DNA from: a virus
IMG/VR virus record: IMGVR_UViG_3300020203_000008
Coordinates: 62,001-126,000 of that record
Direction: 5' to 3' (one strand)
DNA length: 64,000 nucleotides
A program made the translations under genes and the position numbers. Below, piece by piece: positions 1 to 64,000 of the stretch. A model generated the notes under the pieces. The model was given only the letters and a program-made list of their open reading frames with translations, searched no databases and was not told where the DNA came from. How positions within the stretch are numbered: the stretch's first letter is position 1; the number at the start of each line of letters is the position of its first letter.

Positions 1-927
1 GAAGTAATAGAAAACGAAGATATATACACTTTGGATTGGCATTCACAGAAAGGCGAATGGGTTCCTGTTGAGAAGATTCTTCAATATGAGGGTTCGCATC
101 CAGTTCGCCATATACGTACTCGTTGTTTTGATGCCGTGACAACACTTAATCACCGATGGTGGACGGAACGTTATGATCCTTATTCCAAGAAGCGAATTCG
201 AGAGTGGAGAACAACAGATACGCTGCGAGCCGCATCGTCTATTCCTTTGAGGGCAGAGCCGGGAAGTAATCCTATTGAGTCTATTTATAGTGATTCGCTT
301 GTCGAACTAGTCGCTTGGTTCTGGACGGAAGGTCACTTCAGAAGAGGGCGTAAATCCTTCTGTGGTGCAGGGCTAGCTCAGTCTGAAGATGTCAATTCTG
401 TTTATGTTAAGAGAATACGCGAATGTATCGAGGAAGTATTTGATAAAAAAGATTGGCGACAATCCTCAAGAAATGGGATGGTTGAATGGCATTTGTCTGC
501 TGTTGCGGCACGATTTCTTAACCAATATGTAACGGCCTATGAAAAGATTGTTCGACCTGAGTTTATTGCTTCTCTTACTTTAGAACAACTCAATTTGTTT
601 ATTGAAACTTCAATTGATGCTGATGGATGGCGTCAAGTTGATGGAGCTAAGCTGGGTCAGTCTTCTCTGGATCGTTTACGATCTTTTGAAATGGCGTGTG
701 TATTAGCGGGTAGATCTATTCATACTTGGCAGCGATCCGATCTTACAGGATGGGTAACTACTCTGCTAGTTCGAGATAACGTTACCCCCATTTCGACTTG
801 TAAGATTTCGAGAAATGTTGAAGTGAGAACCCTCGACTACAATTATTCTGGAATTGTTTGGTGCCCACGGTCTCGTAACAATACTTTTTTGGCTCGTCGG
901 AATGGTTCCATCTATTACACGGGAAAT
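1..927 (+). mobile_element. Intein with LAGLIDADG homing endonuclease inside terL (5' truncated)
   Basis: Splicing block B (TTLNH, a TxxH motif) lies near base 150, and the C-terminal splicing block (GIVWCPRSRNNTFLARRNG then YYTGN before Thr) ends at base 927. The penultimate residue is Gly instead of the usual His, followed by Asn and +1 Thr; the same 'GN/T' ending occurs in other phage terminase inteins. Between the splicing halves are two LAGLIDADG-type helices, LVELVAWFWTEGHF (bases 298-339) and LNLFIETSIDADGW (589-630), each with its acidic residue, so the endonuclease may be active. The N-terminal splice junction is off the window. A 60-base sample at 421-480 has only 22 G+C, lower than the flanking gene. 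Confidence 0.85.
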
Positions 928-1191
928 ACAGATAAGCTTCGATTGCTGGTGGATGAGAAGCGTCTCTGGTTACCATGGGACGAAGATCTTATTGCTGAAT
1001 ATCAAGGACAGACCTACAAGGTTGTTCGATCAGCTATGAATCAATATGGGAAGAAAGAGTTCAGTCAGGGTAAGTTCCACGCGTTAGATGCTTCTCGAAT
1101 GGCTATCTTGGGATGGGCTCAGTATCAGATTGAGGAGATGATGGGCGAGAAAAATAAGGTTGAACCGGTCCTAGAACGCTTCGGACTTTAA
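1..1191 (+). CDS. terL: Terminase large subunit, C-terminal part, interrupted by an intein (5' truncated by window edge)
   Basis: The reading frame is open from base 1, so the gene begins left of the window. Bases 1-927 encode most of an intein. From codon 928 (Thr, the +1 extein residue) to the stop there are 87 residues of host protein containing the segment FHALDASRMAILGW, which fits the end of the RNase H-like nuclease domain of phage terminases, where a late acidic residue helps bind metal. The terminase motor packages DNA into the prohead and cuts it. Position directly before portal, protease, scaffold and capsid genes supports this call. The ATPase domain and the N-terminal extein are not visible here. 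Confidence 0.85.
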   Translation, partial: EVIENEDIYTLDWHSQKGEWVPVEKILQYEGSHPVRHIRTRCFDAVTTLNHRWWTERYDPYSKKRIREWRTTDTLRAASSIPLRAEPGSNPIESIYSDSLVELVAWFWTEGHFRRGRKSFCGAGLAQSEDVNSVYVKRIRECIEEVFDKKDWRQSSRNGMVEWHLSAVAARFLNQYVTAYEKIVRPEFIASLTLEQLNLFIETSIDADGWRQVDGAKLGQSSLDRLRSFEMACVLAGRSIHTWQRSDLTGWVTTLLVRDNVTPISTCKISRNVEVRTLDYNYSGIVWCPRSRNNTFLARRNGSIYYTGNTDKLRLLVDEKRLWLPWDEDLIAEYQGQTYKVVRSAMNQYGKKEFSQGKFHALDASRMAILGWAQYQIEEMMGEKNKVEPVLERFGL

Positions 1192-1215
1192 CTAACCCTT
1201 AGGAAGGTCGATCAA

Positions 1216-1578
1216 GTGGAAGATGAAGTGTTTAAACTGGAATCACCTGGTAGAGAACCCATACGAATTACGAAGAACAGTTCTCTCTCCTCTGAACTTG
1301 ACGGATATCGCAAGGAGATCGACGGATATCGCAAGGAGATGTGTGAGCTTGGTGCCCGTGATCCTTCTGATGTCTTCCAGAGAATTGCTGGTTGGGCTGC
1401 ACGGGTCAGTGATATCAGGGCCACTGTTTATCGGGATGAGTCTCGTAGATCTACAGCGTTCAGAACCAGAGACATAGATCCATTTTTGGATCAGTGCGAT
1501 TTCCAGTTTAAGGTCTGGTCGAGAATTCAGGCTGTTAGAGAAATGGAGTACAAGTTGACCGGTGGAGGCCAGATTTAA
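1216..1578 (+). CDS. Small protein between terminase and portal, unknown function
   Basis: This is a 120-residue protein with a GTG start preceded by AGGAAGG at 1201-1207. It is charged and probably helical and resembles no family I recognise. Its N-terminal third contains a perfect seven-residue duplication, DGYRKEI then DGYRKEM, coming from a 21-bp tandem repeat. The stop codon overlaps the portal ATG by one base (TAATG), so the two are probably translated together. The location suggests a packaging or head role, but nothing in the sequence proves it. Confidence 0.7.
   Translation: MEDEVFKLESPGREPIRITKNSSLSSELDGYRKEIDGYRKEMCELGARDPSDVFQRIAGWAARVSDIRATVYRDESRRSTAFRTRDIDPFLDQCDFQFKVWSRIQAVREMEYKLTGGGQI
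1300..1341 (+). repeat. Tandem 21-bp duplication, in frame
   Basis: Two adjacent 21-bp copies (1300-1320 and 1321-1341) differ only in the last base. They encode DGYRKEI and DGYRKEM inside the gene before the portal. The unit length of exactly seven codons keeps helical phase. Confidence 0.95.
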
Positions 1579-3395
1579 TGTCAGAAGCTGAAGCGAATGT
1601 TGTGATAGCGGGAGATCCTGAACTAGGAACGATCGTACTGAATAATACCGAAATTTCGGATGATGCTATTAGGGAGTCACTTGTCCAGCAACATCCTGAA
1701 GTAGCTTCCATGATTCGTTGGGGGGCTTCTACTCAGCGTCGTCCAACTAGTGGCGGTCTCTTTGAGCGTGATCGTTATGTTACTCCCTCTTCGATTTATG
1801 ATCAGATGCGAGTAGCACAAGACGCACTTGAAAATGACGATGTGTGTTCTGGTGTTCTCGAATCTACTGAAGCTCTTGCCTTTAACAAGATGAGCGTTCA
1901 GTCTTTCGAAGAAGACGAAGAAGATATTTGGAATCAGATTGCAGCAGACCTAGATCTTGATTCACGAATGCGCGAGATGTGGAGAGAACTGTTTTCCGTT
2001 TCGCAGTTCTATGCCTTTACTTGGTGGGGTACGAAAACTTATCAGGTTCGGGGACGTTCGAAAAATGGGGTAAAGAGGAAGAAGCAGTTCCTGAATCTTC
2101 GAGTACCTCTTGGCATTTCGATGCTGGATCCATTAAAAGTTGTTCCGGTTGGGAACCTTCTCTTTAACCAAGAGCAGTTGGCCTATATTGCCACGCGAGA
2201 TGAGAGTTTAAATATTGAGCCTAATCTTCCAGGCAATGTTGTTGGTGGTGGAGACGAGGTTATCAAGAATCTCTTTACCAAGGTTTATGATGCTCCTGCG
2301 AACGAACGGCGTCAACTCGCAGATCAGGGAATCGATCCGAATTACCTGTATCTATTGAATCCTGCGACCGTGTGGCGGCATACTGAGACTCGGCCACAAT
2401 ACAAGCGGTATGCCGAAGTTCGTATGAAGTCAGTGTTTGAACTTCTGGATCTTAAGCATCAGCTTCGTGAGATGGATCGTGCCCATTTGCTTGGAGCTAC
2501 CAACTTCATCGTCCTAGTCAAGAAAGGTACTAAGGAACGCCCTGCTAACCAAACGGAGATTGATAATCTTCAGGCTTCGATGAGGACGCTTGCGCGTCTT
2601 CCGGTAATTGTGGGAGACGATCGACTCAACATCGAGATCATCACACCCCAGATGGACAATACCTTGCGACCAGATCGTTATAACGGTCTTGACGCTCGTA
2701 TCACTGCTCGTCTATTCCAGATGTTCATGACGGGTAACTTCTCTGCTGGTGCTAAAGGTGATGACTCAATTAAGTTGGCTCGCGTTGTGGCACGAGGTCT
2801 AGAGTCTCGTCGCCATATGCTTATGCGTTCTATTGAGAAGAATATCTTTAAGCCCACTTACACTTTGAACGAAGAGTTTACGGATGTTCCAAGCGTTGAG
2901 TTCCATCCGAAGCAGATTGCTCTCGATTTCGATGCGGGGTTGGCAGCATTCTTCCAGGGTCTAAGGGACCGCAAGGAAATTAGTCGAGATACTTTGCTTG
3001 CCCAGGTCGATCTCTCTGAAGCTGATGAGGCCCGGAAGCGTGAACGTGAAGCCGAGAACTTCGATGACATCTTCGACACCATTAGTGCCCTCAACGATCC
3101 TGTCGAAATTGCGAAGGTTCAGGCTGAGCTTAATAAGAAGGCTACTGAGCATCAGGCTGAAATTGATATGAAGAAGGCCGATCAGGCGCAGAAGCTTCAA
3201 GTGAAGACCGCTAAGTCCGTGCCGCCACCTGCCGATAACCAGACTGGTGGCGGGGGTGCGAACCAACCACAGCCCAAGCAGGATCCTAAAGCAATTGGCC
3301 GGGCTCGTGGTGGACGAAACAACGGTGGCGGGGCTGCTCCAGGAACAGGCCAGGGGCAGGCTCCAGATCCACGTAAAAAGCCGAAGGGTAGCTAA
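1578..3395 (+). CDS. Portal protein
   Basis: A 605-residue protein immediately after the terminase and before the protease/scaffold/capsid set, the usual place and size for a siphophage portal, the 12-fold ring at the DNA entry vertex. Recognition rests on context, size and the acidic/charged helical middle region with a long C-terminal tail rich in Gly, Pro, Gln and Asn (from about residue 545), common in large portals. The start overlaps the preceding stop. The next gene starts directly after its stop codon. No single diagnostic motif is visible by eye. Confidence 0.8.
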   Translation: MSEAEANVVIAGDPELGTIVLNNTEISDDAIRESLVQQHPEVASMIRWGASTQRRPTSGGLFERDRYVTPSSIYDQMRVAQDALENDDVCSGVLESTEALAFNKMSVQSFEEDEEDIWNQIAADLDLDSRMREMWRELFSVSQFYAFTWWGTKTYQVRGRSKNGVKRKKQFLNLRVPLGISMLDPLKVVPVGNLLFNQEQLAYIATRDESLNIEPNLPGNVVGGGDEVIKNLFTKVYDAPANERRQLADQGIDPNYLYLLNPATVWRHTETRPQYKRYAEVRMKSVFELLDLKHQLREMDRAHLLGATNFIVLVKKGTKERPANQTEIDNLQASMRTLARLPVIVGDDRLNIEIITPQMDNTLRPDRYNGLDARITARLFQMFMTGNFSAGAKGDDSIKLARVVARGLESRRHMLMRSIEKNIFKPTYTLNEEFTDVPSVEFHPKQIALDFDAGLAAFFQGLRDRKEISRDTLLAQVDLSEADEARKREREAENFDDIFDTISALNDPVEIAKVQAELNKKATEHQAEIDMKKADQAQKLQVKTAKSVPPPADNQTGGGGANQPQPKQDPKAIGRARGGRNNGGGAAPGTGQGQAPDPRKKPKGS

Positions 3396-4214
3396 ATGAG
3401 TGTTGTCGTCGTTGAGGGGCAAGACCGATTCTTCTTGGGTGCTCGGGCCACTCTGATCGAAAACGATCGAGAAGTAGCCAATGAGTGGGCAGCCAAGCAT
3501 GTTGTTTCTAATCCTGCTTATGCTTGGGTTCTGGGCAAATTTGTAGAAGCTGACCGGGCGAACAAGAACAAGCAGTATTTTCCTCTAGATGAACTTCAGA
3601 TGGCTCGCCCGAGCATCACAAATGCTCCGATGAACATTAATCATAATACTCGTCGGGTTGTCGGTTCCTTTGTGGCAACTGAGATGGTCTATCCGACCAC
3701 CGAGGAAGCTGACGAGGAGCCACTGAATCCTTATATTGAGAACCTTGGGGTCTTTTGGAAATTCTATTTTCCTGAGGAGTATAGGGAAGTTCAGCTTGCC
3801 AATGCGGAGGGTGGTTTGTTCTACTCAATGGAAGCAATTCCAGAGTCGATTTCCACAATAGGTGGATCTGACGACGAGAAGCTATACCCATATGAGGGGC
3901 GTACTAGTGAGAACTATCCAGATGAGATTAACAATCGCGAAGTAGAAGCGCTGGTATTGCACAAGCCTCACTTTACTGCCGGTGCTCTTATTCTCCCCCC
4001 GGAAAAGCCAGGTTGGTCAAGGGCTGATGCCCGTCAGATCGCCGGTCTCATGAAGGAACGTATGCATGAGGCTGAATTGGCTTATGAGGGTATTAAGAGC
4101 GCGTTCCCTCACCTAGATGCCGATGATTGGGAAGGCATGATGGCTGAACTTTTAGTCGTTGCTGGGTCAGACTCGAATTCAGATCCTGGTAGTACCGGGG
4201 AAAAGTTCAATTAA
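3396..4214 (+). CDS. Prohead (capsid maturation) protease, probable
   Basis: A 272-residue protein placed between portal and scaffold. It contains ITNAPMNINHNTRRVVGSF near residue 70 and GGLFYSMEAIPESI near residue 145. This His-then-Ser layout (NHN ... YSM) matches the pattern of phage prohead serine proteases, where a catalytic His in a 'P-x-N-x-x-H' segment is followed by a Ser at the start of a strand. Such enzymes cut scaffold and capsid N-termini during maturation. The identification is from motif pattern and gene order; the catalytic triad is inferred. Confidence 0.7.
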   Translation: MSVVVVEGQDRFFLGARATLIENDREVANEWAAKHVVSNPAYAWVLGKFVEADRANKNKQYFPLDELQMARPSITNAPMNINHNTRRVVGSFVATEMVYPTTEEADEEPLNPYIENLGVFWKFYFPEEYREVQLANAEGGLFYSMEAIPESISTIGGSDDEKLYPYEGRTSENYPDEINNREVEALVLHKPHFTAGALILPPEKPGWSRADARQIAGLMKERMHEAELAYEGIKSAFPHLDADDWEGMMAELLVVAGSDSNSDPGSTGEKFN

Positions 4215-4238
4215 TCAGGCGAGATTCCGAATACATAA

Positions 4239-4940
4239 ATGATGACGCTTAAGGATCTTCACGACCGGCTATTGGATGAACGTCCATCGGGTGCTGAGCA
4301 CGCGGCTGACGAATGTCCGTTCTGTCGTGAGGTTGCGTCTGACCTAACCAACAATGGAGGTAATGGAGTGAGCGACAAGACCTTTACAGAAGATGAGGTC
4401 AAGTCTCTCGTTACCGCTGCTGTTGCTGAGGCCGTAAAGCCACTTCAGGATGAAATTGCTTCCCATAAGGAAGCTTCTACTGAGGCTGAGACCGAGGCAA
4501 AGATTGCTGCTATCCGCGAAGAGCTAGAGGCGAAGGTCGAGGAGATTCAGAAGTCTCTCGATGAAGCCACTCTCAAGGCTGAAGCAGCATCGGTAGAGCG
4601 TGACGAGCTAGTGGCCTTCCTGGATTCAGAGAAGGAAAAGGCTGAAAAGGAGGCTGAGACCGCCAAGCTTCGCGAAGAGCGGACTGCAAAGGTCGCAGAA
4701 GTTGCTTCCTTCCCAGAGGAATACGTCAAGGCAAATACTGACCGGTGGGCTTCTATGGAAGAGGACGCTTTTGTTGCTCTCCTGGAGGACTACAAGGCAG
4801 TTGCTGTTAAGCCGTCCGAGGGTGGCCTGCCTGCAAGCACGACAATGAACGCCAGTCGTGAAGAGAACAAGTCCAAGCTTTCCGTTGTTCGTGAGATCAT
4901 TGATCTCCGCAACGAGGGCATCGATACCCGAGCAGTATAA
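4239..4940 (+). CDS. Scaffold protein, probable
   Basis: A 233-residue protein directly upstream of the decoration and capsid genes. Residues about 45-165 are rich in Ala, Glu and Lys and read as a long coiled coil, as in head scaffolds that template shell assembly and are then cut or ejected. The first 40 residues instead contain a CPFC motif in ECPFCREVASDL, unlike a scaffold core. Two start codons (4239, 4242) lie in tandem with little ribosome-site sequence ahead. A much stronger internal start is present at 4368. Confidence 0.75.
   Translation: MMTLKDLHDRLLDERPSGAEHAADECPFCREVASDLTNNGGNGVSDKTFTEDEVKSLVTAAVAEAVKPLQDEIASHKEASTEAETEAKIAAIREELEAKVEEIQKSLDEATLKAEAASVERDELVAFLDSEKEKAEKEAETAKLREERTAKVAEVASFPEEYVKANTDRWASMEEDAFVALLEDYKAVAVKPSEGGLPASTTMNASREENKSKLSVVREIIDLRNEGIDTRAV
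4356..4370 (+). promoter_or_regulatory. Strong internal ribosome binding site and GTG start within the scaffold gene
   Basis: GGAGG at 4356-4360 stands seven bases before an in-frame GTG at 4368. Starting there gives a shorter product (about 190 residues, beginning VSDKTFTEDEV) that holds only the coiled-coil scaffold part and lacks the CPFC region. The sequence therefore allows two nested products. The upstream start has a weaker site. Confidence 0.6.
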
Positions 4941-4951
4941 GGGGGTAAGAC

Positions 4952-5527
4952 ATGGCATCCTACGGACGTAATTTCGATTTCCGAGTACCACCGTATGGCG
5001 CATCACGTAAGGGACGTTTCTTTGCTCCCCTTACTGGTGCCCGTATTCCGATCGGTGCTCCGATTGGCGCTACGACCGGTGCTGTAAGCACTGATCTACA
5101 GCTAGCTCCGATTAACCTGACTACTAGTGCAACTACTCCAGTTTCAGGTAAGCACGGAATCCTAGTCTATGAGTACGCTCCAGCAGCGTTTGCTGGTGAC
5201 GACCCGTTCATTGTTACTTATTCAGACAAGGACACTGCACCTCTCGGTGCAGCAGTTCAGCTTGTGTCTGGTAAGGACGTGAAGGTCGTATTTAAGAACA
5301 CATCTGCCCGCACATTCCTACGTCAGCGTGCATACGCTGCTCGGACCATGGTGGCAGGTATCGGAATCGCTACACCGACTATTGCAGTAGGGGATTTCCT
5401 TACTCCTGGTGTCGGTAATGATTCTGCTGGATATTGGGCCGAGGTTGGGGCTGGCGCTACTGCATGGCTAGTTGTAACCGGTATCGACAATGCTAGGGCT
5501 GAGGTTGAAGCCCAGCTTCTCTTCTAA
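4952..5527 (+). CDS. Capsid decoration (head-stabilising) protein, probable
   Basis: A 191-residue protein between scaffold and major capsid genes, preceded by a GGGGG-containing ribosome site. It is rich in Gly, Ala, Thr, Val and Pro, with no long helices, as expected for a beta-rich protein. The N-terminal part is GASRKGRFFAPLTGARIPIG. Small beta proteins at this position commonly trimerise on the capsid surface. The role is inferred from location and composition. Confidence 0.55.
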   Translation: MASYGRNFDFRVPPYGASRKGRFFAPLTGARIPIGAPIGATTGAVSTDLQLAPINLTTSATTPVSGKHGILVYEYAPAAFAGDDPFIVTYSDKDTAPLGAAVQLVSGKDVKVVFKNTSARTFLRQRAYAARTMVAGIGIATPTIAVGDFLTPGVGNDSAGYWAEVGAGATAWLVVTGIDNARAEVEAQLLF

Positions 5528-5540
5528 GGGGGGACTGAAT

Positions 5541-6512
5541 ATGCCTATGGTAGACAAGTACGGTCGCTCCGACGACGAGCGTAAGGCTCTCCGAGAGAAG
5601 ATCGAGCAGGCTAACACCATTGCTCGTGACAACTGGGATAACCCAACATGGCGGCGTGAGATGGCAGCGGATCTAACCGCTACCATTTATCGTGGTTTCG
5701 ATCACGAGAACCTTCTTTCGCTATTCTCTGAGGTTGAGAACCTTCCTTTCGATGGACGGTCATTCGTTCGTGAGACTCGTGGCCTCCGGGCCTTTTGGGT
5801 AGCTCGCGGTGGTTACATCGAGGCAAGCTCGATCACGCAGGACGTGTTCGAGATCACTCGTGACACCATCGGGTTCCACGTAACAGAGTTCGAAGACAAG
5901 TTGATGACCAACTTCGCTGAAACTCAGGCGACTTTGGTTAATCTTGGAATTCAGCGTCTTGACGCTGAAGTTAACCTCCGGTTCCTCCGGGCGTTCCAGG
6001 CAGCTATTCCTTCTACTTCTGCTTTCTACTCCCAGGGAGCGGGGCTCAGCCTCACTACCCTTAATACCGCACTTCGTGAGGTTCGAGACGCATCTCGTTC
6101 CCGCAATGTGACGATCATCGGTCGTGCAACAATGACCGACCAGATCATGGACACCTTGGTAGCGCAGTCGCAGTATCCTGCGTTCCTGCCGGAGAGCAAT
6201 GAAACTCTCCTCAACTTGGGTGTTCTCGGTACGTACCGTGGAGCAAAGATTGTCACACTGACCAACTACTTGGACAGTGAAGACCTTCCGTTCTTCCCGG
6301 CTAACGAGCTTTACGTCATCAGTGCGGACGCTTCTAAGTTCGCCTTCTTCGGTGGTCTTATGTCGAAGGAGTTCACTGAGGACGACGCTTGGTACTGGCA
6401 TTACCTTGCACGGCGCGATTTCGGTGGTGTGGTTCACCGCCCACAGCGTGCCCGTCGCATCGTGGACACCAGCATCAGTGCGAACCTTGCACAGGATGGT
6501 TCCTTCGCGTAA
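5541..6512 (+). CDS. Major capsid protein
   Basis: A 323-residue protein starting at ATG 5541, with AAGGGGGG at 5526-5533; an upstream in-frame extension to 5490 overlaps the previous gene and has no better site. Position after scaffold and decoration genes, length and mixed alpha/beta composition fit an HK97-fold capsid subunit. Supporting stretches are GYIEASSITQDVFEITRD and the C-terminal DFGGVVHRPQRARRIVD. It is followed by a strong hairpin, as expected for a very highly expressed gene. Confidence 0.85.
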   Translation: MPMVDKYGRSDDERKALREKIEQANTIARDNWDNPTWRREMAADLTATIYRGFDHENLLSLFSEVENLPFDGRSFVRETRGLRAFWVARGGYIEASSITQDVFEITRDTIGFHVTEFEDKLMTNFAETQATLVNLGIQRLDAEVNLRFLRAFQAAIPSTSAFYSQGAGLSLTTLNTALREVRDASRSRNVTIIGRATMTDQIMDTLVAQSQYPAFLPESNETLLNLGVLGTYRGAKIVTLTNYLDSEDLPFFPANELYVISADASKFAFFGGLMSKEFTEDDAWYWHYLARRDFGGVVHRPQRARRIVDTSISANLAQDGSFA

Positions 6513-6539
6513 GGATTATCCTGGTGAGTTTATGGGTGG

Positions 6540-6563
6540 GGGGGGCTGTTTGGCCCCCCTTTA
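6540..6563 (+). terminator. Hairpin after the capsid gene
   Basis: GGGGGGC at 6540-6546 pairs with GCCCCCC at 6553-6559 around a six-base loop, followed by TTTA. This is a rho-independent-like hairpin with a short T tract; it may be partial, since the tail genes continue rightward. It may also protect the 3' end of the capsid mRNA. Confidence 0.65.
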
Positions 6564-6565
6564 CC

Positions 6566-6574
6566 TGTTATAAT
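6566..6574 (+). promoter_or_regulatory. Candidate extended -10 promoter upstream of head-completion genes
   Basis: TGTTATAAT at 6566-6574 is a perfect TATAAT preceded by TGn, an extended -10 element. It lies immediately after the capsid terminator and about 45 bases before the next start codon. No good -35 hexamer is seen at the right distance (that space is the hairpin), which extended -10 promoters can tolerate. It would restart transcription after the terminator. Confidence 0.5.
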
Positions 6575-6620
6575 GCAAGAATTGGGTGGCTCAGGTCACA
6601 TAGGAGATTAGGAGAAATAC

Positions 6621-7160
6621 ATGGCACGAATTGTTGATGATCCAACCGGTTTCGAGACCTGGAAGAATACGGTTCCCGGTAAGGTTGTAATTAAGCGTAT
6701 GGGCCGCACGGGTGAACTCGTTGATGAGATGATCTCTGGAGAGCGCACTTTTCATATTACGCCCGCAGAACGCCGATTGAATCAGGAGATGGCTGCTGAT
6801 GAGTTTCTTGATTTCTTTCAGAATGGAGTGCTGGTTCCAGTGAAGCTGATTGAATCTGCTGAAGACGTAGAAGCGATTAAGTCTAATCCTAATCTTGTTA
6901 CTGAGGATGAGATGAAGGACTTGATCGAGAATCGTCGTGCGATTAAGGCTTTCCAGGAGCGAGTTGAGTCCATTAGGAATCCGACCGCACTTCAGCGCAT
7001 GCTGGAGCTTGCTAAGGCTGATGACAACGCAACTGTACGGCAGTTAGAGGTTATTGAGGCTCGCTTGAAGCAGGTTGCTCCGTCCCTTCATCAAGAGATC
7101 GAAGTAGTCGACGCCCGCCCAGTGGCATCGGGCACGAAGAATGCTATTTCGCCTCGATAA
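6621..7160 (+). CDS. Head-region protein, unknown function
   Basis: A 179-residue protein, first gene after the capsid terminator, with GGAG-type site ahead of ATG 6621. It is charged and mostly helical, with Asp/Glu-rich and Gln-rich stretches around ALQRMLELAKADD. By location it could be a head-completion or connector-associated protein. No family is recognised. Confidence 0.7.
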   Translation: MARIVDDPTGFETWKNTVPGKVVIKRMGRTGELVDEMISGERTFHITPAERRLNQEMAADEFLDFFQNGVLVPVKLIESAEDVEAIKSNPNLVTEDEMKDLIENRRAIKAFQERVESIRNPTALQRMLELAKADDNATVRQLEVIEARLKQVAPSLHQEIEVVDARPVASGTKNAISPR

Positions 7161-7172
7161 AGGAGCTTATTT

Positions 7173-7700
7173 ATGGCGATCGATCTTGCTGATCTCATCG
7201 ATCCGCTGAAGCGCGAAGTGAGCCCACCGGGTACTAACTTGTTCCCAACTGCCGTTGAGGACGAGTGGCTCGGTCAGCTTAGTGATTCCTTCTGGGAAGC
7301 AAAGCTGTTTGGTTTCTTCGGCACATTCACGGAATCGGACGGGCTTGTGCAGCCTATTACCTCTGGTGGTTTAGAGTTTACCCGATCCGAGCAGCAACTT
7401 ATTGTGTTGTTTGCTGGAATTCGTGTAGTTCGTATGGCTATGATTAATAAGAACACCCTATTCCGGGCTCAAGCTGGCCCTGTTGAGTTCGAGACGCAGA
7501 CCTCCGCCAATCTTCTTAATGAAGTGCTGAAAGAATTGCAAGCTAAGATTAATCTTATTTACACAGTGCTGGGCAGTCTTGGGACGATTACTGATGCTTA
7601 CATAGACTCCCTGGCCGAGAGGAATTACAGCATTGGTGCTGGTAATACTGCCTGGTGGAGTGCTGATAACAGCCGTCGTGTTGGCAACAGATATTTCTGA
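7173..7700 (+). CDS. Head-tail connector protein, probable
   Basis: A 175-residue protein with AGGAG just ahead of the ATG. It lies in the slot where siphophages encode the ring below the portal (adaptor). The sequence reads as helical, including a hydrophobic helix around QQLIVLFAGIRVVRMAMI and a second helix LLNEVLKELQAKINLIYTVL. Assignment is by order only. Confidence 0.5.
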   Translation: MAIDLADLIDPLKREVSPPGTNLFPTAVEDEWLGQLSDSFWEAKLFGFFGTFTESDGLVQPITSGGLEFTRSEQQLIVLFAGIRVVRMAMINKNTLFRAQAGPVEFETQTSANLLNEVLKELQAKINLIYTVLGSLGTITDAYIDSLAERNYSIGAGNTAWWSADNSRRVGNRYF

Positions 7701-7710
7701 GGATTGAGTT

Positions 7711-8172
7711 ATGGCTGGGACCGATTCGAGGTTTAACGCTACTCAATTCCGTGATGCCATTCATTTTGCGATGACCATGGGTTTGCCTGACGCGACTTCC
7801 GAACGCATCACGTTACGTTGGAAAAAACGACGTACCTATACGCAGGAAGATGCTGGCAGAAATCCTTTCGACTGGTCGGATTCTCCCGTTACAGATGTTG
7901 CACATACAGATGTCGCTCTGAAGGCAGCCGTTGAGTTCCAGTTTGTTCGTTCTGGCGTAGAGAACAACCCAGTGGGTCAGTTCGAGGCTCCTAATCTGGT
8001 TGTGACTCTTCTTGATACTGAGTATCCCTCGCTTTTCGCCTCAGATGGTAAACGTGCTGACGAGGTTATACTTGATGGTTCTACCTACCAAATTAACTTC
8101 GTAGCTCCTCCCATTGGACTCTTCGATGTAACGGTATATCAAATTTATTGTAGTGGGCTTGACGAGGCATAA
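7711..8172 (+). CDS. Head closure / stopper-type protein, probable
   Basis: A 153-residue, largely beta protein (for example PVGQFEAPNLVVTLLDTEY and STYQINFVAPPIGLFDVTV). It sits after the connector and before a probable tail terminator, where the stopper protein that seals the filled head is normally encoded. Its TAA overlaps the next ATG by one base. Order and secondary-structure feel are the only evidence. Confidence 0.45.
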   Translation: MAGTDSRFNATQFRDAIHFAMTMGLPDATSERITLRWKKRRTYTQEDAGRNPFDWSDSPVTDVAHTDVALKAAVEFQFVRSGVENNPVGQFEAPNLVVTLLDTEYPSLFASDGKRADEVILDGSTYQINFVAPPIGLFDVTVYQIYCSGLDEA

Positions 8173-8690
8173 TGCAGTATGTTGGTGGTCTTCGGGCGCG
8201 GCTTATCAGGCAATCTGTTTACATGACGATCAACGATGCCCTTTTGACTTTAGATTGGTTCAACCCTGGCCGTAGGCACAAGCCGGTCACTTTTGTTGCC
8301 TATCCAGTAAACCCTGATACTGAAGTCCCTTTTAATACGGCTGCTCTTTCAGATGAGGATATTTTCGAAAGCGAAGATGAGGTTGGCTCACAGTTTGCTG
8401 AGCACCGCTGGACCTTCTATGTGGACTTCTACGCTGAATCTGACGCTTTGGGACTCCACTTTCAGCAGGATGTTAGGGCAATCCTCTCAGGGCGAATGGA
8501 CGCCGTAGGAAGAAACTATCCAAAAGTGGATGTCTATGACTGGACCATGGCAACTCCACCGCTAATCTTTACGGTCCAGATTGAGAATGTGGTGGGCGAC
8601 CGGGCACACGATTTCCCGAAGAGGTACCAACAGCATTGGTACGCAGTGCGGTTCGATGTTGTTGATAACTATGGAAATGAATTCTACTGA
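8172..8690 (+). CDS. Tail terminator-like protein, probable
   Basis: A 172-residue protein with an alpha/beta composition: strands around RWTFYVDFYAESD, then a helix ALGLHFQQDVRAILSG, then further strands. That strand-helix-strand plan and the place before the tail tube match tail terminator proteins that cap the tube. The stop overlaps the next start by one base. Not recognised by motif. Confidence 0.45.
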   Translation: MQYVGGLRARLIRQSVYMTINDALLTLDWFNPGRRHKPVTFVAYPVNPDTEVPFNTAALSDEDIFESEDEVGSQFAEHRWTFYVDFYAESDALGLHFQQDVRAILSGRMDAVGRNYPKVDVYDWTMATPPLIFTVQIENVVGDRAHDFPKRYQQHWYAVRFDVVDNYGNEFY

Positions 8691-8974
8691 TGCAGCCAGT
8701 CCTGAATGAAGTTTTAGCACGCAGAAGGGATCGAGGAATTGCTATTATGCTCGGTCTTAAAGAAAGGGAATGCGATCAGTTTCTGCCCCGTGAGGTTAGC
8801 GTAAAGCTCCGCAAGGCCGTACTAGATCAGTTTAATGAATTTTACGATCTTTGTGTTGATGTCATCAGATCTCTAGATACCGGCGAAAACATTATCAATG
8901 AACACTACTTGAATAGACTTGAAGAGAAAATTGATGCTATCCACGATAGCTTGCAGCAAGTGCCGAAAGACTAA
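8690..8974 (+). CDS. Small helical protein in head-tail joining block
   Basis: A 94-residue, charged and almost entirely helical protein (for example VLDQFNEFYDLCVDVIRSLD). It overlaps the genes on both sides by one base, so it is translationally coupled in the head-tail joining group. No family is recognised. Confidence 0.6.
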   Translation: MQPVLNEVLARRRDRGIAIMLGLKERECDQFLPREVSVKLRKAVLDQFNEFYDLCVDVIRSLDTGENIINEHYLNRLEEKIDAIHDSLQQVPKD

Positions 8975-9765
8975 TGGCGACTAATCCAGCAATTAACTCC
9001 GTCATAACCAGGACCAAATTTGTTCTTTCTGAGCGCATAGCGACCAAAGTCAGGGCTGCTGTAGCTGAGGCAGTCACTAAAGGTGGTGCCAGTGAGAGGT
9101 TGACTCAGTTTGGTGATGGGCTGTCTAGTTCTATTGGCGGCAGAGCAGGGAAGAGTTCTCTTGCTAATGCCCATAGGGACGTAGCTGCTGGAATGCAGCA
9201 GGCGGTCCTTGCTTCTTATGCTCAGAGGGTCACCGCTCGGAAGCGCATTAAGGAACCTTACCGGGTTGGTCAGAATCGATTTTCTGGTGGAGCCTTGCGA
9301 CGTGCTTTGAAGAGCGAAAATATGGTTTCTGCCAATCACGATGGTATTGCTTTTGTTAACAAGGACATCCTGGATGCTGAAGCTAGGCACTGGTATAGAC
9401 TTAACTATGGTGCCGGTGCCAGGGGTGCCACGAACAACGCCAAGTCCTATCGACTAAAGCTTTTCGGTTCTACGATCTCACAGATCTCTGACCCCGGTGG
9501 CCCTAGTGGCGCGTTCAAGATGCCACGAGGTATCTGGGGTGGTAATGAGTCAGCGAAGGGTGCTGGTTTCCCTGCTGGTTTCTATCCAACAGGAGTATCG
9601 CTGGTTGTACCGACACAAGGTATTGCTGCACGCAGATACTTGGATGCTGGTCTGGCGTATCTCGCTAAGAATCTCGGGCCTCGTTATGAAGAACTGCTTG
9701 ACGAGTGGATTGACCAAGCCGAACGAGGTAAGGGTCCATTAAGCAAGACGGTCCATATCAAATAA
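8974..9765 (+). CDS. Head-tail joining or tail completion protein, unknown
   Basis: A 263-residue basic protein. The N-terminal third is helical and Ala/Lys/Arg rich; the middle contains FSGGALRRALKSENMVSANH and GIAFVNKDILDAEARHW, in the style of tail-completion proteins that repeat 'residue-level beta hairpin then aromatic-rich loop'. It is the last gene before a 117-base gap and the tail tube. Function is inferred from place only. Confidence 0.5.
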   Translation: MATNPAINSVITRTKFVLSERIATKVRAAVAEAVTKGGASERLTQFGDGLSSSIGGRAGKSSLANAHRDVAAGMQQAVLASYAQRVTARKRIKEPYRVGQNRFSGGALRRALKSENMVSANHDGIAFVNKDILDAEARHWYRLNYGAGARGATNNAKSYRLKLFGSTISQISDPGGPSGAFKMPRGIWGGNESAKGAGFPAGFYPTGVSLVVPTQGIAARRYLDAGLAYLAKNLGPRYEELLDEWIDQAERGKGPLSKTVHIK

Positions 9766-9814
9766 ACGTTCTGCTTGCCGATAGATACTAGGAGCGCAGG
9801 CATTGGAATGCACT

Positions 9815-9830
9815 GGATACTGAGGTATCC
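9815..9830 (+). promoter_or_regulatory. Perfect hairpin in the leader of the tail tube gene
   Basis: GGATAC at 9815-9820 pairs perfectly with GTATCC at 9825-9830 around TGAG. It lies in the 117-base gap 9766-9882, which has no coding signal that I can see. There is no T tract, so it is more likely an mRNA structure (processing or stability) than a terminator. Confidence 0.5.
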
Positions 9831-9882
9831 GCCCTGGGATTGAGCTATCGGGTCTGCGGCCTACTATTCAGGAGTTTTGCTA

Positions 9883-11100
9883 ATGGCAATTAAGTCCGGT
9901 TCGATTCTTCACGACTCTCGCGGTTTCGTTGTAGACCGCATTCAGAGTGGTGGAGTTAGCAACCTTAATATTCCTCTAGAGAAGATCTACGAAACTGGTA
10001 ACTACAGTTCCGTGACGACTCTGCGAGACATCCCAGAGCTTCAGTTCGAGCTGGAGTCCCTCGATGTCTCTACGGAGACGGAAGCTCTTATTAACGGCCT
10101 AGACCCAGCGACTGTGACCACTGGCCAGAAGTTGGACTTCATCAACTCGCTACCGATGGACATTGTTTCTCCATTCAAGGCGGGTAACGGGGCGTTCAAC
10201 ATCGTTAAGGGTATCGTTATCCCTTATCTCAGTCTGGACTCGGTTACCTATCGTTTCGGTGTTCGTCAGAACTCGACTCAGACCTTCAGCCTCCGGGGTG
10301 ACTCTCTCTACTACATCCCTGGTACTCCGAAGATCCAAGAGTTCACCATTACTGCTGGTGCTAACCAGGTTTATGCCTTTGCTAACACCGCTATTGCTTA
10401 CACAGAAACTGGTACCACGCTATACGCCCTAAGCGTTTGCGCCAAGAACACCTCCACCGGGATCTTTAAGCGTCTCTTCTTCGGAGACGACTTTACGAAT
10501 ACCCCTGCCAACGTTACCGTCCTTGCTAATCTCTTTACTCAGGGTTACAACAGGCTCCACGTAACCTACGGAACCGCTACCGCTGCAACATATAACAGCA
10601 CGGTTCACCAGGGAGCGACCGTTAAGCCGGGTGCTGTTCGTGGTAAGGACGTATGTGTTTACGTTTCTGATGGTGCAGCCACTCCGACTCTCCTTCGTTG
10701 GACTGGTATTCAGACCTTTGAAGCAACTCGATCGGTGAACCTTGAGGCAGATGAGGAACTCTGTAACACCCACTACGTGTCTTATGACTACGACATAGCT
10801 GAGGTTAAGGGAACCATCGGTCTTAAGCCATTCAATTACACCGATCTGTTTGACAAGATCGCACAGGTTTCTAATGTGAGTACCAGTGTTATTGCTGGTC
10901 CATATTCTTCGGCTGCCCTTGAGATTCTCGTGAAGATCAAGGATCCGGACACTGGTGTAACCCTGAAGACTATCGATATCCCGGACGCTAGGTTCACGCT
11001 CCCGGCCATTCAGCCTCGGGCTAATACCAAGCTAGAGACTACCTTCAATTGGGAGTCTGACTCTGGAACGATGTACGTATACAGGGGTGACAAGCCCTGA
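9883..11100 (+). CDS. Major tail (tube) protein, probable
   Basis: A 405-residue protein starting at ATG 9883, with GGAG at 9871-9874; a TTG at 9877 is less likely. It is beta-rich and Thr/Ser/Asn/Gly rich, lies just before the frameshifted chaperone pair and the tape measure, and is flanked on both sides by structured noncoding gaps, as for a highly expressed structural gene. At 405 residues it is longer than a minimal tube subunit (about 200-250), so an additional surface domain is likely. The C-terminal part TKLETTFNWESDSGTMYVY may be the tube strand edge. Confidence 0.7.
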   Translation: MAIKSGSILHDSRGFVVDRIQSGGVSNLNIPLEKIYETGNYSSVTTLRDIPELQFELESLDVSTETEALINGLDPATVTTGQKLDFINSLPMDIVSPFKAGNGAFNIVKGIVIPYLSLDSVTYRFGVRQNSTQTFSLRGDSLYYIPGTPKIQEFTITAGANQVYAFANTAIAYTETGTTLYALSVCAKNTSTGIFKRLFFGDDFTNTPANVTVLANLFTQGYNRLHVTYGTATAATYNSTVHQGATVKPGAVRGKDVCVYVSDGAATPTLLRWTGIQTFEATRSVNLEADEELCNTHYVSYDYDIAEVKGTIGLKPFNYTDLFDKIAQVSNVSTSVIAGPYSSAALEILVKIKDPDTGVTLKTIDIPDARFTLPAIQPRANTKLETTFNWESDSGTMYVYRGDKP

Positions 11101-11103
11101 TAA

Positions 11104-11134
11104 TTGATCTACTTCGGTAGATAGCTGGTAGAAT
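11104..11134 (+). promoter_or_regulatory. Candidate extended -10 promoter with overlapping hairpin, after tail tube gene
   Basis: TAGAAT at 11129-11134 is preceded by TG (11126-11127) and one base, an extended -10. TTGATC at 11104-11109 is a possible -35 but with a long 19-base spacer. The same stretch contains ATCTAC-TTCG-GTAGAT (11107-11122), a perfect six-bp stem with a TTCG loop. The element could drive the chaperone and tape measure genes. Confidence 0.4.
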
Positions 11135-11177
11135 AAGTGGGTTCATCCGAATCCGCGTGGACTGTGGACGAGGGAAG

Positions 11178-11199
11178 GTGGGGGGCTTCGGCCCCTCAC
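11178..11199 (+). terminator. Strong TTCG-loop hairpin upstream of tail chaperone genes
   Basis: GTGGGGGGC at 11178-11186 pairs with GCCCCTCAC at 11191-11199 (nine pairs, one G-U) closed by the very stable C(TTCG)G loop. No T run follows directly; the next bases are TCAACCTCATTT. It probably attenuates read-through from the tail tube gene or stabilises its mRNA end, lowering expression of the downstream chaperones. Confidence 0.6.
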
Positions 11200-11222
11200 T
11201 CAACCTCATTTAAAGGAGCAAC

Positions 11223-12047
11223 ATGGCTAAGAGTCGTCAGCTAAGTGACCTATATGTGAGGGGAAAGTCTGTCACCATCGATGATGGCGAAGGTACTCCC
11301 GTAGAGGTTTATATTCGTAAGCTTAATCCCATGGAGCACGAGAAGGCTCTCCGTAAGAGTAATGCTGCTCGTGCTCGCGTCATGGCAGCCGTCAAGGACC
11401 CGGATGGCGACGAATACCTCCAGGTCCAGGGTGATGTTTATGACATGGTACCAACCCAGATTGTCAACTACCTCGTTGAAGAAGGTCTAGATGACACTCG
11501 TCTAGTTGCCGAGGCCGAGGAAGAGAACGAGAAGGAATGGAGTGAGGAGGATTACCTCCAGGGTCTTAGGGATTCTTGGAATGATGTCCTGAGTGGACGC
11601 TTACAAGAAGATCCTGAGGATGCAGAAGCTCTGAGGGTTCTCAAAGAGCTTGAGCGGTTTACTACGAAGGTGGATAAGCGGATTGAGAAGGAACGAGAGA
11701 ATCTCCGTTCCGAGCTAGAGCTTCATTCTATCGAGGCCCTTCGGGAAAAGACCGTCGAGACCTTCCTGAAAACCCGAGCAAACCTTCTTTGGCTTTCCGA
11801 GTTCCGTCGTGCTCAGCTTTGGCTGGCAGTTCGTCAGGTTAATGATCACAAGGCTTACTACTTCACCTCTCGTGATGAGGTAGATGAGCTTCCAGAAGAA
11901 GTGCTCACAATTCTAGTTCGTTCATATGCTGAACTAGAGGTGGACACTCTTGAGGGAAAAGACTCGGAGGAGATCCCGGATTCCTCACCCTCGCCCGAGC
12001 AGGGGCCAGTAGCGGAAACGGTAGTCTCCTCTTCCCTCTCGGAGTAA
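11223..12047 (+). CDS. Tail assembly chaperone, short form (gpG-like)
   Basis: A 274-residue, strongly acidic helical protein with AAGGAG ahead of ATG 11223. It lies between tail tube and tape measure, where siphophages encode paired chaperones that coat the tape measure during tail assembly. A canonical slippery heptamer near its end (11954-11960) lets some ribosomes shift to the -1 frame and make a longer product. Residues after about 246 (SEEIPDSSPSP...) are used only in the unshifted form. Confidence 0.85.
   Translation: MAKSRQLSDLYVRGKSVTIDDGEGTPVEVYIRKLNPMEHEKALRKSNAARARVMAAVKDPDGDEYLQVQGDVYDMVPTQIVNYLVEEGLDDTRLVAEAEEENEKEWSEEDYLQGLRDSWNDVLSGRLQEDPEDAEALRVLKELERFTTKVDKRIEKERENLRSELELHSIEALREKTVETFLKTRANLLWLSEFRRAQLWLAVRQVNDHKAYYFTSRDEVDELPEEVLTILVRSYAELEVDTLEGKDSEEIPDSSPSPEQGPVAETVVSSSLSE
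11954..11960 (+). promoter_or_regulatory. Programmed -1 ribosomal frameshift site (GGGAAAA)
   Basis: G-GGA-AAA is read in the frame of the chaperone gene as Gly (11955-11957) and Lys (11958-11960), the X-XXY-YYZ form needed for simultaneous -1 slippage. The -1 frame has a stop at 11951-11953 just upstream and then stays open to 12304. This is the lambda G/GT arrangement; lambda itself uses GGGAAAG. Confidence 0.85.
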
Positions 12048-12304
12048 CAAGTATAGAGGATGTGCCTTGGGATTTAATGAAGGCCATTGAGCATGCTTAC
12101 AGGGTTAATAGTTGGTTTGAACACCTCCTTCCGGAAGAGCAACCCCCGGAGTGGATGTGGCCATACGAGAGCCAGCTAACTCCATGGTTCGAAGAGGTCG
12201 AAAGCAATCGGAAGCAGAAGTATAATGGCGACAGTGGCAGTAGTAGTGGGGGCGACGAAGAAGTTCCTCTAATGGACAATGAGTTGGCTCGCGATAGGCG
12301 TTAA
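11960..12304 (+). CDS. Tail assembly chaperone, -1 frameshift extension (gpT-like)
   Basis: Reached from the upstream gene by -1 frameshift at 11954-11960, it adds about 114 residues to the first 246, giving a fusion near 360 residues. After a Gly/Ser/Leu-rich linker the frame reads SIEDVPWDLMKAIEHAYR and then PPEWMWPYESQL, with a characteristic Pro/Trp-rich gpT-type pattern. A GTG at 12062 could start a separate 80-residue protein, but no ribosome site is correctly spaced, so the frameshift product is preferred. The stop is five bases before the tape measure ATG. Confidence 0.8.
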   Translation, partial: RLGGDPGFLTLARAGASSGNGSLLFPLGVTSIEDVPWDLMKAIEHAYRVNSWFEHLLPEEQPPEWMWPYESQLTPWFEEVESNRKQKYNGDSGSSSGGDEEVPLMDNELARDRR

Positions 12305-12309
12305 GGTGC

Positions 12310-15300
12310 ATGGCTGATAACAATTTCGAATTTGGATTTACGTTCGACTGGTCTCAGCCAGAGCGCTCTACCGAACAGTTTATCCAAAAGGTCCGACGCG
12401 AGCTACAGCGTCTAAATCAGCTCTCTGTCTCGGGTGGTTCTCCGCTTAAGGGGGTTGAGGCTCTAGACTCGTCTACAAAAAAGCTGCTAGAGAGTGGAAG
12501 GCGCGCGAGCAGCTCTGCTACCGGATCTTCTCCTGCGGGTAAGCTGAATGAACAAGAAAAGGCGCGGGCTAGCGGCTTATCGGCCGAAACCAAAGCTCAG
12601 GGTCAGGCTGTTGAGGCGGTCAATGAGCGCCGTAGAGCCATTGATGCTCAAACTCGTCAGGCTGCACTCTTTACCAAACAAGACGCAGCAAATCTTCAGC
12701 AACTCAAGCGAGTCAGAACCCAGAATGCTCTCACTAGTGAGGGCGCTGTTACTGCCGGTGATAATAAGGCAGCAGGGGAACTCGTTGCCGCTAAGCGTCG
12801 TAGAGCCACAGCAGAACAACAGGCTGCTGAGAATGCAGTAAATCCTGGTGACATTAGGGCTAATGCTGAGCTAGCTTCTTCTAAGCGTCGTCGTGCTCTG
12901 CGTGAGAACCTTGCGGCTGAGCGCACTTATACACCTGCTGAAATCCAGGCAACTGGTGATCTCGTTGCGGCTAAGCGTCGTCGCGTTACGAAGGAACAAC
13001 AGGCTGCTGAGGGGGCTATTACTCCACAGGATAGGCAGGCAAGTGCCAATCTAGCGGCCATCAAGCAACGGCGTGTCGCACAGGAACGTGCGATTACAAC
13101 TCGTCAGACGGCTAGTGATCAGGAACTTTTACGAGCTAATGCCGAATCTGTTGTCAATTCTCGTTTGCGTTCGGCTCGTGAGAAGTCGTTTGTTAATGAG
13201 GCTGCTCTTGGCAAGGGTCCAAATGCTGGAACTGCTGCTACTGCTGCGAAGCTTGATGCAGAGAATGCAGTAAATTCGAAGCGAATCCGCGCCCAGCAGC
13301 AGGCTCTTGAAGAAAAGGCTATTGCGAGCGGTCCTGGTGGTAGGACCGGGTTCGTAAATGAGCAGGCCGGAGCACGATCAAGTCAGGCTCTCCTTAATGC
13401 ACAAATCAGAGCCGAGGCTACGCGTAGGCAGGCAGCTAGTTCTGAATATACTTCGGCGGTTGCTTCCACCGCCATCTCTCAGCGTCGTCTGAAGGCCAAG
13501 GTAGATGAGCAAGTAGCGAAGGCAGTTGTTGGAGATAGCGCGACCCTGCAACGCGAAGCAAATGCTGCTGTAGCTAAGAAAACTGCTGCAAACATTAAGT
13601 CTGCCAAAGTAGCGGAAAAGATTCTTGCTAATCAGTCAGGTGAGCTTGACGAGATTGTTCGTGCCAAGGTCGCTAATAAGCGACTCACTGCTGCTATTCA
13701 AGCTCGTGTTAATGCGGAATTGAAGGCTGCCCAGAACACTAATACGGCACCCGGCTCGGCTCAGGGTGGCGGAACCTTGTTCCAGCGTCTCCAATCACGC
13801 TTTGCTCAGCGAGGTAGTGGGCAGGGGGGGCAGGATCTACGTGCTCCTGAAGAGTTCCAGCGTCTCGGTCAGTTCGTTGGATCTAAGGCTCTTACTACCG
13901 GAGCTTTCGCCTTCTCGGGTGCAGCTCTCTTCGGTGTAGTGAATACAATCCAGGCTGCGGTTGAAGAGGCAAACAAGTTCCAGGTGGTTATGGTTTCCGT
14001 GGAACAGCAGTTGATTTCCACAGATCAGGCTGGTCAACTACCACAGTTCCGTAAGGCTATTATAGACATCTCTAATGAGACGGGGGTTGCAGCCTCCGAG
14101 GTTGGTTCCGTTGCATTCCAGTTGAGGGGTGCATTCGGAGACACGGCTAAATCAGTCGCGGAGGCTAGCGCAGCGATTAAGCTCTCTGTCGTTTCTGGTC
14201 TATCGGTAGGAGATATTACTGATAGCCTTACCGCTACTGCATTGTCCTACAAGACTTCGATTAATTCGATTGGTGACTCAGCCCTTGGTATTCAGGAGCG
14301 TACCGGTGTGCTCGCTAAGGAGACCATCCGATTTGTGGCCGATATTGCTCCGGTGGCTAAGCAGGTAGGTCTTAGCCTCAAAGAGATCACGGCTATTGGT
14401 GCGGTTGCTCAGCAGCAGAGTGGTCGTGGTGGTGCTGCATTAGCTGAAGCCTTTGGTCGTATCCTTCCGGAGGTTCAGAAGAGTGGGTCAGCAATCCTTG
14501 AGTTGTATAACTCCACGCCTGCTCTGGCTGGACGTGTTGGCCAAATAGGTAATGCTCTGTCTCAAGGTAATACGGGGACTGTACTTAAGGCTCTTATTGA
14601 TGATTATGGCAAGCTTGATAGAACTACACAGAACTATGTCGTTACTCTACTCGGTGGTCGTCGTGAAGCTGCTTCTCTTATCCCGGTCCTCCGGAATGCC
14701 AGTAAAGTAAACCAACTGATTGCCCAATCGTCTACTGATGCAGGTAAGACGCAGGAGTATTTTGCTAGGGTTCAGAGAACCCTTTCGACTGAGGTTCAGC
14801 GCATCACTCGTGAGTTCCAGAACTTCATCGGAACGCTACTGCGTGCGGGCCTTTCGGACATCTTGAGGGATGTCCTCATCGTGGGAGGGCTTCTTCTCCG
14901 TGTTATCGGTGGGCTGGCCCGTACCTTCCAGTCCCTTAATGAGGTTCTTGGTGGCTTCCCGGTAAAGATTCTCGCCGGAGCGGCAGCAATGGCTTTGCTT
15001 CTTAAGAGTGCAAGAGCTTTGGGTGGACTAAACCTTGTTCAGTCTCTCGGTGGATTCTTTGGAATAGGTTCTCGGGCTGGTGGCCTAGGTGGAGTCCGAG
15101 GAATTGCCGGTCGTGTCGGTAACTTCTTTGGAGCTTCTTCTAATGCTGCACAATCTCAGCGTGCTGCTGCTCAGTCTGCTTCTGCGGCTCGGGGTACCCA
15201 GTTCTCTTCGCTGCTCGGACTCAATCAGGGTGGACTTCAACAGGCTCCGTTAGGTGGCCGACTTGGTGGGATAAACCAATTTGTTCGCGGTCAGTCCAAC

Positions 15301-17751
15301 TTCTTCAATCGAAGTAGTGGATTTGCTAACACAGTCGGTGCTGGTCTTGCTTTCGCTGGTGTTAATGTCCTCTTGGATTCTCGCACTAAGTACCAATCTG
15401 AAGCCTTGGACTGGGCGAACCGGATTCGAAGTGCCGATGAAGATGCTGTTGACAAGATTATTGCCAAGTACAATAAGCAACAAGCCCCGACAAATACTCT
15501 CAAGGACAGTATCAGCGGCAAACTCAATGGACTCCTCCCTGTCGGTGGAGCGCTTCAGGGTCTTGCTGCATTCCTTACTAACGAGGAGTTCCGGGGTGAA
15601 GTAACAACCTTCTTTAGTGGGGGAAAGACCAAGGACGACGTTGTTGAAGATTCTCTCCAGCAAAGACGTGCAGCCAACAATACCGTTCCTCTCTTAGAAG
15701 CATTCAAGAGTGAGTATAAGAAGAGGAATACTGCAAGAATTGTTAAGTTCAAGGAGGTTGTTGATTTTCTACAGAGCGGTCAGTTCGGTGAGGGTAAGAT
15801 TCTTGAGATCTTCAAGGAGCCGGAAGCGGCAGCTAAGCTCACCGGCAAGCAAGCAGCGAAGCAGATTCAAGCTGTTATAGACTTCTTGGGTGACGGTTCA
15901 GATGATGCTGCCAATCAGATCGTTGAAAATTATATCCAGATTCTACAGAGCAACCCGGCTACTCCTAAGAGGCTCTTGAAGAATGTTGTTGCCGCGCTTC
16001 GTGATTCCCAGAAAAAAGCTTCAGATCAAGCTGGACCGACTGGCGCTGATCGCGAGACTCTTGATACATCCAAGGCTCTTTTTGAGGCTGGAGATAAGCC
16101 TCTTAATGAATACATCAAGTCCCTTGATTCTTTTATCTCGGCGCTTAAGACTATAAAAGATCCTAGTGATGATCAAAAGAAGGACCTTGCCCAGAAGCAG
16201 AAGGAGGCTAGGGACGCCCTAACGACTGCGGCGAAGGAACAGAACGATCTCATCAAGTTTGTGGATGAACTTCGTGCTGGCGAAGCTCGTCCAATTGACC
16301 AGCTAAATGCAGCGAGAGGACTACTAAATAATCCCAATCTTACGGCAGAGGGTCAGGTTGAAGCGGCTAAGGGAGTTCTCTCTGCCCAGCAGGATGTGTT
16401 CCTCCAAGCTGTTACTTCTTCGGGCAAAGGCATCGGTAGCGTTATTGCTGATCTACAGGCCGGATTTAAGCCTGACGCCAAGGCACTTGCAGTCATTCGG
16501 AAGCGAGTAGCTGACCTTAATGCTCGTGGTATCAACGTCAGTGTTGATGATATTGTTGCTGGTCAGGCCAAGGGTGCCCGTGAGGAAGTAAACAAGCTTC
16601 TTGATCTTCAGGGTCGTCAGTCTGCCGTGGCGATTGGACCTAATGCTGTCAACCAGGCAGCCCTGTCTCTGCGTACCGCTCAGGCGAAGCTTAAGAATGC
16701 TGCTCCAGGTACAAGTACAATTGAAGCACAGACGGTTGTCCTTGAAGCCCAGAAGGGCTTGAATGATGCTATTAGGACTCAGGCTCGGGCCGTTGAAGAT
16801 GGTTACCAGGCACTCTCTCGGGCCTCGCTTGGGAATCAGAATCCTATTGCCCAGGCCAGGTTCGATATCGCTGGCGCTGATATCGCCACCCGTCGCGCCT
16901 ACGAGGACCAGGATCCAGGTGCCCTAATCCAGGCGCTGGCTACTCGTCGCCAGGCTGGGGTTGCCCTCTTGAAGGCGCAACAGGACATTGACGACGCTTA
17001 TAGGGAACTTCTCAAGAGTCAGACGAACGATCCAATTAAGCAGGCTTACTCAGATATTGTTGCAGCCAGTGTTGCTTTCGACAGAGCTAATGCTCAGAAC
17101 GACCAGGCCGCTGCCTTCCGGGCCTTGGCCCAAAGGAATGAAGCCATCAAGGCAGGGCTTGCTAGCATTAGTGACCTGTACTCTTCCATTAATGAGTTTG
17201 CTACATCCCTCGCCAACTTTAAGGGCGATGCGGTGTCGGCTGCCGAGATCAGTGTCACTGAGGCTACTAGGAAGCTCCAGGAAGCCGTCAGTCAGGATGC
17301 TGGTCAGGCTTCTATTAATCGGGCTCGGGCGGCCCTACAGGATGCTCAGGGGGGTCTCCGGGATTCCAAGCTGAACAAGCAGTTGGACGATATCGACTTT
17401 GCTTTGGAGCTATCCAAGATCTCTGTTAATCAGGCCATTCAGCAGTTAACTGCTCTCCTCCAGATTCCTAATCTAACAGAGGAGCAGACTCGTGGAATTC
17501 TGCGTAAGATCAACTCCCTGAAGCAGGGACTGAGCCAGGATCTCCAGTTTAATCTGCCAACTGAATTGAAGTTGCCTACCCTCTACGAGTCTCGCCGCTT
17601 GAACCAGAGCAATGGGGCTTACCAGGATAATCGAGTTATATCTATTCAGTTGTCTCCGAATACTCCGACAGATCTTAATGCGGCAGTACAGCAGATTGTG
17701 GATGCCGTGAATCAGCCTCCTGTACTCGGATCAAGACCTAGGATTTATTGA
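12310..17751 (+). CDS. Tape measure protein
   Basis: An 1,813-residue protein, the longest in the window, directly after the chaperones. It sets tail length by spanning the tube; at about 0.15 nm per residue this predicts a tail of roughly 270 nm. Residues about 30-470 are Ala/Gln/Arg/Lys-rich helix containing 30-residue repeats. Residues about 525-850 carry the conserved-looking tape measure core (ISNETGVAASEVGSVAFQL, then AAIKLSVVSGLSVGDITDS). Hydrophobic helices follow near residues 855-905 (LIVGGLLLRVIGGLA and ILAGAAAMALLLKSA), which may insert in the membrane during DNA entry. The C-terminal third is again helical. No peptidase domain was recognised. Confidence 0.92.
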   Translation: MADNNFEFGFTFDWSQPERSTEQFIQKVRRELQRLNQLSVSGGSPLKGVEALDSSTKKLLESGRRASSSATGSSPAGKLNEQEKARASGLSAETKAQGQAVEAVNERRRAIDAQTRQAALFTKQDAANLQQLKRVRTQNALTSEGAVTAGDNKAAGELVAAKRRRATAEQQAAENAVNPGDIRANAELASSKRRRALRENLAAERTYTPAEIQATGDLVAAKRRRVTKEQQAAEGAITPQDRQASANLAAIKQRRVAQERAITTRQTASDQELLRANAESVVNSRLRSAREKSFVNEAALGKGPNAGTAATAAKLDAENAVNSKRIRAQQQALEEKAIASGPGGRTGFVNEQAGARSSQALLNAQIRAEATRRQAASSEYTSAVASTAISQRRLKAKVDEQVAKAVVGDSATLQREANAAVAKKTAANIKSAKVAEKILANQSGELDEIVRAKVANKRLTAAIQARVNAELKAAQNTNTAPGSAQGGGTLFQRLQSRFAQRGSGQGGQDLRAPEEFQRLGQFVGSKALTTGAFAFSGAALFGVVNTIQAAVEEANKFQVVMVSVEQQLISTDQAGQLPQFRKAIIDISNETGVAASEVGSVAFQLRGAFGDTAKSVAEASAAIKLSVVSGLSVGDITDSLTATALSYKTSINSIGDSALGIQERTGVLAKETIRFVADIAPVAKQVGLSLKEITAIGAVAQQQSGRGGAALAEAFGRILPEVQKSGSAILELYNSTPALAGRVGQIGNALSQGNTGTVLKALIDDYGKLDRTTQNYVVTLLGGRREAASLIPVLRNASKVNQLIAQSSTDAGKTQEYFARVQRTLSTEVQRITREFQNFIGTLLRAGLSDILRDVLIVGGLLLRVIGGLARTFQSLNEVLGGFPVKILAGAAAMALLLKSARALGGLNLVQSLGGFFGIGSRAGGLGGVRGIAGRVGNFFGASSNAAQSQRAAAQSASAARGTQFSSLLGLNQGGLQQAPLGGRLGGINQFVRGQSNFFNRSSGFANTVGAGLAFAGVNVLLDSRTKYQSEALDWANRIRSADEDAVDKIIAKYNKQQAPTNTLKDSISGKLNGLLPVGGALQGLAAFLTNEEFRGEVTTFFSGGKTKDDVVEDSLQQRRAANNTVPLLEAFKSEYKKRNTARIVKFKEVVDFLQSGQFGEGKILEIFKEPEAAAKLTGKQAAKQIQAVIDFLGDGSDDAANQIVENYIQILQSNPATPKRLLKNVVAALRDSQKKASDQAGPTGADRETLDTSKALFEAGDKPLNEYIKSLDSFISALKTIKDPSDDQKKDLAQKQKEARDALTTAAKEQNDLIKFVDELRAGEARPIDQLNAARGLLNNPNLTAEGQVEAAKGVLSAQQDVFLQAVTSSGKGIGSVIADLQAGFKPDAKALAVIRKRVADLNARGINVSVDDIVAGQAKGAREEVNKLLDLQGRQSAVAIGPNAVNQAALSLRTAQAKLKNAAPGTSTIEAQTVVLEAQKGLNDAIRTQARAVEDGYQALSRASLGNQNPIAQARFDIAGADIATRRAYEDQDPGALIQALATRRQAGVALLKAQQDIDDAYRELLKSQTNDPIKQAYSDIVAASVAFDRANAQNDQAAAFRALAQRNEAIKAGLASISDLYSSINEFATSLANFKGDAVSAAEISVTEATRKLQEAVSQDAGQASINRARAALQDAQGGLRDSKLNKQLDDIDFALELSKISVNQAIQQLTALLQIPNLTEEQTRGILRKINSLKQGLSQDLQFNLPTELKLPTLYESRRLNQSNGAYQDNRVISIQLSPNTPTDLNAAVQQIVDAVNQPPVLGSRPRIY
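12769..13128 (+). repeat. Four 90-bp (30-residue) repeats in the tape measure gene
   Basis: Units start at 12769, 12859, 12949 and 13039. The first three align without gaps and share A-x-x-(E/D)-L-(V/A)-(A/S)-(A/S)-KRRR at the start; the fourth is degenerate (NLAAIKQRRVAQE). A related, shorter unit precedes them. Repeats in a tape measure change tail length by fixed steps. Confidence 0.85.
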
Positions 17752-17752
17752 C

Positions 17753-18154
17753 ATGGCTGCTGTAGTAAGGTGGAAGTTCGATGATCTCACGACGTTGGCT
17801 ACTTATACGTTCGAGATAAACCCTGCTTCGGGTGGATCTCCCTCTTTCGAAAAGAACCTCGTTTATGAGAATACTCTTGCTCCTAATGGTCATGCTCTGA
17901 TTTATGAAGGCCAAGATCCGGTACGTGAACTGACCTGGGAGGGAGTTATTCTCACTCAGACTCATTATCAGACCTATGTTGATTGGTGGGACAAGCGACA
18001 TCAGATCAAATTGACAGACGATCTGGGTAGACAGTACGTCATTTATATTAAGAGTTTTCAGCCCAAGAGAGAGAGAGCTGTGCATTATCCTTGGAAGCAC
18101 AGCTATACTGTCACTGCTGTTATTCTTGATTGGCTCAGTGAGCCTACGATATGA
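17753..18154 (+). CDS. Distal tail-type protein, probable
   Basis: A 133-residue beta-rich protein, one base after the tape measure stop. This position is normally held by the distal tail (Dit) protein or a small equivalent that joins tube and tip. Sequence such as VRELTWEGVILTQTHYQTYVDWW and KHSYTVTAVILDWL fits a compact beta-sandwich. The call is from location and size. Confidence 0.5.
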   Translation: MAAVVRWKFDDLTTLATYTFEINPASGGSPSFEKNLVYENTLAPNGHALIYEGQDPVRELTWEGVILTQTHYQTYVDWWDKRHQIKLTDDLGRQYVIYIKSFQPKRERAVHYPWKHSYTVTAVILDWLSEPTI

Positions 18155-18160
18155 GGATCA

Positions 18161-20773
18161 ATGCGTTTAGTACCGACTGATTTTTGGAGGCTTTGGTCAC
18201 AAGGTGGGCCTTTCATCGGTGATGCTGGGGCTCCTCATGCCCGTGTCACCGTGGAACCTAGCTATAGGCTTCGGGAATCGGCTACTACTGCTGTTGGTAG
18301 TTTTGCTAGGGGTCCTATCCGTTGGTTTCAACGTCAAGATAATAGTCAAACTGAGTTTGAGGTTCCTAATATTCAGAGTATCCAAACTGAACGCAGTTTG
18401 GATGCTGATGCTGCATCATGTAACATTACATTGAAGAACCAGTGGATGAGAATTAATACCGACGCCATCTCTCCTGATGACGGAGAGTTGGGACAACCCG
18501 GTTATTTTACCTTCTCGCGTGGTGAATCTCCCGATGCTCAAGCTCGATGGGGTCATGAGACCATTGGAGACACTACCTTATGGTATGAGACTGCATATCC
18601 TGATAGTTCATGGACTATAGGTCATGTTATTGGGAGTTCTGCGGTTAACTCTCCACCGAATTGGCCGGATGCCATTACCTCTATCATCTGGGATTCAAGA
18701 GGTACGGCTATTGCTGCCCCGCCAGGACAACTGTTTTGGCGATACCATTTTACATTGGCTTCGCCTAAGACTGTGCGGTTTTATGCCGCAGTTGATGATT
18801 ACATGAAGCTGTATGTTGATGGAGAATTGAAAGTCAGTGAAATTGAAGGTCATAATGTAGTGACGGGTGGAGGCGGTTTGAGTATATCAACAGTTGTTGA
18901 TATGTCTTTGGCTGCTGGAAGTCATTGTATTGCTATCCAGGGAGTTAACCATAATCAATATCCTGATTATGGTAATCCAGGTGCCCTTCTATTCGTTATG
19001 TATGAACGCATAGGGACTACCTTGGGTCCACGTATGTTCGGTACTGATGATGTAGCGAATTGGAAACTTCTACCTTATCAGGCAACCGAACCTCCTCCTG
19101 TTATCTCTGGTTGGAATGAGATCCTCGTTCCAAATGCTTTGATTCGCACATATCAAGGCTATGGTGGAAAAGATAAATCAATAGCCCAAGCATTAACTGA
19201 TGGAAATATCATTCTTACAGGTGTTTGGCTGGTAGATTCTGTTAGGATCAATGCATCGGATAACTCGATAACCCTTGCTTGCAGGGATATGGCAAAGCTG
19301 CTTATCGAGCAACAGGTTTATCCACCGTTAGTGCCGCTAATCTATTATCCTCTTCGTTATGCGCGCTATATTCTTGGGGCCGAATTCACACCCGACAATG
19401 CTCCGCAGTTCTATGATCTTAAAGTAAAGCTGAAGAGCAGCAATTATATACAGGCTAGTTCTGATGCTATAGCGGGACCTAATGGTCCGATTCATGGGCA
19501 TGTTCCTTATGATTCTGATACGTCAAGGTTTGGGTCTCCCGGTTATGAGGGTGGTCGGGGTATAGATCCTAATAAGTATTGGCTTTCAGAGGGTTATTCC
19601 AGTGCCAATCCTGCTACTGGTCCGTGGTTTGAGGTGCTGTGCAGGGAGGATATAGATGCTGTTTATGTCCGTCCTTGGGCTGGAAATTATCAATGTTTTG
19701 TATCGGTATTTGAAGTTGATGCTACTAGCTTCACAGATATTGGTGCCGGAATGGTTGACGGGATACCCTATGTGGCGCAGTTTGGGACTCCTTGGGAGAC
19801 CCAAGCCTGGTATCGTTTAGGTCGAGTATATCGGCCTAATGTTATTAGATTTACTTTTAAGAATCTAGTACCAAGTCCCTGGGATGCACCAAATAATTAC
19901 CGTGTAGGTATCCGTGGATTTGCCGTTGCCCTTTCTGATGATGCTATTGCAAATTCCAAGCGTGATGGAAACTACAAAGACTATTCTGATATCGTTAAGG
20001 ACTTGTTGTTGTGGGGAGGATTTTGGTTCTATAATCCAGTTCTTGCTAACAATGAAAGACCTCCCGTATATGGAAGTATCGAATCTACGGGAGCTTGGGC
20101 TGATGATGTTATTCCAGAGGATAACTTTGATAAACGTCCATTGATTGATGGCATCAATTTTTTCAAGGAAATTGTCGGTTATGTCTTTAATGTAGATGAG
20201 ACGGGTGCTGCCAATTTTCGTTCACCAAACTGGTGGTCTTTGGGTAATTTCTTTGAGGATGGAACTCGTACCAATTTTATGCCGGAGATTGACGAACGGC
20301 TTCAGTTGACGAATTATACGATTGAAGTATCGGACAAAGCGGCACGTTCCGAGATAATCATTGGTACTGCCGATCCAACGGCAGGTTTTCAGGATACGAT
20401 TACCTCGCGCTATGTACCCCCTAATCAGGATCTCCTCAAGGGCATGGTCCGTCCAGCCATGTGGAACAATGGGGTATTCACCAACAAGGCTGAGCAGGAA
20501 ATTATGGCTCGACTGATTGCCCTGCATTCCTGGTTTGCTCAGCGCCAAGGATCTGTTACTTGTGTGGCTAATCCAGCCATACAAATTGATGATCAGGTGA
20601 GGATATATGAGCGTCAGACTGGCGAGACTTACGTACATTATGTGCGGGGTATAAGCACCCAGTTCGACGTTGAACAGGGTAACTACACGATGACGCTTAC
20701 GACGAACTGGTTGGGTGAACGAGATAACTGGGCTATTCAGCTAAGCGATTCAGCAACGACTTTTGGAGATTAA
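18161..20773 (+). CDS. Large minor tail / tail-tip protein with PA14-like domain
   Basis: An 870-residue protein of the tail tip. Residues about 165-285 read as a PA14-type beta barrel (FWRYHFTLASPKTVRFYAAV, then DYMKLYVDGELKVS, AAGSHCIAIQGVNH), a fold that commonly binds sugars. The C-terminal 250 residues (for example TNYTIEVSDKAARSEIIIG and the final beta strands) look like the hub region seen in siphophage Tal proteins. This gene is more AT-rich than its neighbours: 24 G+C in 60 bases at 18301-18360. It starts seven bases after the previous stop. Confidence 0.65.
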   Translation: MRLVPTDFWRLWSQGGPFIGDAGAPHARVTVEPSYRLRESATTAVGSFARGPIRWFQRQDNSQTEFEVPNIQSIQTERSLDADAASCNITLKNQWMRINTDAISPDDGELGQPGYFTFSRGESPDAQARWGHETIGDTTLWYETAYPDSSWTIGHVIGSSAVNSPPNWPDAITSIIWDSRGTAIAAPPGQLFWRYHFTLASPKTVRFYAAVDDYMKLYVDGELKVSEIEGHNVVTGGGGLSISTVVDMSLAAGSHCIAIQGVNHNQYPDYGNPGALLFVMYERIGTTLGPRMFGTDDVANWKLLPYQATEPPPVISGWNEILVPNALIRTYQGYGGKDKSIAQALTDGNIILTGVWLVDSVRINASDNSITLACRDMAKLLIEQQVYPPLVPLIYYPLRYARYILGAEFTPDNAPQFYDLKVKLKSSNYIQASSDAIAGPNGPIHGHVPYDSDTSRFGSPGYEGGRGIDPNKYWLSEGYSSANPATGPWFEVLCREDIDAVYVRPWAGNYQCFVSVFEVDATSFTDIGAGMVDGIPYVAQFGTPWETQAWYRLGRVYRPNVIRFTFKNLVPSPWDAPNNYRVGIRGFAVALSDDAIANSKRDGNYKDYSDIVKDLLLWGGFWFYNPVLANNERPPVYGSIESTGAWADDVIPEDNFDKRPLIDGINFFKEIVGYVFNVDETGAANFRSPNWWSLGNFFEDGTRTNFMPEIDERLQLTNYTIEVSDKAARSEIIIGTADPTAGFQDTITSRYVPPNQDLLKGMVRPAMWNNGVFTNKAEQEIMARLIALHSWFAQRQGSVTCVANPAIQIDDQVRIYERQTGETYVHYVRGISTQFDVEQGNYTMTLTTNWLGERDNWAIQLSDSATTFGD

Positions 20774-20774
20774 T

Positions 20775-20918
20775 ATGGCACACGAACAGAGACCAGTATT
20801 TATTGTTGACGATATCCTACGTGGTTATCTTATGCGTTGTGAGTCAAAGTCTGTTACCGTAGCGCGTTTGGATGGGATCTTGAACCGCGTTGCGAAGGGA
20901 ACAGTGGTAGCAGGCTAA
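20775..20918 (+). CDS. Small protein (47 aa) between tail-tip genes
   Basis: ATG 20775 is preceded by GGAG at 20765-20768. The frame encodes 47 residues beginning MAHEQRPVFIVDDILRGYL and ends in TAA sharing one base with the next ATG (20918). It fills the gap exactly, and coupling on both sides makes it very probably real. No family is recognised. Confidence 0.65.
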   Translation: MAHEQRPVFIVDDILRGYLMRCESKSVTVARLDGILNRVAKGTVVAG

Positions 20919-21355
20919 TGGTAGATGTCAATGTTCCCAGACTTGGGAGAATGCTGAAAGGTCAGCAAGAGGACAGGCGAGGCGAGATAGGGCGAGGCGC
21001 TGCTTTTCATGCTGGTAGGCATGAGCTTGAGGGCTTCATAGAGACGACCGGAGCAGGTGAAGTTCTGGTAGATGTTCATTTCCCAGTTCGATTCATGGAG
21101 AAGCCGAACATGACATTTGGGGGCGAACTCACTCCAAATCAGGGAGCTGTTCTTGGCAATTTCCCCACCGTGAGTGTAGTAGTTGTGACGTGGGATCGTG
21201 AGGACCAGGTTGGTGGCTTTTACTACAATGGATGTTCATTGGGTATTGTAACCAGTGGGCCAACGGATATGAGAATGTTCGTTCACTGGAAGGCTTCAGG
21301 GAAAGCTTTCGTTAATCCGGTAAAACATGGCGGAACTTTGGGCGAGGCTATCTAA
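20918..21355 (+). CDS. Minor tail protein, beta-rich
   Basis: A 145-residue protein with repeated beta strands (VLVDVHFPVRFMEKPNMTFGG, then FPTVSVVVVTWDRE). The 'FPVxFxxxPxxTFGGEL' style is seen in actinophage minor tail proteins with a small jelly-roll or lectin-like fold. It overlaps the preceding gene by one base. Receptor or accessory tip function is inferred. Confidence 0.5.
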   Translation: MVDVNVPRLGRMLKGQQEDRRGEIGRGAAFHAGRHELEGFIETTGAGEVLVDVHFPVRFMEKPNMTFGGELTPNQGAVLGNFPTVSVVVVTWDREDQVGGFYYNGCSLGIVTSGPTDMRMFVHWKASGKAFVNPVKHGGTLGEAI

Positions 21356-21426
21356 TTCTTGATTAGATGGTTGTAAGGGTCGATCTAAAATCAGGGCTCT
21401 AGTAAAGGGAATTAGGGGAATAAGTA

Positions 21427-22818
21427 ATGGCAGGCAACACATCACATTATCGTCTACAGAAACTAGCCCAGAGCGATTCATTCGACCTGAACGGTTATAA
21501 GTTCACTAATGCTGACCGGGATCAAATTGATAGGCTTCTCTATCAAGGAGCCGAAGGCCATCGACACACCGGTACTTCTACCAGTACGGCTACTCCGTCC
21601 ACTGGGCCGTCAGCTACCGTATCAACTACTGGGGGCACGCTCAGTTCTGGGCTAACTATCTACTACAAATATGCCCTTGTAGATATTTATGGAAATGAGA
21701 CTGCTGCCTCTCCTGAAACAGTTGTCTCAACTATTGCTTCTCTGTTGCAACCTTCTTCTCCGACGATGACTACTCAGACCACTGGTGGTACGCATCTACC
21801 GGGCAACTATTTTTACGTTCTGAGTGCCTTCACTGGAGCAAACACCAGTGAAACTAAAGCCCTCTCCCCGGCATATATTACAGTGCCCGTTGGAACGAGT
21901 ACGAACAAGGTTGTTCTAACTCTTCCAACTTTGCCATCCGGAGCTTCGGGATTCAATATATACAGGAAGGGACCAGGAGATCTCTCTTACTTTTTCCTGG
22001 CGTCCCTGAATATAGGCGCTACTCCAGCTACAACCTATACTGATAACAATTCGGTCACAGAAGATTGCAACAGATCGTTGCCGACAAGCAACACAACTAA
22101 TAATACCAACAAGGTTAGGATATCCTATCCTGGTACAACACCTACTATTCCGGCTGGCTATACCTGGAAAATATATCGAAGCTTTTCTAATGGTATCTGG
22201 GATAACACAACTCTCCATTGGGTTGTAGAAGAGACGAGTGTAGGATCCGGCATTATCGTCACTTATTACGATGATGTTGGAAACTCGACATCGGGCGGTA
22301 GACCGCAGGATGCGACCATTTCGGTCGGGCAGCCAACTAAGATTCTACTAACCAATTCTACTGAAGTTCAGGGTTCCCTGCCGATGGGGAATGTAGCTGG
22401 CTTCCCGTTCGAAGTTACGTTTGCGTTTAGTGGTACTCTATCGGTCCAAACGGGTAAGTCGATTTGGATTTGTGAGTTTCCTAACTTTCAGGTTTTGACA
22501 GCTCGTGCTGTTCTGGGTTTGGGATCTACTCCTGCTTCTGCATCTGTGATTGTCGATGTTAATAAGATCAGTTTCGGGGCTACTCCGACCGCAGTAACCA
22601 TGTTCGCTAATCAGGCATCTCGTCCGAGGGTTTTGGTGGGAGCGACTCGTGGTGCTACTGCTGCTCCTGATAGTCGATTTCTTCTAGTCGCTGGAGACGG
22701 AATCACCTGCGACGTGGACCAAGTAGGCGGCGGAGCTACACCTACTGATAATAACCTGACTATCCATATTTATGGATTCGCATATGGATTCCCAACGACT
22801 AGTTGGGTTAACTCCTAA
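21427..22818 (+). CDS. Tail fibre-type protein with fibronectin III-like repeats
   Basis: A 463-residue protein after a 71-base gap, with AGGGGAATAAGTA ahead of the ATG. After about 60 residues it holds two or three Fn3-like modules: TIYYKYALVDIYGNETAASP, then GNYFYVLSAFTGANTSETKA with GFNIYRKG following, and a third with YTWKIYRS. The C-terminal 150 residues form a different beta domain. Such proteins decorate the tail tip and contact the cell surface. Confidence 0.65.
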   Translation: MAGNTSHYRLQKLAQSDSFDLNGYKFTNADRDQIDRLLYQGAEGHRHTGTSTSTATPSTGPSATVSTTGGTLSSGLTIYYKYALVDIYGNETAASPETVVSTIASLLQPSSPTMTTQTTGGTHLPGNYFYVLSAFTGANTSETKALSPAYITVPVGTSTNKVVLTLPTLPSGASGFNIYRKGPGDLSYFFLASLNIGATPATTYTDNNSVTEDCNRSLPTSNTTNNTNKVRISYPGTTPTIPAGYTWKIYRSFSNGIWDNTTLHWVVEETSVGSGIIVTYYDDVGNSTSGGRPQDATISVGQPTKILLTNSTEVQGSLPMGNVAGFPFEVTFAFSGTLSVQTGKSIWICEFPNFQVLTARAVLGLGSTPASASVIVDVNKISFGATPTAVTMFANQASRPRVLVGATRGATAAPDSRFLLVAGDGITCDVDQVGGGATPTDNNLTIHIYGFAYGFPTTSWVNS

Positions 22819-22829
22819 CGTAGGGGATT

Positions 22830-23855
22830 ATGGAAGTTAGAATTGTTCGTCCTAAAGTTCCTCAGGTACGCGTGCGGCAGGGTCCTTTCTCTACAAGTCC
22901 CCGTTCAGCGGTGACTTTGTTGAGTGAAGCGGTTCAATCTCCTGAGTTAGCTCATGTTTGGAAGATAGATCGACTGGTTGTTAGCCTCCTAGATCCTGAC
23001 AATGCTCTTGAGGTTAGCTCCCAAGAAATCAAGAGTGATAGTCGTGGTTCATTTTTCTTGTCTGCTTTCACGACTAGCATGCGTATCTATAGGATGCCTG
23101 AGAGAGGCCCGACCTTACTCAATGATCCATTGCCGGATCCAGTAGGTAATCTGACTGGATACTTCACGATAGATAAAGCAAATAATCTTCTCTATGCTAC
23201 GGCTGGCACACAAGCTTTGACATCTGCTTCCATTTGGGAGTGCGATCTATCTACGGACACCTGGAGATTGATTAGTGGAAGTATCTCTACGAGTGGATAT
23301 GTGGAGGGATCCGATCCTAGATATTCTCAGCTTGGAGGGATTGTCAAAGCTGGTAATTTTTTGTATGTGGCAGATCAAGCTGGCAGGGTGATCCGTCGCG
23401 TCTCTTTAGCCGGACAGTCAACCATACACTATGGAGATATCCTCACGCCTCGTGGGTTTACTTATTTAGGTTATGCTTATGATAATGTGTTTGCATCTAA
23501 TGATGTAAACCTCATTAGAATTAATACAGATCTATCTGAAACTACTATTCCAATCTATGATACTGAGGATCCCATCCTCCTAAACTATAAGTACCAACTC
23601 ATCTGGACGAATCCGGCTCCCGATTCAGCCGATTTTGGGTGGCCCTATAATGATTATGCTCCTACCGTGAATGGTTTTGGCGTAGCTCAAGATCAGCTTC
23701 TTGTGACGGTACGTATGAGCTTCCCTAGTTATCCTAATTCTGTAGGAACCCTGGTACTTCAAAAATCTTTTGGCGCACCTGCTCGTGGTATGGATACAGC
23801 CAGTGATGGTACTCTTTATCTGGTCATGTCTCAGATTCCTGTCGATATCGCCTAA
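22830..23855 (+). CDS. Tail protein with NHL/beta-propeller-like repeats
   Basis: A 341-residue protein. Repeating strands of the form 'D-x-N-N-L-L-Y-A-T' (TIDKANNLLYATAG) and 'GNFLYVADQAGRVIRRVSL' fit NHL-type propeller blades, often used for sugar or protein binding in fibres. It lies within the fibre cluster. The N-terminal 60 residues (MEVRIVRPKVPQVRVRQGP) may attach to the tip. Confidence 0.5.
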   Translation: MEVRIVRPKVPQVRVRQGPFSTSPRSAVTLLSEAVQSPELAHVWKIDRLVVSLLDPDNALEVSSQEIKSDSRGSFFLSAFTTSMRIYRMPERGPTLLNDPLPDPVGNLTGYFTIDKANNLLYATAGTQALTSASIWECDLSTDTWRLISGSISTSGYVEGSDPRYSQLGGIVKAGNFLYVADQAGRVIRRVSLAGQSTIHYGDILTPRGFTYLGYAYDNVFASNDVNLIRINTDLSETTIPIYDTEDPILLNYKYQLIWTNPAPDSADFGWPYNDYAPTVNGFGVAQDQLLVTVRMSFPSYPNSVGTLVLQKSFGAPARGMDTASDGTLYLVMSQIPVDIA

Positions 23856-23872
23856 CTTTATAAGGAATCATT

Positions 23873-24205
23873 ATGGATCGATACTTTGATGCAAGTAATC
23901 AACCACTACCTGGGCCTACTAGGCTGGTTACTATCTCTGAGGCTAATGAAGTGCAATATTTCGTAGGACAGGGTTCTATCCCGGCGTATGACGGCATTGA
24001 TCCAGTCCTGTTTTTTCCTATCCCCATAAACACTCCATATCCTCCTAATAATTTGGTACTCCCCATAGATCAGCCACCCACGCACACTAATGGGTCTAGC
24101 TTGGCAAGATTTCAGACTGATGTAACTGTAGGGTTGCAAGCTAGAGGTATTGTTTCCGTTCAGCGACAGCAAATTAGAGTTCACAAAGTAGAAAGCGGAG
24201 TCTAG
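23873..24205 (+). CDS. Tail-region protein, unknown
   Basis: A 110-residue protein in the fibre cluster, three bases before the next ATG. The middle is Pro-rich (PIPINTPYPPNNLVLPIDQP) and the C-terminus is beta-like. No family is recognised. Confidence 0.55.
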   Translation: MDRYFDASNQPLPGPTRLVTISEANEVQYFVGQGSIPAYDGIDPVLFFPIPINTPYPPNNLVLPIDQPPTHTNGSSLARFQTDVTVGLQARGIVSVQRQQIRVHKVESGV

Positions 24206-24207
24206 AG

Positions 24208-24732
24208 ATGGCTGACTGGGATCCATTTATCGCATCAAACGCTCCGACCATCTGTCCTACGAGTGCTGAGTCAACTGGTGCTCAGGCCATATGTGATGGC
24301 AACATTCTTAGTAGTATTTGGGCAGTTGCCAACACGGCTGTCTACATTCCGTTTGTTGTCTACCAGTCATTTATGGTTGTGAAGTTGAGTGTCTGGAATG
24401 GAACAGTTGTTGCCGGTAACTTTGACTTGGGTGTGTATGATGATCAGAAGAACAGGCTGGTTTCTTCTGGTTCTACGGCTCAGGCTGGTACATCTGTTAT
24501 TCAGACAGTAGATGTCACCGATGTATTGCTATTGCCTGGTCAGTATTATATGGCGTGTGTTGCTAATGGGATTAGCGGTCGATACTTTAAGTACACATCT
24601 GTTGCTTCTGTCCAGGGGTCATGGGGAGTTCTGAGTCAGACCTCTGCGTTCCCGCTGCCTACTACGGCTAATTGGGTACGTAACACGATGGAGGCTCCAA
24701 TAATGATGGTTCACCAAAGGACGACAAACTAA
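24208..24732 (+). CDS. Tail fibre-associated beta protein, paralogue 1
   Basis: A 174-residue protein closely related to the next gene. Shared features are WNGTVVAGNFDLGVYDD, RLVSSGSTAQAGTSVIQTV and LLLPGQYYMA, which read as strands of a jelly-roll (carbohydrate-binding style) domain. The stop codon overlaps the paralogue's ATG by one base, so the pair probably arose by tandem duplication and is co-translated. Confidence 0.6.
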   Translation: MADWDPFIASNAPTICPTSAESTGAQAICDGNILSSIWAVANTAVYIPFVVYQSFMVVKLSVWNGTVVAGNFDLGVYDDQKNRLVSSGSTAQAGTSVIQTVDVTDVLLLPGQYYMACVANGISGRYFKYTSVASVQGSWGVLSQTSAFPLPTTANWVRNTMEAPIMMVHQRTTN

Positions 24733-25259
24733 TGAGTGACTGGCCAACTATCTTTTCTCACAACAGCACGATCAATTCTTCTTCACAGGAAGTGCCGATA
24801 GCCTTTGTGTTCGGTAGCGCTTCTAGTGCCTGGCCATCGGCTAACCGAGGTATCTTTGTGCCGTTTAATCTTCGCGCTCCTTTTCTTGTGCAGAGATTAT
24901 TCTGGCTCAATGGAACCTCGGTCGCAGGTAATGTTGATTGTGGTATTTATATGACTACGAATCCGGGTAATTGCACAAGGCTGGTGAGCACAGGAAGTAC
25001 GGCTCAGTCGGGAGGGACAGCCATCCAGGCTGTCAATATTACTCCTCTTTTGCTACAGCCAGGTGGCTATTACATGGCTCTATCAGTTTCTACTACTTCG
25101 GCAACCATTAGGACAAGAGGATCTAACGTGGTGGCTTGCCAGGCTGCTGGGATCGTACAAGCACCGTCCATGGTGCCACTGACCACGAATCCAACGCTGG
25201 AAGCTCCGGTCTCCAATTATCTGCCATTGTTTGGCCTAACCTCAGCATTAGTGATTTAA
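24732..25259 (+). CDS. Tail fibre-associated beta protein, paralogue 2
   Basis: A 175-residue protein whose middle matches paralogue 1 (WLNGTSVAGNVDCGIYM, RLVSTGSTAQSGGTAIQAV, LLLQPGGYYMAL). The N- and C-termini have diverged strongly, as expected if the two recognise different surface features. It is coupled to paralogue 1 by a TAATG overlap. Confidence 0.6.
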   Translation: MSDWPTIFSHNSTINSSSQEVPIAFVFGSASSAWPSANRGIFVPFNLRAPFLVQRLFWLNGTSVAGNVDCGIYMTTNPGNCTRLVSTGSTAQSGGTAIQAVNITPLLLQPGGYYMALSVSTTSATIRTRGSNVVACQAAGIVQAPSMVPLTTNPTLEAPVSNYLPLFGLTSALVI

Positions 25260-25278
25260 GGATTAGAAGGATTAGAAT

Positions 25279-25635
25279 ATGGCTGTAACTGCATCTGCTT
25301 CAGGAACTCAGACCGCAGAAGTGACGACAGAACATCAGTTGGCAGATACTTATGTCGCTGGAACTTATACGTTCCATGTTGATACGGTTAACCTGGCGGC
25401 GGGAGATGTTGTTGAGCTGAGAATTTACCAAATGATCTTGAACGGTGGAACCGCTAGGGTCATCTACTCAACCAGATATGCAGGCGCTCAGCCTACCGAC
25501 GATCTCATTAAGGTTAGCGTACCTGTTAGTAGCGAGCTAGGTTCTGCCTCGCCAAGCGTAGCGCTGCGATTCAGCTTGAAGCAGACTTTCGGGACTTCCA
25601 GGAACTTTCCTTGGAAGGTACTTAAGTACGCCTGA
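25279..25635 (+). CDS. Small tail-region beta protein
   Basis: A 118-residue protein with alternating strands (GTYTFHVDTVNLAAGDVVEL, IYQMILNGGTARVIYST). It overlaps the next gene by one base. It is similar in style to small fibre-associated proteins found in other actinophages, but no function is known to me. Confidence 0.55.
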   Translation: MAVTASASGTQTAEVTTEHQLADTYVAGTYTFHVDTVNLAAGDVVELRIYQMILNGGTARVIYSTRYAGAQPTDDLIKVSVPVSSELGSASPSVALRFSLKQTFGTSRNFPWKVLKYA

Positions 25636-27227
25636 TGGCATCTGCGTCGACCCGCCATATTGAAGTTCTCTTACCTACTATAGCCGGATTGGTTAATCCA
25701 ACTGTAGTAATAGCTACAAGCGCGGTTGGTTCTCCAGCGATTCAGACTAGTTCCACGGTTGTTGTCTCCACTGTTACTGCTGTTGCGGCGGTGGGGGTTG
25801 CTACAGTAGAGACTGGTACTCCAGCTACAGTTAATGCAACGGCGGTGAGTGCTGTTGCTGCGGTTGGAACGGTAACTATCACGACATCAGCCCTTGTGAC
25901 TGCCGTTGTGGTGTCTCGTTCTGTGGCGGTAGGTGTACCTACAATCTCCACTATTACTTCTTCTCCAGTAAATGTTGCTTGCGGGGTGTTCAGTAAATCC
26001 ACATCCGCTGCTCCAGTGTCGCAATCTGTTACGCTTGGGTTTCAGCCCAAAGCGGTATTTCTGTGGTCTGATAGTACGACCGTTGATGACACTCTAGCCA
26101 CTAATGGCATGTTCACGGTGGGTATTACATCCTCTGTTACAGACTCTATCGCCGTGTGTAATTATGCACCTAATGGGAGCAACTCGATCAACCGGCATAA
26201 GACACATGGAGATAGCAAGCTTATTGTTTTCAGGACAACAACAATTCTAGCAGAAGCCAGCCTGACATCTTTTAATGTAGATGGATTCACTATGTCGTGG
26301 ACCACCAATAATGCCACGGCATACCGGATTAACTATATAGCCTTTGGCGGCGATGACGTTACTGCCCAGATGGTGAAATGGTATCCCACCGACAATATCG
26401 AGCAGTTCTCTGTTACTGGGGTGGGCTTCCAGCCTGATGCACTTCTTAATGTCAACAGTTATGTCAACTTTGATGGAGGATCTCTTCCCCGCACTGTCAC
26501 GGGAATCAACTTCGGGATTGGGGCAGCTTCGCCTTCAGGGCAATTTACCACTTACATGGGGGAGACGACGGGCTTCGGGGGCAACGAGGTTTCTTATTCT
26601 AGGTTCATTGATGATGGTTTCGTAAGCTTCAATGGATTTTTGGGGGGAACAGAGAGTTGTAGAATTGCCCTTGTCTCAATGGATGTAGACGGATTTACGG
26701 TGAATGCTACGAAAGTGGGCACCGGAGCCATTGAATTATACGCATTAGCGTTAAAATTTGATTCTGGGTCTATAGAAGTAGGAAACTTCCAGAAATCCAC
26801 ATCCTCTGCTCCAGCTACACAGAATTTGTCTAGCGTGGTCATCTCTCCAGATTCTATGTTCTTTGTTGGGGATAAAGTTACGACGCCAGATACCGATGTA
26901 GCTAACGCTCATCTCTATGTGGGTTCAGGGGATGATGCTGCTCAAGTGAGTACTGCTTGGGGGGCCAGGAATGGGACGAATCCATCTGAAGTTAAGTCGA
27001 TCAGTGGGGGCACTAAAGCTATTACTGTTAATGATGGCACTAATATGGGTGTCGCTGATGCTAAAGCTTCGCTATCTCTAGCGTCAGCGATTCCGGTTCT
27101 CACTTGGGACCCCAACTCATCTAATGCCGTTAATATGGGTTATATGGCATTCCAGTTCGGCGTGGAGTCTGGTGGCGGTGGGGGATCTGGCAATGCTGTC
27201 TTGACTCCTGGCTTCATTCCACTCTGA
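25635..27227 (+). CDS. Tail fibre protein with Val/Ala/Thr repeats and duplicated C-terminal domain
   Basis: A 530-residue protein. Residues about 25-115 are a low-complexity Val/Ala/Thr stalk (for example VSAVAAVGTVTITTSA). Two related domains follow: one opening GVFSKSTSAAPVSQSVTLGF near residue 118 and one opening NFQKSTSSAPATQNLSSVV near residue 385. The stalk-plus-domains layout is that of a fibre ending in receptor-binding parts. It is the last of the fibre cluster. Confidence 0.65.
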   Translation: MASASTRHIEVLLPTIAGLVNPTVVIATSAVGSPAIQTSSTVVVSTVTAVAAVGVATVETGTPATVNATAVSAVAAVGTVTITTSALVTAVVVSRSVAVGVPTISTITSSPVNVACGVFSKSTSAAPVSQSVTLGFQPKAVFLWSDSTTVDDTLATNGMFTVGITSSVTDSIAVCNYAPNGSNSINRHKTHGDSKLIVFRTTTILAEASLTSFNVDGFTMSWTTNNATAYRINYIAFGGDDVTAQMVKWYPTDNIEQFSVTGVGFQPDALLNVNSYVNFDGGSLPRTVTGINFGIGAASPSGQFTTYMGETTGFGGNEVSYSRFIDDGFVSFNGFLGGTESCRIALVSMDVDGFTVNATKVGTGAIELYALALKFDSGSIEVGNFQKSTSSAPATQNLSSVVISPDSMFFVGDKVTTPDTDVANAHLYVGSGDDAAQVSTAWGARNGTNPSEVKSISGGTKAITVNDGTNMGVADAKASLSLASAIPVLTWDPNSSNAVNMGYMAFQFGVESGGGGGSGNAVLTPGFIPL

Positions 27228-27244
27228 TTTATGTCGATATGTTC

Positions 27245-27261
27245 GTGACCTAAGGAGTCAC
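27245..27261 (+). promoter_or_regulatory. Hairpin around the pup ribosome binding site
   Basis: GTGAC (27245-27249) and GTCAC (27257-27261) are perfectly complementary and enclose CTAAGGA. The AAGGAG ribosome site therefore lies in the loop and first stem base, directly before the ATG at 27262. The stem is only five pairs, so this may be chance, but it is placed where folding would limit translation of pup. Confidence 0.35.
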
Positions 27262-27447
27262 ATGGGACAGATCCGTAAGCAGAGAAAAGTCGAGAAAAAG
27301 GTTGAGTCTGTAGCGGAACCGGTCGAAGCCAAGGACAGTACTGCCCTTAAAGCTGAAATGGATGCACTCCTAGATGAGATTGATTCAGTCCTAGAGGAAA
27401 ATGCAGCGGAGTTTGTTAAAGGCTACATTCAAAAAGGGGGGGAATGA
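27262..27447 (+). CDS. pup: Prokaryotic ubiquitin-like protein Pup, phage-encoded
   Basis: A 61-residue protein ending LEENAAEFVKGYIQKGGE. The last 26 residues match bacterial Pup (LLDEID-VLEEN-A-EFV--Y-QKGG-), including the coiled-coil that Mpa binds and the C-terminal Gly-Gly. The N-terminal half is charged and disordered, as in Pup. The gene encodes a C-terminal Glu, not Gln; Pup-Glu is the form that PafA ligates, so no deamidation by Dop would be needed. No PafA, Dop or proteasome gene is visible in the window, so host enzymes would be used. It follows the fibre genes and overlaps the next start (ATGA). Confidence 0.92.
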   Translation: MGQIRKQRKVEKKVESVAEPVEAKDSTALKAEMDALLDEIDSVLEENAAEFVKGYIQKGGE

Positions 27448-27659
27448 ACGAAGAAGACGAGCTACTTCGCAAGCTGGACGAAGAAATGCAGGATCGCAAG
27501 GTCATCTCCCTCATCCTCCGAGAGGGGCAGCCGGTGGAGGTCGAAAATGGAGGGCTTCCAGCCGATACTGTATTAGCAACACTATTTAAGGCTCTACTTT
27601 TCCTGGTCTTGGATGATTATATGGATGAAGACGAAATCCTTTACGAGGAAGAAGACTAG
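27444..27659 (+). CDS. Small acidic protein coupled to pup
   Basis: A 71-residue protein whose ATG overlaps the pup stop (ATGA). It is very acidic at both ends (MNEEDELLRKLDEEMQD; DEDEILYEEED) with a short hydrophobic helix ATLFKALLFLVL in the middle. Coupled translation suggests it may act with Pup, but there is no recognised domain. Confidence 0.65.
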   Translation: MNEEDELLRKLDEEMQDRKVISLILREGQPVEVENGGLPADTVLATLFKALLFLVLDDYMDEDEILYEEED

Positions 27660-27673
27660 GGAAGAAGAGAGCG

Positions 27674-27862
27674 GTGAACAAAATCGCCATCCAGAGGGCT
27701 AATGGGATTACCAGAATTGGGATTCTCTGTGAAGGTCATACCTCCGATGCGATTGGAATTCTCGTTAAAGCGGGTAAGGAATACCGGATACGAGAGTACG
27801 ACGGGCCTCAAATCTGTGAAGCCTGTGGACAAACAGACTATCTCCATGTGGAGGAGGGTTAA
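27674..27862 (+). CDS. Small protein with CxxC motif
   Basis: A 62-residue protein with a GTG start after a purine-rich stretch. The C-terminus contains ICEACGQTDYLHV, a half zinc-ribbon or redox-type CxxC. Its stop overlaps the next ATG by one base. No function is recognised. Confidence 0.55.
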   Translation: MNKIAIQRANGITRIGILCEGHTSDAIGILVKAGKEYRIREYDGPQICEACGQTDYLHVEEG

Positions 27863-28203
27863 TGAATTCGATTGTAAAGCTTGATGTTGGTTTCTTGGCC
27901 ATCGTTGCGGGTACGTTCATTCCGATCGTGGTCGCATTGGTAACCAAGTGGAAGACATCTTCAGGAGTCAAGGCTGTCGTTAATGGTTTACTAGCCGCTG
28001 TAGCCGGTGCTGTCGCTGTCGCTACCCAGGCTAATGGAGTCGTTAACGTCAGGAATACGGTAGGGGCTATTGCTCTAGCGTGGTTGACTTCTGTTGCCAC
28101 CTACTATGGCCTTTGGAAGCCAACTGGAATTGCTAATGCAGTTGGTGAGAAGACCCAGAACGTGGGTATTGGTTCGAATCAATCCGGTATTCCGGGGGCA
28201 TAA
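27862..28203 (+). CDS. Holin candidate (three membrane helices)
   Basis: A 113-residue protein with predicted membrane helices at about residues 9-28 (FLAIVAGTFIPIVVALVT), 36-58 and 66-86, and a short polar C-terminus (GEKTQNVGIGSNQ). Length, helix number and place beside other small membrane genes fit a class I holin, which makes the lysis pore in the inner membrane. No endolysin is visible nearby, so the lysis role is inferred. Confidence 0.6.
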   Translation: MNSIVKLDVGFLAIVAGTFIPIVVALVTKWKTSSGVKAVVNGLLAAVAGAVAVATQANGVVNVRNTVGAIALAWLTSVATYYGLWKPTGIANAVGEKTQNVGIGSNQSGIPGA

Positions 28204-28205
28204 TT

Positions 28206-28472
28206 GTGGACCGGCTAAAGTCGGGCACGGCAGGATGGGTCCTTCTCACCGCATTAGTGTTGAGTTGGGACTACGGAGTAGGTATGCGGGCGGGGGGAGA
28301 AACTCTCTCTTCCAGTTTTGCTAGAGCCACTCGCCATCCCCGTGCCCGATGGCCGGTTATATCTATGTGGGTTATCATAACGGCTCATTTGTTTGAACGG
28401 TTGCCAGAGATGGTTGATCCATTTCATCATATGGCAAAAGTAGTCAGCACGCGGGGGGCGGGGCGTGAGTGA
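28206..28472 (+). CDS. Small membrane protein of the lysis region
   Basis: An 88-residue protein with a GTG start and two probable membrane helices (GWVLLTALVLSWDYGVGM and RWPVISMWVIITAHLF). The segment between, AGGETLSSSFARATRHPRARW, resembles a small actinophage membrane protein often next to holins. It begins a patch of unusually high G+C. Confidence 0.6.
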   Translation: MDRLKSGTAGWVLLTALVLSWDYGVGMRAGGETLSSSFARATRHPRARWPVISMWVIITAHLFERLPEMVDPFHHMAKVVSTRGAGRE

Positions 28473-28678
28473 ACAAATTTCGAACACCCCGGAATATACA
28501 TTGGCCGAGGTTGACCAGGGATGGGATTATCTTCATCCTGGGCGTCCTCATGATCGGTTCGCAGACGGTTCACTCCCTCTCAGGGGAGTCGGCGGACGCA
28601 CAGATCGTGACGGGTGGGATCGCACTGATCCTCGCTCCAGGGATTCTGCACGCAGGCTCGAAGAAGCGGGACGAGTGA
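28469..28678 (+). CDS. Small membrane protein (two helices)
   Basis: A 69-residue protein with a GTG start overlapping the previous stop (GTGA). It has two probable membrane helices (GIIFILGVLMIGSQTV and IVTGGIALILAPGIL) and a basic/acidic tail. A longer alternative frame across the same bases is Arg/Asp/Gly rich without sense, so this frame is preferred. A holin or holin partner is possible. Confidence 0.6.
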   Translation: MNKFRTPRNIHWPRLTRDGIIFILGVLMIGSQTVHSLSGESADAQIVTGGIALILAPGILHAGSKKRDE

Positions 28679-28803
28679 GGACCGAGGTGGGCGGTCCCGC
28701 TCTAGTCAAGGTCGTCAAGAGATTCCGTATCGAGATCATCTACGTCATTGTTGCGGGGACAATCGTTGCCTGCACTCCCCTGATCCAGCGGGTAGTCGGA
28801 TGA
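28675..28803 (+). CDS. Small membrane protein (42 aa, one helix)
   Basis: A GTG at 28675 overlaps the previous stop (GTGA). The protein begins VRTEVGGPALVKVVKRFRIE and then has one membrane helix (IIYVIVAGTIVACTPLI). Its stop overlaps the next ATG. The frame stays open further upstream, but that part overlaps the previous gene and lacks a sensible sequence. Confidence 0.55.
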   Translation: MRTEVGGPALVKVVKRFRIEIIYVIVAGTIVACTPLIQRVVG

Positions 28804-29144
28804 GTCTGAGCCTGATCAAGAAGTTGACCCCTTACTTCTTTGTGGTGGTCGTCTCGATCGGCCTCATCGGTCAGATCCAGTTCAACGCCGACCGGAACGC
28901 GAGGGAGATACGAGATCGTATTCAATCAAAGTGCATCTCCATCCAGTCGAACTGGGACACGATTACCCGCATCCTCCTGACCGGACCCGACGACCCGCTT
29001 GTGATCCCGCCCGAGGTTGCGCCGGAAGTGCCCGAGTCGACGGTCGTGCTCATCGAGGAGATCCTCACCCAGGCAAACGACCGGGCCAACGCCCAGAAGC
29101 GCGAATCGCAGGAGAAGCTCGGACCACGACCGGGGTGCCCATGA
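28800..29144 (+). CDS. Membrane-anchored protein with extracytoplasmic domain
   Basis: A 114-residue protein starting at an ATGA overlap. One N-terminal membrane helix (YFFVVVVSIGLIGQI) is followed by a charged, helical exterior part (NADRNAREIRDRIQSKC...) and a Pro-rich segment. This type I-out layout and position resemble spanin-like or membrane-anchored lysis proteins, but there is no lipobox, so the role is open. G+C is 43 of 60 at 28981-29040, against about half elsewhere. Confidence 0.55.
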   Translation: MSLSLIKKLTPYFFVVVVSIGLIGQIQFNADRNAREIRDRIQSKCISIQSNWDTITRILLTGPDDPLVIPPEVAPEVPESTVVLIEEILTQANDRANAQKRESQEKLGPRPGCP

Positions 29145-29324
29145 CCGTTCTCGAATTTATCTTAAACTCAAATTAACAAACCAGTGAGAGCAATTAGCGA
29201 AAATTTTCCTGGTGCCGTCAAGCAAATCAAGAAAATCTGAGCAGAAATCCTTGCAACGGTACGGCTAGAGGCGTAGAACCTCACTACCGCCTGAGGGCGG
29301 GATAACCGAACGTATTAGTCGGGA
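29145..29324 (+). other. Noncoding junction between late and early blocks
   Basis: 180 bases without a plausible gene. The left half (29155-29215) is AT-rich with A/T runs. The right half contains a weak promoter-like pair TTGCAA (29251-29256), 17-base spacer, TAGAAC (29274-29279), and a perfect hairpin CCGCC-TGAG-GGCGG at 29287-29300 between that and the regulator gene. It separates structural genes from the regulator and recombination genes, so it probably ends one transcript and starts another. Confidence 0.5.
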
Positions 29325-29330
29325 GTGTTC

Positions 29331-29597
29331 GTGGGGCAGCCTTCTACGCTTGATGCTAGGTCTTTGACGCTTGCAGACGCGATCAGATACCTGAGGGAGA
29401 AGCGGGGCTTCAGTGCCCGATCTCTCAGCCTTAAGGCTGGAGTGAGTCCCTCCTATGTTGGGAAGCTGGAATCAGGCGAGATTGAACCTTCTGTGAGAGT
29501 GTTCGCAAGAATCGCTTTGGTTCTCGGTATGTCCCAACCGGAGATCTTTTTCTGTGTCGTGCAGGAAGGGCTCCGCGACCTCCCGACTAATGCTTGA
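29331..29597 (+). CDS. XRE-family helix-turn-helix regulator
   Basis: An 88-residue protein with GTG start at 29331 (a GTG at 29325 is also possible; GGGAG at 29320-29324 favours 29331). The Cro/CI-type HTH runs from LADAIRYLREKRGFSARSLS through LKAGVSPSYVGKLESGE and EPSVRVFARIALVLGMS. This is almost the whole protein, so it is a single-domain DNA-binding regulator. It sits at the start of the early block and overlaps a candidate promoter at its 3' end. Confidence 0.85.
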   Translation: MGQPSTLDARSLTLADAIRYLREKRGFSARSLSLKAGVSPSYVGKLESGEIEPSVRVFARIALVLGMSQPEIFFCVVQEGLRDLPTNA

Positions 29598-29622
29598 TAC
29601 TGTCCCACCCTCATGTTATTGT
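29594..29622 (+). promoter_or_regulatory. Candidate sigma-A promoter for recombination/replication genes
   Basis: TTGATA at 29594-29599, 17 bases, then TATTGT at 29617-29622 with an upstream TG one base before it (extended -10). The -35 matches 5 of 6 consensus bases and overlaps the stop codon of the regulator gene. The transcript would start about 25 bases before the exonuclease gene and its GGAGGG site. Confidence 0.5.
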
Positions 29623-29651
29623 TCTAAGATATTAGGCCGGAGGGCATGCAA

Positions 29652-30497
29652 GTGATGGATATGCTGGGGCGCATTAGTGCCTCAAAAATGAGTACCTTCA
29701 TGACCTGTCCTTTGCAGGCTAAATTCCAGTACCTGGACAAGCTTCCGAGGAAGCAGCATGCTTCGGCATCGTTCGGTACCTGTGTCCATCATGCTTTGGA
29801 TTTCTATAATAATACCGGGGACCTTAATAGGTCCGTAAACGAATTCCTCGATGTTTGGGAGAATCCCGAGAAACTAGGGGTGACTCCAGAGACCTGGCCT
29901 AAGGGTGGGACCTACGGCGGGATGCGTCAGCGTGGAATTGAGATGCTTCGTGGTTACCACGACGGTCTGAAGTGGGACACCAGAGAAGTCCTTGCCACTG
30001 AACACAAGTTTCTGGTCCCGCTGGGAGAGTTTGAAGTCACCGGATTCGTAGACCTCCTTGAGCTACGCAAGAATAAGCGTGGCAAGTCTGAGATCCGAGT
30101 CGTTGATTATAAAACGAATAAGAAGCAACCATTCCTGAATTCGTTGCATCTTAATATTCAGTTCACCACCTATGCTTATGCAGCCGAGCAACCTGAGTTT
30201 TGGTTAGGTAACGGTCCCGATTTTCCAGCCATGGAGAACGGGGCCTACTACTGGGAGATGTATAAGGACCTGCCGCGTCGTCCTATCTGGTATCAGCTAG
30301 AAACCCAGAAGGAGATGGACGCCGGGCTCCGAGACGACCAGGATTACATGCGTCTTTACCGGGTCTGCAAAGAGATGGCGAAGGCCGTGAAGTACGACGT
30401 GTTCATCCCTCAGATTAGTGGGGACTCCTGCGTGTTCTGTCCCTACACCGAGCCTTGTGGCATCCCGATTCCAGTTCCAGAGGAGGAAGATGAATAA
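29652..30497 (+). CDS. PD-(D/E)XK exonuclease, Cas4/AddB-like
   Basis: A 281-residue protein. GTG 29652 is seven bases after GGAGGG (29639-29644), while ATG 29646 is too close. Motifs: SASKMSTFMTCP at the N-terminus, GTCVHHALDFY, GFVDLLEL (metal Asp), VVDYKTNKK (the D-x-K core), and CVFCPYTEPC near the end. The N-terminal Cys and three C-terminal Cys fit the four-Cys iron-sulfur cluster of Cas4 and AddB nucleases. In phages this enzyme chews DNA ends for recombination; it precedes the Sak4-like gene. Confidence 0.85.
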   Translation: MMDMLGRISASKMSTFMTCPLQAKFQYLDKLPRKQHASASFGTCVHHALDFYNNTGDLNRSVNEFLDVWENPEKLGVTPETWPKGGTYGGMRQRGIEMLRGYHDGLKWDTREVLATEHKFLVPLGEFEVTGFVDLLELRKNKRGKSEIRVVDYKTNKKQPFLNSLHLNIQFTTYAYAAEQPEFWLGNGPDFPAMENGAYYWEMYKDLPRRPIWYQLETQKEMDAGLRDDQDYMRLYRVCKEMAKAVKYDVFIPQISGDSCVFCPYTEPCGIPIPVPEEEDE

Positions 30498-30705
30498 TAA
30501 TCTGCCCAATTTCATGAGGACAGAGCATGCCCTTAATGAGAGGGGTACTCGTGCTGATGTGAAAATTGCTGTTTGCTCATCGTGTGGAACGTATGGGCTT
30601 GTTGACACGGAGAACATTAAATGTGCTTGTGAACATAATCATCCACTAGCTCAGCGAGACTACGGTTGTCGTCTCGGATACTGCAAAAGGAATGGTAGTA
30701 AATGA
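30490..30705 (+). CDS. Small zinc-binding protein
   Basis: A 71-residue protein whose ATG lies just after AGGAGG and overlaps the previous gene by eight bases. It has three Cys groups: AVCSSCGTYG, KCACEH and GCRLGYCKR, fitting a zinc ribbon. It overlaps the next start by four bases. Function unknown. Confidence 0.65.
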   Translation: MNNNLPNFMRTEHALNERGTRADVKIAVCSSCGTYGLVDTENIKCACEHNHPLAQRDYGCRLGYCKRNGSK

Positions 30706-31685
30706 CACTTAAGACGAAGTGGACCGGCTCCTCCGAGTACGGCCGATACATTAAGATGCTGCTTGTTGGTGATCCCGGTTCCGGGAAGACCCTTACTAGC
30801 TCTACCTTCCCCGGCGTTTACATCGCGTCGGCTGAAGGTGGTCTGATGTCGATTCACGAGAAGAACCTGCCTCATGCTGAGATCACTACGAGCGAGGATC
30901 TTTTCGAACTAAAGAACATCCTCACCAAGTCTTCTGATGTCCGTAAGTCTGAGCTTGGGGTGGATCCGCAGACTGTAGTGATCGACACCATCGATGAGGT
31001 CCAGGGAATTCTCATTCGTGAGCGGATTGAGTCCGAAAAGTTGAGTGCCATGCGGATCCAGGATTTCGGTTGGCTTAATGAGCAGATGCAAAGCATTATC
31101 CGTGGGTTCCGTAACCTTGACCTTAATGTGGTATTTACCTGTCACGTCAAGGAAACTCGCGATGATGAGCTGGGACGCATTGTATACAAGCCCGGTTTAC
31201 AAGGCGCGATCGGAGACAAGATTGCTGGCTTCGTAGACATCTCCGGCATCTTGCAAGGTAAGACACTTACGAAGATTGTGGGCAACGAGACCAAGCAAAT
31301 TATCCAGCGAACGTTCAAGACTTTCCCGGACCCGCAGTACCCTTGGTTGAAGGATAGAAGCGGCAAACTCCCCGGCGATTTCTCGATTAATTTCGTGGAT
31401 GACTATGCTAGGATGCACAAGCTAATCTACGGAGATTCACCGATTGTGGATAACCCCGCTCTGTCTCCGATAGAAGTGATTGGTGTGATTGGAGAGCCGG
31501 AGAAAGTGGAGCCGGAAGTAAAAGAACCTGAGCCCGAAGAGGTCGAACAGGCCACTGATGGCAAGTACGAATGCTATAACTGTGGTGCTAATTTCGATGA
31601 TGAAGACCAGGCTGAACTAAGCAAGATCAGACTTCGCAAGCTGGCATGTGCTACTTGCTACGCCGAACTTAAGAGGAAGAAGTAA
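30702..31685 (+). CDS. Sak4-like RecA-fold ATPase (recombinase/annealing helper)
   Basis: A 327-residue protein. Walker A is GDPGSGKT (residues 23-30) and the Walker B-like strand is TVVIDTIDE near residue 90. The compact RecA-type core (AAA_24/Sak4 family) binds single-stranded DNA and works with an SSB-like protein in phage recombination. After an acidic linker (about residues 255-290) is a zinc finger YNCGANFDD and CATCYAEL. An exonuclease before it and an SSB-like gene after it support this role. Confidence 0.85.
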   Translation: MTLKTKWTGSSEYGRYIKMLLVGDPGSGKTLTSSTFPGVYIASAEGGLMSIHEKNLPHAEITTSEDLFELKNILTKSSDVRKSELGVDPQTVVIDTIDEVQGILIRERIESEKLSAMRIQDFGWLNEQMQSIIRGFRNLDLNVVFTCHVKETRDDELGRIVYKPGLQGAIGDKIAGFVDISGILQGKTLTKIVGNETKQIIQRTFKTFPDPQYPWLKDRSGKLPGDFSINFVDDYARMHKLIYGDSPIVDNPALSPIEVIGVIGEPEKVEPEVKEPEPEEVEQATDGKYECYNCGANFDDEDQAELSKIRLRKLACATCYAELKRKK

Positions 31686-31687
31686 AA

Positions 31688-32191
31688 ATGACAATTCCCG
31701 TTGATGATGGTTTTACTCTGGTTGAAACTGTTCCCCCTGAGGAGGGTGAGAAGAAGGAATTCGATATCATCCCAGACGACACCATTTTGGGTGCAGTCGT
31801 TGTTAAGTCTGAGAAGGCCGTTAAGCCCTACAAGGATGACGACGGTAATCCTATAATTAAGGTTGAGTTCTCATTCAAGGTTACGGACGAGGGCGAGTAC
31901 CGCAACCGTCGCGTCTGGGGCGAGACGCCAACTACCTTCACGACGCATCCGGATTGCAAGCTTCGGGCATGGGTCCAGGAAGCTTTGGCTGTTGCTGAGC
32001 TACCGAAGGATTTCACTTTCAACCTTGCCGACCTTAATGACCAGCCGGTACGTGTGGTTGTAGGTGTGCGTTCTTGGACAGATAAGAGCACCGGCAATTT
32101 GCAGGAACGCAACTACGTCAAGGACGTGATTCGCGATCGCGACCATGCTGAGGCTGTTGCGTCTGCTGTGCCCGAGGAAGAGCCCTTCTAA
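31688..32191 (+). CDS. SSB-like protein partnered with Sak4
   Basis: A 167-residue protein with a beta-rich core (LGAVVVKSEKAVKPYKDDDG, VEFSFKVTDEGEYRNRRVWG) and a disordered acidic tail ending EEEPF. The acidic-then-Phe tip is the hallmark of SSB proteins that recruit partners. Position after Sak4 and before nucleotide/replication genes fits a single-stranded DNA-binding protein of the DUF2815/DUF669 type. No sequence motif beyond the tail was matched. Confidence 0.7.
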   Translation: MTIPVDDGFTLVETVPPEEGEKKEFDIIPDDTILGAVVVKSEKAVKPYKDDDGNPIIKVEFSFKVTDEGEYRNRRVWGETPTTFTTHPDCKLRAWVQEALAVAELPKDFTFNLADLNDQPVRVVVGVRSWTDKSTGNLQERNYVKDVIRDRDHAEAVASAVPEEEPF

Positions 32192-32193
32192 TC

Positions 32194-32679
32194 ATGGGCA
32201 CGACAATTGAGCAGGTAATGGAGATAGCCTTAGAAGTGGCTACCCAGAGTCCTGATCCCTCAACGCAGAACGGTGCTGTCATCATCTCGGAAAAGCGGGG
32301 TGTGATGGTCCATGACTGCAACCGTTTCCCGGATGGTGTCCAATACTCAGATGAACGTTGGGAACGCCCAGCGAAATATGAGTATGTGGAACATGCGGAA
32401 CGCGGATCTGTGTTTAAGGCAGCCAGATTAGGTATTCCAACAAATAATGCAGTGATGGTTGCGGTATGGGCTGCCTGCTCAGACTGTGCCAGGGCTATTG
32501 TACAGTCGGGCATTAAGACACTTGTCCGGGGTCCTAACGGTGGGGCAGCCCATTGGGATGGTTCAATTTCCATTGGTGACACCATCCTATTGGAGGGCGG
32601 AGTCAACATCGTGGACTTGGATCTCTCGGATTTCAAAATCCCCACCCTGAGAAGGAATGGGGAGGTGTGGATCCCATGA
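32194..32679 (+). CDS. dCMP deaminase-like protein
   Basis: A 161-residue zinc-dependent deaminase. H67-A68-E69 (VEHAERG) supplies one zinc ligand and the catalytic Glu; C95 and C98 (AACSDCARAI) supply the others. The N-terminal SPDPSTQNGAVI matches the substrate-loop signature of the family. The Cys segment is ACxxC where most have PCxxC. It would convert dCMP to dUMP for dTTP supply, beside the reductase and kinase genes. Confidence 0.8.
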   Translation: MGTTIEQVMEIALEVATQSPDPSTQNGAVIISEKRGVMVHDCNRFPDGVQYSDERWERPAKYEYVEHAERGSVFKAARLGIPTNNAVMVAVWAACSDCARAIVQSGIKTLVRGPNGGAAHWDGSISIGDTILLEGGVNIVDLDLSDFKIPTLRRNGEVWIP

Positions 32680-32882
32680 TTCATGCAGTTCATCTTAATG
32701 ACGATCAGACAAATTACCTTCATGCCGATGACTTCTACTGCGAGTATGGACTGATTACTTTCGTCCGATATGAAACCGAACCTATCGATTTTCAGACAGT
32801 AGCCTCATGGCCAGTAGATCTAGTGGAATGGATAGCGGTAGACCCTGATGGCAGAGGACGTATTAGCCTATCTACACTCTAA
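32676..32882 (+). CDS. Small protein (68 aa), unknown
   Basis: ATG 32676 overlaps the deaminase stop (ATGA). Residues begin MIHAVHLNDDQTNYLHADDF and continue with an acidic, aromatic-rich sequence. It overlaps the primase start by 35 bases. A slightly longer version from GTG 32667 would overlap more. No family is recognised. Confidence 0.6.
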   Translation: MIHAVHLNDDQTNYLHADDFYCEYGLITFVRYETEPIDFQTVASWPVDLVEWIAVDPDGRGRISLSTL

Positions 32883-34776
32883 AGGTGTCGAAACTAAGCA
32901 AGCTACTGGTCCTAATGTTCATACAGCTTGCTGGTATTGCGGCGAGAGCCCAGGTAAGCGAGGTCGTTTATATATCAATGTAGATCCTAATGCGGAACCT
33001 CCAGGTTTGTTCACCTGTTTTCTGTGTGGTCGTCGTGGGGGCCTGAATGCCATCAAAAAGCATTTCGGGGATCCCATTACCGACTCTAAGGTCGAACGGT
33101 TCTCAGAGGTCCACAGGGTCCGTCAGGCAGCGGCTGTTTATTACCACGCGAATCTCGCTGAGCACCCTGAGATAGTCCAATATTTACAGACTGATCGTGG
33201 TCTTACCGAAGAGACCATTAAGAAGCATCAATTAGGGTATGCAGACGGCGGACTACTTGAATTCCTGTTAGAGAAGAAGTACGACCTGGACGACATCAAG
33301 GGCACCGCGCTGGTTCAGGAACGTAACGGGAAACTTGTGGACTTCCTGGACGACGCCATCACGATTCCGTACATCGCGTCGGGGTCGGTGGTGAATATCC
33401 GTGGTCGAAAGATGTCCGGTGAGACCAAATACCTAACTCCACCGAAGTCAACGACCAGGCTGTTTAACACTGACGCGCTGTTCCAGGCAGACCAAATCGT
33501 CGTTACCGAAGGGGAGTTCGATGCCCTGCTTCTGGAGCAGATGGGGTACGCCGCGGTCGGTTGTCCGGGAGCGAATGTCTGGCAGGACTCGTTCACCCAG
33601 TACACGGCCTCCGCTAAGCGGGTTTACATAGTTTTTGACAACGACTCGTCAGGTCGAGCTGGGCTGGAAAAAATCCAGGAGCAGATCGGCCATCGGGCTA
33701 GGGGAACTACTGTTCCTCCGCTTCACGGTCCAGAGGACCACAACGACATTAGTGATTGGATCCTTCAGCAAGGCCACACGCAACAGGACTTTGAGAATCT
33801 GCTGGCCCGTACTTCAGGTGGGTTGCTGCTGACGGTAGATGATGCGATCCGTGAGTTCTCCGAGCTTCAGGGTCGAGAAGGAATCAAGTTTGGGCACGAG
33901 CTTCTTGATGTGATGATCAAGCCGGGGTTGCTGCCATCGCAGGTAATGGTGATTTTGGCGAAGACTGGCACGGGAAAAACTTTGCACCTTTTAAATACGT
34001 TCCAGTCCATGGCTATGGAGAAGCCTGACATCAAAATTTTGTTCTGTTCGTTGGAGCAGACTCGTGGAGACTGGTTCGAGCGAGCACGAAGGATTCATGG
34101 GTTTCATAACCTCGATTTGGCACCGGACTTCGAGAAGCCTGGAGATCAGTTCTACGAGCGGCTTCATGGGGCCACCTTGGATTTCTGGCGGAACAACCTC
34201 CTCATGGTGGATAAGAACAGAATGACCGAAGAGGATCTTGTGTCCTGCATCGAGGAGTATGAGGAGTACATGGGTGCCCGCCCAGATGTGGTGGCAATCG
34301 ATTACCTCGGATACTGGGCGAGTTCCTTCAAGGGGAAAGACAAGTACGAGAAAGTCACAGATGCGGTGATGGCTCTTAAGGCTGTCGCTAAGGAATACCA
34401 GGTTCCGATCATTGCCCCGCATCAGGTGAACCGTGGGGCTGACTTTGGGTCAGAGTTTCAAGCTGACTCAGCTAGAGATTCGGGTGCCGTTGAAGAGACT
34501 GGTGACTTTGTGTTTGGTCTCTGGTCTCCTGATTCCCAGAAAGGTAAGAAGACAGAGGAACGCACGGGTCGTGTCCATCTTAAGATCCTGAAGTCACGAC
34601 ATGGTGGCAAGGGAACAGAGATTGAGTACCAATTTGCTCCCTTAACGCTTGCAATGGTGCCGATCACGAGCATGGCCCATCGAGAAGCCCGCCATGAGTT
34701 GGAGTATCAACTGCGGAAAGACTCATGGGAGCAGGCGCTGTGGCGGCACAAGACAGGAATGCGAACCTCGCCTTGA
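32848..34776 (+). CDS. Bifunctional DNA primase-helicase (T7 gp4 type)
   Basis: A 642-residue replication enzyme. Cys 28, 31, 57 and 60 (CWYC, CFLC) form a zinc-binding primase domain. TOPRIM motifs VVTEGEFDALL (about 217-227) and VYIVFDNDSSG (about 261-271) follow. The C-terminal DnaB-type helicase has Walker A AKTGTGKT (371-378), FCSLEQTRGDWFERA, Walker B VVAIDYLG (about 481) and the Gln/Arg-type motif APHQVNRG. It unwinds the fork and makes primers. Confidence 0.92.
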   Translation: MAEDVLAYLHSKGVETKQATGPNVHTACWYCGESPGKRGRLYINVDPNAEPPGLFTCFLCGRRGGLNAIKKHFGDPITDSKVERFSEVHRVRQAAAVYYHANLAEHPEIVQYLQTDRGLTEETIKKHQLGYADGGLLEFLLEKKYDLDDIKGTALVQERNGKLVDFLDDAITIPYIASGSVVNIRGRKMSGETKYLTPPKSTTRLFNTDALFQADQIVVTEGEFDALLLEQMGYAAVGCPGANVWQDSFTQYTASAKRVYIVFDNDSSGRAGLEKIQEQIGHRARGTTVPPLHGPEDHNDISDWILQQGHTQQDFENLLARTSGGLLLTVDDAIREFSELQGREGIKFGHELLDVMIKPGLLPSQVMVILAKTGTGKTLHLLNTFQSMAMEKPDIKILFCSLEQTRGDWFERARRIHGFHNLDLAPDFEKPGDQFYERLHGATLDFWRNNLLMVDKNRMTEEDLVSCIEEYEEYMGARPDVVAIDYLGYWASSFKGKDKYEKVTDAVMALKAVAKEYQVPIIAPHQVNRGADFGSEFQADSARDSGAVEETGDFVFGLWSPDSQKGKKTEERTGRVHLKILKSRHGGKGTEIEYQFAPLTLAMVPITSMAHREARHELEYQLRKDSWEQALWRHKTGMRTSP

Positions 34777-34921
34777 GGCGTACTAACAAAAGATACGGTC
34801 ATTCAATTTTCCCGGTCATATCAGGAGTTTCGAGAAGCGTAGGGAAACAAAATGGAGATTCAAAGATAACTGTGTAGGTCCTCGAAGCCGATGTTAACCA
34901 TTACCTTCTAGTGAGGCAATC
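34777..34921 (+). other. 145-base gap after the primase-helicase
   Basis: No gene of credible length is seen. It has short inverted repeats and TTAACCATTACC ahead of the methyltransferase, but no convincing promoter or terminator. Confidence 0.4.
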
Positions 34922-35521
34922 ATGAAAGACGTTCTTGCGGCAACGGCATGGACGAGCAATGCCGACCTGATAGCCGACTGTGCTCGACTGAACTATCTCC
35001 AGAAAGATTGGGTCACCCTCGATCCAACTTACGGCAAGGGAAATTGGTGGACTGTGTGGCGACCGGACACTCTTATCGAGCACGACATTAAGATTGATGG
35101 AGTGGATTTTCGGAACCTGCCCTATGGGGATGGGCACTTCGATGCGGTGGCTTTTGATCCGCCATTCGTTTCGGTGGGTGGTCGTTCCACTACTGGGATA
35201 CCGAAAATGCATCAAGCCTATGGAATGGATAGAGCCCCTATCTCTCCGAAGGGTGTGCAGAAGCTCATAAACCTTGGGCTAGGTGAGGCTCACAGGGTTG
35301 TGAAGCCTAAAGGAATTGTGCTCTGTAAAGTCCAGGATTATATTTCATCAGGCAAGCTATGGCTTGGTACGCATTACACGTTGTCCACGGCATTAGAATT
35401 GTCGTTTGAACCAATCGATCGGTTGGAGTATATCTCCGGCGTTCGTCCGCAACCTTCAGGGAGAAGGCAGGTTCATGCAAGAAGGAATCTATCGACTCTG
35501 TTTGTCCTAAGGAAGAAGTGA
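34922..35521 (+). CDS. DNA methyltransferase (amino-methyltransferase type)
   Basis: A 199-residue protein. TLDPTYGKGNWW (about 32-43) is the SAM-binding motif I (DxxyGxG) and AFDPPF (77-82) is the catalytic motif IV of N4-cytosine/N6-adenine methyltransferases (DPPF variant of DPPY). A 'RxHARRNLS' basic C-terminus may contact DNA. The order (motif I before IV) suggests the gamma or beta-like compact class. It may protect phage DNA from host restriction. Confidence 0.8.
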   Translation: MKDVLAATAWTSNADLIADCARLNYLQKDWVTLDPTYGKGNWWTVWRPDTLIEHDIKIDGVDFRNLPYGDGHFDAVAFDPPFVSVGGRSTTGIPKMHQAYGMDRAPISPKGVQKLINLGLGEAHRVVKPKGIVLCKVQDYISSGKLWLGTHYTLSTALELSFEPIDRLEYISGVRPQPSGRRQVHARRNLSTLFVLRKK

Positions 35522-35959
35522 ATGGGATTCGTAGACACGCTAAATGCAGCCGAGGTAGATACCCCTGAGGCTTTTGCGAGGTATGTTCAAGAGACAACTG
35601 GGACTCCTTATCCCAGAGGAAAAGATATAGCAATCCTCAAGAGGGAGTTGAAGGACTTCTTCAAGCAATATCCGCACCTTAATTACATGACACTGGTTCG
35701 CACGGTGGACTGGTGTCGATCAAAGAAGCGCAGATTTGCTCACGTCTATCAGGTTGTTGGTCAGTACCGATATGCCTGGCAGGCTGGTGCTATTCCAGAG
35801 TTTGCTGACCGTCCTAATGGTGATGAAATTCTTAATGGTCAGATTGAGAAAGCACTTGAGATAGAGCGTGATCCTGATTGGCGTTTCCGTCTGATCGGAG
35901 CCGAGGGGGATAAGGCGCGGCGGGAGGTGTTCTTGGCGTGGCAGATCAAGGTGTCGTAA
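35522..35959 (+). CDS. Conserved-type phage protein, unknown
   Basis: A 145-residue helical, basic protein directly following the methyltransferase stop. It contains ILKRELKDFFKQYPHLNYMT and RFAHVYQVVGQYRYAW. The start follows GGAAGAAGTGA. Its 3' end overlaps a small zinc-protein gene by 22 bases. Function not recognised. Confidence 0.65.
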   Translation: MGFVDTLNAAEVDTPEAFARYVQETTGTPYPRGKDIAILKRELKDFFKQYPHLNYMTLVRTVDWCRSKKRRFAHVYQVVGQYRYAWQAGAIPEFADRPNGDEILNGQIEKALEIERDPDWRFRLIGAEGDKARREVFLAWQIKVS

Positions 35960-36111
35960 TCAAATTTCCGTTGGAGATTCAGGTGAAGTCTTGCCTTAAT
36001 TGTCAGAACGTATTAATGGGTGTCCGTGGGCTGTTTTGCTGGGAGTTACGCGAAGAGATCGTGGACGACGAGATAGCGGACCAGTGCGATTGGTATGAAA
36101 ATGATTCTTAA
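35938..36111 (+). CDS. Small zinc-binding protein (57 aa)
   Basis: A GTG at 35938, inside the end of the previous gene, with GGGAGG about ten bases upstream. The protein has CLNC, then FCWELREEIVDD and QCDWYEND, so four Cys in the C-x2-C ... C ... C pattern of small phage zinc proteins. It was short enough to be easily missed. Function unknown. Confidence 0.65.
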   Translation: MADQGVVIKFPLEIQVKSCLNCQNVLMGVRGLFCWELREEIVDDEIADQCDWYENDS

Positions 36112-36214
36112 TTTTATTTGTCGGCTCTTCGGATGGAAGCACGTCACTCGTGCCCTTAACGAAGCATTCAGTTTAAAGGAAGACAGTGTTTCTACGTCAG
36201 ACGTTTCTAGATGA
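36101..36214 (+). CDS. Possible micro-protein (37 aa)
   Basis: ATG 36101 overlaps the previous gene by 11 bases; the frame (MILNFICRLFGWKHVTRALN...) bridges the otherwise empty 74 bases before the reductase and overlaps its start by 29 bases. There is no clear ribosome site, so this is uncertain. Confidence 0.3.
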   Translation: MILNFICRLFGWKHVTRALNEAFSLKEDSVSTSDVSR

Positions 36215-38126
36215 ATTCAAAGACAAGGAAGTCAATTGGGGATTTTCTTCGGGGCCTAATTCCCTGGGGGAAGTCACGTACCGTCGTACCTACAGTCGTG
36301 ACGGTGAACAGTGGTGGGAGACGGTCCAACGTGTAGTTGAGGGCGTCTACTCGATCATTGGCGATCATTGTGAACGCTACTCCCTTCCTTTGGATCGGGA
36401 ACTTGCGACAGAAGACGCAGAGACAATGTACCGCCTGATTTTTGACTTCAAGTTTCTGCCTCCGGGCCGGGGCCTCTGGATGATGGGGACTGATTACGTT
36501 CGAACAAGAGGCGGGGCTGCACTCAACAACTGCGCGTTTGTGAGCACAGAGAAGATCGACGTGGAGTTCGATCGGCCGTTCCGATTCCTCATGGACATGA
36601 GCATGCTTGGTGCTGGTGTTGGTTTTGATACTCGTGGCGCTGGGAAGCTGGTGTGGTGTCCTTCAAACGGTAACGTAATCGATGTTCAGGTGGAGGATTC
36701 GAGGGAAGGCTGGGTGGACTCGTTGAGTTCGCTATTGAAGTGGGCGTGGGGTGCTGGTGCTCAGCCGGTCTTCGATTACTCGCTGATCCGACCCAGAGGA
36801 ACGAAGATTAAGGGATTCGGAGGAGTCTCCGAGGGCCCAGATCCGCTGATCAAGCTGCATCAATCTCTGTTCAAAATGATCCGAGACCGTGATGGAGAGA
36901 AGGTAACGAGCCGAGACATCACCGACATCTTCAACTTGATCGGTGTCTGTGTTGTATCAGGGAATGTCCGTCGTTCGGCTGAAATTGCGTTTGGTGAGCC
37001 GGGTGACGAGGAGTTCTTGAACCTCAAGAACTACGACCTTAATCCTGAGCGTGCCGAGTTTGGGTGGTCCTCCAACAACAGTGTGTTCGCTGAGGTTGGC
37101 ATGGATTATCATGTCTTCACCGACAGGATCGTGAGCAACGGTGAACCTGGATTTGCTTGGCTCTCGAACATGCAAGCCTACGGAAGGATGGTTGATCCAC
37201 CGAACAACAAGGACTGGAGAGTTCGTGGAGGTAATCCATGTTTGGAGCAGTCACTCGAACCATACGAGATGTGCTGCTTGGTGGAGACCTTCCCTTACCA
37301 TCACGAAACAGTCGAGGAATATCAGCGCACACTAAAGTATGCCTACATCTACGCTAAGGCTGTGACGTTGTTGGCTACGCATTGGGAGCAGACCAATGCG
37401 GTGATGCTGAGGAACCGTCGAATCGGTACTTCGATGAGTGGCATCACCCAGTTCCTCGCTTACCGCGGGGAGAAGGAATTGGTTAAATGGTGTGAGTTAG
37501 GTTACGAGACAGTTCAACACTATGACCGTGTGTATTCCGAATGGCTTTGCATCAGAGAATCAGTTAAGACAACGAGTGTTAAGCCATCCGGTACGGTGAG
37601 CCTGCTTGCTGGAGCAACACCGGGTTGCCACTTCCCCACCTTCCGTTACTACCTGCGAAGGATCCGATTCTCCGACACGCATCCGGATGTTGAAGCTTTC
37701 CGGGAAGCAGGTTATAATGTTGAGGTTGCTGTTAATGAACCGAACACTGTTGTTGTCGAATTCCCCGTTGAGGGCGATAGCAGAGTTAAGACTGAACGGC
37801 AGGTATCCTTGGCAGAAAAGATGAGGATTGCTACACTTCTTCAGAAGCACTGGGCTGACAATCAAGTATCATGTACAGCCACGTTCGATCCTGAGAGGGA
37901 AGGCCATCTAATACCTGATCTGCTAATGGCATACGATTCTCGTCTCAAGGGAATCTCATTCCTACCCCTTTATGAGGCTGGAGCTTTCCCTCAAATGCCA
38001 TATGAGTCGATCACCCCGAAGCAATACGAGAAGCTAACGAAGGATCTGAAACCAATTGTCTGGCCGCAAGAGAGTGCTCATGACACCGAAGACAGATTCT
38101 GCGACGGCCCAACGTGCTCACTTTAG
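36186..38126 (+). CDS. nrdJ: Class II (B12-dependent) ribonucleotide reductase, monomeric type
   Basis: A 646-residue reductase starting at GTG 36186 after AAAGGA. The active-site set fits the Lactobacillus RTPR type: NNCAF (about 115), NPCLEQ with the radical Cys and the partner Glu two residues on (about 350), a second Cys exactly 11 residues after the radical Cys (EMCC), and C-terminal FCDGPTC with the two reducing Cys five apart. It uses adenosylcobalamin to turn ribonucleoside triphosphates into deoxy forms, so it depends on host B12. It is somewhat shorter than the 739-residue L. leichmannii enzyme. Confidence 0.9.
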   Translation: MFLRQTFLDEFKDKEVNWGFSSGPNSLGEVTYRRTYSRDGEQWWETVQRVVEGVYSIIGDHCERYSLPLDRELATEDAETMYRLIFDFKFLPPGRGLWMMGTDYVRTRGGAALNNCAFVSTEKIDVEFDRPFRFLMDMSMLGAGVGFDTRGAGKLVWCPSNGNVIDVQVEDSREGWVDSLSSLLKWAWGAGAQPVFDYSLIRPRGTKIKGFGGVSEGPDPLIKLHQSLFKMIRDRDGEKVTSRDITDIFNLIGVCVVSGNVRRSAEIAFGEPGDEEFLNLKNYDLNPERAEFGWSSNNSVFAEVGMDYHVFTDRIVSNGEPGFAWLSNMQAYGRMVDPPNNKDWRVRGGNPCLEQSLEPYEMCCLVETFPYHHETVEEYQRTLKYAYIYAKAVTLLATHWEQTNAVMLRNRRIGTSMSGITQFLAYRGEKELVKWCELGYETVQHYDRVYSEWLCIRESVKTTSVKPSGTVSLLAGATPGCHFPTFRYYLRRIRFSDTHPDVEAFREAGYNVEVAVNEPNTVVVEFPVEGDSRVKTERQVSLAEKMRIATLLQKHWADNQVSCTATFDPEREGHLIPDLLMAYDSRLKGISFLPLYEAGAFPQMPYESITPKQYEKLTKDLKPIVWPQESAHDTEDRFCDGPTCSL

Positions 38127-38463
38127 AAAAAGCGACACGCTCGAATACGAGGGCGTAACTTACTCGAAGGGTGACACCATTGAGATTACGGGCCTAGGGA
38201 AGATGTCTTTCCGTGACCACACCGTCAATGAGAAGACTGAATCTGAATGGGTGTCCGTCTTCCAGCATAACCACGGGTCGAGGTCTTTCCATCTCGACAG
38301 AATCAAGACTTCGAAGAAGAAGACACCAACACGGGCCGCCAGCTCAAACAGCCAAACAGAAGTTTTGTGCTTAGAACACAAGACATACGGTGCGATTAGG
38401 AAGCCGCGTACGGATTGTGTCCGCTGCTGGGCTGCCTACGAGAACAGGAAAGTGGCCAAATGA
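38080..38463 (+). CDS. Protein with C-terminal zinc knuckle, unknown
   Basis: A 127-residue protein; ATG 38080 is preferred, overlapping the reductase by 47 bases. The N-terminal part is a beta-rich domain (LEYEGVTYSKGDTIEI, MSFRDHTVNEK), then a Lys/Thr/Ser linker, then CLEHKTYGAIRKP and DCVRCWAAYENR, a CxxH...CxxC zinc unit common in actinophage proteins. Function unknown. Confidence 0.65.
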   Translation: MTPKTDSATAQRAHFRKSDTLEYEGVTYSKGDTIEITGLGKMSFRDHTVNEKTESEWVSVFQHNHGSRSFHLDRIKTSKKKTPTRAASSNSQTEVLCLEHKTYGAIRKPRTDCVRCWAAYENRKVAK

Positions 38464-38478
38464 GCAGAAAGATGGACA

Positions 38479-39105
38479 TTGAGACAATTTGATGGTGAAA
38501 CAGTCGAGGAGTACACGGCTCGTTTCAGTGGGACGTTCGATATCGAGCCAGTAGATGGCGAAACGATCCATCGCGATGATGAAATTATGGTGGTGGTGAT
38601 CGCACGAACCAAAGAGCTTGGCGTCAAGGACACTAGAAGTGGTAATACTCGACTTCAATTTGTGTTCAGTCCTAATGAGGTCAGACTCGTGTCTAAGCCG
38701 GAACTTCAGAGGACTCTGCTTCATCAACTGGGTTTCAAGGAGGAGCAGGGATTCCCTGCCATGGATGATCCAGAATTTGGGGATAAGTTACGAACGATGC
38801 TTGATGAGGGCGAACTAGGACAAGCTGGACCGCGCAGCACCGCGCCTGATAGCTCAATCGAAGTTGACGATCTGGAGGTGAGGAAGTTGCAGGAGGTGTG
38901 GTTGGCACATCGGCCGTCAACAACCGTTGATGAAGCCGAGCAGCTCATCGAGGACGAGGCGTTCCGTGCTCGTGTCGAGGAGTCTCACGCTCAGCCAGCG
39001 GAAATCGACACTTCCGATCTTCAGCCTATAGAAGGAACTCCAGTTACGGTACCTTCAGGTCCCCGAAAAGACCAGGTTCTCGCACGATTTCTGAATGAGG
39101 CATGA
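38479..39105 (+). CDS. Phage protein, unknown (TTG start)
   Basis: A 208-residue protein. TTG 38479 is the only start in frame after the stop at 38461-38463, with AGAAAG ahead. The N-terminal 90 residues look like a beta domain (EEYTARFSGTFDIEP, EIMVVVIARTKELG), followed by an acidic helical region and a Pro-rich end. It overlaps the next gene by four bases. Confidence 0.6.
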   Translation: MRQFDGETVEEYTARFSGTFDIEPVDGETIHRDDEIMVVVIARTKELGVKDTRSGNTRLQFVFSPNEVRLVSKPELQRTLLHQLGFKEEQGFPAMDDPEFGDKLRTMLDEGELGQAGPRSTAPDSSIEVDDLEVRKLQEVWLAHRPSTTVDEAEQLIEDEAFRARVEESHAQPAEIDTSDLQPIEGTPVTVPSGPRKDQVLARFLNEA

Positions 39106-39356
39106 TGATTCCAGATGGGACGCAAGACGTAGAGATTTTGAGCATCGGATTTCGCGATGACTTTGTTGAGATCACCTTCGCTGAAGCACGAGACCAGAAT
39201 CAGAACACAAGTTTGATTAAGGTCTTGAACTTCGCTAAAGGTTCAGTCGGCCCCGAAGTGGATGAGATGCTCTCAGACATCGTAGATATCGTAGACATCG
39301 TGCTCGACAAGCTTCGCAATATCCCCGAGCGCATTTCTGGTAGGAGAACAAATTGA
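39102..39356 (+). CDS. Small protein with Asp-Ile-Val triplets
   Basis: An 84-residue protein starting at an ATGA overlap. Near its C-terminus are three tandem DIV units (9-bp near-repeats at 39276-39302), then a basic tail. Its stop overlaps the next gene's TTG (TTGA). Function unknown. Confidence 0.6.
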   Translation: MMIPDGTQDVEILSIGFRDDFVEITFAEARDQNQNTSLIKVLNFAKGSVGPEVDEMLSDIVDIVDIVLDKLRNIPERISGRRTN

Positions 39357-40225
39357 GATTCTATCTGAGTGGTCCCATGCGTGGGATCAAGGAGCATAAT
39401 TTCCCGGCCTTCGATAAGGCCGCAGCTTCGCTAAGAAACTCAGGTCATGACATTCTAGATCCGGCTGCTTCCTTTCCTGGACAGCCAAACCCTGGACGTG
39501 CGGCATGTATGCGTCATGACATAATGCTAATTCTGGGAGTAGACGGAATCATCGTCCTCCCGGAGTGGCAGGCAAGTCCGGGAGCCAGGATGGAAGTAGC
39601 TGAGGCATGGGCCATCGACATCCCTGTTTACTCGTACCAGACGTGGCTTAATACCGGCAACTTTGTGGAAATCCCCCAATGTGTGGTGACTATCCCACGG
39701 GAAGATCAGTATTACCGCAAACTGTCGTTGGTCGGGCTCTCTGGGTTTGCTGAGGCAGGAAAAGATGAGGTAGCCCAGATCCTCCGGAAGTATGGCTGGA
39801 CCCGAGTTGCGTTTGCTGACCCCCTTAAAAAGGTTGCCACGGATATGGGTTGGTCAGGTAAGAAAGATGACACAGGACGACGACTCCTCCAAAGATTAGG
39901 GATCGCAGCCAGGGAGTACCTGGATCCTGATGTCTGGGTGGTGGCTGGAGAAAGACTGATTGAGTCTGCCCGAGGCCCGGTAGTGATCACCGATGTTCGT
40001 TTCCCAAACGAGTTGTTCATGGTTCGCCGTCGTGGGGGAATCATGATTAGGATAACCAGGCCAGGGAAAAGTGCAGTCAATGAACACGTCTCTGAGCGTG
40101 CTGTAACCCATGAGGACTGCGACTACTCCATCATAAATGATGGTTCACTTGAGGATCTTGAACGGAAAGTCATTCACCTCTTCGAGCGAAGAGGTCTGCC
40201 TATTTTGGAAGAGGTAAGCGTATGA
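39353..40225 (+). CDS. Fusion of a DUF4406-like domain and a deoxynucleoside monophosphate kinase
   Basis: A 290-residue protein with TTG start overlapping the previous stop (TTGA) and AGGAG at 39342-39346. Residues 1-100 match DUF4406 (RFYLSGPMRGI, then GVDGIIVLPEWQASPGARME), a fold related to nucleoside deoxyribosyltransferases. Residues 125-290 are a P-loop kinase opening with LVGLSGFAEAGKDEVAQIL, like T4 gp1-type dNMP kinases. Fusing both in one chain ties nucleotide salvage to dNDP production. The functional link is inferred. Confidence 0.75.
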   Translation: MRFYLSGPMRGIKEHNFPAFDKAAASLRNSGHDILDPAASFPGQPNPGRAACMRHDIMLILGVDGIIVLPEWQASPGARMEVAEAWAIDIPVYSYQTWLNTGNFVEIPQCVVTIPREDQYYRKLSLVGLSGFAEAGKDEVAQILRKYGWTRVAFADPLKKVATDMGWSGKKDDTGRRLLQRLGIAAREYLDPDVWVVAGERLIESARGPVVITDVRFPNELFMVRRRGGIMIRITRPGKSAVNEHVSERAVTHEDCDYSIINDGSLEDLERKVIHLFERRGLPILEEVSV

Positions 40226-40255
40226 CGAGAAAGGTGATTTAGAAAGCTATGGGTT

Positions 40256-40744
40256 ATGAGTAAGCGAAGATGCACAGCTTGTAGGGACTATTTTGACAGA
40301 GATCGGATGTACCGTCAGGGCGTCTCGGGAGTTTGTTCCCCGGAATGCCTAAGGGCTCTACAGGATAAAGCGAGAGCCAAACGCAAGCGTCGGCAGCTTC
40401 ACAAGGAGCGCCGTGTACGCTACGGTCGTCGTCTACCAGGAGCTACAAGGGACCGTGTAAGGAAGCGTGACGGAAACATCTGTAGGGTCTGCCAGAAGAA
40501 CACGAATGCCATGCAAATCCATCATATTGTTTATCGCAGCCAAGGTGGTTCTGATGCTGTCCATAATCTAATCACGCTTTGCGCTGTGCATCATGCCTTG
40601 ATGCACTCATCAAAGGTGAAGTGGCAGCCGGTCTGTCTAGCTGTAATTTGGATATGCTATGTCGAGAACAGGTATGTGACTGTTCCTGAGGCTCTAAAAA
40701 TATGCCATAAATTAGGATTAGTTGAGCGAGAAGCTCGGGCTTAA
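40256..40744 (+). CDS. HNH endonuclease
   Basis: A 162-residue protein. An N-terminal zinc unit (CTACRDYF, VCSPECL) is followed by a basic linker and the HNH core: CRVCQKNTNAMQIHHIVYRS then HNLITLCAVHHALMH. The two CxxC pairs plus the HH and H residues fit a zinc-supported HNH fold. It is the last gene of the rightward half. It may be a free-standing homing or packaging-associated nuclease; the distance from the terminase favours the former. Confidence 0.85.
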   Translation: MSKRRCTACRDYFDRDRMYRQGVSGVCSPECLRALQDKARAKRKRRQLHKERRVRYGRRLPGATRDRVRKRDGNICRVCQKNTNAMQIHHIVYRSQGGSDAVHNLITLCAVHHALMHSSKVKWQPVCLAVIWICYVENRYVTVPEALKICHKLGLVEREARA

Positions 40745-40772
40745 TCGGAAACCTTTTCCCCGGCCGTTTCCG

Positions 40773-40789
40773 CACGGAAAAATTCCGTG
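40773..40789. terminator. Perfect hairpin between the converging halves
   Basis: CACGGAA (40773-40779) pairs with TTCCGTG (40783-40789) around AAA. A second AT-rich palindrome (CCAAAAA...TTTTTGG) follows at 40800-40814. Lying between the two converging transcripts, they could stop both directions. The T run after the second palindrome serves the rightward strand. Confidence 0.55.
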
Positions 40790-40885
40790 GGTGCGACTAC
40801 CAAAAATTTTTTGGGGTTTCGGATACGTTCAGGTTTTACGTGTCTTCGATGTCGGCCTTGATGACGATGACACCTGGTGGGCTGG

Positions 40886-41083
40886 TTATCGGTGCCACCC
40901 GTCGTTGTCGATCTGGTCGGGCTGGTGGATCAGAACGTCGCATCCCCGCAACGCCTCTTCCCGTTTCGTGAGTCCTTCGCATGGCCCCTTGTCAGTGACC
41001 ATCCCCCATGCACCCCATGCCACTAGGGCGATAATGGCGATCCACGTCAGGAGTCGCCGAACGGTGATGGGCTGGTCCATCAT
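40886..41083 (-). CDS. Small membrane protein
   Basis: A 65-residue protein with start at 41083 overlapping the upstream stop (ATGA); an in-frame extension to 41110 overlaps that gene. It opens MMDQPITVRRLLTWIAI and has one membrane helix (WIAIIALVAWGAWGMV), then an outside part with two Cys (GPCEGLT, LRGCDVL). It is the last gene of the leftward array. Function unknown. Confidence 0.6.
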   Translation of the reverse strand: MMDQPITVRRLLTWIAIIALVAWGAWGMVTDKGPCEGLTKREEALRGCDVLIHQPDQIDNDGWHR

Positions 41084-41217
41084 TTTTTCTTTCCCGGTTT
41101 GAAACCCCATTCATGAGCGGAGGTTCTGTGTTTACGGCGACGTTCGAACTGAATACCTGTTGCTGTTCCGCATCCGAAGAGTACGATTCCTGAAACAACA
41201 AACTCTAGTAGACTCAA
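41080..41217 (-). CDS. Small membrane protein (45 aa, TTG start)
   Basis: TTG at 41217 overlaps the upstream stop (TTGA) and the stop overlaps the next ATG (ATGA). One hydrophobic helix (LLEFVVSGIVLFGCGTA) is followed by a strongly basic tail (FERRRKHRTS ... KPGKKK). Coupling on both sides strongly supports it, although it is short. Confidence 0.6.
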   Translation of the reverse strand: MSLLEFVVSGIVLFGCGTATGIQFERRRKHRTSAHEWGFKPGKKK

Positions 41218-41474
41218 TCGTTAGTTCCTATTTCGATACCCCATTCAGGAGGATTTGGCAAGGTTGGGTACGGTTCTGACCACCACCAACCATCCCAATC
41301 TGCTGCTATAGCAGTGTCAGTGTGAACGTATTGATCTACTGCCGGATAACCGCATCGATCTGAGGTTGGGTAGCGACCTTCAAGGTCTGGGCATTCTTTC
41401 TGCCAGTGACCTCGGGCAAAGTGCTGCCACTCAGCAGAAATTACAATTGCTTGAGCGATCGTGTCATTGTTCAC
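41214..41474 (-). CDS. Small Trp-rich protein, unknown
   Basis: An 86-residue protein with aromatic-rich sequence (SAEWQHFARGHWQKECPD, ADWDGWWWSEPYP). It overlaps the following TTG start. No family is recognised. Confidence 0.65.
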   Translation of the reverse strand: MNNDTIAQAIVISAEWQHFARGHWQKECPDLEGRYPTSDRCGYPAVDQYVHTDTAIAADWDGWWWSEPYPTLPNPPEWGIEIGTND

Positions 41475-41519
41475 TACGGTCTCCGCTCGAACTCGTAAGA
41501 GGATGCCACCATGGGCATA

Positions 41520-41795
41520 TCAGAACTTCAGGTAGATGACTTCAATACCGAGGGCGTCCAACAGCAACGCCCTGGCGATGGTGTCGAGGTCGTTGTTCAA
41601 CGTAGCTTGGGCGTCGAGCACTTCCTCAATCTCGGTCTGCACACGGGTCAGGTGCTCGGATTCGATTACCACCTTGTCCCGAGTGATTGCCACCTTGTCC
41701 CGAGCCTTGCCAAGAGCAGCATATAGACGCGTCTGTTCCGTCTTTAGCAGCTTGGCCTGCTCCACAATCTCGTTCTGCTTGGCTGTAAGCGCCAT
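41520..41795 (-). CDS. Coiled-coil protein with seven-residue duplication
   Basis: A 91-residue helical protein (EIVEQAKLLKTEQTRLYAAL). It contains RDKVAIT then RDKVVIE, from a 21-bp period repeat. Its ATG shares one base with the stop of the CsrA gene. Function unknown; the neighbour suggests an RNA- or translation-related setting, which is only a guess. Confidence 0.65.
   Translation of the reverse strand: MALTAKQNEIVEQAKLLKTEQTRLYAALGKARDKVAITRDKVVIESEHLTRVQTEIEEVLDAQATLNNDLDTIARALLLDALGIEVIYLKF
41669..41704 (-). repeat. 21-bp period repeat inside the coiled-coil gene
   Basis: A 15-bp identical core occurs at 41669-41683 and 41690-41704, offset by exactly 21 bp, producing the RDKVAI / RDKVVI duplication. 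Confidence 0.85.
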
Positions 41796-42010
41796 TATCG
41801 CTTCTCCAATTTGACGGTAAAATCCGTTCTTCGCTTTCGTTCTGTGACTTCGTGGCGATCCACCAGGATTTTACGTGGAGCGCGAATACAAATTCTGGCT
41901 TGACCTTCGCTGATCTCTGCTACTTCAACTTCGATGATCCCGCCAGCGATGTCGATGATCTGACCTACTCTGCGAGTGAGGACGAGCGTCGTGATGTCGT
42001 CTTCGGTCAT
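41795..42010 (-). CDS. csrA: CsrA-family RNA-binding regulator, phage-encoded
   Basis: A 71-residue protein. After an eight-residue extension it reads LVLTRRVGQIIDI, then EGQARICIRAPRKILVDRHEV, the CsrA core. The key RNA-binding Arg residues are present: RR after LT near the start and the Arg in VDRHEV that corresponds to Arg44. CsrA dimers bind GGA motifs in mRNA leaders and block or promote translation. The ATG shares a base with the upstream stop (TAATG). Actinobacteria are not known for widespread csrA, so it may act on phage or other mRNAs. Confidence 0.88.
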   Translation of the reverse strand: MTEDDITTLVLTRRVGQIIDIAGGIIEVEVAEISEGQARICIRAPRKILVDRHEVTERKRRTDFTVKLEKR

Positions 42011-42375
42011 TAAGGCGTCAACCTAACCCTAGAGGGACGCTTACGCTTCAGGCTCGGATCTTGATACTCAACCTCGATCCGACCATGCCTTGCAAGACCA
42101 CGAACACCAATCGCAACCAACATACGTTGGCCGGTCTGGATCGTCGTGTTCTTGTCGCCGTAGTGACGGTCCTGTTGAGGACGACCCTGACGGTCATAAT
42201 GCTGTTGGCGATTCTTCTCGGCCTTGCGCCAAGCAACCCCAGGAGGAACGAGCGGCATGCATTCACTCACGATCTCATCGAAGTTGTGCCACTCACCATC
42301 CTGAAGGATATCCAGGACCTTCAAGGTCCAAGGGTTAGCTGTTTTCCTAACAGCAGTTTTCTTCTCATTGCTCAT
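42010..42375 (-). CDS. Possible winged-helix DNA-binding protein
   Basis: A 121-residue basic protein with TLKVLDILQDGEWHNFDEIV, resembling the first helices of a winged-helix domain, and a Lys/Arg-rich C-terminus (SLKRKRPSRVRLTP). It precedes csrA in a TAATG coupling and follows a strong terminator. DNA binding is inferred. Confidence 0.6.
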   Translation of the reverse strand: MSNEKKTAVRKTANPWTLKVLDILQDGEWHNFDEIVSECMPLVPPGVAWRKAEKNRQQHYDRQGRPQQDRHYGDKNTTIQTGQRMLVAIGVRGLARHGRIEVEYQDPSLKRKRPSRVRLTP

Positions 42376-42406
42376 CCGTAAACCTACTTTCTAGATCAAA
42401 AAAAGA

Positions 42407-42444
42407 GAGGGAGGGAAGCCCCACCACAGCGACTTCCCTCCCTC
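42407..42444 (-). terminator. Strong rho-independent terminator after the ParB-like gene
   Basis: A perfect 12-bp stem: GAGGGAGGGAAG at 42407-42418 and CTTCCCTCCCTC at 42433-42444. On the minus strand it is followed by a long T tract (the A run at 42397-42404 on the plus strand). It is a textbook terminator for the leftward transcript. Confidence 0.9.
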
Positions 42445-42465
42445 ATTTCCCATGTCCAGGGAAAA

Positions 42466-43464
42466 CTAGTCAGCCAATGCCAGTTCAGCTTCGGTCAAAG
42501 TCTGCTTGGCCTGCTTCACCTTAGCGAGAAGCTCTTCGCGCTCTTCAGCGTCCAACCCGTTTAGCGCATCCTTGATCTTCGCTTTCAGGATGTAGCCGAT
42601 GTGAGCAGAGAACAAAGTGCGGGGGCTTGCTCCAGGGTGGGTCTTCTTGCCCTTACCCTGAGCGGCAAGCTTCGCTACTTTCTGGGCACGCTTCTCTTCC
42701 AGAGCCTTACGGTGAGCCTTCTCGGACTGACTCAGATGCTTCTTCAGGAAGCCCAACTGCTCCGCCTCGGAGGAAAAGGTGATGGTGTCGTTGATCAGAT
42801 CCTTCATCTGTGCGACCGTGAAGTTAAACTTCGATGCAAGCTGCACAGCCTGAGCGAATACCGAATCCAGGGTAAGACGACGGTGGAGCATGACCCGACC
42901 AGTGCGCTGTTCGATCCGGGACCACGAGGGGAGTACCCCATGCTTACGGGCACGCTCATGACCGCGGTAATCCTGAAGAGCCTCACTGACCCGCTTCTCC
43001 GGGAGACGCAGGAACTGTGCGACCTGAGAGACCGTCCAGTTCTGCGAAAGGAGATTCACCGCGTGGTGATCCCGGTCTTCTTCGGTGGGCGAGAAGCCCG
43101 TCATCACGTTGTTGAACTCGTAGGTAAGAGCGTTACGTAGTTCAGGAGTGGGGACGATGCAGATGTATGCGTCGATCTGCTTGCGTCCTGCCTTTTCTGA
43201 TGCAGCCCAACGGTGGTTACCGTCCATGGTAACGAAGGAGTCAGGGCCGGTTTTGTCGAGGAACACTACGATGGCGGGAAATTCATCCCCATTGATTAGG
43301 CATTCCTTGTACTGCATGACCTTGTCGTGGCTCAGGGGAGCAGAGACTCGTGCCTGATTGGCCAGGCTCTTAGCCCGGTTGATCTGGGAGAGTGCGACGG
43401 AGCCGTACTCCCAGTCGATCTCAGGATGGTCTCCAAGAAGTCGTTCGATGGTGGCGCTTTTCAT
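42466..43464 (-). CDS. ParB-like nuclease-domain protein
   Basis: A 332-residue protein. Residues about 20-110 carry the ParB/Srx fold with FVTMDGNHRWAASEKAG, and the following part contains NWTVSQVAQFLRLPEKRVSEAL, a helix-turn-helix. The C-terminal 100 residues are helical and Lys/Glu-rich. It could bind a phage DNA site as a regulator. It has its own candidate promoter and a strong terminator, so it is an independent unit. Confidence 0.8.
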   Translation of the reverse strand: MKSATIERLLGDHPEIDWEYGSVALSQINRAKSLANQARVSAPLSHDKVMQYKECLINGDEFPAIVVFLDKTGPDSFVTMDGNHRWAASEKAGRKQIDAYICIVPTPELRNALTYEFNNVMTGFSPTEEDRDHHAVNLLSQNWTVSQVAQFLRLPEKRVSEALQDYRGHERARKHGVLPSWSRIEQRTGRVMLHRRLTLDSVFAQAVQLASKFNFTVAQMKDLINDTITFSSEAEQLGFLKKHLSQSEKAHRKALEEKRAQKVAKLAAQGKGKKTHPGASPRTLFSAHIGYILKAKIKDALNGLDAEEREELLAKVKQAKQTLTEAELALAD

Positions 43465-43494
43465 TGGTCAACTTTCGTTCGGTGAATGGTGAGT

Positions 43495-43524
43495 AACATA
43501 CTATCGGGATGGCGGGACAGTCAA
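43495..43524 (-). promoter_or_regulatory. Promoter for the ParB-like gene
   Basis: On the minus strand TTGACT (43524-43519) is 18 bases ahead of TATGTT (43500-43495). The -35 matches 5 of 6 bases and the -10 matches 4 of 6. The -35 overlaps the stop codon of the bL12-like gene. The leader to the ATG is about 25 bases. Confidence 0.5.
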
Positions 43525-43988
43525 GCAAGATTTTTGGCAATCTCAACGAGCCCATCCTTGGCCTCTTGGATGGCAGCAGCCGACAGGTGGGACTTGCTGA
43601 TCTCAACGTTGGCTCCAATGGCAGCAAACCGTTCTACAATTTCCAAAGCAGACTTCTCTGAGATGGCCCGGTTCAGTAGCTGTGGCGCAGGGTCAAGACC
43701 ACCTGTCCGTTCAACAAGAGTTTTTGCTTCCTTCAAACCCAGGGAAGTGACCTGCCGTACTTCCTTGATGCAGGCGATTATTTTCTGGCCCCGATCGGTC
43801 AAGTAAACATCGTAAGGGCTTTCAAGGTCGTCCATGATGGTTGGCGTGACTCCGCTAGCCTTTTCAAGTGCGCTTACGAGATCGTTTCCTGTGAGGACAA
43901 GAAGAGTAATTATTTCTATGCCCGCAACTAGCCCCCCTTTGCTTTCTCTTTTTGCTTTCTCCCAGGCTTCAACTTCTGGAATCATCAT
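43521..43988 (-). CDS. bL12-like ribosomal protein (L7/L12), phage-encoded
   Basis: A 155-residue protein. Residues about 22-50 (LLVLTGNDLVSALEKASGV) resemble the bL12 N-terminal dimer/uL10-binding segment. Residues about 58-126 match the C-terminal factor-binding domain: YDVYLTDRGQKIIACIKEV, SLGLKEAKTLVER, and AIGANVEISK, with the hallmark GLKEAK helix. The hinge between is very short, and about 25 extra residues (LSAAAIQEAKDGLVEIAKNL) follow. It may join the ribosomal stalk or bind elongation factors. Start at 43988 overlaps the previous stop; ATG 43985 has better spacing to GGAGG. Confidence 0.85.
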   Translation of the reverse strand: MMIPEVEAWEKAKRESKGGLVAGIEIITLLVLTGNDLVSALEKASGVTPTIMDDLESPYDVYLTDRGQKIIACIKEVRQVTSLGLKEAKTLVERTGGLDPAPQLLNRAISEKSALEIVERFAAIGANVEISKSHLSAAAIQEAKDGLVEIAKNLA

Positions 43989-44155
43989 CTCCTCCGTGCA
44001 GCCATCTCGATGAAAGAGAGAACTACTACTAGACGATGAACAATCCGTTCACGCACCGGAGGACGAGTGCGCGCCCTAGCAAGAAGAACTTCAATTTCTT
44101 TAACTGTTGGATCCGACGACGGACCAGAGTTCTTCGTCCGCTTCGGTTGGGTCAT
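43985..44155 (-). CDS. Small basic protein (56 aa)
   Basis: ATG 44155 lies inside the end of the previous gene; the stop at 43985 overlaps the bL12-like ATG (ATGA). The protein (MTQPKRTKNSGPSSDPTV..., then VRERIVHRLVVVLSFIEM) is Arg-rich with a helical middle. Coupling to the next gene argues that it is real, but the 56-base overlap with the previous gene makes this moderate. Confidence 0.5.
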   Translation of the reverse strand: MTQPKRTKNSGPSSDPTVKEIEVLLARARTRPPVRERIVHRLVVVLSFIEMAARRR

Positions 44156-44606
44156 ACTCATTCGTTACGATCTCCTGATGTCTTCGTATGGCATCCTTCA
44201 GTCGTACATTCTCTGCGATAACGGAGTTACGTTCTTCCCTTATCATGTCCGGATAGACTGAACCAAACAGACTGCTCCTCGCATCCTTGGCCTGTCGCAG
44301 CCTCTCATCTACTCCGTTGCGGAACCTAAGAGCGCCAGCCTTCCACTTATGGAACTCAGAGCGTTCCTTGGTGAACGCAGAGTCACTCATTTCACCGTGG
44401 TTCTTGGTTAAATCTGATTTCTTTGCGGCGATCTGGCTCTCTACGTTGGACTTCATGTGACTCAAGGTGCTGTAGAGTCTTGGACTCAGTTCGGGTTTAC
44501 GTAGGAGTGAGGCTGTTTCGGTGTCCAATTGACCGCGTACCTCACGATCTACGATCTTATGGAATTCGTCTAAAGGTAGGTTGAGTAGGTAGTCAACGGT
44601 AGGCAT
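44100..44606 (-). CDS. Coiled-coil phage protein, unknown
   Basis: A 168-residue helical protein (for example LSHMKSNVESQIAAKKSDLT and RLKDAIRRHQEIVTNEYDP). It follows the RuvB-like gene after eight bases. The type is common in actinophage accessory regions, but I know of no function. Confidence 0.65.
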   Translation of the reverse strand: MPTVDYLLNLPLDEFHKIVDREVRGQLDTETASLLRKPELSPRLYSTLSHMKSNVESQIAAKKSDLTKNHGEMSDSAFTKERSEFHKWKAGALRFRNGVDERLRQAKDARSSLFGSVYPDMIREERNSVIAENVRLKDAIRRHQEIVTNEYDPTEADEELWSVVGSNS

Positions 44607-44614
44607 TCTTATCC

Positions 44615-45520
44615 TTATTTACGTTCGGCTTTGAGCTTGTTTAGCCCAGCTTGGGTGATCGATCGACCGCTTTCAGTGTACTCGATCAGATCGAACTTAA
44701 ACAGGAGCCTCTCTAGGTCCCTGACGGTCGGGTCGGGGATCTGGAGAACACTCTGAATGGGCTTCAGTCCTGCGGTGCTGCCAAGCTTTACGAGTGCTCG
44801 CAGATACTTGTAGTGCATGGCCGAGAGCCCGATCTCGTCTACCCGGCAAAGGATCATCACTTCTTCTGCGATTGGGATTCGGTTCAGACTGTGCTGAAGA
44901 TCTCTGGCTGCAAGAACAAACTGACGTGCGTTCCTGGGGATTCCTCCCGTTGCCTTGCCAAGCTTCTGGGACACCTCGATCGAGAACTCTAGCTTAATCT
45001 TGATTGCCATGCCCGCAACGATCAGTCCCATCTCTTCGTTCGTGTACTCCTCGAACACGGGCTTTGTCGGGAAACGATCGAACAGCGGTGCGATCACCTT
45101 GTCGGGCTCGGTCGTAGCACCAATGACTGTGATTAGATTAGTGGAGTGCTTTCGTCCCCGCCGATCTTGGATGTATCCAGACTCCAGTAGGGGAAGGAGG
45201 CTCTCTTGTTCCTTCTTGGATCCCCGGTGGATCTCATCCAGAAGCAGGACGGTGGGTTCCCACTCGTTGTCTACTTCCTGGATCATGCTAATCATCGTTC
45301 GTTCATCCACCGGCATGGTCAGGCTGATGAATTCGTATCCAAGTTCCTTCGCAATGATTGTGGCGAGCGAAGTTTTACCAAACCCAGGCGGGCCGGTAAG
45401 TAGAATATGGTCGAGCATATGACCCTGCGCCACAGCAGAGGCAATATGGATACTCAGTCGATCCTTCAGCATGGTCTGACCAACAAAGTCTTTCCATGTG
45501 TCAACTCGAACCTGATCCAT
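44615..45520 (-). CDS. RuvB-like AAA+ branch-migration motor
   Basis: A 301-residue protein. Walker A is GPPGFGKTS (43-51), Walker B LLLDEIH (about 92-98), sensor 1 VIGATTEPDKV and an arginine-finger region LFDRFPTK. Residues 230-301 form the RuvB-type winged-helix domain. It is shorter than bacterial RuvB (about 335). It lacks a visible RuvA or RuvC partner here. It probably drives Holliday-junction movement during replication or recombination. Confidence 0.88.
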   Translation of the reverse strand: MDQVRVDTWKDFVGQTMLKDRLSIHIASAVAQGHMLDHILLTGPPGFGKTSLATIIAKELGYEFISLTMPVDERTMISMIQEVDNEWEPTVLLLDEIHRGSKKEQESLLPLLESGYIQDRRGRKHSTNLITVIGATTEPDKVIAPLFDRFPTKPVFEEYTNEEMGLIVAGMAIKIKLEFSIEVSQKLGKATGGIPRNARQFVLAARDLQHSLNRIPIAEEVMILCRVDEIGLSAMHYKYLRALVKLGSTAGLKPIQSVLQIPDPTVRDLERLLFKFDLIEYTESGRSITQAGLNKLKAERK

Positions 45521-45535
45521 TACACCTCTCTTTCG

Positions 45536-45622
45536 TTAAGCGTAAGATTTGTATTCGTCGTGGAAGCTAGCTTGGATCTCGGTCGAGAGCATGGAATGAG
45601 TGCCATCGGTGGGTGATTCCAT
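45536..45622 (-). CDS. Possible micro-protein (28 aa)
   Basis: The frame from ATG 45622 reads MESPTDGTHSMLSTEIQASF and stops just ahead of the ribosome site of the RuvB-like gene. It fills the only gap here, but GGAG is too close to the ATG, so confidence is low. Confidence 0.25.
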   Translation of the reverse strand: MESPTDGTHSMLSTEIQASFHDEYKSYA

Positions 45623-45630
45623 CTCCAAGT

Positions 45631-45981
45631 TTAAAACCCTGATTGATTGGCACTGACTCTCACCTTGTACCGGAAGAGACTGGACTGGATTTCCATGCCC
45701 ATAGTTGCGGAGATCCAAAGACCGCCCTCAATGGTCATGAGGACACTATAGGGTTCGTCATCCGCGTTCAGTACGGGAACCTGCATCGTGCTGTTAATGG
45801 CACTGACACGCTTCGTGTCGTCCACGAAAAGGACGCCATCATTCGTATCTTCCGGCATCCTTCCTGAATTGTCAGCTACAGCATATCGAAGCGTTGACTT
45901 CTCCCGAAAGATCTTATGTCCATCGGGGATCTGGTGTACGAACTCCCATCGTTGAGTGTTGATTGGTTCAGTTACCAGCAA
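45631..45981 (-). CDS. Phage protein, unknown (TTG start)
   Basis: A 116-residue protein. TTG 45981 is favoured because GGAGA lies five bases ahead; an upstream in-frame start would overlap the previous gene deeply. It looks beta-rich (NDGVLFVDDTKRVSAI, PYSVLMTIEGGLWISA). No family is recognised. Confidence 0.6.
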   Translation of the reverse strand: MLVTEPINTQRWEFVHQIPDGHKIFREKSTLRYAVADNSGRMPEDTNDGVLFVDDTKRVSAINSTMQVPVLNADDEPYSVLMTIEGGLWISATMGMEIQSSLFRYKVRVSANQSGF

Positions 45982-46291
45982 GGGGATCTCCTGGAATCGT
46001 CGGGTCGAGAGGCGGAAAAGGGAACTCGGCGGCTTCCTGAGCGTCAAGCTCCTCATCTGTCAGAGCTACGGCCGAATGGATTTCACTGAAGTTCACAAAA
46101 CTGTATTCACCTTCAGAATTAGCGTTTACCTTCACTGTTTCTGAAAGCTCAAGTGCTGAAGCACTCAGAACACCGGCATCCACTGCCTTGATGTATCCGA
46201 AGGCTGTTACCTGTGCATCGACGTTAGTGGGGGCTTCAACCTCCAAGACGATACGGGAAACGCGCTGGAACTCAACGTTAAACTTGCTCAT
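45968..46291 (-). CDS. Phage protein, unknown
   Basis: A 107-residue protein opening with MSKFNVEFQRVSRIVLEVEA, an alternation of strands, and ending in a Pro-rich acidic tail. It overlaps neighbours on both sides by 14 bases. Function unknown. Confidence 0.65.
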   Translation of the reverse strand: MSKFNVEFQRVSRIVLEVEAPTNVDAQVTAFGYIKAVDAGVLSASALELSETVKVNANSEGEYSFVNFSEIHSAVALTDEELDAQEAAEFPFPPLDPTIPGDPLAGN

Positions 46292-46637
46292 CCCACTCCT
46301 TCATTTTCTTCTCAAGGGTTTTGATCTGTTCTTTAGCTCGCTTAACATAGTCGATTACGACATCACGACGGAAAGCATTCTTCTTGTCAGTGTAAAGCTC
46401 TTCGAGCCTACGACTCCAAGGGGAAAGCTCCAACATCAGGTTGCCGTGCGAACCGTACAAACGGAACACGTCCGCATGTTCGGTACGCATCACATCGACG
46501 ACGTTGGCATGGCAGCCTACACCAAATTCTCCGCCACGATGCATGTGTTGATTGATACCTTCAACAAAATCTTCGGGATGCTTCTTAAGCTGGTCCAAAC
46601 CATCATTGAGAATCAGAATGGCTGTGTTATATCCCAT
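46278..46637 (-). CDS. Phage protein, unknown
   Basis: A 119-residue protein. It contains NQHMHRGGEFGVGCHANVV, His/Cys-rich and possibly metal-binding, and ends in a coiled coil (KEQIKTLEKKMKEWDEQV). Coupled to both neighbours by overlap. Confidence 0.65.
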   Translation of the reverse strand: MGYNTAILILNDGLDQLKKHPEDFVEGINQHMHRGGEFGVGCHANVVDVMRTEHADVFRLYGSHGNLMLELSPWSRRLEELYTDKKNAFRRDVVIDYVKRAKEQIKTLEKKMKEWDEQV

Positions 46638-47145
46638 CTTTTGCCTCCTCTATTTCTAAAAGACCACGAGCCCTGTTAAGGCGAACAGTGAGACGCTCCA
46701 ACACGTCACGTTTACGATTGACTTCTGTGAGGTCTGGACCTGATTCTGTATAGTCTGGATCTATATTTGCGTTACTCACCAAGATCCAATGGATTGCATC
46801 ATCCAAAACTTCAAGGTCATCGACATAAAGTTTCATTCTGGTGCTCGGTTTGATCTTAGGCTTCGGTAGTGCAGGGTAAAGCTTCTCAGCTACAACACAG
46901 TCAATGCATGCACACTGACGCTTACCATTGAAGCTGATGCTCTGGCACCAACCCTTCTTCTTGAAATGCATATTGTCATGTGGGACACCGTAGAACCCTA
47001 CGCACCAATCACACCAATGTTCCCTGATAGGAGGAGCCTTGTCGCCGCGCTCCTTCCAATAGTGGAGAGGGAAGCCACGACTCTTCATCTTCTGACGACG
47101 CTTACGCTCCTTGGCAATAGCGACATCAAGCTGGTGCTCACTCAA
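46627..47145 (-). CDS. Probable zinc-binding protein (TTG start)
   Basis: A 172-residue protein. TTG 47145 overlaps the stop of the small basic gene before it; the frame upstream of TTG is open but reads as nonsense against that gene. Cys groups HWCDWCVGFYG and GWCQSISFNGKRQCACIDC suggest two zinc sites. Function unknown. Confidence 0.6.
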   Translation of the reverse strand: MSEHQLDVAIAKERKRRQKMKSRGFPLHYWKERGDKAPPIREHWCDWCVGFYGVPHDNMHFKKKGWCQSISFNGKRQCACIDCVVAEKLYPALPKPKIKPSTRMKLYVDDLEVLDDAIHWILVSNANIDPDYTESGPDLTEVNRKRDVLERLTVRLNRARGLLEIEEAKDGI

Positions 47146-47278
47146 AGGAAGCCCACCCTGCTCCGTCGCGGGCCGACTGGCGATCTTTTGCTTGCTGGGC
47201 TTTGGTCTTGCGATATCTAACGGGCTTCTTGATATCGGCATCTTTCACTGCCTTTTTCTTAGGCTTCGGTTTAGTCAT
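47138..47278 (-). CDS. Small basic protein (46 aa)
   Basis: ATG 47278 shares a base with the upstream stop (TGATG), and the stop at 47138 overlaps the next gene's TTG start. It is Lys/Arg/Ala-rich (MTKPKPKKKAVKDADIKKP), likely nucleic acid-binding or disordered. Both overlaps support it over the competing frame. Confidence 0.6.
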   Translation of the reverse strand: MTKPKPKKKAVKDADIKKPVRYRKTKAQQAKDRQSARDGAGWASFE

Positions 47279-47982
47279 CAGAAACAGATACTTCCAAGTT
47301 GTAAAGAATTCTCTTGGTCAACGAACCTCATAAAGACCTCAAAATAGTTGTCTCCATCATGAGGCCAAAGAGGGTGTTGAAAGCACATACGAGGACGCTC
47401 TTCCCGAGGAAGACCTGCCCAACCCTCACATGCCCAATCATAACGATCTATGTTGGAGGCTTCTTCCATGGTCAACACACGGCGTCCATGTTCTCGGGCA
47501 GCCAACTCTTCAAATGCCTCATGGACACCTAGTTCCACCATGGCAACAATAATTGTCTGATTAGGAGTTAGGGAACCATGCTTTGAGGAATGGTAGTGAA
47601 ACTCAACTTGCCATCCAACTTGGGTCAAACCCACACTACGGGGTTGAACTGTATCTCGTCTAGAGACTTCTACGGATGGTCCGCAACTCCAGGTTGATTT
47701 GTAGTCCTGTTTGTAGACTGGACCTTTGTGGATACCTACTCTTTTACAGAGTAAGGCAGTTTCATATCGTTCTTCTACAACAGCGTAGCCGTTAAATTCC
47801 TTAGCTCGGATAGGGTCACCCATCAGGCTAATCCTATTGCCACCGTTAATCTCAATTCCGATGGATCGGATCTGCTTGATGCCCTTGGCACCGAAAAGCT
47901 GCTTGACGGGATCAACGCAACGTCGTGCAATGAAGTTACGTTGCGTGGGCTTCAGAGCCTTGGGAATCTTAATCTTAGGCAT
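47278..47982 (-). CDS. Phage protein, unknown
   Basis: A 234-residue protein with a basic N-terminus (MPKIKIPKALKPTQRNFIARR) and a Trp/Cys-rich C-terminal half (YDWACEGWAGLPREE). It has GGAG before its ATG. No family is recognised. Confidence 0.65.
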   Translation of the reverse strand: MPKIKIPKALKPTQRNFIARRCVDPVKQLFGAKGIKQIRSIGIEINGGNRISLMGDPIRAKEFNGYAVVEERYETALLCKRVGIHKGPVYKQDYKSTWSCGPSVEVSRRDTVQPRSVGLTQVGWQVEFHYHSSKHGSLTPNQTIIVAMVELGVHEAFEELAAREHGRRVLTMEEASNIDRYDWACEGWAGLPREERPRMCFQHPLWPHDGDNYFEVFMRFVDQENSLQLGSICF

Positions 47983-48030
47983 CGTTCTCCTTAGCGGGTA
48001 GGGTCCCTCATCGGTTCGGCTCCTTGGTTG

Positions 48031-48360
48031 TCATCTCGTTCCCCTCGGGCCAGCGGAAGGACGTTCCATCCATGCCTGGGTGTCGTCGTCGGAGGGACTG
48101 GTAGCAGCCAGGGCCGCGCGAGCGGGGTCTCGAATGAGGAGCGCCAGACGAATAATCTCGTGGACGCTCGGCGGCTCATCTACGACGGTGAGGCGTTCGG
48201 CCCACATCCGCATGCCGTGAGCACGAATCGCCGCCGTTTCGAGTGCGTCTCGGAGACGGTCGCGTTCAGCTTCCGCTGACTCAGCGCGCTCACGCAACGG
48301 CCGTTCCCACTCCTCGCGAACCTTCGCCATCATCACCTCGGTCGGATTGAAGTCGCTCAT
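48031..48360 (-). CDS. Phage protein in a high-G+C patch, unknown
   Basis: A 109-residue helical, Arg/Glu/Ala-rich protein (VREEWERPLRERAESAEAER). The patch is clearly G+C-rich (40 of 60 at 48241-48300), unlike the neighbours, and suggests recent transfer. Overlaps the next gene by four bases. Confidence 0.65.
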   Translation of the reverse strand: MSDFNPTEVMMAKVREEWERPLRERAESAEAERDRLRDALETAAIRAHGMRMWAERLTVVDEPPSVHEIIRLALLIRDPARAALAATSPSDDDTQAWMERPSAGPRGTR

Positions 48361-48575
48361 GATGCTCCCTTCTCGGCTCGCACGATGCGGTGGCCGATTT
48401 TGGCGTACTGCACGAGTATGTAGGCTTCTTGGAGGCGTGCCTGGTGGTAGCTGTCCACTGTGTCCTTGAAGACGGTGGGTACGCCGTTGTCATCGGTCAC
48501 GATGGTACGCACGTGGTAGCGCGCCTCGGCGTCATCTTTACGCGGAAGACTGGTGAGTTTCACCGCCACGGTCAC
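48357..48575 (-). CDS. Small beta-rich protein (GTG start)
   Basis: A 72-residue protein; GTG 48575 overlaps the upstream stop (GTGA), which is favoured over an ATG at 48608. It begins VTVAVKLTSLPRKDDAEARY, then HVRTIVTDDNGVPTVF, beta strands, and a helix. Function unknown. Confidence 0.6.
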   Translation of the reverse strand: MTVAVKLTSLPRKDDAEARYHVRTIVTDDNGVPTVFKDTVDSYHQARLQEAYILVQYAKIGHRIVRAEKGAS

Positions 48576-48859
48576 ATCAACCCCCGATGCTTCATCTCCA
48601 AAAGGCAACCATGATAAACAGCATGGAGATCCTTACCGGTGTCCGTCTTCGGATTCATAAGCTCACCACGTTTGTAAAGCTCCCGCTTTGCCTCATTGAA
48701 CTTCTGCGAAAGCTCAAAGTCACTCAAACTGGAGACTGTGACTGCACCAAGCTTCTCAATGTCAGACGTATCGAGGTTCAGATCGTCAGTCATCTGAGCA
48801 AAGATGCGTTTCATGTTGTCGTTGTCTTCATGGTTATCGCCCGGCTCAATAATTGCCAT
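48572..48859 (-). CDS. Small helical protein, unknown
   Basis: A 95-residue acidic protein (DNMKRIFAQMTDDLNLDTSD). AGGAGG precedes its ATG in the 58-base gap upstream. Function unknown. Confidence 0.65.
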   Translation of the reverse strand: MAIIEPGDNHEDNDNMKRIFAQMTDDLNLDTSDIEKLGAVTVSSLSDFELSQKFNEAKRELYKRGELMNPKTDTGKDLHAVYHGCLLEMKHRGLM

Positions 48860-48917
48860 TTATGTACCTCCTATTTCAGAAAAATTATTCTGGTAATTTC
48901 AAAGCTTTTAGGTTTTA

Positions 48918-49352
48918 TTAGTAGTTCGGGAAGTCAATAAACATATCGGCAAGACCCTGATCCTTCAGGGTCTCAATCACGAGGTTCTGAAGGTCAGTGT
49001 AATTTTGGTCGCACCGTTCAAAGGCCATTACCGCAATCTTGAGCTTAACTTCCCACATCTTGAGGAAGTTATCGAAATCTTCGGCCTTAGGGTATCCGGC
49101 AAAGATCTGAGGACAGATGAAAATGTTCAATCCGCCCTCTTCTCTGGGGATGGGCCACATGACGCCTTGTCGGGAAATTAAACCCGGATCTAGCTTCTCA
49201 AGTAGATTGTCGGCCCGAAGCATATCAATAAACTTATTCCACTGACTGTTAGGTTCCACGAACTTGATATGGACGGTTGGGGCAATAAGCTGATCGGCCA
49301 TGTAATGCCTTACGAAATCGACGCGTTCAACGTCCGTGAACTCGTTCGTCAT
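48918..49352 (-). CDS. Phage protein, unknown
   Basis: A 144-residue protein (for example GLNIFICPQIFAGYPKAEDF and MWEVKLKIAVMAFERC). It overlaps the upstream gene by four bases. An alpha/beta fold is likely. Function unknown. Confidence 0.65.
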   Translation of the reverse strand: MTNEFTDVERVDFVRHYMADQLIAPTVHIKFVEPNSQWNKFIDMLRADNLLEKLDPGLISRQGVMWPIPREEGGLNIFICPQIFAGYPKAEDFDNFLKMWEVKLKIAVMAFERCDQNYTDLQNLVIETLKDQGLADMFIDFPNY

Positions 49353-49615
49353 CCACCTAGCTCCTTCACAGCCTTAAGGAGGTTCTCTCTAGCTTTGTCT
49401 TCGGTTGCATTAGCCAGAGCCCGCTCCAAACGCCTGTTCTCTTCTCTCGTGGAATCCAGAGCTTTCTGCATTTCTAGATTGGCAGCAATTAGAGCATTGA
49501 CTCGACGGGCCATCGCAGCTTCTCTGGGTCCGTACAAGCCTGCTTCGCGGTCTATTTCCAGTTGGCTAGCTTCGCGTTCTATTTCCAGTTGGCTAGGTTC
49601 GTAGTTCTCATCCAT
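49349..49615 (-). CDS. Coiled-coil protein with nine-residue duplication
   Basis: An 88-residue protein; ATG 49615 overlaps the upstream stop, with ATG 49645 also possible. SQLEIEREA then SQLEIDREA is a direct 27-bp duplication. The rest is coiled coil (ANLEMQKALDSTREENRRLE). Function unknown. Confidence 0.6.
   Translation of the reverse strand: MDENYEPSQLEIEREASQLEIDREAGLYGPREAAMARRVNALIAANLEMQKALDSTREENRRLERALANATEDKARENLLKAVKELGG
49542..49595 (-). repeat. Tandem 27-bp duplication, in frame
   Basis: Copies at 49542-49568 and 49569-49595 differ at one of 27 bases, giving SQLEIEREA / SQLEIDREA. Confidence 0.9.
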
Positions 49616-50000
49616 TCCAGGACCATACTTTCTTCTTACCGACATTTGGGATATCAGCAACCTCTTTGGAGAGAGACAATGCGACATTCTCAGTTTGAGT
49701 TTTCGCCCATCCGGCATACTCTTCGACTTTAGCTTCGTACTCTTCTCCGTCCCGGATCTCATCCCAGAATTGGAGCCAAATATCCCACGGGTTAGGAAGC
49801 TTGTAGCCTTCTAGCTCTCTCGGGTTAATCTCGATTTTTATGACACGCTGACCCATGAGGACATCGATCATGCCCTCTGCCCAGCCACAAGGTGGACAGA
49901 GAAACCAGCCCCTAACCCATTCACCAGACCCGCGAGCTAGAGCAACTCTCGGCCACACAATCAGGGTCTCACAGGCTGTGCAGTAATCGATCTTGCTCAT
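49608..50000 (-). CDS. Zinc-ribbon protein, unknown
   Basis: A 130-residue protein with CTACETLIVWPRVALARG and LCPPCGW, a CxxC...CxxC zinc ribbon in the first 40 residues. The remainder is Trp-rich and acidic. It overlaps the next gene by eight bases. Confidence 0.65.
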   Translation of the reverse strand: MSKIDYCTACETLIVWPRVALARGSGEWVRGWFLCPPCGWAEGMIDVLMGQRVIKIEINPRELEGYKLPNPWDIWLQFWDEIRDGEEYEAKVEEYAGWAKTQTENVALSLSKEVADIPNVGKKKVWSWNG

Positions 50001-50003
50001 GGG

Positions 50004-50957
50004 CTAAAACTTCACGCTCGTCTTGAGGCCAACAATCGCCGTCTCGAACAAGCTCATACGAGACTTCGCCTCACCGAGACCAGTCTCCAAAAGCTCCTCG
50101 TACTCCACAGTGCGGGCAGTCAAACGCTGGTAATCAGTCACCAGCTTGGCATACCGATCAGATGAGATCTGCTTACCGGTGCGTTGGATCTCAGTGATCT
50201 CAGCCATGATCTCATCCACCGCATCACAAGTCTCAGCCTCAAAAGCCTTACGGACCATCTGACGCTGCTTCTTGTCATCGATCAGCGGCAAGGAGTGGAA
50301 CGTAGATTCCGTACCGGGGAGAGCGTTCACGAACGTCTCCAGAGATTCCATCTTGACAGCCTGATCTTCGGTGATGAAATATACTGCTCCACCTTCACGG
50401 ACCAGAGTCGCGCCGAAGTCCAGGACACGCTTTCGGATGAACTCTCGGATGGCATAGGCGTTCAGGGAATCCTTCCAAGCTGCAAACTCGGAACGAATCT
50501 CTTCGGTAATTTCATCAACCTTGAGGTTGCCATTCACGTTGTCAGGGAGATCCTTAACAACAATTGCTGTCGTGTTCTTGTGAAATTCGATATCCCGGAG
50601 CTGAACATAATCCAGCTTCCGACCCTTACGATCAACGGTCTGACGCACAATACGTCGGCAGATAACGTTCTCGCCACGACCACCGAAGTCTTCAACAAGG
50701 TAGTTCTCGAAGACATTCACGTTGCTAGTCGGGATCTTCTTACGTGCTGCGTTCGAAGCAACTCGGCGGAAAACGTCGAAGTCTTTCGGGTAGGGCGGGA
50801 TCGTGGACGAAAGACCTACGGTATTCAGTCCGTTCACAACGTCTGCGTGAGACACCTTAAGGGTTTGGGAGACGGTGTACCAACAAAGCCGACCGAGCAG
50901 TACGCTCTTGTCGGCCAGGTTGACTCGCTTTACATGCTCTTGCAAAATATCAGTCAA
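50004..50957 (-). CDS. DUF6744-like phage protein (TTG start)
   Basis: A 317-residue protein with TTG start after AGGAGG. It contains YIVCRRIVRQTVDRKG-like strands and MESLETFVNALPG, and resembles a phage protein family I recall as DUF6744; that name is from memory. Helical C-terminus with GEAKSRMSLFETAIVGLKTS. No function is known. Confidence 0.6.
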   Translation of the reverse strand: MTDILQEHVKRVNLADKSVLLGRLCWYTVSQTLKVSHADVVNGLNTVGLSSTIPPYPKDFDVFRRVASNAARKKIPTSNVNVFENYLVEDFGGRGENVICRRIVRQTVDRKGRKLDYVQLRDIEFHKNTTAIVVKDLPDNVNGNLKVDEITEEIRSEFAAWKDSLNAYAIREFIRKRVLDFGATLVREGGAVYFITEDQAVKMESLETFVNALPGTESTFHSLPLIDDKKQRQMVRKAFEAETCDAVDEIMAEITEIQRTGKQISSDRYAKLVTDYQRLTARTVEYEELLETGLGEAKSRMSLFETAIVGLKTSVKF

Positions 50958-50983
50958 TGCATTCCTCCTACGTTAAGTTGCAT

Positions 50984-51190
50984 TTACAGAACTACGGGAT
51001 CTTCAAGACCCTCGGTGGTCAGATCACTTGCCGTGTTGTCCAAACCAGCTTCGGCCTTGTCGGCTTCAAGCACGTTCCAGAGATCCAAAAGGATGTCCAA
51101 AACTTGCGTTCGGGTGTAGATCGAACGGCCTTCCTGCTCCCGGTTCTCCCGGAGCTTCTCCTCAAGCAGACCTCGGTACTTATCAAACAT
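50984..51190 (-). CDS. Small helical protein (68 aa)
   Basis: ATG 51190 overlaps the upstream stop by eight bases and begins MFDKYRGLLEEKLREN. Helical with an acidic tail. The frame extends further upstream but crosses the previous gene. Function unknown. Confidence 0.6.
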   Translation of the reverse strand: MFDKYRGLLEEKLRENREQEGRSIYTRTQVLDILLDLWNVLEADKAEAGLDNTASDLTTEGLEDPVVL

Positions 51191-51527
51191 CGATTTGCTC
51201 CCCCGTGTCAAGAGCCGCAGCGATCTGCTGAAGCCTTCTTTCGGCGTCATCCATCTGAGCCCGCGAAACGGGCTTAAAGATTTCAACCATAGTTTTCACT
51301 TCGTTAATCCTCACATCGAAGATCCTCATTTCCGAGCCGCGACGATGCCTGTATTCTTCAGTCAACATGAACTGGTATCGGGCTGGTGGATGGGCGTCGT
51401 TGTCATGTATCCCACAATAGATCACATGAGCGCCTTGAAGTGCGTCTTTCAGGTATTGGGCAGCCTCCCAATTGCGGGTATCAATCAGATATTCTTGGCC
51501 AGGCCAAAGACGATCTTCAACTCCCAT
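51183..51527 (-). CDS. Phage protein, unknown
   Basis: A 114-residue alpha/beta protein (WEAAQYLKDALQGAHVIYCG). It follows the ViaA-like gene group and overlaps both neighbours. Function unknown. Confidence 0.65.
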   Translation of the reverse strand: MGVEDRLWPGQEYLIDTRNWEAAQYLKDALQGAHVIYCGIHDNDAHPPARYQFMLTEEYRHRRGSEMRIFDVRINEVKTMVEIFKPVSRAQMDDAERRLQQIAAALDTGEQIDV

Positions 51528-51843
51528 GAGCCAACTCCTTAGCTACCCTCAGCAATCCCTCAGTGGCAGCCTCAAGATCTTCAATCGTTGGGACACGGGC
51601 CAAAGTTAGTCCCTTGCTGTTGATGGTAAAGGTTTGTGAGTACCAGTAATCTTCGAAACCTTCTGCTAAATGCACGGCCACATGCGGTAATATTTCGCTG
51701 CGGTTAGGTGAAGGACTTATGGAATCTACGACGACGTGAACACCGTTTAGCTTGTCTATACCGGAGGAGTCTACGCGCCAGGCTGTGGTGTCAATAACAT
51801 ACGTCTCGCCGATAATGACACTATAGGGAGTTGAAGATCTCAC
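51517..51843 (-). CDS. Phage protein downstream of ViaA-like gene, unknown
   Basis: A 108-residue protein starting at GTG 51843 inside the end of the ViaA-like gene. It is beta-rich (PYSVIIGETYVIDTTAWRV). Overlap suggests coupled expression with the VWA protein. Confidence 0.6.
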   Translation of the reverse strand: MRSSTPYSVIIGETYVIDTTAWRVDSSGIDKLNGVHVVVDSISPSPNRSEILPHVAVHLAEGFEDYWYSQTFTINSKGLTLARVPTIEDLEAATEGLLRVAKELAHGS

Positions 51844-53410
51844 GGACCGATTCCCCTGAAGTCAACGACTTAATAGTCGCGACCTGCTGATCGCAAATCG
51901 TCCACATAGGTTCATCTCTAGCGGATCCACCAATGTTCACTCCCCAGACCTGGAAACCAAGCCGGTCCTGTTCCTTCTTGAACTCCGTGAGCCACTGATC
52001 ATCCACACTGCACATACCATCAGTAGCGAACACGATGTCGGCCTTAACTGCACCAAACCGTTCGTGCTGCTCCTGAAGGATTGTCAGAGCATGAGTGAGG
52101 GGAGTCCGGAAATCGGTTCCCCCACCGAAGAAGAATTCAGCGAAGTCGAGCACCTTGTCGGCGTCGATGTTCTGTGAATCCCTAAAGTCGTCAATCCTGA
52201 TTTGGTGCGGACTGCCGAACTGGATTGCATAGAACTCTCGCTTCTGCTTCCTCGCAATGTGCAGCAAGCACAGACCAAGAGCCTTGGTCCATATTTCAGG
52301 CTCACCACTCATCGAACCAGAACCATCGTGGCAGAAAACAATGCCGCCCTTAGCGACCTTCTCATAACCGCGCATCTTGTACTGAAGCAGGTTCCGATCC
52401 ATGTACTGCTTGAAGAACTTCATCCTCCGTAGAGGGTGCATAAGCTGTCCAAGCTCAGACGGCAGGACACGACGCAGGTTATTGCCCTGCTCCACGTCAT
52501 ACACTTCTTCCGGCGTGTAGTTCACCTTGCGCCGGTTCTCGGTGAAGGCCAAACGCTTCATAGGACCAAACAGTTCAGCGATCTTCTTAAACTTCGGGCT
52601 ATTCAACTTCCGTGCAAGTTCCATACGCTCATTGGCGGGCAGACGGTGAAGTTGACCCGGCTCCAAACCCCAAGCCTGAGCCATGTTCTCCTGGGCTTCC
52701 ATGTCCTCATTGGCCTGCTTCATGGCCTGCTTCATAGCGCCACGGATCTCGGGACCCGCACCGTTCAAAGCATCCTTAAGCTCCTGGCCCTTCTCCTGCA
52801 TCTGCTGCTGGAGAGCTTCCATACGCTCCTGAAGCTGCTTAGCCTTCTCCTGGTAATCCTGAGGCTCCGAATCTTCGGGGTTGTTCTCAGTCCAATCCTT
52901 GAACATCTCCTCAAGGTCGCGCTGCTCCTGCTGAGCCTGAGCCATCTGCGCCATAAGCTCCTGAAGTTCCTGAGCAAGTTTCTGCTCCCCTTCGAGCTTG
53001 TCGTAAAGCGTTTCTATGTCAGGCTCAATGGTGTTGAATGCCAGAGCCGCACCAATGTCGTCGCCCTGAGTCCACATACGCAATTCTCTGTAGTCAGGGA
53101 GATCTACTGCTTCCTGCATAACCTTGCGGTTAACGAGGTTTTGAGGACGCACCTTGTTCTCGTCCAACAGGTCAGGATCAACCTTCCAAAGAGACAGGTA
53201 AAGATCCTGGGTTACTGGATAGGCAAGATCGCCAGCCTTGGAGTCGGCCAGCTTGTCTCGCATAGCCCGATATTCCTTCATCTCCTCTAGGAGACGTTGG
53301 TGATCTTGCCGGTCGTAACGGTCGCTATCAATCGTAAATGGTGAAAGGTCGTTAGGGTTTGGGCTCTTCTTGCCCTTACCCATCCAATCTTTGAGAAAAT
53401 CCTTAGCCAT
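51821..53410 (-). CDS. VWA protein, ViaA-like, partner of the RavA-like ATPase
   Basis: A 529-residue protein. The first 300 residues include a long Gln/Glu/Leu coiled coil (ALQQQMQEKGQELKDALNG). The VWA domain begins with VFCHDGSGSMSG (about residue 360), supplying the DxSxS metal site, followed by FGGGTDF and VFATDG, the other metal-site parts. Together with the RavA-like ATPase about 700 bases upstream, this matches the RavA-ViaA pair. ViaA is a CoxE-type VWA protein that stimulates RavA. The phage role is unknown. Confidence 0.8.
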   Translation of the reverse strand: MAKDFLKDWMGKGKKSPNPNDLSPFTIDSDRYDRQDHQRLLEEMKEYRAMRDKLADSKAGDLAYPVTQDLYLSLWKVDPDLLDENKVRPQNLVNRKVMQEAVDLPDYRELRMWTQGDDIGAALAFNTIEPDIETLYDKLEGEQKLAQELQELMAQMAQAQQEQRDLEEMFKDWTENNPEDSEPQDYQEKAKQLQERMEALQQQMQEKGQELKDALNGAGPEIRGAMKQAMKQANEDMEAQENMAQAWGLEPGQLHRLPANERMELARKLNSPKFKKIAELFGPMKRLAFTENRRKVNYTPEEVYDVEQGNNLRRVLPSELGQLMHPLRRMKFFKQYMDRNLLQYKMRGYEKVAKGGIVFCHDGSGSMSGEPEIWTKALGLCLLHIARKQKREFYAIQFGSPHQIRIDDFRDSQNIDADKVLDFAEFFFGGGTDFRTPLTHALTILQEQHERFGAVKADIVFATDGMCSVDDQWLTEFKKEQDRLGFQVWGVNIGGSARDEPMWTICDQQVATIKSLTSGESVREIFNSL

Positions 53411-53588
53411 GAGTTAGCCTTACTTCCGTGATTCTGTTACGCTGGATTGCAAGTTTGCTTTCAACAAAAACGTAATCCTTGTCCCAGCCAGTTACGGTCC
53501 AAGCACAGTTATCGTCATCATCATCAATGATGACTTGATCTCCTTTTTCAATCTCAATTTCTCTGGTAGCTTTTATCTTAAGGCTCAT
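53403..53588 (-). CDS. Small protein between RavA- and ViaA-like genes
   Basis: A 61-residue beta-like protein (KATREIEIEKGDQVIIDDDD, then WTVTGWDKDYVFVES). It overlaps the ViaA-like start by eight bases. Looks like an SH3- or KOW-like barrel; function unknown. Confidence 0.6.
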   Translation of the reverse strand: MSLKIKATREIEIEKGDQVIIDDDDDNCAWTVTGWDKDYVFVESKLAIQRNRITEVRLTHG

Positions 53589-54053
53589 TTAAATCCCCAA
53601 TACCTTCCTGGTAAAGATCGGCTTAATCAATTCCTCTAGCCCCTTAAAAGCATCACCTTGGATGCCGATATTCGTTCCTCCGTAGCTCAGGTGGTTGGGA
53701 ACACCAAGTGTAACAAGCATCTCACTCAGTCTAACGCCTGTTGCCTTGTGTTCCTCCATCCGCTCTTGCCTAATCGTTTGTGCAATCTGATGCTTCTTGA
53801 TATTGAAAGCTTCTTCAGATTCGCGCTTAGCAGATTCATCGGCATAGTCTTTCCACCAACCAACGATAGACCGACCATGGATCTTGTAGTCCATCCCAGT
53901 GAGAGTTGTGGAGTTAAGGTAAACAACCATTGGGTGACCCGTCTTGTCCCCAACGCGCTTAACTACACCTTTTACTGGGTGGAGCAAACCCAAGTTAAAC
54001 TTCTTGGAGACGATGGCAACTTCGGCTCCAGGGTAAAGATCGTCAGCGTTCAT
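53589..54053 (-). CDS. Protein in the RavA/ViaA cluster, unknown
   Basis: A 154-residue protein starting at ATG with GGAAGGAG ahead. The N-terminus (DDLYPGAEVAIVSKKFN, HPVKGVVKRVGDKTG) is beta-barrel-like, the rest helical. It lies after a hairpin and directly before the two VWA-cluster genes. Confidence 0.6.
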   Translation of the reverse strand: MNADDLYPGAEVAIVSKKFNLGLLHPVKGVVKRVGDKTGHPMVVYLNSTTLTGMDYKIHGRSIVGWWKDYADESAKRESEEAFNIKKHQIAQTIRQERMEEHKATGVRLSEMLVTLGVPNHLSYGGTNIGIQGDAFKGLEELIKPIFTRKVLGI

Positions 54054-54073
54054 CTGTCTCCTTCCGGGAGGGC

Positions 54074-54100
54074 TTGGGAGAGGGACGTTCCCCCTCCCAA
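54074..54100 (-). terminator. Hairpin after the RavA-like gene
   Basis: TTGGGAGAGGG (54074-54084) and CCCCCTCCCAA (54090-54100); on the minus strand all 11 positions pair, one as G-U, around a five-base loop. No T run follows, and the next ribosome site begins right after it, so it may attenuate or stabilise rather than fully stop. Confidence 0.5.
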
Positions 54101-54110
54101 CAAAGCTGCA

Positions 54111-55298
54111 CTAGAGAGAGACTTCAGTGTCGATATTGAAGATCTCTTTGAGCAGCCGCTTCGTGACACTCAACAGCCGGGTACGAACTTCCTCGACCTT
54201 GGCAGACTTACGCTTAGAAGACTCCACCTGCTTAGACAGCTTGTGGAGATCATCCTTAGCCTTGTCAACCTTGTTGTGAAGCTCCACACCCTTCTTGTTC
54301 TTCAACTGCGGATCAACCGACTTGTCAGCAAGAACCTTGTCAAGCTCACTTGACAGCTTCTCAACAGTTTCAAGCAGGCTCATAGCTTCCTTGTCGAGCG
54401 GATTTGCAAGCTCCAGAAGGAGACGCTCAACCTTAGGCTGCTCTTCCTTAGAAGTCCACAGGACGTGAGCCAAGGGACGCATGTGCTCGATATCCGCAAC
54501 CGTCTGACCGTCCAGATATGCGGCAGCCCTGATAATCTTCAGGCACTCCACAAAGCGTCGGTCGGTCGGCTCGATACCATCGGTGCGGAGATCCGCCCGG
54601 ACAGTCTGGAGGGCATCCAGAACGTCTCCAGGGACCTCAACAGCCAGACTGGCCTGGTGAGCTTCCTGAATCTCATCCCAAGTGATGAGCTTGTCGGTCG
54701 GTCCAGAAGCACTGATCTTGAGCATCTGGATAAAGTTCCCAGGCTCCTGAATGCGCTTCGTGATCAGCCGGAACTGCACTCGGTCATAGATGGCGTTCAG
54801 TTCCTCACCATCGGGAAGCTCGTTAGAAGCACAGAACATGGTGTGAAGGGGCAGGTCATGCACCTGACCATCGTTCCGGAACTTCCGTTCGTTCAATGCC
54901 CAAAGAAGCGTGTTCAGAATAGCCGAGTTGGCCTTCCAAATCTCGTCCAAGAACCAGACGTGAGCCTCAGGGGCAAAGCCCTTAGTGACGAATGCGAAAC
55001 GATCCTCTTCCAGGCCCTTAAGGCTGACAGGACCGTTGATCTCTTCCGGAGTGGAAGTACGGGTCATGAGCGTGTCGAAGAAGTTGTAATCTCCGCCGAT
55101 CATTTCCATCATCTTCACAATGGACCGCGACTTGGCCACACCAGGCTCACCGAGCTGGAAGTGGTGAGTCCCGGAAACCAAAGCGAGAACCTGAGTCTCG
55201 ATGATGTCGTTACGCTCGATCAGGTGGGTCCGGAGACCATCCTTCAGAGTCTCGAACTTCTCCGGCAAAGTCGGAGTAGTGGTGGTGGTGTCTGACAT
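54111..55298 (-). CDS. MoxR AAA+ ATPase, RavA-like
   Basis: A 395-residue ATPase. Walker A GEPGVAKS (50-57), then LMTRTSTPEEINGPVSL, Walker B WFLDEIWKANSAILNTLL, FCASNELPDG and the arginine-finger segment YDRVQFRL. The phrases LMTR-STPEE, FLDEIWKA and ASNELP match RavA closely. A helical C-terminal region (from about 300) replaces the RavA LARA insertion. The paired VWA gene supports a RavA-ViaA type chaperone-like system. Confidence 0.85.
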   Translation of the reverse strand: MSDTTTTTPTLPEKFETLKDGLRTHLIERNDIIETQVLALVSGTHHFQLGEPGVAKSRSIVKMMEMIGGDYNFFDTLMTRTSTPEEINGPVSLKGLEEDRFAFVTKGFAPEAHVWFLDEIWKANSAILNTLLWALNERKFRNDGQVHDLPLHTMFCASNELPDGEELNAIYDRVQFRLITKRIQEPGNFIQMLKISASGPTDKLITWDEIQEAHQASLAVEVPGDVLDALQTVRADLRTDGIEPTDRRFVECLKIIRAAAYLDGQTVADIEHMRPLAHVLWTSKEEQPKVERLLLELANPLDKEAMSLLETVEKLSSELDKVLADKSVDPQLKNKKGVELHNKVDKAKDDLHKLSKQVESSKRKSAKVEEVRTRLLSVTKRLLKEIFNIDTEVSL

Positions 55299-55320
55299 TA
55301 TTACCTTTCTGTACGGTTAT

Positions 55321-56142
55321 TTACTGGACTGGGATAGAAGGTAGAACTGTCTTGCAACCAAACTTTAGCTGATCAATTGTGCAATCTGTCGGGTTTTTAT
55401 CTGGCCTTGGCCGCATAAAAACGGGCTGGTAAAGTCTCGGCTCATGCCGATTGTTGCAATAGAGGTAACGTACTTCTATAACGTCACCTTCTACGAGCTT
55501 TGTCAGGTTCTTTTCTGTTACAGCTACTGAACCGACATCTGTGAGAATCCCATTGTCGTCATAAACGCTGACGGCAACGGAACGCTTACCTTCTCTGCCG
55601 ACCTCCGTGATGATGCAGTCAACAGTCTCAACAAGCTTGGCCTTAAGCGAGAAGTTAGAACGCTTGCCGCAGGTATACGGTGCATCCAACTTCTTGATCA
55701 TGAGGCCCTCAGCATTGTTATCTACAACCCAGCGGGCCAACCTAATCTTGTCTACCGCAGTAGTGCAAGATGGCACTAGCTTAATCCGTTGGGTTCGGGC
55801 TGATAGAACTGAGATTACAGGTACGAGACTTTCACGTCGGAGCTTGAACGCGGTCTCCGGTGTGATTCCTGGTGCAAGTGGTAGGTCGAAGACCCAGAAT
55901 ACACCGCCGACGACTTCGCCGTCAAGAACCCAATCTCCGTTGATTCCGGAGAGTAGGTCGGCGATCTCTCGGTCAACACGAGTTTCGTTGCGCCGACCGC
56001 AACCGAACACCTTGCCGTCCTTTACTCCGATGGCAAGACGCTCACCGTCGAGCTTCTGCTCGAATGCCCACTCGGAACTGTGAGCATATTCCTCAATGTC
56101 CCCAAAAGGGACACTGTTCGCAAGCTGAACCTCAAACTTCAA
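55321..56142 (-). CDS. ATP-dependent DNA ligase, minimal
   Basis: A 273-residue ligase. Motif I is EQKLDGERLA with catalytic Lys30; motif III VFWVFDLPL, motif IV EGLMIKKLD, motif V SLKAKLVE; the OB-fold ends with FMRPRPDK (motif VI-type). Only 29 residues precede the catalytic Lys, so there is no N-terminal DNA-binding domain. It seals nicks and could work with the Ku protein 3 kb upstream. Confidence 0.88.
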   Translation of the reverse strand: MKFEVQLANSVPFGDIEEYAHSSEWAFEQKLDGERLAIGVKDGKVFGCGRRNETRVDREIADLLSGINGDWVLDGEVVGGVFWVFDLPLAPGITPETAFKLRRESLVPVISVLSARTQRIKLVPSCTTAVDKIRLARWVVDNNAEGLMIKKLDAPYTCGKRSNFSLKAKLVETVDCIITEVGREGKRSVAVSVYDDNGILTDVGSVAVTEKNLTKLVEGDVIEVRYLYCNNRHEPRLYQPVFMRPRPDKNPTDCTIDQLKFGCKTVLPSIPVQ

Positions 56143-56489
56143 CCGTAACGCTCCTTGATCCTTGCAGCTTCAGTCGCGTAGCTCATAACAAGCTTCAGAG
56201 AAGAACCTTGAGTTGTGACGAGAGACCCCTTAGGAAATCGGCCTGCTCCATCAAGCATTCTTACGACGATCTTAGTACGCTTCTTTGTGACGATCTCGGC
56301 ATGCATGCCGCGAATATACTTAGGAGATATAGTGTTTGAAAACATGACGACATCTCCAGTCTCAAGGTCATTCTGGAACTTCTGTCCAAGCTTCTTACGT
56401 CTATCCATGATTGTCTCAAAAAGCTCGTCAAGATTTTCGTCAAGGTTACCAAGATAGATAGCGCCAATTATTTGTGAGAGATCTGCCAT
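56139..56489 (-). CDS. Phage protein, unknown
   Basis: A 116-residue protein. Residues about 40-85 (TGDVVMFSNTISPKYIRGMH, AEIVTKKRTKIVVRM) look like a barrel; ends are helical. It overlaps the ligase start by four bases. Confidence 0.6.
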   Translation of the reverse strand: MADLSQIIGAIYLGNLDENLDELFETIMDRRKKLGQKFQNDLETGDVVMFSNTISPKYIRGMHAEIVTKKRTKIVVRMLDGAGRFPKGSLVTTQGSSLKLVMSYATEAARIKERYG

Positions 56490-56659
56490 TACGGCTCCTT
56501 ATACGATTCGATTTCTTCTTGCTCAAAAGCCTCTTGCAGAACTTGGATTAGCTCACCAAGTTTACGATCGATGATGACACCCCAAATCTTATTGGGTCCA
56601 CCAAGCTCTACGGTGCCGACTAGACCACCGTCGTTTAGCTCAACTTTGATTCTGGGCAT
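56489..56659 (-). CDS. Small protein (56 aa)
   Basis: ATG 56659 to TAA sharing one base with the next ATG (TAATG). It opens MPRIKVELNDGGLVGTVELG and ends in an acidic helix. It overlaps the end of the previous gene by 20 bases. Probably a real small gene; function unknown. Confidence 0.6.
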   Translation of the reverse strand: MPRIKVELNDGGLVGTVELGGPNKIWGVIIDRKLGELIQVLQEAFEQEEIESYKEP

Positions 56660-57119
56660 AACGATCCTTGATCTCTTGTACTTCGGCTTCTACCTCGCCA
56701 TCTACGATGGGTACAAGCTGGCTTGAGTTTATGTAAATCGTTTCATCTAGATCAAATCGTGACTTATATTGCTGCTTTGTACCGTCATAATCGGTGTACC
56801 ATGGACCGTGACGTACATTGTGTTCAAGGTGTTCGACCCGAACCGTATAAGTTCTTCGATTGCCATAGTCTCGGACTGTCTCAATTCTTACAAGTGCTCC
56901 ATCGAAGAACTTAGGCAAATATCCGTTCGGATCGCGTTTCACCTTAACCAGATCATCGATATGAAAGAGGAAAATCTGACTATCGATACGGTCACTCGAC
57001 TTCTCTCGGATTCGCTTACTGAAAAGGTTCCGAATAACCCGGAGATCATCGTCCAAAGCGCCCTGATCGAGCAGGGAAACAACCGCTTTCGCTTCCTGCG
57101 AGCTAAGTCTCCTAGCCAT
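56640..57119 (-). CDS. Phage protein, unknown
   Basis: A 159-residue protein; ATG 57119 overlaps the upstream stop by eight bases (a longer frame upstream is out of context). Middle is beta-rich (LVRIETVRDYGNRRTYTVRV); N-terminus helical. Function unknown. Confidence 0.6.
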   Translation of the reverse strand: MARRLSSQEAKAVVSLLDQGALDDDLRVIRNLFSKRIREKSSDRIDSQIFLFHIDDLVKVKRDPNGYLPKFFDGALVRIETVRDYGNRRTYTVRVEHLEHNVRHGPWYTDYDGTKQQYKSRFDLDETIYINSSQLVPIVDGEVEAEVQEIKDRYAQNQS

Positions 57120-57492
57120 CTGAAAGCTCCTTAGCTGTAGCCTGCAAAGCAGCGATGGTCTTAATGCGTTCGAATTCCTCGGCGTCATGCTGCTTCTCAC
57201 GTTTTTCCTGCTGGATGGCAGCGATATTGCTACGCTCGTATTCGCCAATAGCAATATCAAGGTGCTTACAACGGCCATACTGCTCATGACCCCTGATAAG
57301 AACCTTAAGGTCATGCTTCTTGTTCTTATTGCGAGTCATGGCATAACCCTGACAGGTGCAGTCAGCTTCAAACTCTCGGGCCGAGGGGAGGCTGCTGTAA
57401 ATAGGCGTGAGATCCACCTTGTAGATCTTGTCGTACTGAGTGTCTGATGGCACTCGGAACATGAATTCTGTGACTTGTTCAACTTGGTGCAT
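57112..57492 (-). CDS. SWIM-type zinc-finger protein
   Basis: A 126-residue protein with ATG 57492 after AGGAGG (spacing five). DCTCQGYAMTRNK and GRCKHLDIAIGEYE give a CxC...CxH pattern, the SWIM zinc motif, which in other proteins binds DNA or partners. The C-terminal 50 residues are a Glu/Lys-rich helix. Function in the phage unknown. Confidence 0.7.
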   Translation of the reverse strand: MHQVEQVTEFMFRVPSDTQYDKIYKVDLTPIYSSLPSAREFEADCTCQGYAMTRNKNKKHDLKVLIRGHEQYGRCKHLDIAIGEYERSNIAAIQQEKREKQHDAEEFERIKTIAALQATAKELSDG

Positions 57493-57501
57493 GTTCACCT
57501 C

Positions 57502-58014
57502 CTAAGAGATCGGGAGTGGCAAAACCACGGAATCTGTTGCAGATGTTGCAAGCTGATGCTTCTCAAAGCCAGCCTCTAGAAGCCGGGACTTGACCAGAAA
57601 GTCATTCGGTAGGATCCCGTAAACCTCTTGCTCTAGGGTACGTTCGATTGCCCAACTATGATTTATGGGCACACCGAAATAGAATGCTTTGGTGTCGTAA
57701 TCCCAAGTGGGATCGTAAGCATTGCCTTGGCGATCAATAACCCAGGCATGCTGAATAGGGATAGCAAGATCTTCGCTGATCCCCCATCCCTCACAGTAGG
57801 TATAACGGCTGCTATCGACAAGAAGGGCATTCATGAAACAGAGCTTCTTCTCGCCGCGCTCAAGATCTGTCTCGCCTAGAGGACGACCTTGGAAGCCGTA
57901 ACCGTAGTGAAGGACGAGAGCTTCGTAGCTCTTGAATTGCAGGTTATCTCGTCCGTTCATGCCTTCTTGGAAGGAGGCTATGACTTCAAGATAGCGTTTC
58001 AGTTCCTGAATCAT
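57502..58014 (-). CDS. Phage protein, unknown (conserved Cys/His/Trp motif)
   Basis: A 170-residue protein; start at ATG 58014, in the end of the previous gene. The middle LCFMNALLVDSSRYTYCEGW, then IQHAWVIDRQGNAYDPTW and FYFGVPINHSWAIE, recalls a papain-like or transglutaminase-like Cys...His...Asp arrangement found in small actinophage proteins. The enzymatic reading is inference. Confidence 0.55.
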   Translation of the reverse strand: MIQELKRYLEVIASFQEGMNGRDNLQFKSYEALVLHYGYGFQGRPLGETDLERGEKKLCFMNALLVDSSRYTYCEGWGISEDLAIPIQHAWVIDRQGNAYDPTWDYDTKAFYFGVPINHSWAIERTLEQEVYGILPNDFLVKSRLLEAGFEKHQLATSATDSVVLPLPIS

Positions 58015-58339
58015 CGTCGTCAAGACCGATGCCCTCCTTGCCAACAAGATCCTCAAGGGTCTTCTTGAGTTTCTCGCCAGCGTTAGCGATCTTCTCGTCG
58101 TCGCGTTCCACTTGATCCATACGGGCGATCATCTCAAACTCCTCATCGATCTTGCGCTGTTCGGGATTTGAGAATGCCTTAGCGGGATCCAGAATGAACA
58201 TGGCTTGTGCCATGTGTGGCCCACCCTTCTCGGCGGGAATGGCAGCAAAGCCTGCAACTTCAAGGCCAAGCTCTTGTGCAACCTTGTTCAGGTTTTCTCG
58301 CAAAACCGCTAGGGCGTCCATCGGATTGTCAGACATCAT
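57986..58339 (-). CDS. Phage protein, unknown
   Basis: A 117-residue acidic helical protein (NPEQRKIDEEFEMIARMDQV; tail GLDDDDSGTETLS). The start at 58339 or 58336 overlaps the upstream stop. Function unknown. Confidence 0.6.
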   Translation of the reverse strand: MMSDNPMDALAVLRENLNKVAQELGLEVAGFAAIPAEKGGPHMAQAMFILDPAKAFSNPEQRKIDEEFEMIARMDQVERDDEKIANAGEKLKKTLEDLVGKEGIGLDDDDSGTETLS

Positions 58340-58607
58340 TAGCCCCCTTCGCTTCTTTGACGAAACCGAAAAGTTCCTTCAGCAGCTTGGCAGAAATACG
58401 TTTAAATTCGGCCTTCTGTTCGTCTGTCATGATGTTTGTCCATTGCAGGCCAATCTCTAGACCCGCCTTTTCAATCTTCTTGGAGTAGACCAAAAGCTTC
58501 GTCAAATCCTGGTCAATCATCTGAAGTTTCTGGGTGATCTCAGATTGCATCTTAATCTTGAGTTCCATGTCATCTTCGGTCAGGATTTTCTCGTCGCCAT
58601 CCGTCAT
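58329..58607 (-). CDS. Small helical protein, unknown
   Basis: A 92-residue helical protein (LKIKMQSEITQKLQMIDQDL). It begins at the Ku stop with a one-base overlap and so is translationally coupled to Ku. Confidence 0.6.
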   Translation of the reverse strand: MTDGDEKILTEDDMELKIKMQSEITQKLQMIDQDLTKLLVYSKKIEKAGLEIGLQWTNIMTDEQKAEFKRISAKLLKELFGFVKEAKGANDV

Positions 58608-59443
58608 TAGCTAGCCTTCTTTGCCGCTAGGGCAGCCAAAAGAACTGCCTCAAGGTCGTCATCAGACTTGGTAGCTGAGACTTCAGCCACAGGCTGATCT
58701 GAAGGTGCTCCACCAGTAGTCACCCAAGACACCAGATCGCTCAGACGCTTTCTGGAGCCCTTACGGTAGTCCTCCGGCTGGAACTCTGTCACTGACTGTT
58801 CCAGGAGGCTCTTAGCTGTCTCCAGAAGCGAGTTCTTAACTTCGATTTGCTGATCCTCAAAGGACTTGAGGTCCTCAGGCCAGACCAGTTCCTGCAAGAC
58901 AAGCTGATCGTTCAGGCCAAGCGTGACCTGGATGAGCTTGTCGTTCTTCCGCAGGTTCATCATTCCGATAAACACCAGTTCAGGATCTTGCTTCAGGATG
59001 TTCACCAGAACCGGGTAGAGCTTCCCACCATTGGCGGGACGAAACACGTAGGACGTGCCACTCTGGAAAGTGGAGTCCCGAACGTCGCTCAGACGGTGGA
59101 CGTTAAGCTCAAGCACGTTTGCCTCAAGCTCAGAGCCCTTAGCAAGCTCAACCTGCTCCTTAGTGAGCGGAATGATCTCGCCGTCGTCGTTCTCCTTACC
59201 CTTGGCAAGATCACCCATAGTGTGATCACTGTGCCCAGATTCCATGCAGCGGTAGAACTGCTTAACGGTACCGGGATAGCCACCGTCATTCAGAGCTACA
59301 CACTCGGGACAGAGTGAAACAAACTTCTCTTCTGAACCGGCACCAGTCACCTTAGCTGAAACAAGGTCACCAGTGACTTCCATGATGCCGAGAACAAGCG
59401 CCACACCCTTCTGGTATGCGCGATCCTTAACTGCTTTAGCCAT
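58607..59443 (-). CDS. Ku-family DNA end-binding protein
   Basis: A 278-residue protein. The central and C-terminal parts follow bacterial Ku: IIPLTKEQVELAKGSELEAN, then YVFRPANGGKLYPVLVNIL, FIGMMNLRKNDKLIQV, and LVLQELVWPEDLKSFE. The Ku barrel would encircle DNA ends. The N-terminus has CPECVALNDGGYPGTVKQFY and CMESGH, a possible zinc site. It starts after AGGAGG. Together with the DNA ligase it suggests end-joining or genome circularisation, as shown for Ku of mycobacteriophages Omega and Corndog. Confidence 0.82.
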   Translation of the reverse strand: MAKAVKDRAYQKGVALVLGIMEVTGDLVSAKVTGAGSEEKFVSLCPECVALNDGGYPGTVKQFYRCMESGHSDHTMGDLAKGKENDDGEIIPLTKEQVELAKGSELEANVLELNVHRLSDVRDSTFQSGTSYVFRPANGGKLYPVLVNILKQDPELVFIGMMNLRKNDKLIQVTLGLNDQLVLQELVWPEDLKSFEDQQIEVKNSLLETAKSLLEQSVTEFQPEDYRKGSRKRLSDLVSWVTTGGAPSDQPVAEVSATKSDDDLEAVLLAALAAKKAS

Positions 59444-59621
59444 GCTCTTGGAACCTCCTAAACATATTGAGATCGATTTTTACGGTTTCAGGCGGTGAGA
59501 CCACCTGCATAACACAAGTCACGGTACGGGTACCATGTTCTGAACATGGATAAAGACCACCGATGGTGACCTCTAGGTAATCTGAATCAAATTTACAGTC
59601 GCAATCTAGACGGACTTTCAT
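59436..59621 (-). CDS. Small zinc-type protein
   Basis: A 61-residue protein; ATG 59621 overlaps the upstream stop (ATGA). It opens MKVRLDCDCKFDSDYLEVT, then LYPCSEHGTRTVTC, so four Cys and a His are available for metal. Overlaps the Ku start by eight bases. Confidence 0.6.
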   Translation of the reverse strand: MKVRLDCDCKFDSDYLEVTIGGLYPCSEHGTRTVTCVMQVVSPPETVKIDLNMFRRFQEHG

Positions 59622-59872
59622 AACGATCTCGTTTCCAAGATTGCCCACTGTTGAGGCGTAAGAAATACTTTCTCGTCCTTAGCAACAATAGAAAGTGTTG
59701 CTCCTTCGATATCCCAGTCAACAGCAATGTCGGAGATATCAAGTTCTTTGCCGTTCACTGAGACAATAAGTGCGTAAAGGTTGCCGGAACGAACAGAAGG
59801 ATCACTGAGCGCACCCTGAAGAACCTCAGCCGCTTCTTGTGGCGTAAAAGTCTCATCCAACTCAAAGCTCAT
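59618..59872 (-). CDS. Phage protein, unknown
   Basis: An 84-residue protein (FTPQEAAEVLQGALSDPSVR, then LYALIVSVNGKELDIS). Starts at an ATGA overlap. Function unknown. Confidence 0.6.
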   Translation of the reverse strand: MSFELDETFTPQEAAEVLQGALSDPSVRSGNLYALIVSVNGKELDISDIAVDWDIEGATLSIVAKDEKVFLTPQQWAILETRSL

Positions 59873-60051
59873 TTAAATCCTCCATCTTCATCTAACCATG
59901 TAGATCCATTTCGAATCAGCCATGAACAAGTAGCGAGATGATATCGACGGTCTTCTAGCTTGTAAAGAGTGTTGCGGCGCTGTGCTAACGGAATAAGAGC
60001 GGCAGGGACTAAAGTGCTCCTACCTTGCAGGCGCTTCGGGGGAACTCTCAC
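59869..60051 (-). CDS. Small protein (60 aa)
   Basis: GTG 60051 overlaps the stop of the small membrane gene (GTGA). It ends RYHLATCSWLIRNGSTWL. Arg/Leu-rich; function unknown. Confidence 0.5.
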   Translation of the reverse strand: MRVPPKRLQGRSTLVPAALIPLAQRRNTLYKLEDRRYHLATCSWLIRNGSTWLDEDGGFK

Positions 60052-60155
60052 AATGGAACTCCATCGTTCACCTTTGGGGTCTTAGCTATAATCACCCAGA
60101 ACAAAATCTGATATGGGATGAGCGTGACTATGAGATATAGCCAAATCTCGTCCAT
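60048..60155 (-). CDS. Small membrane protein (35 aa)
   Basis: ATG 60155 to TGA at 60048. MDEIWLYLIVTLIPYQILFW is a single membrane helix with a short polar tail. The stop overlaps the next GTG. It fits exactly the 109-base space after the HicA-like gene. Confidence 0.55.
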   Translation of the reverse strand: MDEIWLYLIVTLIPYQILFWVIIAKTPKVNDGVPL

Positions 60156-60160
60156 GGGAC

Positions 60161-60373
60161 TCACAATTGAACTCCATGTGCTCGCAGCCACTTTTCAATC
60201 TGCTTAATACGTCGCATATCACCAGAGGTAAGAGCCGAAGTGAGAAACTCACCCGTTTTCGGGTCAGACCATCTCAAATGGTTTCCTCGCGTGATGGTGA
60301 CTTCAATGCCACCCTTGCGTGCCTTCCTGGCAAGCTTCTCAACGTCCTTGTTTGCACCTAGCTTTTGACTCAC
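60161..60373 (-). CDS. HicA-like protein, no visible HicB partner
   Basis: A 70-residue protein. ITRGNHLRWSDPKTGEFL carries the His of the HicA active site (GxHxxW/P context) and the C-terminus (MRRIKQIEKWLRAHGV) continues the dsRBD-like fold. HicA proteins are mRNA interferases normally paired with HicB antitoxins; no HicB is seen in the neighbouring genes. It may serve as a regulator or takeover RNase. It overlaps the previous gene by four bases. Confidence 0.65.
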   Translation of the reverse strand: MSQKLGANKDVEKLARKARKGGIEVTITRGNHLRWSDPKTGEFLTSALTSGDMRRIKQIEKWLRAHGVQL

Positions 60374-60855
60374 TTGATCAACTCCTTAAACATTCGTTTC
60401 AGAGCCGAAATGGCCCCGTTAACCTCATCTGGCGTAGCAGTCAGATAAGGATAAAGCATATCCTCGACGGTACTTCGAATGTCACCGTGCATGCCACTAA
60501 GATCATCAGCGGACCAGGCGTAGCCCCCCCACGACAACAAGATAGCTGAGTTGCACGACAACAAGATAGCTGAGTTGCCGGGCAGGTAGAAATCAACTTG
60601 AGTGCTATCAACTGTTACCCATGTGTCACACTTTGTGCAGGTCAGTTTCTCGATGCAGATAAAGAATACCAAATAGTTACTGATATCACCATAAGTGCCG
60701 AGGTAGTCTACAAAGGAGAGTTCCTTGCCTTCCTGACTGAAAAAGGGACTTTCGGCGTACTTCTCTTCAGTGTCCCATTGAGATAGGTAGTCTTCGGTCA
60801 TTGAGTAGTCGTAGTCTTCTCCAATAACTACTCTGAGGTTATCAAAATAGGTCAT
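60370..60855 (-). CDS. Phage protein with eight-residue duplication, unknown
   Basis: A 161-residue acidic protein (TEDYLSQWDTEEKYAESPFF) with CTKC in the middle. It carries NSAILLSC then NSAILLSW from a perfect 24-bp tandem repeat. It lies before the HicA-like gene. Function unknown. Confidence 0.6.
   Translation of the reverse strand: MTYFDNLRVVIGEDYDYSMTEDYLSQWDTEEKYAESPFFSQEGKELSFVDYLGTYGDISNYLVFFICIEKLTCTKCDTWVTVDSTQVDFYLPGNSAILLSCNSAILLSWGGYAWSADDLSGMHGDIRSTVEDMLYPYLTATPDEVNGAISALKRMFKELIK
60530..60577 (-). repeat. Perfect tandem 24-bp duplication, in frame
   Basis: Copies at 60530-60553 and 60554-60577 are identical over all 24 bases, giving eight extra residues. Perfect identity suggests recent origin or slippage. 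Confidence 0.95.
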
Positions 60856-60862
60856 CGTCCTC

Positions 60863-61393
60863 CTATACGGTAATAGCCTTAGGCTCAGGCAGAAGCTCAG
60901 CTACCGTAGGGATACGCTCCAAGAAGGACTTAGCTGCATCAGATTGCAATGCATCAATTGAGATTTCCTTCTGAAGATCCACACTCTGTCGATCAACGGC
61001 AATGACAGCACGGGCATAGTCGTTGGACAGTTTGGCCTCAAGACGCTGAAGGTCCTCACGGACACTTCGCTTGATAACGGTCACTTGGGTTACGTTATCG
61101 TGACGAATGCCGGAGCCGAAGGTAATGAAATAACCCATTTCCTCATACTCAGCACCCAAGGCTCGTGCAGCCATCACTTCCTTCTTGGCCTTCAAAAGAT
61201 GCTTCTGAAGGTCCTTCTGGATGGTCTTAATCTGCGTGTCGCTGTCATTCTGGTAAGCCTGGGTGAGAGACAAAGCAAGCTCATCCCTCCGGACCTTAAG
61301 CTCTGCCTTGAGGATTTCAAAGTCGCGCTTAATGATGCTACGAAGCTCGCGTCGTTCAGTAGGGCTCATAACCCCAGGTTCAGTCTTTGCCAT
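60863..61393 (-). CDS. Phage protein, helical, unknown
   Basis: A 176-residue helical protein starting at ATG 61393, with GGAGG six bases upstream (61399-61403). It opens MAKTEPGVMSPTERRELRSI and includes IKTIQKDLQKHLLKAKKEVM. A structured hairpin element lies ahead of it. Function unknown. Confidence 0.65.
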   Translation of the reverse strand: MAKTEPGVMSPTERRELRSIIKRDFEILKAELKVRRDELALSLTQAYQNDSDTQIKTIQKDLQKHLLKAKKEVMAARALGAEYEEMGYFITFGSGIRHDNVTQVTVIKRSVREDLQRLEAKLSNDYARAVIAVDRQSVDLQKEISIDALQSDAAKSFLERIPTVAELLPEPKAITV

Positions 61394-61426
61394 AATAACC
61401 TCCAATTAGATAGTAAAAATCACTCC

Positions 61427-61479
61427 GGGGGGAACGGACGCTGGGAAGCGTATGAGGGCGGACCTAATCCGTTCCCCCC
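61427..61479 (-). terminator. Large hairpin with inner stem between two genes
   Basis: GGGGGGAACGGA (61427-61438) pairs perfectly with TCCGTTCCCCCC (61468-61479), 12 bp. The 29-base loop contains a second stem, CGCT-GGGA-AGCG (61439-61450). On the minus strand a T run (ATTTTT) comes six bases after the outer stem. It could be a terminator; the organised inner stem makes a regulatory RNA structure possible too. Confidence 0.6.
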
Positions 61480-61489
61480 AAAGTGAAAC

Positions 61490-61690
61490 TTAGACCTCTG
61501 CTCTCACCAGGAAAACATCGGAAAGCGGGTTACGCACGATTTGACTGATCGCGCCTTGCGTGAGCGAGTAACGCTTCGCAACGGTCGTTTGCGGCTTACC
61601 CTGCTCGATTACCAGCTTCTTGATCCGAGCATTACGCTTAGCGATCTTCTCGGAGCGAGCCGGGTTACGGGGCATTGTAACGGACATCAT
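61490..61690 (-). CDS. Small helix-turn-helix protein
   Basis: A 66-residue basic protein with an HTH: IKKLVIEQGKPQTTVAKRYS then LTQGAISQIVRN, similar to a transposase-like or Sigma-70-region-4-like HTH. AAGGAGGTGA precedes ATG 61690. It is followed by a large hairpin, so it may control its own operon. The role is inferred. Confidence 0.65.
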   Translation of the reverse strand: MMSVTMPRNPARSEKIAKRNARIKKLVIEQGKPQTTVAKRYSLTQGAISQIVRNPLSDVFLVRAEV

Positions 61691-61960
61691 TCACCTCCTT
61701 GAATTACGGTAAAGTTCGATTGTTTTCTTGTAGGTCTCAACGATTTCTTTGTAACCCTCAATGGTTTCTTTGTAGCTCTCGATAATTCGGTCGGTGAAGA
61801 ACTCATAAAAGCAAACCATCCCCCACGCGATTCCAGTGTAAAACCATGGGATGATGGCACCACCGAGGATTGTGTTGATGGCTGCTAGAGAAAGAAACCA
61901 AATAGCGAGCCAGAAGGTGAAATACCCATAAAGGGGCTTTAACTTCTTTTTAGATCCCAT
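61691..61960 (-). CDS. Membrane protein with tandem heptapeptide tail
   Basis: An 89-residue protein; start ATG 61960 with GGAG seven bases ahead, 11 bases inside the end of the previous gene. Two membrane helices (FTFWLAIWFLSLAAINTIL and IIPWFYTGIAWGMVCFYEFF) are followed by a cytoplasmic coiled tail YKETIEG-YKEIVET-YKKTIEL. The heptads come from 21-bp repeats. Function unknown. Confidence 0.65.
   Translation of the reverse strand: MGSKKKLKPLYGYFTFWLAIWFLSLAAINTILGGAIIPWFYTGIAWGMVCFYEFFTDRIIESYKETIEGYKEIVETYKKTIELYRNSRR
61717..61779 (-). repeat. Three 21-bp repeats encoding heptads
   Basis: Units at 61717-61737, 61738-61758 and 61759-61779 are diverged copies with period exactly 21 bp, giving the YKxxIEx heptads of the membrane protein tail. 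Confidence 0.8.
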
Positions 61961-62186
61961 AGTTTTCTCCATTATTGAGATTTCCAAAGTCCTGGTAGAA
62001 CCTCCCTGCTCGAATCTCGGCGATGCGGGCCAGCACGTCAGCGTCACCAGGGACGCGTCGTGGGTCGGCGAAGCCGGTGGCGTTGCAGAGCGGGCATACC
62101 GTGGTGGCGGTCTGGTCAACCGGGTCACCCCAGATGACGCCGTCGCCGTTGCACTCGGGGCACGGGAGCGGTGCTTTGACGAACAT
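61950..62186 (-). CDS. DnaJ-type zinc-finger protein
   Basis: A 78-residue protein. PCPECNGDGVIWG and VCPLCNATGFADP are two CxxCxGxG-like units, as in the DnaJ zinc finger. The patch is unusually G+C-rich (43 of 60 at 62041-62100), unlike its neighbours. The end overlaps the next gene by 11 bases. Confidence 0.65.
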   Translation of the reverse strand: MFVKAPLPCPECNGDGVIWGDPVDQTATTVCPLCNATGFADPRRVPGDADVLARIAEIRAGRFYQDFGNLNNGENYGI

Positions 62187-62210
62187 CAGGTCTCCTGTTC
62201 CTCCACTTCT

Positions 62211-62405
62211 TCAGGATGCATCAGGAACCTCGACCTCAGCCGAGATAGGGATGGAGAGGGTAGTGGGTGACATCTGGCAGTTATCCATTTCAATCGTCCA
62301 CTCATAGAAGTCACCCTCCCAACCGGGAGCAAGCTCTCCAACTTCCTCGCACAACAGATCAAAAAGCGTCTCGCTCATGACCTGAAGAACTTCCTTTTTA
62401 GCCAT
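62211..62405 (-). CDS. Small protein (64 aa), unknown
   Basis: It opens MAKKEVLQVMSETLFDLLCE and ends in a beta-like acidic part. One-base overlap with the upstream stop. Function unknown. Confidence 0.6.
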   Translation of the reverse strand: MAKKEVLQVMSETLFDLLCEEVGELAPGWEGDFYEWTIEMDNCQMSPTTLSIPISAEVEVPDAS

Positions 62406-62776
62406 TAATCCTTCTCTTTCTCGTGATTTACCATGATTCTTTCAATTGTAAGATCCGTTGGGTTAAGTCGAAGTATGTCAATGCTATCGGCGTCCTCATC
62501 AGCATCTGCCCACCACTCTTTTGCCTGCTTAATGGCTTCCTCTTCAGTGGCAAAAACTACGTATGATGGAGCTTCATAGCCGCCAGTCCAGGCGACGATA
62601 AAGACTAGCTCTCCAATTTTTTCGGGTTCGTTCCAGTATTCGTCGTTGATCACGATTTCTAGTGCGTCTTGCGTTTTTGCTGCCCAGGTTTGGAGAGCGG
62701 ACGGAAGATCGAAGTACTTCTCTTCGATGGCGTCTGCTGCTGATCGCAGCACCGCTAGGAACTGTTCCTCTGTCAT
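62405..62776 (-). CDS. Phage protein, unknown
   Basis: A 123-residue acidic protein (MTEEQFLAVLRSAADAIEEK; ATEEEAIKQAKEWWADADE). It starts at an ATGA overlap. Function unknown. Confidence 0.6.
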   Translation of the reverse strand: MTEEQFLAVLRSAADAIEEKYFDLPSALQTWAAKTQDALEIVINDEYWNEPEKIGELVFIVAWTGGYEAPSYVVFATEEEAIKQAKEWWADADEDADSIDILRLNPTDLTIERIMVNHEKEKD

Positions 62777-62928
62777 TCGTGATCCTCTTGGACGATTGTG
62801 ATATCGAACTGAGCGATAGGGACACCCATAGCCTCAGCCGACTCAAGCACAAAGTCCGACGCGCCATTCTCACTAGAGAATGAATACGGGATCTTAAAAC
62901 GATGATGCGTTACGACCCATTGCTTCAT
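62773..62928 (-). CDS. Small protein (51 aa)
   Basis: ATG 62928 overlaps the upstream stop (ATGA), with GAGGT close ahead; the stop overlaps the next ATG. It reads MKQWVVTHHRFKIPYSFSS and continues alpha/beta. Both overlaps support it. Function unknown. Confidence 0.6.
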   Translation of the reverse strand: MKQWVVTHHRFKIPYSFSSENGASDFVLESAEAMGVPIAQFDITIVQEDHE

Positions 62929-63170
62929 AGATTACCTCTATCACTAGAAATTTTGGCACCTTCAATAGCTTTTCGTTCTAGAACTTTAGCCCTACCATTC
63001 CAAATGGTATCACCAGCCTTAAAGGACTGAGCGCAACCCTGTTGGGCTGCACAATAGATCGTTTCAAACTCGTATGTGCAGTTAGTGCCGGGGATGGTAT
63101 CCCGGATTACAAAAAGGTGTGTGGCCTCGATTTTCTGGCATTTTTGGCATTTCTTGTCAGTTGTTTTCAT
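62925..63170 (-). CDS. Zinc-type phage protein
   Basis: An 81-residue protein with KCQKCQKIEATHLFVIRD, then TIYCAAQQGCAQSFK, fitting a C-x2-C...C...C zinc site. It overlaps both neighbours. Function unknown. Confidence 0.6.
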   Translation of the reverse strand: MKTTDKKCQKCQKIEATHLFVIRDTIPGTNCTYEFETIYCAAQQGCAQSFKAGDTIWNGRAKVLERKAIEGAKISSDRGNL

Positions 63171-63495
63171 TTAGATATTCCTCAAAACGTACATCTGTCT
63201 CGCCCATAGCTAAAACACGGTCGGCATCAGAAAGAACAACATATTCCCATGGAGATACGATAATTTCTCGTTTCTGCATGATATGTTCGGTGTCTGTATA
63301 GCATTCAATGCTAGAGGCGCGATAAACGCCTCCAGGGTTACCTCGGGCTACATAAGCGCGGCATTTAATACCCGCACTATCCTGATAGCCAATTTCTTCT
63401 CTCGCCTCTTCTTCGGTGGTAAAGTTTACGCGATCCCACCAATCTATACGGCCGTCAGCGTACTTTCGACCGACTCGCCATTGCGTTTCGTTCAA
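63157..63495 (-). CDS. Phage protein, unknown (TTG start)
   Basis: A 112-residue protein; TTG 63495 overlaps the upstream stop (TTGA). Trp/Tyr-rich beginning (NETQWRVGRKYADGRIDWW). Alpha/beta in appearance; function unknown. Confidence 0.6.
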   Translation of the reverse strand: MNETQWRVGRKYADGRIDWWDRVNFTTEEEAREEIGYQDSAGIKCRAYVARGNPGGVYRASSIECYTDTEHIMQKREIIVSPWEYVVLSDADRVLAMGETDVRFEEYLNENN

Positions 63496-63584
63496 CGCAT
63501 ACCTTCCTTTATAAACTTGCCCACAATCAGGGTCAGGAAAGTAACGCCCAGTAGAATTACTGCGATAATGACTGTCCAGTTCAT
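63492..63584 (-). CDS. Small membrane protein (30 aa)
   Basis: ATG 63584 to TGA at 63492, stop overlapping the next TTG. MNWTVIIAVILLGVTFLTLI is a single membrane helix, followed by GKFIKEGMR. It is short but coupled. Confidence 0.5.
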   Translation of the reverse strand: MNWTVIIAVILLGVTFLTLIVGKFIKEGMR

Positions 63585-63611
63585 AAGCCCTCGCGAAGCT
63601 AGATGGATGGG

Positions 63612-63953
63612 TTAGTCTTCATAGTCTTCAATGTCTGAGATGTAGTCATCAAGGTCGGCTTGACTCTCAAAATCTGAGGAGTGGCTGCCGCAGTCGTGTG
63701 GAGCATCAAAAAGGCAACCGCAAGAGAGACGCTCTGAGGCTGCCGCTTGATCGAGCACAGAAAGCTCTGTGCCCTTGTCGTAGAGGATCTGAGTAAAGAT
63801 CCCAGAGCCGATCTGAAAGTTTCCCTTAACGATGATTTCGTCGTTGTAGGGATAGTCTCGGGAGTTGAGAACGGTGTCCTCGACGGTTCCGAGTTCTTCG
63901 ATCACGTCTCCGGGCTCTAGGTCTTCAACTGCTGTGAGAATATAATCGCTCAT
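63612..63953 (-). CDS. Phage protein, unknown
   Basis: A 113-residue acidic protein. The first half is beta-like (TAVEDLEPGDVIEELGTVED), then a Cys-rich turn (RLSCGCLFDAPHDCGSHS) and an acidic tail. Function unknown. Confidence 0.6.
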   Translation of the reverse strand: MSDYILTAVEDLEPGDVIEELGTVEDTVLNSRDYPYNDEIIVKGNFQIGSGIFTQILYDKGTELSVLDQAAASERLSCGCLFDAPHDCGSHSSDFESQADLDDYISDIEDYED

Positions 63954-63954
63954 C

Positions 63955-64000
63955 TTAAACCCCCTTGGGCTTCGTTGTCACTTCTCGAAGGGCAGTCTCA
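63955..64000 (-). CDS. 3' end of a gene starting right of the window
   Basis: The frame entering from the right edge ends ETALREVTTKPKGV-stop, one base before the ATG of the next gene. Only 14 residues are visible, so the identity is unknown. Confidence 0.35.
   Translation of the reverse strand, partial: ETALREVTTKPKGV

Follow-up and report, generated by a model that had tools for sequence, protein, structure and literature searches.

A solo pup gene in a tailed phage and the possible use of the host Pup-proteasome pathway by phages

The pup locus and the phage that carries it

The analyzed stretch of DNA, in the following called the window, comprises 64,000 nucleotides (positions 62,001 to 126,000) of the IMG/VR virus record IMGVR_UViG_3300020203_000008, which has a size of 136,572 bases and a G + C content of 50.7%. 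On its plus strand an open reading frame with an ATG start (27262–27447, stop codon included) encodes a protein of 61 amino acids, MGQIRKQRKVEKKVESVAEPVEAKDSTALKAEMDALLDEIDSVLEENAAEFVKGYIQKGGE, which was identified as Pup, a small tag that some bacteria put on proteins and that directs them to the proteasome. The following features of the window are relevant to the locus:

1–1191, plus strand: 3' part of the terminase large subunit gene (record positions 59487–63191; 1234 amino acids with a LAGLIDADG intein-type domain)
12310–17751, plus strand: tape-measure-like protein (phrog_991, E 8.7e-6), a marker of the tail gene cluster
25635–27227, plus strand: gene of 530 amino acids without family match, probably a tail or surface protein as judged from its position
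27252–27257, plus strand: AAGGAG, ribosome-binding site of pup, with the ATG 4 bases downstream
27262–27447, plus strand: pup, a complete Pup with the C-terminus IQKGGE (PF05639, PDB Pup chains, translation)
27444–27659, plus strand: acidic protein of 71 amino acids without family match, whose own ATG overlaps the pup stop codon (ATGA)
27862–28203, plus strand: holin-like protein (phrog_8269, lysis; E 7e-10)
28206–28472, plus strand: DUF7427 protein (PF24202, E 7e-12)

That the gene encodes a complete Pup had been proposed from the sequence alone and was confirmed by profile search. PF05639 was matched across the whole profile (positions 6–69 of 69) with an E-value of 3.5e-19 and 69.9 bits, compared with a curated cut-off of 27 bits, and a search of the whole record gave 69.5 bits. 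Pup chains from PDB structures of complexes with PafA, Dop or Mpa matched residues 28/34 to 61 (E about 3e-9). Since cellular Pups from 199 sampled Actinomycetota genomes mostly reach 66–105 bits when searched in the same way, the window Pup is an ordinary Pup by score. Its C-terminus, YIQKGGE, places the two glycines and the terminal Glu directly at the stop codon. In the Pup of Mycobacterium tuberculosis (Mtb), the residues L39, E42, I43, D44, L47, E49, A51, F54, V55, K61, and G63 are perturbed by Mpa in cells (PMC3769308). Most of these residues are retained in the phage protein, where L36, E39, I40, D41, L44, E46, and A48 equal their Mtb counterparts in the Mpa-binding helix and are followed by F51, V52, K58, and G60 at the matching places.

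The end of the 530-amino-acid gene is separated from pup by 34 bases, and the holin-like gene is located 0.4 kb downstream. Because pup thus lies between a gene of the tail region and lysis genes, it is probably expressed late, and its earlier assignment to a late operon fits the terminase and tape measure genes upstream, the tail genes up to 27227, and the holin-like gene at 27862. The coupling of pup to a small acidic protein, which had been pointed out at the same time, is seen here in the overlap of stop and start codons, but it is a local feature, as the gene translationally coupled to pup varies between phage groups.

The record derives from a tailed phage, which also encodes a B12-type ribonucleotide reductase, a primase-helicase, and a Sak4-like annealing protein. 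Outside the window it contains 38 genes for tRNAs and one for a tmRNA (L012 and L013, record positions 1–40000); the tRNA set includes a CTA anticodon, and the predicted tag of the tmRNA ends in ALV. A MoxR-type AAA ATPase and a vWA-domain protein are encoded close together on the minus strand of the window (51821–55298). The closest relatives of the ribonucleotide reductase are the enzymes of Actinomycetia phage DSL-LC01 (47%) and of mycobacteriophages, and this proximity to enzymes of actinobacterial phages suggests an actinobacterial host; the best matches of the primase-helicase and a nuclease were uninformative in this respect. A search for relatives with or without pup yielded only one contig (L002/L063), which is among the Pup-bearing IMG/VR contigs described below, is 99.985% identical over 20 kb and represents the same phage.

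Pup in other phages and in cellular genomes

In three scans, Pup was found on 49 IMG/VR contigs, and the 32 intact viral Pup sequences all differ from each other. Among GenBank phages, the cultured Streptomyces phage Dagobah was the only one in which a Pup was found; its gene product HUN42_00036 (QMP84414.1) is annotated as 'ubiquitin-like protein Pup', yet it is absent from the phage's own paper (PMC7650747). MT835496 (MT835496.1, 'Bacteriophage sp.' in GenBank; L009, L010, L011) was rejected as a candidate phage with both Pup and PafA, as it shows a bacterial mpa-dop-pup-pafA locus with the genes side by side and is likely miscalled. Plasmids were searched as well and yielded no Pup. Structural genes (terminase, portal, head protease or major capsid) adjoin pup at loci L066, L076, and L087, replication genes are found near it at L065, L079, L081, L082, L085, and L097, and endolysins at L077, L082, and L089. 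Clustering of the neighbors at 36 loci recovered only phage-group-specific genes and no conserved partner gene beside pup.

The Pups of Dagobah (L008), L083, L089, and L107 are 74–78 amino acids long, with additional sequence in the coiled coil that looks as if the Mpa-binding part had been extended or partly repeated. Another viral Pup (L078:6750-6857) has the non-canonical tail NYVQAQGQ, which departs from the GG motif, and one residue inserted in the helix. The residues D41, L44, N47, Q57, G59, and G60 are invariant across 23 viral Pups and include the ligase-recognized tail. Viral pup genes are under purifying selection, with dN/dS ratios of 0.06–0.34 between pairs of related viral Pups, all of them from viruses other than the window phage, whose only close relative found is the 99.99% identical copy. 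In most pairs dN reached its minimum in the final 30 codons, which encode the region recognized by PafA, Dop, and Mpa; the Dagobah/L083 pair is an exception.

The sequence-only reading had emphasized that the phage encodes the Glu form of Pup and so needs no deamidation by Dop. A Glu tail indeed spares this step (PMC8223512), but it is nothing special to the phage. Glu and Gln endings occur at a ratio of 16:16 in the viral Pups (n = 32) and 16:24 in actinobacterial Pups (n = 40); of the 33 remaining cellular Pups, which come mostly from Nitrospirales, 28 end in Glu. Because Glu is common elsewhere as well, and because the phage Pups of L091 and L096 differ solely in E versus Q, the Glu ending was ruled out as a phage adaptation.

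Pup was detected in 92 of the 199 sampled Actinomycetota genomes. Some cellular loci are unusual: four Saccharopolyspora genomes (G051, G055, G056, G057; L043, L048, L053, L059, L060) have two or three pup genes each, with just one copy adjoining the ligases in G051 and G057, where ligases were searched, and the Nitrospirales genomes G045, G046, and G047 have four Pup_ligase genes arranged as two pairs, with pup on a different contig. A 1.2-Mb metagenome-assembled genome of "Candidatus Saccharibacteria" (G050) contains a pup gene ending near position 4132 of L037, beside an rsmD-like methyltransferase gene and recG, and has no Pup ligase; the Saccharibacteria were nevertheless rejected as a second group with solo Pup, as among 287 genomes of this phylum a single one had a clear match.

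The statement that the window contains no PafA, Dop or proteasome gene could be extended to the whole record, as all 136,572 bases were without a match to Pup_ligase (PafA/Dop), the 20S proteasome or the Mpa OB domain. Likewise, neither a Pup ligase (PF03136) nor a proteasome (PF00227) was found in any of the Pup-bearing viral records searched, which include fragments that may miss genes, and none of these records held a complete phage-borne pupylation system with its own ligase and protease. The absence of viral PafA and Dop, the lack of a common pup neighbor, and the purifying selection together indicate that the partner of the viral Pup is probably the host's own pathway.

A search of the Pup-bearing records for the OB domain of the proteasomal ATPase gave two clear matches. 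In both cases the contig belongs to a T4-like phage and encodes, besides the ATPase, the major capsid protein gp23 and Pup. A third contig of 73.8 kb contains the same ATPase gene (dN 0.008, dS 0.14), with no Pup on that piece. The three phage Mpa/ARC ATPase genes, whose products end in GQYL, are located as follows:

L142:7824-9425 (G042): Mpa/ARC ATPase, GQYL end
L143:267-1886 (G062), minus strand: Mpa/ARC ATPase, GQYL end
L145:2870-4468 (G550): Mpa/ARC ATPase, GQYL end

According to the alignment to M. tuberculosis Mpa (PDB 7px9; E 4e-135), the phage Mpa is full-length, with both OB domains, the AAA domain, intact Walker motifs, and the C-terminal GQYL, which is the docking motif of Mpa for the 20S core. 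Among the cultured phages searched, none had a full-length Mpa gene of this type; the best match (80% query coverage) was the bacterial MT835496. Since the T4-like phages, a lineage different from that of the window phage, add a GQYL-ending Mpa to Pup, productive use of the 20S proteasome appears more likely than inhibition at least in that lineage; there, the combination favors recruitment of the host proteasome over its mere inhibition or overload.

Probable use of the host pathway and alternative explanations

We consider it rather likely, though far from certain, that the phage supplies a ligatable Pup, which host PafA would attach to proteins during infection. The record provides a complete Pup with the Mpa-binding helix and the C-terminal stretch recognized by PafA and Dop, in a genome that lacks ligase, ATPase, and protease, and many unrelated phages likewise keep a solo pup gene under purifying selection. 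Late in infection, the phage Pup would supplement or replace the Pup of the host, and host PafA would couple the phage Pup through its C-terminal Glu to lysines in proteins of either the host or the phage. The helix would then be bound by host Mpa, the N-terminus threaded, and the tagged protein degraded by the 20S proteasome. In this way the pathway could serve the phage, for example by removal of host defense or stress proteins, or by protein turnover and recycling during assembly. Flooding of the system with Pup, diversion of the proteasome or tagging of host defense proteins, as put forward in the sequence-only reading, would be conceivable effects. The T4-like lineage may follow a related strategy, in which its own Mpa would also bypass the host ATPase.

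The strongest competitor, which we nonetheless regard as unlikely, is that the phage Pup acts as a decoy: an excess of free Pup would occupy Mpa, PafA or Dop, so that host pupylation and the proteasome are blocked during infection and not used. A small gene in a late region with a strong ribosome-binding site could indeed give large amounts of product, the viral Pups keep the Mpa-binding helix, and free Pup-GGQ binds the Mpa-proteasome without being degraded (PMC3769308). The extra coiled-coil stretch of the longer viral Pups could strengthen such binding. Against this, conservation among the viral Pups is highest in the tail that serves for ligation, although a decoy of PafA or Dop would likewise be expected to conserve C-terminal residues, and an Mpa with intact Walker motifs and GQYL, as in the T4-like phages, would be superfluous for a virus that inhibits the pathway.

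Considerably less probable is a non-degradative function, in which the phage Pup would be ligated to proteins and only the ATPase would then alter or disassemble their complexes, a mode of action of hosts that lack the 20S proteasome. Corynebacterium glutamicum, included as a control, has Pup, ligase, and an ATPase-type OB domain without a proteasome match, and the 20S proteasome may also be missing from other actinobacteria; the phage Mpas, however, end in the 20S docking motif. We give still less credence to a host pup gene acquired by chance and carried along without a role. The positions of pup are scattered over the phage genomes, in terminase, replication, lysis, and tail regions, as a passenger would allow, but the gene recurs in many diverged phage groups under purifying selection, the dN/dS ratios of the other lineages disfavor such a passenger, and dN of the phage Mpa is very low. 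Finally, a miscalled bacterial contig, for which the unannotated database 'phage' record MT835496, in which an Mpa-like ATPase gene occurs alongside dop, pup, and pafA, sets a precedent, has a negligible probability here, as the window record contains genes for head, tail, and lysis functions (terminase, tape measure, holin), which refute a bacterial origin, and also has the Sak4 annealing protein, the 38 tRNAs and tmRNA and neither pafA nor dop, and as pup adjoins terminase, portal, head protease or major capsid genes on other Pup contigs, too.

Supply of a ligatable Pup to the host pathway thus remains the preferred explanation. As dozens of phages have Pup and a few of them also a proteasomal ATPase, Pup-bearing phages probably take over the protein-disposal system of their hosts. 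More tentatively, and with slightly less than even confidence, we propose that phages of proteasome-bearing bacteria include a broad, undescribed class that hijacks the Pup-proteasome pathway, many with Pup alone and the T4-like ones with a 20S-docking Mpa in addition.

Comparison with known systems

The Pup family and virus-encoded ubiquitin in baculoviruses are already known. The open-access papers searched, with subscription papers and preprints outside this scope, contained no account of Pup or Mpa encoded by a phage, in agreement with the initial remark that a characterized phage Pup is not known. Bacterial Pups (Mycobacterium, Streptomyces, Frankia, Nitrospirales) resemble the window Pup in length, in the charged, predicted disordered N-terminus, and in the coiled-coil helix; they reach comparable scores and have the tail F-V-x-x-[YF]-[IV]-Q-K-G-G-[EQ] in common with it. 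At the N-terminus, viral Pups are slightly richer in lysine and more positively charged than actinobacterial ones, but the sequences are not independent and the Nitrospirales overlap. Another difference lies in gene context, as the window pup stands alone in a phage, whereas cellular actinobacterial pup is mostly located beside dop, mpa, prcBA or pafA. Mpa/ARC has its full-length likeness in the ATPase of the T4-like phages, whereas the window phage has no Mpa. The Dagobah Pup, like that of the window, is solo, phage-borne, and ends in GGE, but it differs in its length of 78 amino acids with the extra coiled-coil sequence and in adjoining endolysin and primase genes.

Outside the prokaryotes, baculoviruses encode a viral ubiquitin, v-ubi, which is expressed late and feeds the host conjugation system (PMC4584293). 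By analogy it is a functional parallel of the phage Pup, both being virus-borne copies of the host's protein tag, although v-ubi belongs to a eukaryotic virus and ubiquitin has no relation to Pup in sequence, fold or chemistry. If the proposed role holds true, pupylation would gain a context in phage infection, which the cultured phage Dagobah on Streptomyces coelicolor makes accessible to testing, and the phage Pup would be a prokaryotic counterpart of viral ubiquitin, with a phage strategy that rests on a post-translational protein tag.

Follow-up and report, generated by a model that had tools for sequence, protein, structure and literature searches.

A strongly diverged bL12-domain protein encoded in the genome of a tailed phage

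The ribosomal stalk protein bL12 draws helper enzymes to the ribosome, and a phage that carries a copy of it may tamper with the protein synthesis of its host. The locus described here encodes a bL12-like protein, which stands out mainly by its degree of drift, and raises the question whether the product acts at the stalk of the host ribosome or has been turned to another use.

The gene and its genomic setting

The window, i.e. the whole 64,000-nt stretch analyzed, corresponds to positions 62,001-126,000 of a record of 136,572 bases. Genes for a terminase large subunit, a tape-measure protein, a primase/helicase and a ribonucleotide reductase are found in the record, which, judged by its gene content, is that of a tailed phage; the wording 'phage-encoded' used in a preliminary description of the locus is borne out by the terminase, tape-measure and replication genes. 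The coordinates given there for the gene, 43521-43988, were right and the coding strand is the minus one; the in-frame reading of the plus strand over the same interval contains stops. A Shine-Dalgarno-like GGAGGAG lies directly 5' of two adjacent ATG codons (ATGATG); since its spacing is better for the second one, a start there would shorten the protein by one residue. The features of gene and product are reported in Table 1.

Table 1. Features of the bL12-like gene and of its product, in window coordinates
Feature	Residues	Position	Strand	Basis
Phage bL12-like gene	155 aa	43521..43988	minus	ATG at 43988, stop ending 43521
N-terminal extension	1-15	43944..43988	minus	predicted helix 4-15
Probable diverged bL12 NTD helical hairpin (dimerisation/uL10-binding type)	16-48	43845..43943	minus	pairwise and diverse-profile similarity
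Shortened hinge, 10 aa	49-58	43815..43844	minus	alignment landmarks
bL12 CTD	59-130	43599..43814	minus	PF00542 and predicted fold
Two helices of the factor-binding face (IIACIKEVRQVTSLGLKEAKTLVE)	70-93	43710..43781	minus	alignment to bL12 set
C-terminal extension	131-155	43524..43598	minus	predicted helix 137-154

The gene is located within a packed run of minus-strand genes, the start of which, near 41 kb, coincides with a change in the sign of the GC skew. Its recognisable neighbors encode RuvB-like, CsrA-like and HTH proteins, translation genes not being among them; neither uL10 nor bS21, and no rplJ, were found in the record. When the neighboring HTH and RuvB-like proteins were used as queries, no syntenic relatives were detected beyond the same virus. 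In PHROGs, the bL12-like protein had only short, weak hits, all to families without a known function, and no name was gained from them.

Other genes of the window were also annotated. The RuvB-like AAA+ protein (44615-45520, minus strand) matches the Pfam RuvB_N and RuvB_C domains, is under the RuvB equivalog cut-offs and has relatives in human-gut phage contigs at about 31% identity, while the CsrA-like regulator (41795-42010, minus strand) is 71 aa long. ViaA-like and RavA-like proteins are encoded near each other on the minus strand (51821-53410 and 54111-55298). On the plus strand, an adenosylcobalamin-dependent ribonucleoside-triphosphate reductase (36186-38126) scores over its equivalog cut-off.

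Domain organization of the protein

A C-terminal domain (CTD) of bL12 had been proposed at residues 58-126. Profile searches place it at residues 59-130, where PF00542 matches with 56.2 bits and an E value of 4.4e-15 (Pfam gathering cut-off 25.9), this being the sole return of the Pfam search at E up to 1; the protein also matches the sequence of the solved T. maritima bL12 structure (E 9.6e-10). In the AlphaFold model, obtained with a 40-row alignment, the CTD is made up of a strand, two helices, a strand, a helix and a strand (pLDDT 92-98). This is the beta-alpha-alpha-beta-alpha-beta topology of the bL12 CTD, the fold on which the preliminary description had staked its assignment beforehand. 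The predicted domain can be superposed onto bL12 of E. coli and of M. tuberculosis with Z values of 12-13 and an rmsd of 1.0-1.4 A, the closest bL12 CTD structures being 38-41% identical; in a viral structure library, the best match is RplL of an uncultured Caudovirales phage. The loop following the second helix is longer by about 6 aa. Residues 59-130 are, with certainty, a bL12 CTD.

ClpS adaptors have the same fold as the CTD (Z 10-11, about 9-15% identity). This similarity is consistent with an unlikely explanation, according to which a bL12 CTD/ClpS-type fold would have been co-opted as an adaptor or interaction module outside translation, possibly together with neighboring phage proteins; the nature of the recognisable neighbors, none of them a translation gene, points in the same direction. 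However, the ClpS match is weaker than the bL12 one by both identity and Z, and no match of the ClpS profile to the phage protein was found in Pfam at E up to 1.

Single residues were compared with those of 100 bL12 sequences (75 from cells, 25 from phages), the cellular ones chosen partly by the peptide KEAKTLVE, so that conservation within that peptide (e.g. Thr85) is inflated; Lys65 and the aromatic residue of the N-terminal domain lie outside it. The equivalents of E. coli Ile69, Lys70, Arg73, Leu78, Gly79, Leu80, Lys81, Glu82 and Lys84 are kept. The factor-binding motif GLGLKEAK is retained, only the residue preceding it being different (Gly77 to Ser82), which again argues against a co-opted module. 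Lys65, present in 100/100 comparison sequences, is replaced by Ile70, but a lysine, Lys69, is found one position before, and a one-residue shift at this site is therefore possible. Apart from Lys65, the residues of the factor-binding helix on which the preliminary description relied are mostly in place, and the alignment shows that the CTD, as predicted from its sequence, keeps most of the surface binding translational GTPases.

The N-terminal domain (NTD) has diverged much further. It had been proposed at residues 22-50, a claim that stands only in part: a remnant is likely at residues 16-48, but it is weak and diverged, and PF16320 gives no match. No curated profile finds an NTD in the protein, while PF16320 is matched by 9/9 other phage bL12s in the same alignment. 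Residues 16-48 align with the NTDs of Paenibacillus and Fusobacterium bL12. A locally built, proteobacteria-rich profile of cellular NTDs scores 1.6 bits, which was not taken as proof of absence, since a more diverse NTD profile scores 7.9 bits, a value equalled by 0/620 windows of real proteins from the same genome (maximum 3.6) and by 5/2000 shuffles. The best pairwise score over 79 NTDs, 56, is reached by 1/1000 shuffles and 0/900 phage ORF windows. As both tests lie above chance, the region is likely to be a diverged remnant of the bL12 NTD, not an intact domain. The aromatic residue preceding Gly-Val, found in 100/100 comparison sequences, is here Ser45. Helices 19-30 and 34-45 of the AlphaFold model have low confidence (pLDDT about 46-60) and, given the poor quality of the alignment-free, single-sequence fold (mean pLDDT 39), may come from the alignment and add little.

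The remaining segments also differ from those of typical members. The hinge had been described as short, and indeed it spans half of the 20 aa separating the same landmarks (end of the NTD motif and first CTD strand) in E. coli; by a similar measure, hinges of other phage bL12s are about 19-36 aa long. The 25-residue C-terminal extension was confirmed as well and is modeled as one helix with pLDDT of about 77-89. Such a tail is absent in most other phage bL12s, although one of them (L021), provided with an NTD, has a longer one of 72 residues. The N-terminal extension is missing from most other bL12s. The TIGR00855 equivalog model scores 55.2 bits, below its cut-off of 84.4, and for this reason the protein was filed as a divergent phage bL12-domain protein and not as a standard bL12.

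Relatives among phages and bacteria

A scan of IMG/VR with a bL12 alignment returned 80 of 85 confirmed loci, an earlier scan having returned 11. Phage loci number in the dozens and fall into two groups, pointing to two uses of the bL12 CTD by phages: full-length, stalk-type bL12s, which include an NTD, and CTD-only proteins, in which the domain stands alone within other proteins, encoded by ORFs of about 100-700 residues. Adjacency to rplJ/rpoB was found for none of the phage loci L021-L031 and for all but one of 80 bacterial loci. Among the 'phage' tblastn matches are rplL genes of bacteria, lying in contigs of the host or of contaminants, and these matches were left out of the phage cases.

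The number of CTD-only proteins indicates that this use is common in phages, and fits a second, somewhat unlikely explanation, in which the protein would stay off the stalk, free in the cytoplasm, where its CTD would bind translational GTPases and titrate or redirect them. The poorly conserved NTD, with its invariant aromatic lost and PF16320 not matching, is in keeping with such a decoy. Against it, the NTD remnant is above chance, and loss of Lys65 should weaken binding of EF-Tu (PMC10602876), which would be odd for a decoy.

The bL12 CTD also occurs in phage and bacterial proteins of very different kinds, one of them from Fibrobacter and without adjoining rplJ/rpoB, which is in turn consistent with the co-opted adaptor considered above. 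The Fibrobacter protein (L101, 4657-6234), 510 aa long, has an N-terminus resembling a lipoprotein signal, stretches of low complexity and one or more copies of the bL12 CTD; no rplJ/rpoB is found nearby.

Two further observations were made among the matches. In a 716-aa phage protein (L031, 5473-7623) the bL12 CTD is embedded internally, resembling the embedded domains of some podophages (PMC6375957). Matches to rplL were also found in twelve C. difficile 'plasmid' records (L017, 1-639, NZ_CP149721.1, and 11 similar ones); the one inspected contains rplJ-rplL, and these records, about 97-150 kb among the matches listed, are possibly chromosomal pieces assembled as circles.

The nearest DNA relative of the bL12-like gene belongs to a second IMG/VR record of the same virus, with 0 mismatches over 12.4 kb and a single length difference, of 9 bases; beyond this near-identical record, no close relatives of the gene were found. 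In a CTD tree the protein is on a long branch (1.28), without a supported group. As the tree does not place it, no donor or host is claimed. The long branch, the loss of invariant residues and the lack of close relatives other than that record might indicate a recently captured or decaying gene, devoid of function. This is very improbable: the ORF is intact in both records, is preceded by a Shine-Dalgarno-like sequence and lies within a packed gene run, and the core of the domain is preserved in spite of such divergence.

Possible roles and comparison with known systems

The NTD of cellular bL12 forms dimers and attaches to the C-terminal helix of uL10, and translation factors are recruited by the CTD, which is mobile (PMC4592705). 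The explanation favored here, given a little less than an even chance, is that of a diverged phage-borne bL12 acting on the host ribosomal stalk. During infection, the NTD would pair with a second copy or with the bL12 of the host and dock on host uL10; since the phage record contains no uL10, any stalk joined must be that of the host. Some stalks would then bear a CTD on a short tether, without Lys65 and with an additional C-terminal helix, and recruitment of EF-Tu, EF-G, IF2 or RF3 might be altered, tilting translation in favor of the phage.

Several lines of evidence support action on the stalk, namely the PF00542 match and the fold; the conserved equivalents of Ile69, Lys70, Arg73, Gly79, Leu80, Glu82 and Lys84; an NTD remnant above chance and correctly placed before the CTD; the existence of other phages with full-length bL12, NTD included, together with the lack of uL10 and bS21 in the record; and the detection of a phage bL12-domain protein in E. 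coli 70S fractions (PMC6375957). The same experiments also weigh against it, as only one peptide of that protein (418 residues) was found and its tagged version failed to purify ribosomes (PMC6375957). The lack of a PF16320 match and the TIGR00855 score under cut-off count against it too, as do the halved hinge and the missing NTD aromatic and Lys65; in bacterial bL12, K65 and K70 substitutions weaken EF-Tu binding and lower translation efficiency and fidelity (PMC10602876). Replacement of, or competition with, host bL12, as put forward in the preliminary description, may reasonably be supposed. Loss of Lys65 and of the NTD aromatic, along with the halved hinge, makes a simple working replacement less certain. 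A more specific version, in which the subunit docks on host uL10 by a remodelled NTD and its short tether, missing Lys65 and added helix weaken recruitment of EF-Tu while contact with another factor is kept or gained, so that host translation is reprogrammed, is rather improbable. Overall, the protein would most likely engage host translational GTPases, either as an altered subunit of the stalk or as a decoy; the altered subunit ranks first, followed by the off-ribosome decoy and by the co-opted adaptor.

Since phage bL12 is already known from isolates and metagenomes, with ribosome-incorporation data (Mizuno 2019, PMC6375957), and has been reported again in huge phages (Al-Shayeb 2020, PMC7162821), novelty was overstated in the preliminary description. 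The protein adds a strongly diverged example to this set. With most of the factor-binding face kept and Lys65, hinge and tail changed, it is a useful natural variant for asking what a phage has to alter in the stalk.

Compared with known systems, the ClpS adaptor family is similar only in the overall fold of the CTD. With cellular bL12 (RplL of enterobacteria, 1dd3 of T. maritima) the phage protein shares the fold of the CTD and the majority of the factor-binding residues, and it is 33% identical overall to the protein of Salmonella; it differs by its score under the TIGR00855 cut-off, the loss of Lys65 and of the NTD aromatic, the halved hinge, the tail and the absence of a rplJ-rplL-rpoB context. 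Full-length phage bL12s from IMG/VR (e.g. L022, L025, L029, L116) exhibit the same NTD-hinge-CTD order and, where tested (L021-L031), are also located away from rplJ/rpoB; unlike the protein described here, they have a clear PF16320 NTD (9/9 tested) and retain Lys65, their hinges measure about 20-36 aa, and a tail is absent in most of them. The phage bL12-domain proteins of Mizuno 2019 (PMC6375957) are alike in carrying a PF00542 CTD, 30-40% identical to cellular bL12, within a phage genome and in an unrelated gene neighborhood. The present protein is a further, strongly diverged member of these, set apart by the missing Lys65 and by the joint presence of an NTD that is probable but diverged, a hinge of 10 aa and a 25-aa C-terminal helix.

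Follow-up and report, generated by a model that had tools for sequence, protein, structure and literature searches.

A RavA/ViaA-like ATPase–VWA pair in a phage recurs with a DUF6744 protein and may reshape DNA-processing complexes

What does a virus do with an ATPase and a VWA protein that resemble the RavA–ViaA pair of E. coli? MoxR–VWA machines are widespread, and to our knowledge they have identified targets in just a handful of systems (Rea1, NorQD, rubisco activase, and RavA–ViaA). The pair considered here lies in a window of 64,000 nucleotides (the whole stretch of DNA analyzed), bases 62001–126000 of the virus record IMGVR_UViG_3300020203_000008, which totals 136,572 bases. An earlier, sequence-only reading had placed the pair in a phage, and we agree, because the record includes tape-measure, primase-helicase, and ribonucleotide reductase genes. 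Both genes, and the two small open reading frames (ORFs) between them, were recovered where that reading had located them (Table 1).

Table 1. Positions, in window coordinates, of the genes and motifs discussed in the text
Feature	Position	Strand	Remarks
RavA-like MoxR AAA+ ATPase, 395 aa	54111..55298	-	AAA core and AAA_lid_8, then helical tail; without LARA insertion
Walker A, GEPGVAKS, residues 50–57	55128..55151	-	G50, P52, G53, K56 invariant in alignments A1 and A4
Walker B acidic pair D118–E119 in WFLDEIWK	54942..54947	-	invariant in alignments A1 and A4
ViaA-like VWA protein, 529 aa	51821..53410	-	helical N-terminal half, ViaA-like linker (GNNLRRVLPSEL), C-terminal VWA domain
MIDAS motif 1, DGSGS, residues 362–366	52313..52327	-	site completed by T432 (52115–52117) and D464 (52019–52021)
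DUF6744 protein, 317 aa; proposed third component (adaptor or client)	50004..50957	-	PF20529 2e-44
DUF6744 C-terminal helical module, ~residues 228–317	50004..50276	-	common to phage YqaJ exonuclease C-terminus in related phages
ATP-dependent DNA ligase	55321..56142	-	PF01068 6.6e-13; 22 bases upstream of ATPase gene, same gene run
Small gene, 154 aa, between ATPase and VWA	53589..54053	-	family matches: none
Small gene, 61 aa	53403..53588	-	overlaps VWA start by 8 bases; at best weak SH3-like match
Small gene, 108 aa	51517..51843	-	overlaps VWA stop
Small gene, 114 aa	51183..51527	-	ORF list

The ATPase carries a complete MoxR-type AAA+ core, with K56, D118, E119, and N159 (Walker A, Walker B, and sensor 1) invariant among homologues. 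Its best Pfam match is PF20030 bpMoxR (7.4e-44), followed by AAA_5 (4.5e-16) and AAA_lid_8 (3.4e-12); it also matches the solved structure of E. coli RavA (3nbx, E 2.8e-47), and is approximately 37% identical to RavA across the AAA core. The RavA phrases LMTRTSTPEE, FLDEIWKA, and ASNELP, on which the sequence-only reading had relied, are present. The NCBIfam RavA model gives 195.9 bits against an equivalog cut-off of 681 bits, which is not reached; the LARA domain is absent, its place being taken by a single large gap in the alignment with Salmonella RavA; and on the ATPase tree true RavA is set apart in a small clade of its own.

The VWA protein matches NCBIfam ViaA (E 3e-20, 72.9 bits, residues 141–466; the equivalog cut-off of 500 bits is not reached) and PHROG 24053 (1e-71). 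The complete metal site ascribed to it is there (D362-x-S364-x-S366, T432, and D464), with D362, S364, T432, and D464 invariant and S366 more than 90% conserved across 41–49 VWA homologues. In the AlphaFold model (pLDDT 89.3), residues 264–529 align with the Rea1 MIDAS domain over 208 residues (Z 18.1) and with NorD in NorQD over 233 (Z 16.0). The protein has no peptidase domain, and it ends in ESVREIFNSL where ViaA has its Arg-rich, phospholipid-binding helix; its last 15 residues contain one R or K, against six in Salmonella ViaA and a mean of 1.25 in the phage proteins. Its PADLOC matches were coiled-coil noise, and no convincing PADLOC match was found.

Judged by these comparisons, the two proteins are relatives of RavA and ViaA, with a resemblance far beyond chance, and not RavA/ViaA proper, because neither comes near its equivalog cut-off, and LARA and the Arg-rich ViaA C-terminus are absent. 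The likeness to E. coli and Salmonella RavA–ViaA takes in the adjacent, same-strand arrangement, the Walker A, Walker B, and sensor residues, and the ViaA-like linker followed by a VWA domain with complete MIDAS; besides the features just named, the phage pair differs in its link to DUF6744 and DNA-metabolism genes.

That link involves what we propose to be a third and more telling partner, missed by the sequence-only reading: the DUF6744 protein encoded nearby (PF20529; 152.3 bits over residues 14–314, exceeding the Pfam gathering cut-off of 27 bits). When synteny of RavA/ViaA-like pairs in other phages was examined, as that reading had recommended, the ATPase and VWA genes shared a strand in 70 of 70 viral contigs, with a median gap of 14.5 bases. 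A DUF6744 gene lies within 7 kb of the pair in 41 of these 70 contigs (within 1.5 kb in 36), on the same strand in 41/41, and farther from the pair in 6 additional contigs; Pfam confirmed the assignment in 39 of 43. Its position relative to the pair varies among the 41 contigs, being upstream in 22, between the two genes in 4, and downstream in 15. DUF6744 accompanies 31 of 66 ATPase–VWA pairs in cellular genomes as well, and its presence requires 14 changes on the ATPase tree versus 48.6 for shuffled labels, with none of 500 shuffles as low. ATPase, VWA protein, and DUF6744 are a well-supported three-gene set, recurring in dozens of unrelated phages.

In the search for these viral relatives, single-protein scans returned one each and alignment-based scans were far more productive. 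Several matches in phage collections were apparent host sequence, namely ravA–viaA of E. coli or Salmonella in phage-deposited records (for example, AFYI01000003, OR845595, and probably MG065691), and these were left out of the phage members together with a LARA-bearing bacterial RavA (L010). An apparent DUF6744–VWA fusion in another contig (L100) was a chimera at the contig end and was ignored. The DNA ligase gene is context, outside the conserved module, with homologues in only two of the related loci compared (L072 and L075). The 154-aa ORF has no meaningful match in Pfam, PHROGs, or NCBIfam and no homologue in the related loci; the same three collections yielded nothing meaningful for the 61-aa ORF, whose Pfam match to PF17902 SH3_10 (E 0.0028) is below cut-off.

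A scan from DUF6744 alone approached the association from the other side; the full alignment was too divergent for this purpose, and a tighter subset worked. It recovered 18 viral contigs, 8 with the RavA-type pair. bpMoxR was absent from the remaining 10, and every one of these carried another VWA type (DUF2201 metallopeptidase–VWA in 9, CobT_C in 3), more than 10 kb from DUF6744 in two of them. Neither DUF2201–VWA nor CobT_C scored above cut-off in any of 23 RavA-type contigs. DUF6744 thus stays in place as the motor type changes. Among 80 viral loci found via DUF2201–VWA, DUF6744 is nearby in 23 and the RavA-type pair in none. A constant partner with an exchanged motor points to a physical link between motor and target.

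The DUF6744 protein was modeled with AlphaFold (pLDDT 93.7, pTM 0.86), and Foldseek returned nothing from the PDB at E ≤ 0.001. VIA-align gave middling Z scores to the CorA coiled coil, YugN, and RnlA, within the range of unrelated models, and no function was drawn from them. Its C-terminal module matches the C-terminus of an exonuclease identified as YqaJ (HMM E 4e-7 to 0.012; profile–profile probability 93%); the shared part is a helical segment, seen in four phages of a single related group. A possible homology between this module and the helical tail of the ATPase was rejected (profile probability 4.5%). DUF6744 may, in a doubtful extension of these findings, define an undescribed class of viral AAA–VWA systems: one adaptor, with a portable C-terminal helical module shared with a recombination exonuclease, and interchangeable motors (RavA/ViaA-like, DUF2201-type, and CobT-like). 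The class would remodel the complexes in which viral DNA is replicated or recombined, and would span phages and at least one haloarchaeal virus.

The neighbors of the trio are mostly replication and recombination genes (helicases, primases, DnaB, exonucleases, RecT, Sak4, DNA polymerase, ligase, PD-(D/E)XK nuclease, and uracil-DNA glycosylase); head or tail genes are absent from its top 25 neighbor families. Non-structural phage genes cluster in any case, so that an early gene of any kind could be expected to have some of these replication neighbors. Because the DUF6744 trio recurs in phages, usually beside replication and recombination genes, it is probably a phage tool that reshapes DNA-processing complexes and does not act on respiration or membranes. 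We favor, at a probability of roughly 45%, a reading in which the trio uses ATP to remodel the complexes that process phage DNA, and in which DUF6744 serves as adaptor or client. The ATPase, like RavA, would form a hexameric ring; by analogy with RavA–ViaA, Rea1, and NorQ–NorD, the VWA protein would dock on it via its helical N-terminal half and grip the target through its MIDAS. We infer that DUF6744 would join motor to target as a dedicated adaptor or client. The likeliest target, a complex that replicates or recombines phage DNA, would be loaded, activated, or dismantled with ATP. Rea1, in which ATPase and VWA are one chain and not the separate chains of the phage, and NorQ–NorD act on clients different from those of the phage system.

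The alternative that the pair performs the function of RavA–ViaA proper, remodeling host respiratory complexes or membranes as the E. coli proteins do with Nuo, Frd, and phospholipids, draws on homology to both partners, which for ViaA extends past the VWA domain into the linker. LARA, however, is required in E. coli for LdcI and phosphatidylglycerol binding, and it is missing here. The Arg-rich ViaA C-terminus, which binds lipid (PMC9489729), is replaced; true RavA forms its own clade; and the conserved partner is DUF6744, absent from the RavA–ViaA operons examined here. We consider this function very improbable, and the findings argue against transferring E. coli respiratory or membrane roles to phage RavA-like genes. 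The sequence-only reading thus stands in its account of a RavA/ViaA-like pair, kept together and distinct from CobS/CobT, but not in its carry-over of those roles. Metal insertion of the cobaltochelatase type, the competing kinship that reading had itself named, has next to no likelihood: in some DUF6744 phages a CobT-like VWA protein does fill this role, but neither CobT_C (PF11775) nor DUF2201 (PF09967) was matched anywhere in the whole virus record, CobS/CobT families are absent among the Pfam and NCBIfam matches of the pair at E ≤ 0.1, and the pair scores as RavA/ViaA.

Two further roles would keep a MoxR–VWA machine and change its client. A virion-assembly chaperone, helping to fold or build capsid, tail, or fibers with DUF6744 as client, has precedent in Acidianus two-tailed virus (ATV) p618/p892, for which such a role is shown, and in the proposal made for group 2.2 jumbo phages (PMC7824862, PMC7911831); Bicaudavirus MoxR proteins also occur among the ATPase matches. 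Yet these genes stand in the half of the window that is minus-strand and non-structural, apart from the tape-measure region, and DNA metabolism, not head or tail families, recurs beside the trio, so that we regard this role as unlikely. A conflict module, blocking host defense or superinfecting phages with DUF6744 as a sensor-type third component, seems rather unlikely too. The MoxR–vWA ternary conflict systems of bacteria (with VMAP, iSTAND, FtsH, and beta-propeller components; PMC7159879) share the plan of MoxR, vWA, and one more conserved protein, and gave their name to bpMoxR, the Pfam model that scores best on the window ATPase. Several Paenibacillus genomes encode, after the trio, a protein similar to GmrSD_N/DUF262 from type IV restriction systems, and GmrSD_N is also found among the viral neighbors. 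But the third component here is DUF6744, the setting is a phage and not multicellular bacteria, the window proteins have neither a fused effector domain nor a convincing PADLOC match, and genes for replication and recombination surround most of the trios in phages.

Phage MoxR–VWA pairs are already known; our literature search found no paper on DUF6744 and no publication on its link to MoxR–VWA pairs. In group 2.2 jumbo phages a MoxR ATPase likewise adjoins its VWA partner, which is fused to a metallopeptidase, unlike the window VWA protein and like the version found here in related DUF6744 phages; the accessible part of that report describes no third component (PMC7824862). Bacillus phage 0305phi8-36 orf66/orf63 were described as a "MoxR-type metalloprotein chaperonin", with two subunits recognized and DUF6744 not tied to them in the portion of the paper available (PMC2147016); a 218,948-base contig that is probably this phage (L030) has the same ATPase–VWA pair, with DUF6744 elsewhere on the contig. 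ATV (p618/p892) and the haloviruses HVTV-1 and Hardycor1 all have a viral AAA ATPase adjoining a vWA–MIDAS protein. The ATV pair differs in its role in extracellular tail development, whereas HVTV-1 shares the DUF6744 protein (HVTV1_25; fold E 4.7e-16, HMM E 1e-27), its ATPase and VWA protein not being recognized by the models built here. With a constant partner, several phage annotations of "RavA", "CobS/CobT", and "MoxR" become one testable system, and DUF6744 gains its first functional context. In a related lineage of approximately 16 contigs without DUF6744, the ATPase–VWA pair has a reverse transcriptase nearby.

The RavA-like MoxR AAA+ ATPase and the ViaA-like VWA protein of this virus very probably form one functional module with a third component, the DUF6744 protein (PF20529, E 2e-44), at a probability of about 0.85. 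The sequence confirmed the placement of the ATPase and VWA genes in the sequence-only reading, together with their characteristic phrases, the metal site and the two small intervening ORFs. Within the source virus record (136,572 bases), every gene from the ligase (56142) to DUF6744 (50004) lies on the minus strand, mostly with overlaps or short gaps; the largest gap (225 bases, ORFs counted) directly precedes DUF6744, which follows the VWA gene 864 bases downstream.

Coordinates of the features in the window and in two related viral loci
Feature	Position (strand)	Remarks
DUF6744 gene	50004-50957 (-)	
VWA gene	51821-53410 (-)	
Inverted repeat	54075-54110	G+C-rich, gggaggggg aacg tccctctccc (by eye), between ATPase stop and 154-aa gene; possibly an attenuator or mRNA-stability hairpin
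ATPase gene	54111-55298 (-)	
ATP-dependent DNA ligase	55321-56142 (-)	
Ku-like protein	58607-59443 (-)	PF02735 2.1e-6; PHROG 4873 1.1e-11
RuvB-like ATPase	44615-45520 (-)	RuvB_N 1.3e-27; RuvB_C 1.6e-11
Ribosomal protein L7/L12 C-terminal domain	43521-43988 (-)	phage-encoded; 4.4e-15
DUF4406 fused to deoxynucleotide monophosphate kinase domain	39353-40225 (+)	
YqaJ exonuclease, viral locus L029	10904-12151	downstream of trio; DUF6744-like helical tail
Next ORF (287 aa), L029	12154-13014	same tail (by eye); RecT-like gene follows
Reverse-transcriptase lineage of RavA-type phages without DUF6744, viral locus L049	8859-9782	equivalents in 16 viral contigs

Moorella phage MTATph1 and one unrelated viral contig likewise have DUF6744 adjacent to this pair. 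Alignment-based scans returned 32 and 53 viral loci and, after deduplication, 70 with both ATPase and VWA; all 70 pairs are on one strand, at a median gap of 14.5 bases. DUF6744 falls inside the 7-kb flanks of 41 of these pairs, on the same strand in all 41 and within 1.5 kb in 36, in varying positions (upstream 22, between 4, downstream 15), and six more viral contigs carry it elsewhere. Pfam by itself identifies 39 of 43 DUF6744 members. Cellular genomes, mostly of Bacillota, show DUF6744 with 31 of 66 ATPase-VWA pairs. On a quick ATPase tree with long branches, the window's included, DUF6744 presence is strongly clustered (14 changes versus 48.6 when shuffled) and has therefore been passed on together with certain motor lineages; true RavA sequences form a small clade without it on this same long-branched tree.

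Because these loci had been picked via the ATPase or the VWA protein, a search from DUF6744 alone was added, using an alignment (A10) that excludes the window sequence. It found 18 viral loci, 8 with an adjacent RavA-type pair (bpMoxR-type ATPase and ViaA-like VWA), some being contigs already known; in the other 10, bpMoxR matched nothing along the whole contig. Nine of those 10 carry a DUF2201 metallopeptidase-VWA and three a CobT-type VWA, so that each has at least one such protein, and 8 have an ORF with a MIDAS no more than 10 kb from DUF6744, in most cases with an AAA ORF next to it. Neither VWA type exceeded the cut-off in any of 23 RavA-type DUF6744 contigs, the window's among them. Conversely, of 80 viral loci found via DUF2201-VWA, 23 had DUF6744 nearby, in some only 30-70 bases away, and none had a RavA-type pair. 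The haloarchaeal virus HVTV-1 encodes a DUF6744 protein and, some 15 kb away, an AAA-vWA pair of its own. These results are given as counts rather than a probability because the contigs are not independent; their simplest reading is that DUF6744 partners AAA-VWA motors generally, the motor having been exchanged in evolution.

The earlier description of the pair as RavA-ViaA-like stands as a likeness, but not as RavA and ViaA proper. The best Pfam match of the ATPase is bpMoxR (E 7.4e-44), with AAA_lid_8 also matched; it also matches the sequence of the crystallised RavA (E 2.8e-47), and scores 195.9 bits against the NCBIfam RavA model (cut-off 681). The ViaA model matches the VWA protein at E 3e-20 (72.9 bits; cut-off 500), extending past the VWA domain to cover the ViaA linker as well (GNNLRRVLPSEL in the window, GDDILRLLPPEL in Salmonella ViaA), and the two proteins keep intact Walker A, Walker B, sensor 1 and MIDAS motifs. 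However, the ATPase lacks the LARA insertion, and an acidic-hydrophobic tail, also found in most relatives, replaces the Arg-rich ViaA C-terminus. Judged by sequence, the proteins are RavA-like and ViaA-like. In E. coli, LARA is required for binding LdcI and phosphatidylglycerol but dispensable for ViaA binding, and the C-terminal arginines of ViaA bind lipid (PMC9489729); the phage pair may therefore retain what ATPase-VWA cooperation needs, without the features tying RavA-ViaA to LdcI and lipids.

The DUF6744 model is confident (pLDDT 93.7, pTM 0.86) and found no confident match in the PDB. In the VWA model (pLDDT 89.3), the N-terminal half is long and helical; predicted residues 264-529 align to the MIDAS domain of Rea1 (Z 18.1), and 275-529 to NorD in NorQD (Z 16.0). 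In Rea1, a MoxR-type ring serves as the docking site for the VWA part, which holds the client, an arrangement that NorQD presumably shares, judging from structure entry titles. By analogy, the window VWA protein would dock on the MoxR-type ATPase ring and hold a client.

Neighbours suggest that this client may belong to DNA processing. Among 122 proteins of at least 230 aa around viral trios, DNA helicases, primases, DnaB, exonucleases, RecT, Sak4, DNA polymerase, ligases, PD-(D/E)XK nucleases and uracil-DNA glycosylases prevail, and the 25 commonest families include none for heads or tails. The trio's strand in the window also carries the ligase, Ku-like and RuvB-like genes, and four related phages have a YqaJ exonuclease whose C-terminus repeats the C-terminal helices of DUF6744. 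Early phage genes cluster anyway and the neighbour counts have no matched control, so remodeling of phage DNA-processing complexes is a tentative proposal, at slightly less than even odds.

MoxR-VWA pairs are already known from phages and archaeal viruses: group 2.2 jumbo phages, with virion assembly proposed (PMC7824862), Bacillus phage 0305phi8-36 (PMC2147016), and Acidianus two-tailed virus and haloviruses (PMC7911831). Bacteria harbor MoxR-vWA ternary conflict systems (PMC7159879). The openly accessible literature searched yielded no mention of DUF6744/PF20529.

The Ku-like and ligase genes, about 2.5 kb apart on one strand, are a possible phage end-joining pair. Phages usually take RuvB from the host; here a RuvB-like ATPase is phage-encoded. 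In the L049-type lineage, the sequence judged by eye shows a reverse transcriptase with a YADD motif downstream of the ATPase-VWA pair and, upstream of it, an ORF similar to RNA polymerase beta. In Paenibacillus (L119, L124, L126, L131, L147, L149, L182), a protein resembling GmrSD_N/DUF262 follows the cellular trio, which suggests that the genes there belong to a chromosomal island, possibly one that serves in defence. Four phage-labelled records (MG065691, OR845595, OR850905, AFYI01000003) probably contain host ravA-viaA sequence, which would inflate any phage RavA count.
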